Virus record (IMG/VR): IMGVR_UViG_3300028712_000013
Coordinates: 1 to 24,545 of that record
Source: a virus
DNA length: 24,545 nucleotides
Strand: one strand, 5' to 3'
The notes under the pieces were generated by a model, which was not told the origin of the DNA, searched no databases, and worked only from the letters and a program-made list of their open reading frames with translations. Position numbers and translations under genes: made by a program. Shown here one piece after another: positions 1-24,545 of the stretch (positions within the stretch are counted from its first letter, which is position 1; each line of letters opens with the position of its first letter).

Positions 1-248
1 TGATACGCGCACGCCGCAGTCGACGTGTAGACCTTGCCATTGCGCAGCGTCACCGTCGTCTTGATGCGCGGGTGATCGGCGAAGTCGTCGAACGTGCCAT
101 AGACACCGTCCGGACCCTTGAACAATTGACCACCGAACAGCGTGCGGTATCCGTTCTCGCCTTGCGTGCCTTCGCCATATCGAATCGCCCACAGGAACGC
201 CCGCACATTGCGCTTGACGATGTAGTCTGTGAGCGTGATGTTTGCCAT
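1..248 (-). CDS. Endolysin, lambda-R-like (GH104) lysozyme, 5' part only
   Basis: This is the first 82 codons of a gene that runs off the left edge of the window. I translated it by hand from the ATG at 248. The visible part matches the N-terminal half of lambda R-type endolysins (GH104 lytic transglycosylases), which cut the glycan strands of peptidoglycan. Matching points are the FLWAIRYGEGT motif with Glu26 as the likely catalytic residue, a GYRTLFGG segment, a DDFADHP motif and the STAA-AYQ motif at the truncation. No signal peptide or SAR domain is seen, so a holin would be needed for release. The ATG overlaps the upstream TGA by one base (TGATG), and two small membrane-protein genes precede it, as expected for a lysis cassette. 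Oddity: the STAAxAYQ motif has Cys where Gly is usual. Confidence 0.85.
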   Translation of the reverse strand, partial: MANITLTDYIVKRNVRAFLWAIRYGEGTQGENGYRTLFGGQLFKGPDGVYGTFDDFADHPRIKTTVTLRNGKVYTSTAACAY

Positions 249-550
249 CAGTAGTAAGGCGATTTCGGTGGCGGCTTGTAATCGGGCCGGTGTGGAATAA
301 CCCACACGAGTTTGTACCACATGGCAAGGCAATAGATCGCGAGCGCAATCGAAATCCAAAGCGCATCAGGGTCCGTCTCTTGCCGCATGTAGACATAGTA
401 GGATCGTGAGAACGCGCCCAGGCTGACGCCGCCGAGTGCAATGCATTCGAGCACGGTCTTGCGCACCATGCCGTTGAAGCTCGCGACGATAGCCGTCGTG
501 CCGATGAAGAACCAGCACGCCGACGACACGAAAGAAGCATCGAGCATCAT
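248..550 (-). CDS. Small membrane protein of the lysis cassette (holin or antiholin candidate)
   Basis: This is a 100-residue protein with three predicted membrane segments at about residues 10-28, 32-53 and 63-85, and a short Pro/Lys/Tyr-rich tail (PDYKPPPKSPYY) that is probably cytoplasmic. I do not recognise a named family. Its size, three-helix topology and place directly before the endolysin make a holin, antiholin or holin accessory role likely. There are two in-frame ATGs, at 550 and 547; the dual start recalls lambda S105/S107, but the second residue here is Met rather than Lys, so a dual-start control is only a guess. It begins one base after the stop of the previous gene and its own stop overlaps the endolysin start, so the three genes are probably translationally coupled. 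Confidence 0.7.
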   Translation of the reverse strand: MMLDASFVSSACWFFIGTTAIVASFNGMVRKTVLECIALGGVSLGAFSRSYYVYMRQETDPDALWISIALAIYCLAMWYKLVWVIPHRPDYKPPPKSPYY

Positions 551-551
551 G

Positions 552-860
552 TCATTTATCCTTCGGCTTGCCTCTATTCAACCATGCATCGAGAAAGCCC
601 GACACAGCATTCGTCGATTGAACCCACTCCCACACGCGAGAGAGCACCGACATGCCGAACAGCCCCAGGAGAAAGCCCGTGAGCCCCTGCGGCAACGCGA
701 GCCATTGCGCGACCCACTCAGTTGCGTAGAACGAGAAGAACGCGCCGCCGATCACCATGAGCACACGCTCGAAGAGTGACCCACTCACAAAGCGCATCGA
801 CACGAGAGCACCCGCAACACCGGCGAAGCGAAGTATCCATTGCTGTACTTCATCCCACAT
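552..860 (-). CDS. Holin-like membrane protein
   Basis: This is a 102-residue protein with three hydrophobic stretches at about residues 8-25, 32-49 and 57-78, separated by short charged turns, and a basic C-terminus (NRGKPKDK). The pattern of a small protein with three transmembrane helices and a charged C-terminal tail fits class I holins, which form inner-membrane holes that let the endolysin reach the periplasm. The segment GFLLGLFGMSVLSRVWEWV resembles putative phage holins as I remember them, but no catalytic or diagnostic motif proves it. The ATG directly follows the TAA of the GH18-like tail gene (TAAATG). Which of this protein and the next one is holin and which is antiholin cannot be told from sequence. 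Confidence 0.72.
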   Translation of the reverse strand: MWDEVQQWILRFAGVAGALVSMRFVSGSLFERVLMVIGGAFFSFYATEWVAQWLALPQGLTGFLLGLFGMSVLSRVWEWVQSTNAVSGFLDAWLNRGKPKDK

Positions 861-2891
861 TTAATTCATCACAGTGACATTGATCGAGTCCGTGTCCGAT
901 AGCGTGCCATCGGTTGTCGTCATGACAACAGGGTCCGGGCCTTGATAGTTAAGGTCCGGATAATAGTAGAACGATGCCAACGCCGAGTTAATTTGTTGGT
1001 AGTCGCCCGTGAGCGTCACTTGTCTCGTTGAGTGTCCTGTTATGAGTGCCGTACCTTTGTCAGTCAAGGTATAGCCAAGCTGCGTCCATTTGAACTCTGT
1101 GCTGAATGAGCCAGTTACCGCAGCATCTAGGTCAATAGACCAACAGGACACGCCACGAAAGGCGGTGTTGACCGTATTCGTTTGTTGATATGCATTCACG
1201 GCTTCTGCTAGGGTGAGATTGTTCGTGTAGTCATAGTTATGCGACATGCCAATCATGTGTTTGTTACGTGGAATTTGCGTGTCCGTTATGAACTGAAGAA
1301 CCTTGCTTGATACAGCATTCGCCACTTTGTTCGCTGCATTGTCCATGAATATCTGTTGAACTAACGTCAAGCAGTCTGCATTGTGCAAAGCGACAGCAAT
1401 GTCCTTCACTTGCTGCGACGCTGGGTTTTGCCTGAATGAATAAACAATCATGAACTTCGAACCGTATGCTGCCTTCAATTGCTGCGCGATATAGACAGCT
1501 TCCGTTGTGAGGCTCAAGCCAGTTAAGTCGCCGTCGTAAAACTGAATGTCGATGCCGTCGACGCCACCCATTGCATAGATCAACGGAATGAGCGAGCCAA
1601 GCAAGGCATCCGACTGCGCTCGCGTCGTGTAGTTGAAGCCATACCCAGGCCCGCCGACAACGAGCAAGACAGGCTTGCCGCAGGCTCGAATGAATTGAAC
1701 ATCGTGCGGTAGCGGCACGCCCGCATTGCCCGTTGCATAGGGCCAGGACACAGCACCGCCGCCCAGGCCGGAACCGGCATTGCGTGCACGCGCCATACCA
1801 ATGACATTCCAATAATTGTTTATCTGTCGCATCGTTGTCGCAGCGGCACCGTTCCAATAACCATAGAGCACCTTCGTCGGACAACCATCGGCGAGATTCG
1901 TGTAGCCCGTGGCATTGGCGTCATATTTAATGATGCCGTGACCGCACGAGATCGTTGTGCGAAGCGACATCTTATAGGCAGCGGTGATCTTCATCGAATT
2001 GTCAGGACCGGGACCACTCGTGAACTTGATGTTCGAGCCCGCAGTAAAGCCAGATACCGAGAACGGTTGTGGCGGCACGAGTTGCACAGGCGGCAGTGCA
2101 GGCACACCGACAACAATGTTGATGTCGTTCGCACTTGTCTTCGGACCATCGTTTGTCGACACTGTTATCTTAGCGTAGCCCCAGAAGCCGCCGTTGTGCG
2201 TGAAGATCAACGTGCCGAGTGCTGCACTAATCTGCGTCTGTGTGCCCACGAGAGTGACGAGCCCTGTATCGTTGCCGGTCACGGCTGCGCCGCTTGGCGT
2301 CACGTGAACAATGCCACCGACCATCGTGAGCGTCGTTGTCAGCGTCGCCACATCAGGGTCATACACAGTGATGCCGTCGCCTGAGAAGTTGAGCGTGTAG
2401 CCATACGGCACCATCTTCGTCCCTGACGGCACAGAGTTCGTTGGCCCAGGCGGCACATAAGGCGGTGCTGTACCTGACACAACGACGTTGAAAGTGTCGG
2501 TATCAATGTTGTCACCGTCGCTCGTGCGCAGAGTGATCGTTGCAGTGCCACTGAATGCCGGTGTCGGTGTCCAACGTAAACCGTCGAATGCGCGATTTAC
2601 GTTCGTAGTTGAGCCCATGACAACAACGCGAGTGCTGATGTTGTTGGAAACGATCACGCCCACATTCGGTATAACTTCGAGTATGCCGCTAGAACAAGTA
2701 AGCGTCGCTGTGACGAGTGGTGAATCGTTATCGGCAACCTTGACAGGATTGCTGTCCGCTACTCGAAAGCGCTTCGTCGTGTCGATGTAGGTAGTCTGTC
2801 CCGCTGGCACGGTGTTGACCGGCAACGCACTCGGCAACACCGTAGCGGGCGGCACTCTGATCGGCAAACCTCCATAGAATCGTATGCCCAT
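861..2891 (-). CDS. Large tail fibre/adhesin: cadherin-like repeats plus GH18-like domain
   Basis: This 676-residue protein is probably exposed on the tail tip. Residues about 20-150 and 150-270 form two tandem cadherin-like (VCBS-type) repeats, each ending in a fTPxxxFxGxAtITxxxxDG pattern. Residues about 338-592 resemble a GH18 (chitinase-type) barrel: a KVLYGYWNG first strand, VLLVVGG, then DGIDIQFYD at 445-453, and a final GVSCWSIDLD strand. The active GH18 motif is DxxDxDxE; here the last Asp is Gln450 and the catalytic Glu is Tyr452, so hydrolysis is doubtful and sugar binding is more likely. After the barrel the chain returns to a repeat half (VTLTGDYQQINSAL...PDLNYQG...DG). The start ATG has GAGG seven bases upstream. 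The region from about 960 to 1500 is clearly lower in GC than its flanks. Confidence 0.75.
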   Translation of the reverse strand: MGIRFYGGLPIRVPPATVLPSALPVNTVPAGQTTYIDTTKRFRVADSNPVKVADNDSPLVTATLTCSSGILEVIPNVGVIVSNNISTRVVVMGSTTNVNRAFDGLRWTPTPAFSGTATITLRTSDGDNIDTDTFNVVVSGTAPPYVPPGPTNSVPSGTKMVPYGYTLNFSGDGITVYDPDVATLTTTLTMVGGIVHVTPSGAAVTGNDTGLVTLVGTQTQISAALGTLIFTHNGGFWGYAKITVSTNDGPKTSANDINIVVGVPALPPVQLVPPQPFSVSGFTAGSNIKFTSGPGPDNSMKITAAYKMSLRTTISCGHGIIKYDANATGYTNLADGCPTKVLYGYWNGAAATTMRQINNYWNVIGMARARNAGSGLGGGAVSWPYATGNAGVPLPHDVQFIRACGKPVLLVVGGPGYGFNYTTRAQSDALLGSLIPLIYAMGGVDGIDIQFYDGDLTGLSLTTEAVYIAQQLKAAYGSKFMIVYSFRQNPASQQVKDIAVALHNADCLTLVQQIFMDNAANKVANAVSSKVLQFITDTQIPRNKHMIGMSHNYDYTNNLTLAEAVNAYQQTNTVNTAFRGVSCWSIDLDAAVTGSFSTEFKWTQLGYTLTDKGTALITGHSTRQVTLTGDYQQINSALASFYYYPDLNYQGPDPVVMTTTDGTLSDTDSINVTVMN

Positions 2892-2898
2892 GATTGCC

Positions 2899-3306
2899 TC
2901 ACGCCGCCGTCATGCGGAAGATGCGAAAGCCGATGCCGTCGCTCGAAATGATTGCGGCATTACCGACCGACATCGTCTTCGATGACGTTGCGCCATCCAA
3001 GAAGTTCACGCCGAGAGAGGCAGTGCTGATCGTCACCGAGCCGCCCGACACAGCGTTAATGGTGACTGCGAAGCCGTCGACCAAACACTCGGCAGCGAAT
3101 GAGATAGTTATGCCTGTGCCCCTGCAATCGACGCAGCATCCATTGTCACCGAGCTTCATCTGTCTACTTGCTGTCACATCGGTGCCCGCAGCATCCGGGT
3201 TCGCTGGGTCAGTGCGCACACGCGGTATGCCGGTGTTGTATAGATTATTCAGCTTGTCGATGTAGTCTTTGCGACCATAGTCGAAGGGGCGATTGCTTGT
3301 TGCCAT
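2899..3306 (-). CDS. Unknown small tail-associated protein, 135 aa
   Basis: I do not recognise a family. I chose the ATG at 3306 (MATSNRPFDYG) because it overlaps the upstream stop by one base (TGATG); longer versions would read through the upstream gene in another frame. The N-terminus has a polar segment RKDYIDKLNNLYN and the rest is beta-like, Gly/Ser/Thr rich, with a CCVDC cysteine cluster at about residue 57-61 and one more Cys at about 74. The gene lies between a conserved tail protein and the GH18-like adhesin, so a tail tip or fibre-connector role is likely. The cysteine cluster could bind metal or stay reduced; nothing decides this. Confidence 0.65.
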   Translation of the reverse strand: MATSNRPFDYGRKDYIDKLNNLYNTGIPRVRTDPANPDAAGTDVTASRQMKLGDNGCCVDCRGTGITISFAAECLVDGFAVTINAVSGGSVTISTASLGVNFLDGATSSKTMSVGNAAIISSDGIGFRIFRMTAA

Positions 3307-4160
3307 CACACTTCCTCCATCGCGATTCTCGCGGCATAAATGTCGTAATTGGGTTGAGACAGTTGCGTGCTGTCCGCAAACTTGCCCCACAGTTGATAGC
3401 TCTGTTCGAGCAACTTGTCGTCGTCTTCTGGGAACAGGCTCGCGAACAACGGTTCTGTCGTACCGTTCAAACGAGCAAGCCGCAGCAACGCGGCACGATC
3501 CGCAGAATCCATGTTGCCGAGTTCAAACTCAACGCGTCGCCACTTCGGTCCGCGCTCGCTGCGCAAGTCGCCTGCTTCAGTGCGCTTGCTCTTGCTCGAA
3601 TCAATGAACGAGACGCTGTGTCCGAAGTTGAAGTTATATTTCGGCGACCACACCGGACCGGCAATGAGTCGTCCGACTTCGATGTACGTGTCTGGATTGG
3701 TCAGATCGAAGATGTGCACTTCGAGCTTGCGCACAGCGTAGTTGCCCGGTATCCACACGACACCATAACCGCCATAGCCATAGGAGAACAGAGAGGCACC
3801 GCCACGCTGATAGAAGTTCTCGCCAAGGGGCGAGCCCCATAAAAACTGTCCCAGGCCCGGAGGTGCCGCGCACAGCACGTGTGCGGTGTCGAACGCAGGC
3901 GTCGTGTCTGTTTCCTTCGCGTATCCGATCACGCGCATCGTGGCTTGTGATGTGAGGTTGTTGAACGCAGCAACGACGCAACTGATCGTTTCTGATTGCG
4001 GCCAGCTACAAGCGACACCGGCATTCACATCGAGTGAACGCCACACTTTAGCCTTGAGGTTCGATAGTAGATTTCCGACAACGAGTAAGCCGGACTCGCT
4101 CGACGCGACGAGTGACGCACGGTCAACGGCGTTGTCCCAAATCAATCGGATATTGCTCAT
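3306..4160 (-). CDS. Conserved phage tail tip protein, 284 aa
   Basis: The protein begins MSNIRLIWDNAVDRASLVAS, an opening I associate with a widespread family of phage tail tip proteins of unknown exact role. A first beta-rich part (residues about 1-110) includes KVWRSLD and TSQATMRVIGYA. The second half carries RKLEVHIFDLTNPDTYIEVGRL and a C-terminal FPEDDDKLLEQSYQLWGKF segment. The chosen ATG at 4160 shares four bases with the upstream stop (ATGA), which excludes the longer reading that would add 28 Arg/Cys-rich residues from the overlapping frame. Its place just after the hub protein suggests a structural part of the tail tip. No enzyme motif is seen. Confidence 0.72.
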   Translation of the reverse strand: MSNIRLIWDNAVDRASLVASSESGLLVVGNLLSNLKAKVWRSLDVNAGVACSWPQSETISCVVAAFNNLTSQATMRVIGYAKETDTTPAFDTAHVLCAAPPGLGQFLWGSPLGENFYQRGGASLFSYGYGGYGVVWIPGNYAVRKLEVHIFDLTNPDTYIEVGRLIAGPVWSPKYNFNFGHSVSFIDSSKSKRTEAGDLRSERGPKWRRVEFELGNMDSADRAALLRLARLNGTTEPLFASLFPEDDDKLLEQSYQLWGKFADSTQLSQPNYDIYAARIAMEEV

Positions 4161-4669
4161 GATGCATAGCCTTCTTCGCTGACAACTTTGAAGCCGACGA
4201 ACTCGGTGCCCGCATAAGTTGTACTGACGCGCACGCCGCCGCAAATCCTGTTGTATTGCGTAGATGGATGCGGCAGGTTGCTCGTATAACTGGACATCTC
4301 AACTGTTCTTGTGTTGCCGGTGCCAGTAAGAACAACACCGTGATTCGCCACTGTCGTTTCTGAGAACCACGAGAGCACCATCGCTTGCTTTGCTTCACTC
4401 CATGCTCTCGCCCAACTGCCGATTTTCCACACTAACGGATTGTTGGATGGAATGTCTTTGAAGACCACTGTCAACGTCTCGCGAGCAAGACTACCGGGCG
4501 GACGATTCCAATACAAATCGCCAGCAGGCATCTTCAACCATTGCCCGCAATCAGACACGAGCGTGATGCCTGTGTTTGGCGTGATGACTTCACTAGGCGC
4601 AGTCACAGACACGATACGTGCCGGTGCCCTTCGCATGATGACATCTCGCTCGTTGACTACTACTGCCAT
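4157..4669 (-). CDS. Unknown tail tip protein, 170 aa
   Basis: No family is recognised. The protein is predicted soluble and mostly beta, with few charged clusters; it has two Cys (in SDCGQW and RICGG) and a C-terminal segment ending VGFKVVSEEGYAS. It is coupled on both sides: its ATG overlaps the stop of the giant tip protein by one base (TGATG) and its stop overlaps the next start by four (ATGA). This tight spacing between two tail tip genes suggests it is made in step with them and works in the same structure, perhaps as a receptor-binding or tip-closing subunit. That is inference from position only. Confidence 0.7.
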   Translation of the reverse strand: MAVVVNERDVIMRRAPARIVSVTAPSEVITPNTGITLVSDCGQWLKMPAGDLYWNRPPGSLARETLTVVFKDIPSNNPLVWKIGSWARAWSEAKQAMVLSWFSETTVANHGVVLTGTGNTRTVEMSSYTSNLPHPSTQYNRICGGVRVSTTYAGTEFVGFKVVSEEGYAS

Positions 4670-7600
4670 CAGATTAGCACCCTGATTGTGACCTGGGACG
4701 TTAGCCAGTTTACAGCTACCGACACGACTTGTCCTGTCTTGCCTGCGGACAAATTAAAGCGACGGTGAATCACCTTCATCGCTGCGCCCACTGGCGTGAA
4801 CATCAAGTTCGCAAAGCCTACGAACTCATACACGTGACGCTGTGACGAACGCAACGCAACACGCCGAGTGCACTCATTGTTCGCGCTGTAGCTATCCAAC
4901 AATAAACAATTCTCTTGCTCAACTGCTTCGGCAATTGATACGGTCAACCACTCGCGTCTATACATCTCCTTGTGATCTTCTGGCACACCTTGCGCTGTGT
5001 CTTCTTGTATTGTCCAATTCTTGCAATAGCCCAGGCGAGCACCCGGCACCAATGGCAAACGATCCGCGATGTGCAGCGAGCCCGACACCATGTCCGACTC
5101 GGTGACAACAATTGTCGGAAGAACATTCGACTCTGTGCCGGTGAACGATACCGTGTTAGCGAATATCCACGAGTCAGTGTTGCCTGAGATGGTATCGTAC
5201 TTGCGCATCACAACACGAATCCATCTAGTAGTCGACGCTGTTACCTGTGAGTTGTATATCTGCTTATAGCCTGACAACCCTTGCCCGCCTAACGCTTCTG
5301 CGTTGTTGAATGCCGTTGTCGGCAGGACAGGCACGCCGCCGAGAAGTGTGCCAGCTTCGTTGTACTCACTGAAGTAAATAGCGACGCGACAGCGATGGGC
5401 ACCAGTGTACGCACTAACGACATATTGCTTGCCGGGTTCAACTGGAATAGCTTTGCCAATGTATTCGAAATAGCCTTCTGGATTATTTACGATGCCTTGT
5501 TGATGCGCATAGAACGTGTTTGTGTTTGGCGGAGTCCAGACATCAGAAAGATTGATGCCTACTGTCGCATCAGGGGCAACGCCGCCGCTACCGCCGTTAT
5601 AGGTCCAGCCATCAAGCAGCGCAGAAAAATCGCCGTTGTACTGCAAGTTCACTGGCGTTGAATCGTCGTCCGGCGGCAACTTCAGCTTCACGAGTTGTAC
5701 TTTACCGAGCGCTGTCATCGTCAGGCGTGCACCCACAGACGCGGCAAGTTGCTGACACGCCTCAAGCACTGTCATTCGCTCTGTTGCGTGTAGACCAACC
5801 GGCGCTTTATTCTTTGCGTCGAACACAGTGAAGTTGCGAACATCAATGTCGGCTGCTGTAAAACGATTCGCAGCAATGGTGCCCCATTCAATTAGCAACC
5901 GACGCACCAGAGACGCCACTGTGTTGACGTAGCCACCAGTGAAGCCCGCAGCGGTAGGAGTTTTATCGCCTTGCACGCTGCATGTGACCCTGCCATAAGG
6001 CTGTTTCTGTAATTGAAACGATTGCGGTGCGCCTTGAAGGAATGTAGACGCCACAGGAACACCGTTGTCGCGAACCTCTAACTGTCCCTCTGCTAGACGC
6101 GCATGATAGACATAGATCAAATCCTTGGCGCTATAGATCAACGGCGTGATGTTGTGACATTCGCCGAACGTGATCGGCACGAGTTGGTCTGCGTTAGGTC
6201 CAATGCCGCCGACTTTCGAATCAGTGATCGGCATATCGAGACGATACAGCTTGTCGCGCAGCCGCACGTTCACGGTGTCGCGCATGCTGCTGTCAATGTC
6301 TTCAATCGTGCCGTCGAATATCTGCCTGAAATCACGGCGCGGCCATGTCGCATCACCGACGTATGCCTTGAACTCTTTATAGAGCCACACGCGGTCAAAC
6401 ATCCAATCGAGATCACCTTCGGTGTTGTCTAGCTCGATGTCGCCATACGATTGATTGCCTTGCAAGTCGAGGTCGATGGTCTGCGCGAACTCAAGCCCGC
6501 CGCGCATCAACGGCGCATAGAAGGCAGCATTCGGACCGTCTTCGATTTTCGTCACGAAGCCACGCGACGCGAAGAAGACAGACTCGGTCATGTTCGTGAC
6601 AGGGTCAACACACTTCGTCTCGATCAGCACAACACGAATCGCATGATCGTCGTTCAACCATGCTGCGAACTGTTCATCTGTTACCGCCGACATCGGCGAC
6701 GGCAGCGGGAAGATTATCGGCGGCTTGACCTCATTCGATGCACGATCACTGTTGACATACGGTGCTTGCAGATAGAGCGCCGCAAGTGCTTTCGTTGCGT
6801 AGTCTCGCCGATGATTAGACGCTGTCGCAGTCGTCAGGAATGTAGGCGGCAGCGCAACCGATGCCACCTTGCCAGGAACATACGAATTCGTTGCCGGTGA
6901 TGCAACGGTAAACGCCACAGGCGACGCAGTCGAAAACGTGATGCGCCCTGATTGCGTGTTAGGCGGATCGTGCGCATAGTTCGCTTGCAGCGCAATCGAG
7001 TTCTTACTCGGGAAAGCAGTCGCCGCAAACACAGTCGAACTGTATGCAGTGCTCGTCGCAGTCGAGTTGTCTGCTACGGCATCACCCGGATAACCTGGGC
7101 TCAAGACATACGCAGCCGGTGACGCAACACTCGTGTATGTCCGACCGAGAACATCCGACGTGACCGGCGAGACAAGGTTGTACGCTACCTCTATCGCAAG
7201 CGAAGATCGAGCGAAGCCGCTTGTCGTCGCAGTGCCCGTGAGCGGTGCATACGTGAACGGCAACGCAATCGACGTGCGCGCAAGACTGACTTGTGCATCC
7301 TGCGGAAAGTTAAAGTAAACCGCAGGCACCGCATTGCTCGGAATAATCCGGACAATGCCAGAGAACGAGTCCGGTGCGGTGTGGCTGTATGTTATCGGCG
7401 ACGCCGTCGAGAACACGATGCGGACAACGCCGGACGTTGCCGCTATCGCTGTCTGACTGTACGCAGTAGGTGACGCAGAAGAAAACCGTGCGGACACATC
7501 GCCTGCATCAGAAGGCGCTGTGAAGAAGTTCGTTGCCGTCGCAGTCGATGTGTAGGTGCGTCCTACCGATGCCGTCGCATTCGGTGCGGTGTGCGTGTAG

Positions 7601-10600
7601 TTCGCTTGCAGCGCAACCGAATAAACAGCGAAGCCCGATGTTGCCGCTGTTGCGGCAAGCGGCGTGAATGCAAGCGGTGACGCAACCGAGAAGAGCGCAG
7701 CGGTGTCGCCTGTTGCATTCGGCGACTGTGCAAAGCCCGTCGACGAAGCGACCGATGAATAAACCCGACCGAGCGAAACCGTCGCCGCTATGCCTGTTGT
7801 GCTGTATCCGATCGGATCAGCGCTGCTGTAGTAAGCCCCGGTGTCCCAACCTGGGAAACCGGCTTGCGAGAACGATCCAGGCGACGCGATCCCGACCCTG
7901 CCAATGCTACCGGAGCCCGGAGCGGCCCCGAGAGCGTACAGGCCCGCATTTCCGACGCTCGCCCAGCCGCGCCCGGTGCCCGTCGCCGTCGCCGCGAAAC
8001 TGAAGACGAAAGGCAACGCAGCACTGTTGCCCTGCACGCTCGACACCGCAGCCGCAGCCGCGAGCGCATAGGCCGCAGGCCCCACGTTCCCGGCAGTCGG
8101 CACATAGATGCTCGTCGCGGCAACCGGCGCGAGTGTGTACGTCGTTGCGACTGCGTTGCTGAAGACGGCAACTGACGATGTGGCGGCAACCGGCGCGAGA
8201 GCGTAGGACGCTGCGACTGCGTTGCTCGTGTAGACCCGCGTGATCGAAGACGTTGCCGCTGTCGGCGACATCGGCGCGAACGTGAGCGGCACTGCGTTGC
8301 TGACAGCTTGCACGCTCGACGTTGCCGCAACGGGCGACATCGGCGCATAGACGTTCGTGTTCGCGTTGCTGTAGTCTTGCACGCTCGACGTTGCCGCAAC
8401 CGGCACCATCGGCGCATACGTCATCGGGTCTGCAACCGACGTGATTGCTGCGGCAGCACCGGCAGAAGCAGCGGTGTTGAACCCGTCAATCTGCGCGGCC
8501 TGCAACTTCGTGCCGCCTGCGTTCGTGTATATCCAGAAGACAGGCTGACACGATGCAAAGTTAACCGGCAGCGTGTTCGTCAGCGCAGAGTGACGAACAA
8601 CCCATTGACCGGCAGTCGGCGGATTAGAAGCGCTACTCGGCGCAGACTCGAAGTATGTTGTCCCGGCTTGCTCGCGAATCTGCAACCATCTATAGGTGTC
8701 TTCTTCTGCGAAATAGGAGAAGGTTATATCTGCAACATGGCCCCATGCACCGCCCGTGAATTTAATGATTCGCAGATACCCGGCAGTGTTTTGCGCGAAC
8801 GCTAGCGTGTTATTGCCGGGCGACATAATGCCCAGCGAGAAATCGGCGGTGCTAGGATCACCGACTTGCTTGAATGGTTTAACGAGCTTGAAGAAGACCT
8901 TGCTCTGTCTAAGATCGTAGAACGGCCCAGCAGAAAAGATTTCGGCCTGCGCGCCAGCAATGCCAGTCGAAACATCGAAGACACCGACGCCACCTGTGAA
9001 CGTCACCGTGCCATCGAAGTTACTTGTCGTCCACTTGCCCGTGTCGAGTGGTGCTTCGAAGTTCTCTGTGAGCGTCTCCATCAATGGCGGTGCATACACC
9101 GTCACTGTGCTGATTGCATCGGGCGCGACGCAACTATAAGCAGTCGGATCGGCTGTCGATGTTATCGCTGCCGCGCCTGTGTAGTAGCGCAACTTGTAGG
9201 GCGAGACTAAATCAGAATTTTGCGCATTGATCCAGAAATCTTCGCTGTAGGCTGTCGCCGCTGTTTGAACATTGACAGCCCAAAGCTCGCAGACCAGTAA
9301 GTCACCCGCTTGAACATCAGCAGACGCACCCGAGAATTGTTGATCTAGACGCGGGTCGCCTAAGAGCCGCCACTCAATGCCGTAGTTCGCCGACGCATCG
9401 AGAATGTACGAAACAACCTGACTCGTTGACGGACGCCAGATATACAGAACCGGCCAATTGAATGTATGCGCATTGGCGTTATTCTGTCCCGCAGATACTT
9501 CCCAACTCCACAACTGCGCCGGTATGGTTTGCGCTGCCAGTGGTGGCGTCGAGTACCGACCCAGGAACAGCGATTGCGCAGTAGTGTTCGCCTTCGACAC
9601 AACACCGCGCCACACGGGATTATGAACAATCGTCTCTGGCAACGCACCTTCAGCAGTGCCCCATGCGGTGTGCTGCGTAGCTGTCGGTGTCTTCGGAAGA
9701 TAGGTTGCCTTCGTTCCCGCTGTCGGCGATGAAGTCGGTGTCGCGCTACTAAAGAACAGGACCGAGTTAGGTGCGAAGAGCACCTTATACTGCGAAGCGA
9801 TCTTCGATGTGTTGTCGGTGATCCTGAATGTCTGCGTGTAGATACCGGCGATTGTCGGCGACGTAACTGTCCACGCTTCGACGACAAGTATGTCGCCATC
9901 TTGAATGCCTGCTACCCGTGCACCCGCGAATGTCCGCGTCGCCGTCGCCGCTGTAGCTGGCAACTCAGTGCCCGCATCAGCCGCCGCATTGAAGACATAA
10001 CCGACAACAGTGCTGTTCGAAGGCCGGTACACATACATGACCGGCCATAGAAACGCATTCGCATTGAGATTGCCCTCACCGACAACTACTGCATAGTTCC
10101 AATTCTGCGCCGGTATCGTTTGCGCGGCCAATGGACGCGAAGAAAAGCGCCCGAAGAAGTGCGATTGCACAACGGTGTTCGACACCGTCGCTGTCGTGCG
10201 GTTCGCGATGTTCGCGCCGCCGCCCCAGAACAACGGCAACGATCCTTCGACCGCACTGCCAGATGCGACGTTGTTGTTCCCGACCTTCGGCAGTGACCCT
10301 GCCTTCAGCCCGCCTGATGGAAAGACTAGAGCCTGATCGGCACAAGGAAAGAAATTCGTGATGCCGCTAAAGAACTCTTCGCCGTCTACTGGCGTCGTTG
10401 CATACGTTGCCGGGTCCGCACTGCTTGTGTAGTTGCGCGTCACTGTTGCCGTCGCATCGAACGGCACCATCGGCGCATACGTCATCGGGTCTGCGACGCT
10501 GTTGTATACCTTCACCACGCCTGACGTTGCCGCAGTCGCCGACATCGGCGAGAGTGTCAGCGGCACTGCGTTGCTCGTGTAGTTGCGCGTGACTGTCGAT

Positions 10601-11286
10601 GTCGCTGCGAACGCCGTCATCGGCGAGAACACGAGCGTGTCAGCGGTGCTCGGTGTATTCGGTCCTACCGGACCCGAGTAATAAACTAGCTTGTACGGTG
10701 AAGCAATATAGGTGTTAGATGCCTGGGTCCACAGCCATTGAAGCTGTTGACTGCCGGTCATACCTAAAATGCCAGAAGCCCAGAACTCACAGACAAGTAT
10801 GTCGCCTGCTTGGCACGTTACCGCCGCACCGGCAAATAACTGCCCCGAAACACCTGCCGGTGTGACAGCCCACTCAACACCCATTTGAGCGGACGCGTTG
10901 AGACAGTATCCAACGACCGAATTAGTCGAGGGACGCCATACATAGATAACAGGCCAGTGATATGTATTGCACTGCGTATTCCACTCGCCGCACACAACAT
11001 TTCGATAGTCCCAGCTTTGCGCCGGAATGGTCTGCGCATCAAGAGGCAATGTGCAGAAACGCCCGAGATAGTACGTCTGCCTATTCGCAGTGTCGTTCAG
11101 CATCGGGCATTGCCGCGACTGCTGATTCGTATCGTCCGGAGGTACTTCGGTGAATGACGAATTGACCTCTGACCCAGGCCAAACATTGTTAATGGCAGGC
11201 GAAGCGAGAGGCAGGTACGTAGCCTTCGTCCCGGCTGTCGGTCCGACTGTCGGTACAACGGCAGTGAAGTATAGATTCGAAGGCAC
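4669..11286 (-). CDS. Giant modular tail tip/hub protein, 2205 aa
   Basis: Order of parts: residues 1-208, 299-506 and 507-706 are three copies of a beta-rich module sharing AQTIPAQxW, WPVxYxxRPS, VVxYxxxA and GDxLVxExW. Residues about 210-298 hold a short repeat block. Residues about 738-935 look like a LamG/concanavalin-type lectin domain (NFEAPLDTGKW ... AAQIDGFN). Residues about 940-1520 are about two dozen short Ala/Ser/Thr/Pro repeats. From about 1521 a domain known from phage tail tip proteins begins (IRVVLIET, YAPLMRGGLEF, GDIELDNTEGDLDWMF, RLRDKLYRLDMPI, ITFGECHNITPLI), interrupted at about 1880-2055 by a CBM-like domain. The start codon is GTG in TAGTG, with GGAGAG upstream; module 3 aligns with this N-terminus, supporting it. 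The hub part at the C-terminus and adhesin-like modules at the N-terminus suggest a tip protein with outward arms. Confidence 0.82.
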   Translation of the reverse strand: MPSNLYFTAVVPTVGPTAGTKATYLPLASPAINNVWPGSEVNSSFTEVPPDDTNQQSRQCPMLNDTANRQTYYLGRFCTLPLDAQTIPAQSWDYRNVVCGEWNTQCNTYHWPVIYVWRPSTNSVVGYCLNASAQMGVEWAVTPAGVSGQLFAGAAVTCQAGDILVCEFWASGILGMTGSQQLQWLWTQASNTYIASPYKLVYYSGPVGPNTPSTADTLVFSPMTAFAATSTVTRNYTSNAVPLTLSPMSATAATSGVVKVYNSVADPMTYAPMVPFDATATVTRNYTSSADPATYATTPVDGEEFFSGITNFFPCADQALVFPSGGLKAGSLPKVGNNNVASGSAVEGSLPLFWGGGANIANRTTATVSNTVVQSHFFGRFSSRPLAAQTIPAQNWNYAVVVGEGNLNANAFLWPVMYVYRPSNSTVVGYVFNAAADAGTELPATAATATRTFAGARVAGIQDGDILVVEAWTVTSPTIAGIYTQTFRITDNTSKIASQYKVLFAPNSVLFFSSATPTSSPTAGTKATYLPKTPTATQHTAWGTAEGALPETIVHNPVWRGVVSKANTTAQSLFLGRYSTPPLAAQTIPAQLWSWEVSAGQNNANAHTFNWPVLYIWRPSTSQVVSYILDASANYGIEWRLLGDPRLDQQFSGASADVQAGDLLVCELWAVNVQTAATAYSEDFWINAQNSDLVSPYKLRYYTGAAAITSTADPTAYSCVAPDAISTVTVYAPPLMETLTENFEAPLDTGKWTTSNFDGTVTFTGGVGVFDVSTGIAGAQAEIFSAGPFYDLRQSKVFFKLVKPFKQVGDPSTADFSLGIMSPGNNTLAFAQNTAGYLRIIKFTGGAWGHVADITFSYFAEEDTYRWLQIREQAGTTYFESAPSSASNPPTAGQWVVRHSALTNTLPVNFASCQPVFWIYTNAGGTKLQAAQIDGFNTAASAGAAAAITSVADPMTYAPMVPVAATSSVQDYSNANTNVYAPMSPVAATSSVQAVSNAVPLTFAPMSPTAATSSITRVYTSNAVAASYALAPVAATSSVAVFSNAVATTYTLAPVAATSIYVPTAGNVGPAAYALAAAAAVSSVQGNSAALPFVFSFAATATGTGRGWASVGNAGLYALGAAPGSGSIGRVGIASPGSFSQAGFPGWDTGAYYSSADPIGYSTTGIAATVSLGRVYSSVASSTGFAQSPNATGDTAALFSVASPLAFTPLAATAATSGFAVYSVALQANYTHTAPNATASVGRTYTSTATATNFFTAPSDAGDVSARFSSASPTAYSQTAIAATSGVVRIVFSTASPITYSHTAPDSFSGIVRIIPSNAVPAVYFNFPQDAQVSLARTSIALPFTYAPLTGTATTSGFARSSLAIEVAYNLVSPVTSDVLGRTYTSVASPAAYVLSPGYPGDAVADNSTATSTAYSSTVFAATAFPSKNSIALQANYAHDPPNTQSGRITFSTASPVAFTVASPATNSYVPGKVASVALPPTFLTTATASNHRRDYATKALAALYLQAPYVNSDRASNEVKPPIIFPLPSPMSAVTDEQFAAWLNDDHAIRVVLIETKCVDPVTNMTESVFFASRGFVTKIEDGPNAAFYAPLMRGGLEFAQTIDLDLQGNQSYGDIELDNTEGDLDWMFDRVWLYKEFKAYVGDATWPRRDFRQIFDGTIEDIDSSMRDTVNVRLRDKLYRLDMPITDSKVGGIGPNADQLVPITFGECHNITPLIYSAKDLIYVYHARLAEGQLEVRDNGVPVASTFLQGAPQSFQLQKQPYGRVTCSVQGDKTPTAAGFTGGYVNTVASLVRRLLIEWGTIAANRFTAADIDVRNFTVFDAKNKAPVGLHATERMTVLEACQQLAASVGARLTMTALGKVQLVKLKLPPDDDSTPVNLQYNGDFSALLDGWTYNGGSGGVAPDATVGINLSDVWTPPNTNTFYAHQQGIVNNPEGYFEYIGKAIPVEPGKQYVVSAYTGAHRCRVAIYFSEYNEAGTLLGGVPVLPTTAFNNAEALGGQGLSGYKQIYNSQVTASTTRWIRVVMRKYDTISGNTDSWIFANTVSFTGTESNVLPTIVVTESDMVSGSLHIADRLPLVPGARLGYCKNWTIQEDTAQGVPEDHKEMYRREWLTVSIAEAVEQENCLLLDSYSANNECTRRVALRSSQRHVYEFVGFANLMFTPVGAAMKVIHRRFNLSAGKTGQVVSVAVNWLTSQVTIRVLI
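6742..8469 (-). repeat. Array of short protein repeats (about 20-27 residues each) inside the giant tip protein
   Basis: Residues about 940-1515 are built from variants of one unit, for example SNAVPLTFAPMSPTAATSS, with a [SN]-[ATV]-x-P start, an aromatic residue near the middle and a D/AATSS-V end. Units near 8140-8460 are nearly alike at DNA level; units towards 6800 have diverged strongly. The unit length varies, so the array is imperfect. The low charge and regular aromatic spacing suggest an extended beta stalk or solenoid linking the lectin-like arms to the hub domain. Confidence 0.75.
8401..8433 (-). repeat. 33-bp exact direct repeat, copy A
   Basis: These 33 bases recur exactly at 10462-10494, in the same frame of the same gene, encoding the ADPMTYAPMVP-type repeat unit. 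The flanking bases differ on both sides, so the identity is bounded at 33. It lies in the main short-repeat array while its partner lies in the smaller block between modules 1 and 2. Confidence 0.9.
9169..11286 (-). repeat. Three diverged copies of a roughly 200-residue module
   Basis: Copies lie at about 10663-11286, 9769-10392 and 9169-9768. All share AQTIPAQxW, a GExN or AGQNN segment, WPVxYxxRPS, a VVxYxxxAxxxxG(V/T/I)E segment and GDxLVxExW. Copies 1 and 3 also share PTAGTKATYLP at the start, and all end in an (S/Q)YK-type segment. Copy 1 has extra Cys residues that the others lack. The internal similarity is at protein level; DNA has diverged. I do not know the family; the pattern suggests a jelly-roll-like beta domain. 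Confidence 0.8.
10462..10494 (-). repeat. 33-bp exact direct repeat, copy B
   Basis: This is the partner of the copy at 8401-8433. It sits in the short-repeat block at residues about 210-298 of the giant tip protein. Exact identity over 2 kb of separation suggests recent exchange or duplication between the two repeat blocks. Confidence 0.9.
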
Positions 11287-11516
11287 TAGAGGTACTCTCC
11301 GCTAAGCGTGCAGCTAGGGAACTTCGAGATCGTCGGGCGCACCGGGCAATCGAGTGTCGGCTTCGGTGTTGTGAGCCCTTGCCAGCACTCGCCGCATTGA
11401 CTGCACACGCCATCAATCCTCCACCTCTCGCCCGTCACGGGTACGAGGTAGATAACACTCGTCGGCGTTTGCGACTCGATAACTACATTCGGGTCGCACG
11501 TCGGGACGTGCGCCAC
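11286..11516 (-). CDS. Small Cys-rich protein, 76 aa, possible metal binder
   Basis: The 76-residue product has six cysteines at positions 7, 38, 41, 44, 57 and 69, including a CSQCGEC (CxxCxxC) cluster, which suggests a bound zinc ion or Fe-S site, or disulfides. I do not recognise a family. The start appears to be GTG at 11516, six bases after the stop of the previous gene, without a clear Shine-Dalgarno, so translation may depend on coupling. Its TAG overlaps the GTG of the giant tip protein by one base. The exact fit between two real genes supports it as coding. It may be a small tip component or an assembly factor for the giant protein. Confidence 0.6.
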   Translation of the reverse strand: MAHVPTCDPNVVIESQTPTSVIYLVPVTGERWRIDGVCSQCGECWQGLTTPKPTLDCPVRPTISKFPSCTLSGEYL

Positions 11517-11522
11517 ACGACT

Positions 11523-11966
11523 TTACGAGTCGGTGAAGATCGTACCTGGGCTCGCGTTGTTGAACTTCACAGTGAACGAGTCACCGTCATTCAACGTCAC
11601 GTTAGAGCCGTGATCCCACCACATCACAAGGGCATCAGCCGGACTCGTCGCGGTGTCGTTGTAGATGCCATAGTAGCGGAATGGACCGATAGCCGCGCCC
11701 GCTGCCGTGAAGACAACTTGAGCCGCCGCTACCGTTGTCACACCGGCTGCTTCAGAAATGGTAAGCGGCCCGCCAAGCGCAACACCGCCGCCCGCACCAC
11801 CTGTGTAGCCGCCGCCCGTAGAGAGTTGCGTGATTTCAGAGAGCATCGACTGTGTAGCAACTGGCAGCGTGTTCGTGAGAAACATCTTGAACGTGTGCGA
11901 GCCCCAATTGTGAACACCGCGATTCTTTTGTTCGCTGTAGTCGTTGAACTTGTTTGCTGCTGGCAT
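11523..11966 (-). CDS. Phage tail structural protein, 147 aa
   Basis: The protein has the pattern of a family found after tape measure genes in many phages: an AANKFNDYSEQKNRGVHNW start, a FKMFLTNTLPV segment, a Gly-rich GGGYTGGAGGG turn, then GPFRYYGIYNDTAT, a WWDHGSNVTLNDGDSFTVKF strand pair and a short end. The exact role is unknown; it is thought to be a minor tail or tip component. A strong Shine-Dalgarno (AGGAGTG) lies eight bases before the ATG at 11966, and only 15 bases separate it from the tape measure stop. Confidence 0.75.
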   Translation of the reverse strand: MPAANKFNDYSEQKNRGVHNWGSHTFKMFLTNTLPVATQSMLSEITQLSTGGGYTGGAGGGVALGGPLTISEAAGVTTVAAAQVVFTAAGAAIGPFRYYGIYNDTATSPADALVMWWDHGSNVTLNDGDSFTVKFNNASPGTIFTDS

Positions 11967-11981
11967 TTGAATTCACTCCTG

Positions 11982-14900
11982 TTAGGCCAATACAGGCCGA
12001 GAACGTGATTGATAGGTTCGCTGACGAGCGGCCCGGATAGTCGCTTCGCTTTGCACTTGTGCCGACTGTTGCGCCGCTGTGAACGTCGCACCGATTGTGT
12101 TGCCTGCATCTTGCCGATTCTCTTTGCGCAATGCCGCAACCTCTTGACGCAGTGCACGCAACTCCCCTGAGAAGTCAGGCAGACCACGAATGAACGCCGA
12201 TTCATTTTGAGGCAAGACCATTTCGTCTTGATGAAGCAACGCAGGATAGTTGTTGAATGGGACTCGCGACAAGCCTTCGGCGTGCGGATAACCCAGCGTG
12301 TATAGATCGTGACGTGCCTCTAAGAACAAACGCAAAGCGGTGTCGACACTCATCAAAGTTTCGTTAATGGAAATGAGGTGATCGACTTGACGATTCAACG
12401 CGAGCAATTGCATGTCGGCAACGTCGCTCAAGTATTTAGTCGAACCCGCTGCAAGTTCCATCTCAGATGTGACCTTGTTGAACAACTCATCGTAACCTTC
12501 GCCCGAACTGTAGAACTCCCTGCCGCCTTGCAGCAAGGCTCGCGCAGCCGCTTGCATGCGCTCAACGTCTTCCGCCTTGTAGCCACCAGCAGCCGCCGCA
12601 CTGCGTGCAGCACCATACTGATCGCGAAGTTCCCCCATGCGCTCACCCGGTGTGAGCGTGCTCAATGCTTCGTCAACCTTCAGCGACTTGTTGAAGTCCA
12701 AGAACGATTGCGTCGCGTCACGCATCGCGTCACGCGTCCCAATCAATGTATCCCGTTGACGCTCATAAGCATCGCGCAAGTTATCCGTCGCTGTCTCAAG
12801 CACATTCGACAAGCGTTCGTATTTCTCCGCAGCCGTTTCAGTTTTAGCCGCCACCTCTTCTATCAACGGGTTGAGTTCTGCGAATGCTGCATTGACCTTC
12901 ATCAACGCCGCATAGCGCATTCTGTCGCCTTCTACTGCGAGATCAAGACCGTCGACCAACTTGCGAAACGACGCTCTGTCGTAAGTGCGCAAGATCGCTT
13001 CACTCCAACCTGTCCACCCGGAGCCCGCTTCATTAAGTTGCGCGGCAATCTGTTGAAACTTCATCGACTGTTGTTCTGCGGGCGATAAGTAATTCGCGAC
13101 ATAGCTCGTGAGATTAGCACCGAAATTCTCGATGCCACCGGAAAGCTCGCCGAGACGAATAGCCGCTTCGAGCGACATATTCGCGAACTGTTTCATGACG
13201 CCGCCGAGTCCCTGCACTTGCTTCCAATACACATTAACAGCGGCAAGCTGTTCAACAGAAGCGAGCTTCATTTCATCGGTCATGCCTTCAGTCATCTTGT
13301 CGAAGTACGCAAGCAACTGTGCATCCATGCCAGAATTGCGAATTGCATCAACCATCAGAAACGCAGCACCCTTCGCTATCTCCGCAGCGAGTTCTTCTTC
13401 GCTACGTCCGACATTCTTGTTCGTGTAGCTACCGCCAAGCGAACTAATCAATTGAACCATCGACGCTGCGTCGCCACGCGGGTCTGTCGATATACCAACG
13501 CCGAATTGAACATCTTGCCGCGCAGCACCGAGCATCTGCGCCATCTTCTTATAGTTCGCGTTCAAATCCTTCACGGCATTTGCGGCACCCGAGTCCATCT
13601 CATTACCGAACTTGCCGATCAAAGTATCAGACGAATAACCGGCAGAGCCCTCCATCTTTGGCCCGCCACCTTTGCCGAACTTCTTGTAGAGCGCATAGGC
13701 CGCAATCGCAGCCAAGGCAACCCACCCTACCACCGGGATAGCAGCAAGGCCCGCACCGGCCCCCATGCCTATCGCGTTCGCCACCGGCAGGCCAGCGGCC
13801 ATTGCGCCCGTGTACGTCGTTGCCGCAGCCGTGCCGACACCGCCGAACAGCGCCGATCCGGCTGCTGATCCTGCCATGCCACCGATACCGCCAAATGCGC
13901 CACCGCCGCCGCCTGCCGCACCGCCGCTTGCCGCACCACCCATGAAGCTCGCACCGAAACCTTGCGCCGCGCCCATGATCGTCGGACGCAGGATCATCGT
14001 CTTGAATAAATTCTTTATGAGGTCCGCTGCTTTCAACGAGCCCTTCATCAATTGATCGGTAAGCGATTGCCCGATCTGTTCCCAGGCTTGTTCGAATGCC
14101 TTCGCTGTTTCATCGGCATTCTTCTTCGCTGCATCGACAACTTCGATGCCCTTCATCGCCGCGATGATTCTTTTCTGATTCGCAATCTGCCGCTCATAGA
14201 ACTCGCGCAAGACCGGGTCAGACATATTGACGACGCGCAAATCCTCAAGCCGTGCCAACGTCGTCGCTGCGATCTCACTCTTCAACTTGCCGCGATTCGC
14301 GAGTTCTGTTTCTGCCGCAAGCGCTGCTTCATCAGACGCCTTCAAGACAGTGGCTCGATCCTTGTCCGCTGCTTCGAACGCTCTCTTCTCTGCGTCAGCA
14401 TAATCTTCTGCCGCCTGCGCTTGATCCTTGATGGCTTGCGTGTAGAACGGCTGTTGCGAGATCAAGCCATCGACAATCTTTCGATACTGATCTTCGGTGT
14501 AGTTGCGCTTCTTACTTTCGGCGTTGATAACCTTCATCTGTTCAATGAAGTTGTCGTTGTATCCAACAGCCTTCAAGGTGCCGCCGCCGACGATCTTGTC
14601 GAAGTCATCGGCTTGCTTTTCCGCTGCCTTGAGTGCGTCTTCAGCGGCCTTCTTCGCAATCTTCGCGAGTTCTTCTGCCTTCTTTTTGGCGTCCGCTATT
14701 TCTTTGTCGGTTTGCCCTTGCCGTATTTTTTCTTGCGTTTCGTAGGCACCTTCGCCGCCCGCTGCCATTGCCGCAGCTTCTCTCGCCGCCTTGGACATCA
14801 TGTCGAGTTTCTTTTGAAAACTTCCCTTGAAGCCTTGCGTGTTGCCGAAAGAAATCCCTGCGAAGTCTTCGGACCAAATCGACTTTATCTTCTCGCCTAA

Positions 14901-15923
14901 ATCCTCTACCGTCTTGTATGCACCAGAGAAGTCCATCGTACCTAAGTCGATGATGACTTTAATCAACGACACTACTGCGTTGATGACACTTTCGACAACC
15001 CTGTAGATCAATTGAAATGCAGTGATCGCACCGGCAAGACCGTGTCCGACAGCTTCAGAAAAACTGTGCGCACCTTGATTCGCGCCAAGTGCATCAGCCG
15101 CATCACCCATGCCGAACATAGATGCGGTAGTCTCTTTGATAACGAGCTTGAACGCTTCTGTTGCAGGCACAGTGCCAACAAGAATAGCTTGAATGTATTG
15201 CCGCGACTTCGATGTGAATTCAGCGTTAGCATCATTCAATCCATCGACAGATTGAATCATCTCATTATTGAGCCGCGTAGCGAATGCCGTTTCATCGGCA
15301 AGCACTTTGATTGCCTTGCCTAGTTCACCGGCACCTCGACCCGCTATGGCTTGCAAGATTTCCGTCTTCTCGACGCCATCAGCATACTTGCCCATCGCCA
15401 CACCGAGCGCTGCAACACGCTCTGCCGGGTCCAGCTTTATAAAGTCTTCATAGTTGATGTTGATACGCGCTAACGCTCTCGCAGCCTTGTCGCCTTCTTC
15501 ATCAGTCGACTTGAGTATGCGCGTCATCGCATTCATGTGACCTGCCATGCCTTGCATGGATATACCGGCCACATCTGCCGCAGTCTGTAGCTTCGCGATG
15601 TTGACCGCTGAAGCGCCCGTCATGTCGGCAAGGTCTGCGTAATCGCCTGCTTCCGCCATCAATGCATAGAGTTGCTTGACGGCATCAATTGCCATCTGCA
15701 CACCCTTCTGAATAGCATCAGCAAAGAGAGCACCCTTGACCGCAGCCGCAGTCATTTGATCTTCGAAACTCTTTACATCACTCGCGCCCTTCTTCGCGCC
15801 TTTGCCGACACCTTCGGCGGCATCTTCTGCCCTGCCTGCGGCACGCGTGAAGTTGTCCAGCGATTGCCGACCTTCATCGACCTGTCGTGAGTCGATGCCG
15901 ATGCCGAGTGTTGTTATGTCCAT
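11982..15923 (-). CDS. Tail tape measure protein
   Basis: At 1313 residues this is the tape measure, the coiled protein that sets tail length and is held in the tube until DNA injection. The N-terminus (GIDSRQVDEGRQSLDNFTRAA) is typical. Other features are a long Ala/Lys/Glu coiled coil at about residues 380-450, a Gly/Ala-rich stretch at about 658-708 followed by a hydrophobic stretch at about 708-748 (possible membrane-crossing part), further coiled coils, and a C-terminal GLSRVPFNNYPALLHQDEMVLPQ-type motif, which tape measures often carry. No lytic or peptidase motif is seen. The ATG lies three bases after the GT stop, with GAAGGG inside the end of GT as ribosome site. At about 0.15 nm per residue the tail would be near 200 nm. 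Confidence 0.95.
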   Translation of the reverse strand: MDITTLGIGIDSRQVDEGRQSLDNFTRAAGRAEDAAEGVGKGAKKGASDVKSFEDQMTAAAVKGALFADAIQKGVQMAIDAVKQLYALMAEAGDYADLADMTGASAVNIAKLQTAADVAGISMQGMAGHMNAMTRILKSTDEEGDKAARALARININYEDFIKLDPAERVAALGVAMGKYADGVEKTEILQAIAGRGAGELGKAIKVLADETAFATRLNNEMIQSVDGLNDANAEFTSKSRQYIQAILVGTVPATEAFKLVIKETTASMFGMGDAADALGANQGAHSFSEAVGHGLAGAITAFQLIYRVVESVINAVVSLIKVIIDLGTMDFSGAYKTVEDLGEKIKSIWSEDFAGISFGNTQGFKGSFQKKLDMMSKAAREAAAMAAGGEGAYETQEKIRQGQTDKEIADAKKKAEELAKIAKKAAEDALKAAEKQADDFDKIVGGGTLKAVGYNDNFIEQMKVINAESKKRNYTEDQYRKIVDGLISQQPFYTQAIKDQAQAAEDYADAEKRAFEAADKDRATVLKASDEAALAAETELANRGKLKSEIAATTLARLEDLRVVNMSDPVLREFYERQIANQKRIIAAMKGIEVVDAAKKNADETAKAFEQAWEQIGQSLTDQLMKGSLKAADLIKNLFKTMILRPTIMGAAQGFGASFMGGAASGGAAGGGGGAFGGIGGMAGSAAGSALFGGVGTAAATTYTGAMAAGLPVANAIGMGAGAGLAAIPVVGWVALAAIAAYALYKKFGKGGGPKMEGSAGYSSDTLIGKFGNEMDSGAANAVKDLNANYKKMAQMLGAARQDVQFGVGISTDPRGDAASMVQLISSLGGSYTNKNVGRSEEELAAEIAKGAAFLMVDAIRNSGMDAQLLAYFDKMTEGMTDEMKLASVEQLAAVNVYWKQVQGLGGVMKQFANMSLEAAIRLGELSGGIENFGANLTSYVANYLSPAEQQSMKFQQIAAQLNEAGSGWTGWSEAILRTYDRASFRKLVDGLDLAVEGDRMRYAALMKVNAAFAELNPLIEEVAAKTETAAEKYERLSNVLETATDNLRDAYERQRDTLIGTRDAMRDATQSFLDFNKSLKVDEALSTLTPGERMGELRDQYGAARSAAAAGGYKAEDVERMQAAARALLQGGREFYSSGEGYDELFNKVTSEMELAAGSTKYLSDVADMQLLALNRQVDHLISINETLMSVDTALRLFLEARHDLYTLGYPHAEGLSRVPFNNYPALLHQDEMVLPQNESAFIRGLPDFSGELRALRQEVAALRKENRQDAGNTIGATFTAAQQSAQVQSEATIRAARQRTYQSRSRPVLA

Positions 15924-15926
15924 GAC

Positions 15927-16720
15927 TTACCCTTCGACATCGGCGTCGTCATCGCGCTCTTGCGGCTTGTCATCATCAGACGCTTCGCGCAAAGTCTTGT
16001 CCATGCGAACGAGTAGATCAAATTCCCATCGTGTAGGAACGATCTGCCGATTGCGAAAGAACGAGCACAACTCTGTCTCTGTGATAGCCGCAAGCCCGAA
16101 GCCCGGTGTGCGCGTTGAACTGAGACGAGAAAACCACTCCCAGAGATAATCAGTCCCAGGAGGCAACTCATGGCTTCGTAGTTCAACAAGTTCGTCAGGA
16201 GCAACACCCGTCATCCTTTCAACAACAGCAAGCGTCTCATACAGCGCTATGCCGTCTTTACCTCTTTTGCCACCGCGAGCACTGGCTTCGACGAACTCGC
16301 AGATTTTGTCGGCGAGCCCTTCAAAAAAGCCGCTTCATCCTCCAACGCGGCAAGGATGCGGTCTTTCCAACTTGGCTTCACCGCGAGTATCTGCGTCACG
16401 CGTTCGCGCACGAACGGCGCAGCCTGACCGTTGACAGTGAAGCCAAACCAACCGACGACAACAGCAGCGGCAACCTCGAATTCATTTTGACGCAACGTGG
16501 CATCGAGTTGCTCTGCACCTTCTTCGCTCTTCAAGTCGAAGCGTGTGCGCTTCACCGCCTGCCGACGAATGGCCTTCTGCCGCTGCCCCGAGATCGTGCG
16601 TTGATACTCGTCCGAGTCCTTGCCCACGATGATGAAGCCGTCTGTCGGTTCGCCATCTTCATCCCAGGCAATAGCAACACGCTGCGTGCCCGGTTCTTCC
16701 TGTACTTGATCTAGTTCCAT
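15927..16720 (-). CDS. Tail assembly chaperone GT (made by -1 frameshift)
   Basis: The 264-residue fusion consists of residues 1-133 of G followed by 131 residues in the -1 frame. The -1 frame is open from the slip site at 16322-16328 through to the stop at 15927; I translated the join and found no stop. The T part contains WEWFSRLSSTRTPGFGL and FRNRQIVPTRWEFDLLVRMDKTLRE, a pattern seen in tail chaperone C-terminal parts, and ends in an acidic DDDKPQERDDDADVEG tail. In lambda and many siphophages GT links the tape measure to tube subunits during assembly and is absent from the virion. An ATG at 16214 could start the T part alone, but the open junction upstream argues for the fusion. Confidence 0.85.
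16247..16720 (-). CDS. Tail assembly chaperone G
   Basis: The 157-residue protein lies just before the tape measure and is the unshifted product of the G/GT pair. It is charged and mostly helical after residue 50 (GQRQKAIRRQAVKRTRFDL, LDATLRQNEFEVAAAVVVGWFGF), with a helical RERVTQIL to LEDEAAFL segment before the slip site at residue 133. G coats the tape measure during tail assembly. Its ATG directly follows the stop of the GH12 gene (TAAATG), so it is probably translated by coupling. Confidence 0.85.
   Translation of the reverse strand: MELDQVQEEPGTQRVAIAWDEDGEPTDGFIIVGKDSDEYQRTISGQRQKAIRRQAVKRTRFDLKSEEGAEQLDATLRQNEFEVAAAVVVGWFGFTVNGQAAPFVRERVTQILAVKPSWKDRILAALEDEAAFLKGSPTKSASSSKPVLAVAKEVKTA
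16322..16328 (-). promoter_or_regulatory. -1 ribosomal frameshift site T TTT TTG
   Basis: On the minus strand the G codons read GCT TTT TTG AAG, giving the heptamer T TTT TTG in the X XXY YYZ form. A one-base slip back puts the ribosome in the frame of the T extension, which stays open to 15927. The site is 24 codons before the G stop, the usual place for tail chaperone genes. I could not confirm a downstream pseudoknot or stem. Confidence 0.8.
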
Positions 16721-18205
16721 TTACTTTCCTGTGACGTTGAAGTCGTAGATAGTTAAGTCGCCGTTGCCGTACACCATCTCAACGCCAAGTTGAACATTGG
16801 TGCAGTATTCAGTGCCGCGCACGAATGGCTTGCCATCTTTGGCCTTGCGCGTCTGCATGTGCGCGAAGAACTTCGAGAAGTCCAAGTGAATATTGCCGTC
16901 CGCGCCCTTCGGATGATCGTCGCCGTCGTGTTGAAAGATAATGAACTTCCAACCCGTGCGCTGTCCGCCTTTCTCTTCGTTCGCATACTTACCGGAGAGC
17001 GTTCCATTCATGAATGAATAGCCTTCGCCCGCGAAGTACACGTGATAGACAACACCGTCGATAGTGGTGTCGTGGCTATACCAACCGGGATTGCGCCCGT
17101 TTGGATGCCGCCCATAGGTGCCCCAATTGCCCACGGGTATCATGATCTCGTGCGTGATCGACGTATTCGGGAAACCGTGCACTTGATCGGGTGTCTCTTG
17201 AAGCCAGATGTCAAAGGACAGATGCCCTCTGCCTGTTGCAGTGGTCTTCTTCCACTTCAAGTCGGCGACGATTGAACCGTCAGGCATGCCCAGGCGCTTA
17301 GGCAGATGATGCCCAGGTGCACAACTCGAAGGCACGCGTCGAATGACCGAGCCGCCCTTCGGTTGCCACTCGCGCACGACATCTGTCGGCGCACCGGCAG
17401 GCGGATTCGGCACCGTGACGCCATCAGCCGCACGCACAGCAACGACCCAGCCGGGATATTGATCCGGACCTTGCAGCCCAGGTGGCGGACCGTAGATCGC
17501 GCAGGGATAGCCCTTGACTTCACCGTATGCCGGATTGTCATTGACCTTCGCGCCCGATTGATCGAACTCGGGCCACTTCCACTTGATGCGGAAAGCGATA
17601 GCGCCCGATGAAGAAGGCGTCAGCGCTCGCTCGACTTCTTGCGTGTACTGATGCGACGCGCCGCCTTCGGATAATCCACGAGAGCCCCAGCGGTTATCGT
17701 AAATCCAGAACTTGCCGACTTCGAGCATGTCGCCGGGATGTCGAGCCATGTTGGCAATGTCAGGCACGCCTTGTGATGGTGGCGGTGCCGGTGAAGGTCC
17801 AGGCGCAGGAGATGGCGACGGTGCTGCCGCACGTGGATCGGATGAATTCTCCCATTGATTCACGTTCCACCTCCACCAACCGCCCGCCTCATTCGTCTGA
17901 TAGATCGCGCCGCCGAAATACAGCAACGTCTTCACGTTCGCCGATATGGTTGCCGTGCCATTGCGTTGAATGACACCGTCGAGAACCGTCCACTTGTGCC
18001 CGAAGCCGTCGACCAATAGCACATTGGGCGGTATCGTTGCGCCATTCGGACTCTCAGACGGGACCGCAGGCGGTGCCGGTGTCGGTGATGGTGCAGGAGT
18101 GGGCGACGGCGCAGGCGACGGCGCAGGCCCAGGCGACGCAGAAGCGGTGAACGTACCTGTGAACGTCCCGACGAACGTACCTGTGAGCTTGTCGCCTTCG
18201 GCCAT
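16721..18205 (-). CDS. Tail-associated glycoside hydrolase family 12-like protein
   Basis: The 494-residue protein starts with a GTFxGTFTGTFTAS repeat, a Pro/Ala/Ser linker (residues about 23-50), a small Trp-rich domain at about 72-128 (WTVLDGVIQRNG ... GGWWRWN), and a second Pro-rich linker. From about residue 185 to the end it resembles GH12 endoglucanases/xyloglucanases: KGYPCAIYG, LSFDIWLQETP, HEIMIPVGNWGTYG and RGTEYC ... DLTIYDFNV. The Glu in HEIMI (353) and in GTEY (466) fit the nucleophile and acid/base of the family, so activity on a beta-glucan is plausible. No signal peptide is seen; release would be by lysis or on the virion. It sits between the tube and chaperone genes, with AGGAG before its ATG. 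Substrate and virion attachment are unproven. Confidence 0.8.
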   Translation of the reverse strand: MAEGDKLTGTFVGTFTGTFTASASPGPAPSPAPSPTPAPSPTPAPPAVPSESPNGATIPPNVLLVDGFGHKWTVLDGVIQRNGTATISANVKTLLYFGGAIYQTNEAGGWWRWNVNQWENSSDPRAAAPSPSPAPGPSPAPPPSQGVPDIANMARHPGDMLEVGKFWIYDNRWGSRGLSEGGASHQYTQEVERALTPSSSGAIAFRIKWKWPEFDQSGAKVNDNPAYGEVKGYPCAIYGPPPGLQGPDQYPGWVVAVRAADGVTVPNPPAGAPTDVVREWQPKGGSVIRRVPSSCAPGHHLPKRLGMPDGSIVADLKWKKTTATGRGHLSFDIWLQETPDQVHGFPNTSITHEIMIPVGNWGTYGRHPNGRNPGWYSHDTTIDGVVYHVYFAGEGYSFMNGTLSGKYANEEKGGQRTGWKFIIFQHDGDDHPKGADGNIHLDFSKFFAHMQTRKAKDGKPFVRGTEYCTNVQLGVEMVYGNGDLTIYDFNVTGK

Positions 18206-18229
18206 AGCTGTTCTCCTGTGTGTTTGAAA

Positions 18230-19456
18230 TTACGAAGGAACAACCGCGCTGTCTTGAAGCTCGATTGTGGTTGCGTTCGCCACGAGTGTCGGTCCGCCGA
18301 CATCGTTATACAGCGCGACGAAGTTATACGTGCGCTTGAGCCCTGTTTCAACGTCATCAGGCGTGCTCGAATTGAGCTTTACCTTGTGCAACGCGAACGT
18401 GTTGAACTCCGCTGTGTCTGCGTTGCTTGCCGCAAGTGCCGACACGATGCTCGTCTCGACTTCATCGTCGTATAGATCGGGAATTTCTGCGCTGTCATAG
18501 TAAGCCGTGAAGCTACCGCTCGCCATCAGCTTACCCGTGAACACGTCGGGCCGGATGTTGTCGCCGACGACAGGGTCAGCAACCGCGCCGCGAGCGTCGA
18601 GATTCAACGAGAGATCAGTCACCGTACCGCGTCGTGTGCCGTTCACGATCAACGCACCGCCTGCGGCAACCATGACGCCGGTTGTCGTTTCATTCACCGG
18701 AGTGGTGAAGTATCGCGTCACATCCTTCGATTGATCCAGGCCCAGGAATGACCAATCAAGACCGGCGTTGCCCGACCCAGGCAGACGCACGTTCACCGAT
18801 GCGGCCTTGCAGTCCTGATTGCGTTGACTGCGCGGCACTTCGGGAAACCATTCTTCAGCGGTGTAGTAGATGTCGGTGTGCCCCGTCTCAGGCACAAACG
18901 TGATGCCACCTGGGAACATGAACGAGCTTGCCGGGACCGCTGTTTCAGTGACAGGCGCTTTGCGATTGAGCGGTATCACTGTGAGCGTCGTTGCTGTCGG
19001 CACACCGACGATCAGCATGTTCCTGCGCGAGCCCGCAGCAAGGCCCGCAATCGGACGAATGACGCGCCCGATCTTCGCACCGTCTGTGAGCCACGAGCCC
19101 GTCGTGCGTGTGATGGTGTACGTCGGGCCGGTGCCCGAAACACTCGCCGTTATGCCGGTGATGTTCGCAATCGCGGTGAACTCGCGCATCAGCAACGCAG
19201 CGAAGAAGTCCGCGTATGTGCCAGGAGAAAACAGCGCAGACAGCGAGCCGTTGACTGTCACTGCGCCATGACGCGACGACATCAATTGCTTGCGTGATGT
19301 TTGCTCGGACTCGGTTGTGTACGACTCTTTCGAGCGGTCGAATGTCGACGTGTCGCGACGTATGATCTGCCCACCTGTGCCAGCGACAGCGAGTGTGCCC
19401 TTCGCAGTTTGCCGCTTCATGATTAAGAGCTTATTTGCACCCTTTGCGATTGCCAT
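18230..19456 (-). CDS. Major tail tube protein
   Basis: The 408-residue protein fits the phage tail tube family (Phage_tube-type) by its start (MAIAKGANKLLIMKRQTAKGT), the RDTSTFDRSKESYTTESEQTSRKQ segment, the KLMASGSFTAYYDSAEIPDLYDDE segment and its place between the tail terminator and chaperone genes. Subunits stack as hexamer rings to make the tube through which DNA passes. It is longer than many tube proteins; a Thr/Val-rich stretch at residues about 95-180 may be an extra surface domain. A Shine-Dalgarno (TGAGGA) lies before the ATG at 19456. Confidence 0.88.
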   Translation of the reverse strand: MAIAKGANKLLIMKRQTAKGTLAVAGTGGQIIRRDTSTFDRSKESYTTESEQTSRKQLMSSRHGAVTVNGSLSALFSPGTYADFFAALLMREFTAIANITGITASVSGTGPTYTITRTTGSWLTDGAKIGRVIRPIAGLAAGSRRNMLIVGVPTATTLTVIPLNRKAPVTETAVPASSFMFPGGITFVPETGHTDIYYTAEEWFPEVPRSQRNQDCKAASVNVRLPGSGNAGLDWSFLGLDQSKDVTRYFTTPVNETTTGVMVAAGGALIVNGTRRGTVTDLSLNLDARGAVADPVVGDNIRPDVFTGKLMASGSFTAYYDSAEIPDLYDDEVETSIVSALAASNADTAEFNTFALHKVKLNSSTPDDVETGLKRTYNFVALYNDVGGPTLVANATTIELQDSAVVPS

Positions 19457-19486
19457 GATTGTGTCCTCAAAGAACGACGTTGATCT

Positions 19487-19897
19487 TTAACTACTTACTT
19501 GCGCTTGCCAGTAAATAGTCACCGGAACTTTCCACTGTCCCTCATCGGGCACGCCACTCGCGACAGCAGGTATACGAACGATTTCCGTTACGACACCGCC
19601 TTCGATCAGAGTTGTGCCTCGACGAAAGTGCCTACGCAATGCGTCGACTCGATTCTCAGCGTCCCTTGGACCCTTACCCTGCGGATAGCACAACGCAACT
19701 TGAAGAAAACCTTGCTCGATATAGGTGAGCGTATCCATCATCTCGCCGTTAGGCTCATTGGGCACGAGCTTCGCCTCTTGATACACCGAGCCATCAGCCG
19801 GTGGCGAGAACCCCACGTTATCCCATGACGTAGGCAGAGCCGGTGCAAGAGCCGCAAGATGCTTCTCAAGGGCTCGACGTATTTGCGGCAAGCTCAT
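19487..19897 (-). CDS. Tail terminator protein
   Basis: The 136-residue protein has a helical start (LPQIRRALEKHLAALAPALPTSWDN), a strand set through TYIEQGFLQVALCYPQGKGPRDAENRVDALRRHF and an RIPAVASGVPDEGQWKVPVTIYW end, the pattern of lambda gpU-like tail terminators. Such proteins cap the finished tube and join it to the neck. The ATG overlaps the upstream stop by four bases (ATGA), and the tube gene follows after 30 bases. Confidence 0.85.
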   Translation of the reverse strand: MSLPQIRRALEKHLAALAPALPTSWDNVGFSPPADGSVYQEAKLVPNEPNGEMMDTLTYIEQGFLQVALCYPQGKGPRDAENRVDALRRHFRRGTTLIEGGVVTEIVRIPAVASGVPDEGQWKVPVTIYWQAQVSS

Positions 19898-20313
19898 TTG
19901 AGACTCTTCACCGCTGCCGCGATGTACGCTTCATAGCGTTGCACCGTCAGGCGCACGATACCCGGTGGCGACGGTGCCTGCTTCGACCAACCGTATTCCA
20001 GACGCCTAGCGTATGGCAATGAGTTAGTGATGTAGACGACACCGCCCGCTTGCACATCACCAACCGCAGCGGTGATACGTGGAACAGATACCGACCCGAC
20101 CGCACCGAAGCCGTCGTTTTTATCGACCGCTTCAATCGTCGCTGTATTCGGCGAGCCGATGCCGAGCATCCAGTTTGCGCGAAACCGGCCTGTGTCCACT
20201 GGCGACATGCGAGTGATAGCAACGCTCATGTCAATGACAACTTTGCGCACGATCAAATCCATTGACAAGTTTGTCTTGCGCTGGAATGCCCTGATGTCGT
20301 CAGAAAAACTCAT
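19894..20313 (-). CDS. Neck/tail-completion protein, HK97 gp10-like
   Basis: The 139-residue protein carries an early helix with SVAITRMSPVDTGRFRANWMLGIGSP, the SPVDTGRxRxxW hallmark of the HK97 gp10 family, and a NSLPYARRLEYGWSKQAPSPPGIVR segment typical of the same group. It links the head-tail connector to the tail terminator. Its ATG shares four bases with the upstream stop. Confidence 0.88.
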   Translation of the reverse strand: MSFSDDIRAFQRKTNLSMDLIVRKVVIDMSVAITRMSPVDTGRFRANWMLGIGSPNTATIEAVDKNDGFGAVGSVSVPRITAAVGDVQAGGVVYITNSLPYARRLEYGWSKQAPSPPGIVRLTVQRYEAYIAAAVKSLK

Positions 20314-20681
20314 GTGCCTCTCGCTTGTACTTCGTGCAGCACGACTACGCCAGCAGGTTGTAGCGGGCGTGACACCACCACTTCGAGACGATATACGCCA
20401 AGCGTGATGACATCACCGCTCTGCGGCATCGTGCCCAAATCAGGAGCAATAAGCACGCGACGATCTCCACTCTGTATGAGAGAACCGTCGACCTCACGTT
20501 GCTGATAGTCGAATTCAACACCGCTTGCACTCCATACTTCGACAGCTTCTTCGTCAACGACGCCGCTGTCAGGGTCATAACCGCCGCCTTCACCTGGGCG
20601 AGACAGAAGCACGAGTTGCCCTAGCTCATTGAGCAAGTCAACCGCTGCTTGTGCGAGTTCGCCATACAGTGCAGACGCCAT
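20310..20681 (-). CDS. Head closure (neck) protein
   Basis: This protein of 123 residues lies between the head adaptor and the gp10-like gene. It has the beta-rich pattern of head closure proteins: a short helix, GQLVLLSRPGEGGGYDPDSG, a VEVWSASGVEFDYQQREVDG segment, DRRVLIAPDLGTMPQSGDVITL and LEVVVSRPLQPAGVVVLHEVQARG. I set the start at the ATG at 20681, which overlaps the upstream TGA by one base; a GTG one codon earlier is possible. No more exact family can be named. Confidence 0.78.
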   Translation of the reverse strand: MASALYGELAQAAVDLLNELGQLVLLSRPGEGGGYDPDSGVVDEEAVEVWSASGVEFDYQQREVDGSLIQSGDRRVLIAPDLGTMPQSGDVITLGVYRLEVVVSRPLQPAGVVVLHEVQARGT

Positions 20682-21133
20682 CACGCTCTCTCAAAGGTCA
20701 CAGGCCCATAGCCTGCGCCGGTATACACAAGACCGAAGAGCAAGTCTTCGATCACAGGAAACTTCATTTGCCCGCCATACGAAGGCGTGCCGTACCGCAG
20801 CGTGAGCGGTCCGACAGTCTTTTGCACAACCGGCGCAGCATCGACATCGCGATACAAGCTACCGTTGATGTGGCGGATCGCTGCTTCTGCCGTCGCCGCC
20901 GCGACGTTAGGATGCACACGCTGCACATTCGGGTGCACATCAAAATCCCATAGCGCATCTGATACAAGACGGCGCGAGAACACGTATTGCGTCCCGCGCC
21001 GTAGTGCTGCTTCGCGCATGGGAACGGTTTCGTTAATCCACTGCGCGTATCCAAGACTCGCTAGGTAGACATTTGCGTCCTCTAGGCTGATGAAGCTGTC
21101 ATAGCCAGGAGCCGGATAGACGGCTACAGGCAT
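20681..21133 (-). CDS. Head-tail adaptor, DnaT_2-like family
   Basis: The 150-residue protein contains SFISLEDANVYLASLGYAQW near the start, REAALRRGTQYVF and a helical ATAEAAIRHINGSLY part, followed by a VQKTVGPLTLRYG strand segment. This matches the family often named 'DnaT-like ssDNA-binding' in phage annotations, which in this genome place is most likely a head-tail adaptor (first ring below the portal). A DNA-binding role is not supported here. It starts six bases after the stop of the previous gene. Confidence 0.8.
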   Translation of the reverse strand: MPVAVYPAPGYDSFISLEDANVYLASLGYAQWINETVPMREAALRRGTQYVFSRRLVSDALWDFDVHPNVQRVHPNVAAATAEAAIRHINGSLYRDVDAAPVVQKTVGPLTLRYGTPSYGGQMKFPVIEDLLFGLVYTGAGYGPVTFERA

Positions 21134-21139
21134 GATGCT

Positions 21140-21493
21140 TCAATCCTCAACCTTCTTCCAACCCGAGCGCTCATGCATCTTCGCGTTGGCAACGCTCATC
21201 TCTGCTTCGACGCCGTCAGCACTCACCATGCGCACAGTCGCTTCAGCGTCTTCGGGAACGGTGCTGTCGATGACGGCAGTCATACCGAATTCTTCATTCG
21301 GTCCCTGCGACGGTGCGCCGTTGGGTGCTTCGCTCGCGTATGCAGGCAATGCCTTCATGCCTTGCCGTTCAACATCGGACGACGGCTTGATGTCGTTGGC
21401 AATCTTCTCGACGAGCGCTGCTTCATCGTCAATGATGGCATTGCTCGATTGCCCTCTCGACTTGTCCGTCGTCGCTTTCTTTGCAGTGTTCAT
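21140..21493 (-). CDS. Small unknown protein with terminal SH3-like segment, 117 aa
   Basis: I chose the ATG at 21493 (MNTAKKATTDK): it has AGAGG upstream, whereas an earlier start would run through the terminator hairpin. The N-terminal half is polar (SRGQSSNAIIDDEAALVEKIANDIKPS), and the C-terminal half ends VRMVSADGVEAEMSVANAKMHERSGWKKVED, which resembles short domains of phage head-proximal proteins that end in a GWKKVED-like motif. Function is unknown. It is the first gene after a strong terminator and leads the coupled neck and tail genes. Confidence 0.65.
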   Translation of the reverse strand: MNTAKKATTDKSRGQSSNAIIDDEAALVEKIANDIKPSSDVERQGMKALPAYASEAPNGAPSQGPNEEFGMTAVIDSTVPEDAEATVRMVSADGVEAEMSVANAKMHERSGWKKVED

Positions 21494-21509
21494 CTTGAGC
21501 CTCTCGATC

Positions 21510-21535
21510 AAAAACCTCCGGACCGAAGTCCGGAG
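21510..21535 (-). terminator. Intrinsic terminator with UUCG tetraloop
   Basis: The minus strand has a perfect 8-bp stem CTCCGGAC / GTCCGGAG closed by a TTCG loop, followed by GTTTTTG. The C(UUCG)G loop is a very stable tetraloop and the five U residues follow at once, so this is a good rho-independent terminator for the head genes. It lies between the small disordered protein and the 117-residue gene. Readthrough or a nearby promoter would be needed for the neck and tail genes. Confidence 0.85.
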
Positions 21536-21543
21536 TAACTTAC

Positions 21544-21561
21544 GACCGACCAACATCGGTC
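21544..21561 (-). other. Small hairpin just upstream of the terminator
   Basis: GACCGA and TCGGTC pair across six bases (TGTTGG on the minus strand), eight bases before the terminator stem. It could stabilise the 3' end of the head transcript or be chance. Confidence 0.4.
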
Positions 21562-21570
21562 ACAGGAGAT

Positions 21571-21609
21571 CACTTCTTCAGCGGGTTCACTTCTTCAGCG
21601 GGTTCACTT
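21571..21609 (-). repeat. 17-bp tandem duplication over a gene end
   Basis: The 17-bp unit CACTTCTTCAGCGGGTT (plus strand) occurs twice in a row, at 21571-21587 and 21588-21604, with five more bases of a third copy. One copy encodes the last codons (NPLKK, stop) of the 81-residue gene; the next lies after the stop in another frame. This looks like a recent slippage or short-duplication event. Confidence 0.9.
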
Positions 21610-21832
21610 GCGGCTCGTCGCCGCCCGGTGCCTGCGATGGGTTGCCAGGATCAAGACCTTCGTCTTCCGGTGGCTCGGGCACATCTTCACCCTTTGCGCG
21701 ACGCGCCGCACGTTCTGCCTTCGCTTCGGGCGAGTGACCGCGCCCAGGTTCGCCGCTCTTGCCGGGTGCGCCGCCGCCTTGACCGGGTGCATTGCTTCGG
21801 CCTTGCGAGCCGGGTTCGTCTGGTTTTGCCAT
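21587..21832 (-). CDS. Small disordered protein, 81 aa, unknown
   Basis: The ATG at 21832 has a good Shine-Dalgarno (AAGGAG) and starts MAKPDEPGSQG; an earlier in-frame Met lacks one. The product is almost all Gly, Pro, Ser, Asp, Glu, Arg and Ala, with one charged helix-like part (SPEAKAERAARRAKGED), so it is probably disordered. No family is recognised. It lies among the head genes before the terminator, so a head-associated or assembly role is possible. Its 3' end contains the tandem duplication. Confidence 0.6.
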   Translation of the reverse strand: MAKPDEPGSQGRSNAPGQGGGAPGKSGEPGRGHSPEAKAERAARRAKGEDVPEPPEDEGLDPGNPSQAPGGDEPQVNPLKK

Positions 21833-21892
21833 GAATAAATCTCCTTGATGTTTCAGGATTCGAGTTTTAGCTCGATGCGAAGTCACGGCACA

Positions 21893-22498
21893 TTAGCGTG
21901 CGTTGTGACGGTCGACCAATTCCGCGAGTTCTGCCTTCTTCGCATCGGGCGGGAACTGCACTCCCTTGGCCTTGAGTGCTTCTCTCATTTCGTCAGCGGT
22001 CTTGCCTTCAGAAGCACGACCACCTTGCCCGGTGTCTTCTTCTTTGGCTTGCTGGAAACCCATGCGCGGATCACCAGAGCCCGCACCCTTGCCGCTCTGC
22101 GCTTCGTCGAGGTCCAGCGAGCGACCCGATGTCGTCATCGGGCGCATTGCCGTGGGCGTCGATGCATCGGGCACCGCCTTGACAACTTGACTGCGGCCAT
22201 ACTTCTCCGCTGACAAGCCGGTCTGCAACTCGGCGTCATCGCCTTGCAGTTGCGGCACGTTGACCTTGCCTTCGTCTTCAGACGAGCCAGCATCACCCGG
22301 CTTGCCGCCGAACAGACGCGGATCGAATTGCAGGCCGATCAACTTGCGCGACTCTTCGTCGATCTCGTAATCGCATCCAGGCGTCGAGAGAACTTCGCGT
22401 GCGTCGATGGGTTCGAAGTATTGAAGACCATCGGTGGCTTCTAACTTCTTCGTGAGCGATTCATCATCGCCGGTGTAGCGTAGTGCAATTTTGGGCAT
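21893..22498 (-). CDS. Head-region protein with C-terminal HeH/LEM-like motif, 201 aa
   Basis: I set the start at 22498 (MPKIALRYTGDDESL), which has AAGGGG upstream and leaves a ten-base gap to the previous stop; the longer reading overlaps the previous gene with Arg/Ser-rich sequence. Residues about 1-65 look folded (GLQYFEPIDAREVLSTPG, IGLQFDPRLFGG). The middle, about 70-165, is polar and low in complexity. The last 35 residues (TADEMREALKAKGVQFPPDAKKAELAELVD) match the helix-extended loop-helix (HeH/LEM) pattern, a small nucleic-acid or protein-binding unit common in phage head-region proteins. It may be a head fibre or head accessory protein. Confidence 0.7.
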   Translation of the reverse strand: MPKIALRYTGDDESLTKKLEATDGLQYFEPIDAREVLSTPGCDYEIDEESRKLIGLQFDPRLFGGKPGDAGSSEDEGKVNVPQLQGDDAELQTGLSAEKYGRSQVVKAVPDASTPTAMRPMTTSGRSLDLDEAQSGKGAGSGDPRMGFQQAKEEDTGQGGRASEGKTADEMREALKAKGVQFPPDAKKAELAELVDRHNAR

Positions 22499-22508
22499 GT
22501 GTTTCCCC

Positions 22509-22889
22509 TTACGGCTTGCCGATGAAGATCGTGCTGTTGATCGACGGTGTCGCGCCGCTCGTGTCGTTGAACGCACGAATGTAGCGATAGTAGGTGCCGC
22601 CGATGTCGTTGTTGAACGGGATTTCAGTGCGACCCGTGGCGGTGATGGCACGAGCCGCGAGTTCAACCGGCGTGCCGAAGCCAATCGTCAGCGACCCTTG
22701 GATGCGCACGGTGTACGTGTTGCCGCCAGAGGTGTCGATTGCGCTTGTGTCGATGACGGCAACACCGTCCATGTGCGCGTCGCCAACGTCGACGACGCGA
22801 GCAGAACCGCCAACTTGAGCAGCAGCGTCGACTGTCACGACGGCTGCGTCTTTCAAGAGCAGTAAATTGTCATAGGTGCGAGAAGCCAT
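22509..22889 (-). CDS. Probable capsid decoration or accessory protein, 126 aa
   Basis: The 126-residue protein follows the major capsid gene and is probably all beta (AVVTVDAAAQVGG, GNTYTVRIQGSLTIGFG, GGTYYRYIRAFNDTSG). Small beta proteins right after the capsid gene are often decoration or cement proteins that stabilise the shell, but I do not recognise the exact family. It has a Shine-Dalgarno (AAAGGA) before the ATG at 22889. Confidence 0.68.
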   Translation of the reverse strand: MASRTYDNLLLLKDAAVVTVDAAAQVGGSARVVDVGDAHMDGVAVIDTSAIDTSGGNTYTVRIQGSLTIGFGTPVELAARAITATGRTEIPFNNDIGGTYYRYIRAFNDTSGATPSINSTIFIGKP

Positions 22890-22912
22890 GTCACATTTCC
22901 TTTGTGCTTGTA

Positions 22913-22935
22913 GCTATCGTTTATGCAACGATAGC
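22913..22935 (-). other. Perfect 8-bp hairpin over the capsid gene stop
   Basis: On the minus strand GCTATCGT pairs with ACGATAGC around a TGCATAA loop that holds the capsid stop codon TAA. No U-run follows, so it is not a standard intrinsic terminator; it may protect or tune the capsid mRNA. Confidence 0.75.
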
Positions 22936-23847
22936 GAGGTTGCCGATGTGACGAATGCGAGCGGCTGCGCGACCATGTTCGATGACGATGCCGTTGTACC
23001 ATTCGACGCGAGTGCGGAACACTGGCGCGGCTTGCAACTCGCCGAGATCGCGCACATCCATCGGGCCATTCTGAATGCCCGACACGCGACCCGAGCCGAT
23101 GCTCAAGATATACATCGACGTTGCTGTTGCTGCGCCGCTTGCTGCCGCTTCGTCATAGGGCAGGATGTCGTCGCCGCCATTCGCGCCGTATGCAACGAGA
23201 ATCGGAAGATCGTTGTAGTTCGTGATGCGCCGCCCGAATGCATCGGCGGTGTACGTCACGAAGCCCGCGACAGCCGTCGTGCGCGCCGCTGCGGTGAACT
23301 TCCGGCGCAGACCCTTCGACATCAGATAGTGCGTCGGGTTATCGACGGTGTCGGTTGCGTCGTCGATCACACCGAGCGATAACGCTGCGCCGCCCGCAGT
23401 CGCGCCCGCTGAAATGACTTGCGCGTTCACGAGACGCTTCTGCAAGCCGTCGAATTCACGCGGGTTCGTGGATGAATCACCCTTGATGAATTTTTGCGTC
23501 CAGCCCGCCGCGAGCGATTTCACTTTCATGCGCTCGTGAGTTGCGCGCACGCCTGCGCCTTGCGTCTGGATGATGAAGCGGTCCACATCCAAATCGCCGC
23601 CCGCGATGACGAGCGATTCAGTTTGCGGATTGAGCACGCCGGACGATTCCGGAAATGCTTCGTTCACACCCCGGAAGCTGATGCCCGGTAGTGAGCCTTC
23701 GCGGTTGTACTTGAGTGCGTTGCCAGCGATGTCTTCGAACGGCAGGACTTGCAGAATATCTGATTCCTGCGCAAACATTTCGATGACAGCCGAACGCACG
23801 ATGTCGCCAGAGTTCAGCTTGGCGGCTTCGACGAGGGTCAGTGCCAT
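22921..23847 (-). CDS. Major capsid protein
   Basis: The 308-residue protein matches a common HK97-fold capsid group: MALTLVEAAKLN, a GDIVRSAVIEMFAQESDIL helix, VLPFEDIAGNALKYNREGSLPGI, FRGVNEAFPESSGVLNPQTE and LVIAGGDLDVDRFI, followed by the KFIKGDSSTNPREFDGLQKRL part. Hundreds of copies form the head shell. A scaffold-like gene precedes it. The ATG at 23847 has AAGGTG upstream. Confidence 0.92.
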   Translation of the reverse strand: MALTLVEAAKLNSGDIVRSAVIEMFAQESDILQVLPFEDIAGNALKYNREGSLPGISFRGVNEAFPESSGVLNPQTESLVIAGGDLDVDRFIIQTQGAGVRATHERMKVKSLAAGWTQKFIKGDSSTNPREFDGLQKRLVNAQVISAGATAGGAALSLGVIDDATDTVDNPTHYLMSKGLRRKFTAAARTTAVAGFVTYTADAFGRRITNYNDLPILVAYGANGGDDILPYDEAAASGAATATSMYILSIGSGRVSGIQNGPMDVRDLGELQAAPVFRTRVEWYNGIVIEHGRAAARIRHIGNLAIVA

Positions 23848-23874
23848 TGTTTCACCTTAAAGGATGTTCACCCT

Positions 23875-24545
23875 TTAGCGTGCAGCACCGTGCGCTTGTT
23901 GGGCGCGGAACTGTGTGATGCGTGCTTCGGGCGGGAGTTTGGAAAGATCAGCACCGCCCTTAGCGTTACCGTTGGTGCCTGTTGCACCGGAACCCTGTGC
24001 CCTCGGCCAGAGATGGGGAGCGTTCTCGCGCAGAGATGCCGCCCACTCTTCGGGCGTGAGGGGCGTCTTGCCGTCTTTGCCGAAGACAATTGTGTCGCCG
24101 CTCATGGCGATAACATTGCCGTCGTCGTCGATAGTCCAGCCCGCGCCCTTAGCGCGAAGCACGATGTCTTCTGTTGCTTCAGGCAGTGCGCCTGCCTTCT
24201 GCGATGCCTTGATGATTGATTCAGCCATCGCACGTTCTGCGAGCTTGTCGGCTTTTGCTTTCAGCTTGTCGGCGCGTGCAGTTTCAGCCTTGACCTTCTT
24301 ATCCCAATCCGCCGCCATGCGCTCGGTGCGTTTGTTCAACACTTCATCGAGCTTGCCCTGTTTGATTAGCGTCGCTTCTTCATCATCCACGAAGCGTTTG
24401 AGAATGGTGCGAACAGCTTCAGGGTCGATGCCGTCGAACTGCGCGAGATTGGCCTTGAGTTCTTTCTCTTTGCCGATCAACTCGCCGTTCTTCGCCTTCA
24501 GTCCGGCGACTTGCTCACTGACTGCTGCCTCGATCATGCCTTGCA
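23875..24545 (-). CDS. Capsid scaffold-like protein, 5' end cut by the window
   Basis: The reading frame is open to the right edge, and the ATG at 24537 has no well-placed ribosome site, so the true start is probably beyond the window. The visible 220+ residues are strongly helical and charged, with coiled-coil segments (LKAKNGELIGKEKELKANL, AETARADKLKAKADKLAERA), followed by a DDDGNVIAMSGDTIVFGKDGKTPLTPEEWAASL part and a disordered GATGTNGNAKGG tail. This and its place before the capsid gene suggest a scaffold protein that guides shell assembly. A protease domain might lie upstream outside the window. Confidence 0.72.
   Translation of the reverse strand, partial: QGMIEAAVSEQVAGLKAKNGELIGKEKELKANLAQFDGIDPEAVRTILKRFVDDEEATLIKQGKLDEVLNKRTERMAADWDKKVKAETARADKLKAKADKLAERAMAESIIKASQKAGALPEATEDIVLRAKGAGWTIDDDGNVIAMSGDTIVFGKDGKTPLTPEEWAASLRENAPHLWPRAQGSGATGTNGNAKGGADLSKLPPEARITQFRAQQAHGAAR

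Follow-up and report, generated by a model that had tools for sequence, protein, structure and literature searches.

Why a virus should carry a protein resembling a cellulase between the genes for its tail tube and its tail assembly chaperones is the question raised by this locus. GH12, a family of cellulose-cutting enzymes, is known mainly from bacteria and fungi, and tail-associated depolymerases are generally beta-helix tailspikes. The gene studied here, P0001, lies in a virus record of 24,545 bases, referred to below as the window, and the original prediction, made from the sequence alone, had described its product as a GH12 cellulase-like enzyme. Taken as a whole, the locus is best explained, with moderate probability in our judgement, by a beta-glucan depolymerase with a divergent GH12-like domain, which was acquired from a host and placed in the tail operon. 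Loci with relatives are designated by L and a number.

Gene and domain organization

The open reading frame was found exactly where it had been predicted, and its strand, which was then left unstated, is the minus strand (Table 1). All recognised genes of the window are on this strand, including scaffold (phrog_206), major capsid protein (phrog_212), tail tube, P0001, chaperones, tape measure protein and more large ORFs. The matches to PF18906 and phrog_290 on one side and to phrog_313 and PF23812 on the other agree with the predicted placement between tail tube and tail chaperone genes. Read from the N-terminus, MAEGDKLTGTFVGTFTGTFTA is followed by a Pro-rich linker, by a Trp-rich module whose end is DPR, by another Pro-rich linker and by the domain of 349 residues, and the predicted layout, i.e., a GTF repeat (TGTFVGTFTGTFT), Pro-rich linkers, a Trp-rich stretch and the C-terminal motifs DIWLQETP, HEIMI and GTEY, was recovered. 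The PHROG search gave phrog_15511, a family without function, at 23.1 bits over the repeat, linker and Trp-rich part, and this match was given no weight.

Table 1. Coordinates of P0001, its parts and its neighbours in the window
Feature	Position	Strand	Remark
GH12-like tail-operon gene P0001	16721..18205	minus	494 aa ORF
Shine-Dalgarno-like AGGAG	18213..18217	minus	7 nt before ATG of P0001
GTF repeat, residues 8-20	18146..18184	minus	candidate anchor
Pro-rich linker 1, residues 22-50	18056..18142	minus	
Trp-rich module, residues 51-125	17831..18055	minus	candidate carbohydrate-binding module
Pro-rich linker 2, residues 126-145	17771..17830	minus	
GH12-like catalytic domain (predicted), residues 146-494	16724..17770	minus	profiles and model
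E353, nucleophile equivalent (THEIMIP)	17147..17149	minus	Glu in 37/37
E476, acid/base equivalent (LGVEMVYGNGD), in QLGVEMVYGNGDL	16778..16780	minus	Glu in 37/37
E466 (GTEY), second Glu of the original prediction	16808..16810	minus	not the acid/base equivalent
Tail tube gene, upstream	18230..19456	minus	PF18906 51.6 bits, phrog_290
Tail assembly chaperone, downstream	16247..16720	minus	phrog_313 35.4 bits
Second tail assembly chaperone (Phage_TAC_18)	15927..16214	minus	PF23812 43.8 bits
Tape measure protein	11982..15923	minus	phrog_25966 50.1 bits

P0001 starts 24 nt past the stop of the tail tube gene and is in the same frame, only 8 codons apart. Stop-codon readthrough from the tail tube into P0001 was considered as a conserved device and rejected, because only 7 of the 12 members of this slot examined are in frame with the tail tube (chance expectation 4), the two genes are separated by anything between 11 and 25 nt, and a GGAG is present at about the same place before the start in all 12.

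Relationship to GH12 enzymes

The Pfam GH12 profile PF01670 matched the window protein with 23.3 bits over the whole chain and 24.9 bits for the domain alone (E 7.9e-5), which is under its gathering score of 27 bits, a cut-off that is a detection threshold and not a biological feature. Because of this score, relatives were collected by five scans of viral contigs (5, 13, 15, 33 and 33 loci, with overlap between the lists and many duplicate loci) and by two scans of genome contigs, which confirmed none and 11 loci, respectively, with exact short-peptide seeds that miss divergent relatives. Four of the 12 other family proteins scanned whole passed the PF01670 cut-off, i.e., those of phage loci L034 (29.2 bits) and L045 (29.1 bits) and of Ramlibacter loci L054 (31.9 bits) and L061 (35.8 bits), and the other eight (L031, L029, L030, L032, L053, L063, L172 and L176) gave no match to it. 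When eight close domains were scanned against Pfam, only that of the window was matched.

In a comparison of profile with profile, 17 phage domains aligned by hhalign with seven GH12 proteins, all outside the 17, at E 1.6e-30 over 218 columns, and the eight closest domains aligned with the same seven at E 1.5e-16. Two of the seven, L070 and L071, were first found by the family profile itself (E 8.4e-19 and 1.8e-17) and have PF01670 scores of 67.4 and 80.7 bits. A profile of the seven proteins found 40 distinct solved sequences with a best E of 2.2e-65, and CelB of S. lividans and the xyloglucanase of B. licheniformis were among the best of them. The relationship to GH12 enzymes is therefore significant by hhalign and profile searches, and the profile match whose absence was to count against the original prediction is present.

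Other searches returned little. A phmmer search of the PDB with the single sequence found no homologue, its 12 rows (E 0.037 to 0.97) being mostly chance matches to Pro-rich stretches; tblastn of the single sequence against 50,697 phage records found none; the NCBIfam scan gave nothing for P0001; and the profile of eight close domains matched in the PDB only Cel12A of R. marinus, at E 0.23. Three Streptomyces records at E 0.1 in a tblastn search of plasmids were taken as chance.

Judged by its sequence, the window domain belongs to a divergent GH12-like subfamily. It is filed as GH12-like rather than as formal CAZy GH12, because a retaining action on beta-1,4-glucan, mixed-linkage glucan or xyloglucan is a matter for an assay. 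The same subfamily includes the Ramlibacter and Polaromonas enzymes of L054-L064, which are 32-46% identical to the window domain and have the (T/S)HEIMIP and (L/F)GVE motifs and the shared insertions, and these are the nearest cellular relatives found.

Predicted fold and catalytic residues

The AlphaFold model of the domain built from 30 sequences had a mean pLDDT of 93.1 and a pTM of 0.92 and is the basis of the fold comparisons; a model from 2 sequences gave a pLDDT of 34.3. The best Foldseek match in the PDB was the B. licheniformis GH12 xyloglucanase 2jem (E 2.5e-14), and VIA-align superposed the model on 2jen with Z 25.7 and an rmsd of 2.2 over 231 of 233 residues. GH12 entries (Z 19.3-25.7) filled the top 43 of the 50 rows in the structure comparison, and xylanases (GH11) followed at 18.1 and less. 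The predicted structure is thus a GH12 beta-jelly-roll, the fold on which the original prediction had staked its claim. In the library of viral predicted structures no match was found at E 0.001 or less, and other viral GH12s are still possible. Altogether, the protein is very probably a divergent GH12-like glucanase by fold and likely activity.

The domain shares the jelly-roll fold and the YPxIxxG region with the xyloglucanase 2jem/2jen and with the endoglucanases CelB (S. lividans) and Cel12A (Rhodothermus marinus). In contrast to these GH12 enzymes, the window protein is phage-encoded and has N-terminal GTF and Trp-rich modules. It differs from 2jen in being only 26% identical by structural alignment, in having EIMIP, and in a domain about 115 residues longer than the 2jen chain.

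GH12 enzymes use a retaining mechanism with two Glu residues, as stated in the accessible part of PMC7303141. The carboxylates of such a retaining pair are about 5.5 Angstrom apart (PMC3047435). An alignment of 37 sequences was examined, which takes in three ordinary GH12s (L049, L070 and L071), one partial sequence (L041) and cellular homologues. Glu was present at the positions of E353 and E476 in every row, and these two residues align with Glu-120 and Glu-203 of CelB through the alignment of seven GH12 proteins, so that the two catalytic Glu are in positions equivalent to those of CelB. In the CelB row, the Glu of TEIMIW is residue 120 and that of QAGFEPW is 203; the title of Zechel et al. 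1998, as given in the references of PMC5327597, names residue 120 as the nucleophile. Glu-203 serves as the acid/base. The original prediction had named residues 353 and 466 as the catalytic pair. E353 stands, but E466 does not, since position 466 holds Glu in 33 of the 37 rows (Asp in 2, Lys in 1 and Leu in 1) and the GTEY of E466 lies ten residues ahead of the homologous acid/base site, which is that of E476. This GTEY resembles the GTEPF motif of GH12. The rows of 2jem and 2jen have Gln and Ala at the nucleophile position, which we assume to be engineered variants. The Trp following the nucleophile in the GH12s aligned here (E-x-M-x-W) is replaced by Pro or Ile in the family, which reads EIMIP in the window, EIMII in L092 and L172 and EIMVI in L176.

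The slot behind the tail tube gene

The scan with the tail-tube profile gave 437 relatives, and among the best 80 of the 437, which were kept, 19 loci had a tube identity of 85% or more. L086 was left out because its contig ends with the tube. In all 18 assessable loci, which represent about 12 distinct sequences, a GH12-like gene directly follows the tube; the contig of L004 ends within this gene. Two of these loci show irregular frames: in L016 (3322-4873) the frame is broken in the middle of the domain, and in L009 (5542-7035) the GTF part and the remainder are in different frames, by assembly error or real decay in both cases. Sixty loci had tubes at 37-52% identity, and in the 51 examined the family profile matched none of the first three ORFs of at least 60 aa behind the tube. 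The first ORF there was 120-175 aa long, the size of a chaperone (size from the table only), in 44 of the 51. In the phages Caulobacter DMCA, Limnohabitans DC31 and Curvibacter P26059A, which have related tubes, no gene of the size of P0001 is annotated at this place. Present in 18 of 18 close loci and in none of the 51 distant ones examined, with no gene of its size annotated in the three named phages, the gene is concluded to be an accessory insertion in a single soil clade.

Another GH12-like subtype occupies this slot in three loci, L092, L172 and L176, behind the same N-terminal module. L172 and L015 are 87.2% identical in the tube, 90.4% in the chaperone, 76.0% in the N-terminal module and 43.4% in the catalytic part; the window and L015 are 86.7, 87.9, 63.6 and 66.8% identical in the same four parts. 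The pair L172 and L015 is a clear case of exchange of the catalytic head.

In the IQ-TREE tree of 36 domains (8 of 33 inner branches open; L049 and L064 long), the 12 sequences from the slot do not form a single clade. The slot label needs 2 changes, both forced by starred branches, and 1 change was found in 0% of 200 bootstrap trees. Support is weak (89/31) for Ramlibacter L059 as the exact sister of the second subtype, but the enclosing ten-row clade has 100/98. Phage sequences are intermingled with those of Ramlibacter and Polaromonas, whose label needs 7 changes with at least 4 forced, and L034, L036 and L037 group with Polaromonas L056 (100/100). Because the tree was drawn with a midpoint root, the direction of transfer can only be inferred from it. 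The dN/dS values of the 7 pairs computed were 0.041, 0.085, 0.174, 0.098, 0.095, 0.227 and 0.123, which are rough since dS is near 1 in three of the pairs; the range of 0.04-0.23 indicates purifying selection.

Other settings of the domain

The GH12-like domain was also found in other arrangements. The protein of L045 joins the domain to a baseplate hub (TIGR02218 194.8 bits against 80.5; PF09931 152.1 bits) and a beta-helix, so that for this one relative the match to a curated hub family supports a fusion with a tail protein. The single chain of 1989 aa in L031 (63-6032) combines a beta-helix, a GH12-like domain (by the family alignment), a GH18-like region (by eye) and GH8 (PF01270, 52.7 bits). 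The 910-aa protein of L029 has fibre-like repeats N-terminally (by eye) and a weak match to the head-decoration family phrog_2647 (25.7 bits), and its gene sits between T7-type scaffold and capsid genes. A CBM35 precedes the domain in L032, and L040 has a lipoprotein-type start. In L034 (4521-7361), the gene lies between an endolysin (phrog_90) and a holin (PF23987, 52.9 bits) on a contig with an integrase-like ORF, a lysis-cassette setting that favours release at lysis for this particular phage.

Two further loci differ in kind. L053 (1761-5189) has a GH18-like domain (23 bits, below the cut-off) seemingly inserted within the GH12-like domain, and L049 (5659-6474), in a viral contig of 87.6 kb, encodes an ordinary GH12 (54.7 bits) with EIMIW and a lipoprotein-type start.

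Cellular relatives and host

The 11 genome loci with the family domain come from 6 genomes, 10 of them being Ramlibacter and 1 Polaromonas. A match was present in 12 of 60 genomes of the genus of L054 (two weak) and in 5 of 299 genomes drawn from its family (3 weak, 2 of these 3 being ordinary GH12 by Pfam). The Ramlibacter enzymes differ from the phage protein in their hydrophobic secretion-type N-terminus (6 examined), and a CBM5/12 in L054 and a CBM4/9 in L063. In a simple hydropathy scan of the first 60 residues, the best 12-residue value was 0.84, 0.76 and 0.64 in three slot proteins versus 1.95-2.58 in the six Ramlibacter proteins; these low values mean that the three slot proteins examined have no signal-peptide-like stretch.

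In the 10 Ramlibacter and Polaromonas loci that were read, no tail genes were recognised nearby, and no exopolysaccharide clusters were recognised beside the Ramlibacter genes (judged by eye in 10 of 11 loci, on the first 110 residues of each ORF of at least 150 aa). The tail tube was found in 0 of 60 Ramlibacter genomes, a prophage check that shows little because it had no positive control. In the literature, no Ramlibacter phage was named in titles among the matches listed. From the cellular relatives, a host among Comamonadaceae, such as a Ramlibacter-like bacterium, is likely. Two Ramlibacter loci have further glucanase genes: in L061 (6986-9556, minus; Ramlibacter ginsenosidimutans), a GH5 cellulase (PF00150, 86.7 bits) adjoins the GH12-like gene, and L054 (4041-7485; Ramlibacter aurantiacus) has two tandem GH12-like paralogues, the second with (AP)n linkers and the CBM5/12.

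Relatives of the Trp-rich module occur on Paraburkholderia and Caballeronia replicons (5 plasmid records). In Caballeronia L181, a glycosyl-hydrolase catalytic core (20.8 bits, cut-off 21) follows the relative, and two tyrosine kinases of the polysaccharide-synthesis type are among the neighbours, as is a beta-glucosidase; the core of L180 scores 21.2 bits, and there the module is partly upstream of the annotated start. These contexts suggest that the Trp-rich module may be linked to polysaccharides.

Proposed function

Phage-encoded cellulases of other families are known. According to the accessible text of PMC9544554, Erwinia amylovora phage S6 (Schitoviridae) encodes the cellulases gp094 (GH48) and gp095 (GH5), the activity of gp095 was measured, infection by S6 requires bacterial cellulose, and the N-terminal domains of the cellulases were suggested to attach to the particle, with the site on the particle left open. 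The window protein is like gp094 and gp095 in being a phage-encoded beta-1,4-glucanase, its activity being predicted and that of gp095 measured, and unlike them in its GH12-like catalytic family. The original prediction knew of no established phage tail role for such enzymes, which holds for GH12 in the named phage records and the papers searched, but phage GH5 and GH48 cellulases had been described, as the accessible text of PMC9544554 states. Our literature search, which covered few subscription papers, found no GH12 case in phages and no paper on a cellulase domain in a phage tail. The apparent GH12 text matches in the accessible parts of PMC11361711 and PMC9602057 were GH127. Soil viruses have been reported with CAZymes of many families in the permafrost and mangrove papers (PMC6786970, PMC6460857; as far as accessible), in whose main texts the word GH12 occurs 0 times.

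For P0001, a tail-borne glucanase role is plausible. The gene would derive from secreted glucanases of Comamonadaceae-like bacteria and would have entered the tail operon as an accessory gene. The protein may be anchored to the virion, probably to the tail, by its N-terminal GTF repeat, the Trp-rich module may bind polysaccharide, and the Pro-rich linkers may give reach. The GH12-like domain would then cleave a beta-1,4-linked (or mixed-linkage) glucan of the host capsule or biofilm by a retaining two-Glu mechanism, with E353 as the putative nucleophile and E476 as the putative acid/base, and the cleavage would let the tail reach the cell surface. That the protein is borne on the virion seems to us distinctly probable from the position of the gene and the lack of a signal-peptide-like stretch in the slot proteins examined, and the fusions in relatives add support; that it acts on a beta-glucan of the host coat is rated somewhat above even. 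As in other tail-associated depolymerases, a polysaccharide-active domain is here tied to tail proteins, and in L031 and L045 the GH12-like domain is accompanied by a beta-helix; unlike in tailspikes, the window has a jelly-roll glucanase as a separate gene between tail tube and chaperone.

The enzyme might instead work outside the virion, being made late, released at lysis and clearing the matrix for the spread of progeny. The lysis-cassette gene of L034 fits this, and lysis would be a possible exit for the three slot proteins without a signal-peptide-like stretch. However, the gene of the window and its near relatives lies between tail tube and chaperone and has an N-terminal module absent from L034, and the domain of L045 is fused to a baseplate hub, so we consider release at lysis unlikely for P0001. 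The same missing stretch bears on the idea of an auxiliary metabolic gene with which the infected host feeds on plant or microbial glucans, because the three proteins would not meet the polymer before lysis. Soil viral contigs with many CAZyme genes have been reported (PMC6460857, accessible part), and the Ramlibacter relatives are of the secreted type, with CBM5/12 in L054 and CBM4/9 in L063, but the position of P0001 within the tail operon is also against a metabolic gene, which we regard as very improbable. A catalytically dead GH12 fold serving as a polysaccharide-binding receptor protein would agree with EIMIP, EIMII or EIMVI in place of E-x-M-x-W and with the long insertions; since all 37 sequences, the cellular homologues among them, retain both catalytic Glu, there is little chance that this holds.

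With a beta-glucan depolymerase of the tail as the preferred reading, a wider picture can be tentatively drawn, which we rate as possible but less likely than not: soil phages may keep a dedicated accessory slot for a three-part arm, composed of a GTF anchor, a Trp-rich binder and an exchangeable GH12-like head, and the heads may be replaced from the secreted glucanases of the hosts, tracking changes of the glucan coat. In unrelated phages, host-derived heads of this kind would also have been added to baseplate hubs, to fibre-like proteins and to lysis cassettes. The locus would add a GH12-like family to the phage enzymes that open glucan coats, it suggests that the hosts may be Comamonadaceae such as Ramlibacter, and the family may provide candidate enzymes against biofilm glucans.

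Other large ORFs of the window

The GH18 motif DGxDxDxE includes the catalytic Glu. A 676-aa protein of the window (861-2891, minus), with weak cadherin-like and tandem-95-like matches, has by eye a GH18-like region, GVDGIDIQFYD, which is without the catalytic Glu, and similar stretches are present in L031 and L053. An ORF of 2205 aa (4669-11286, minus) contains, by eye, many short repeats like ASPxxYxxxAPxATSxV.
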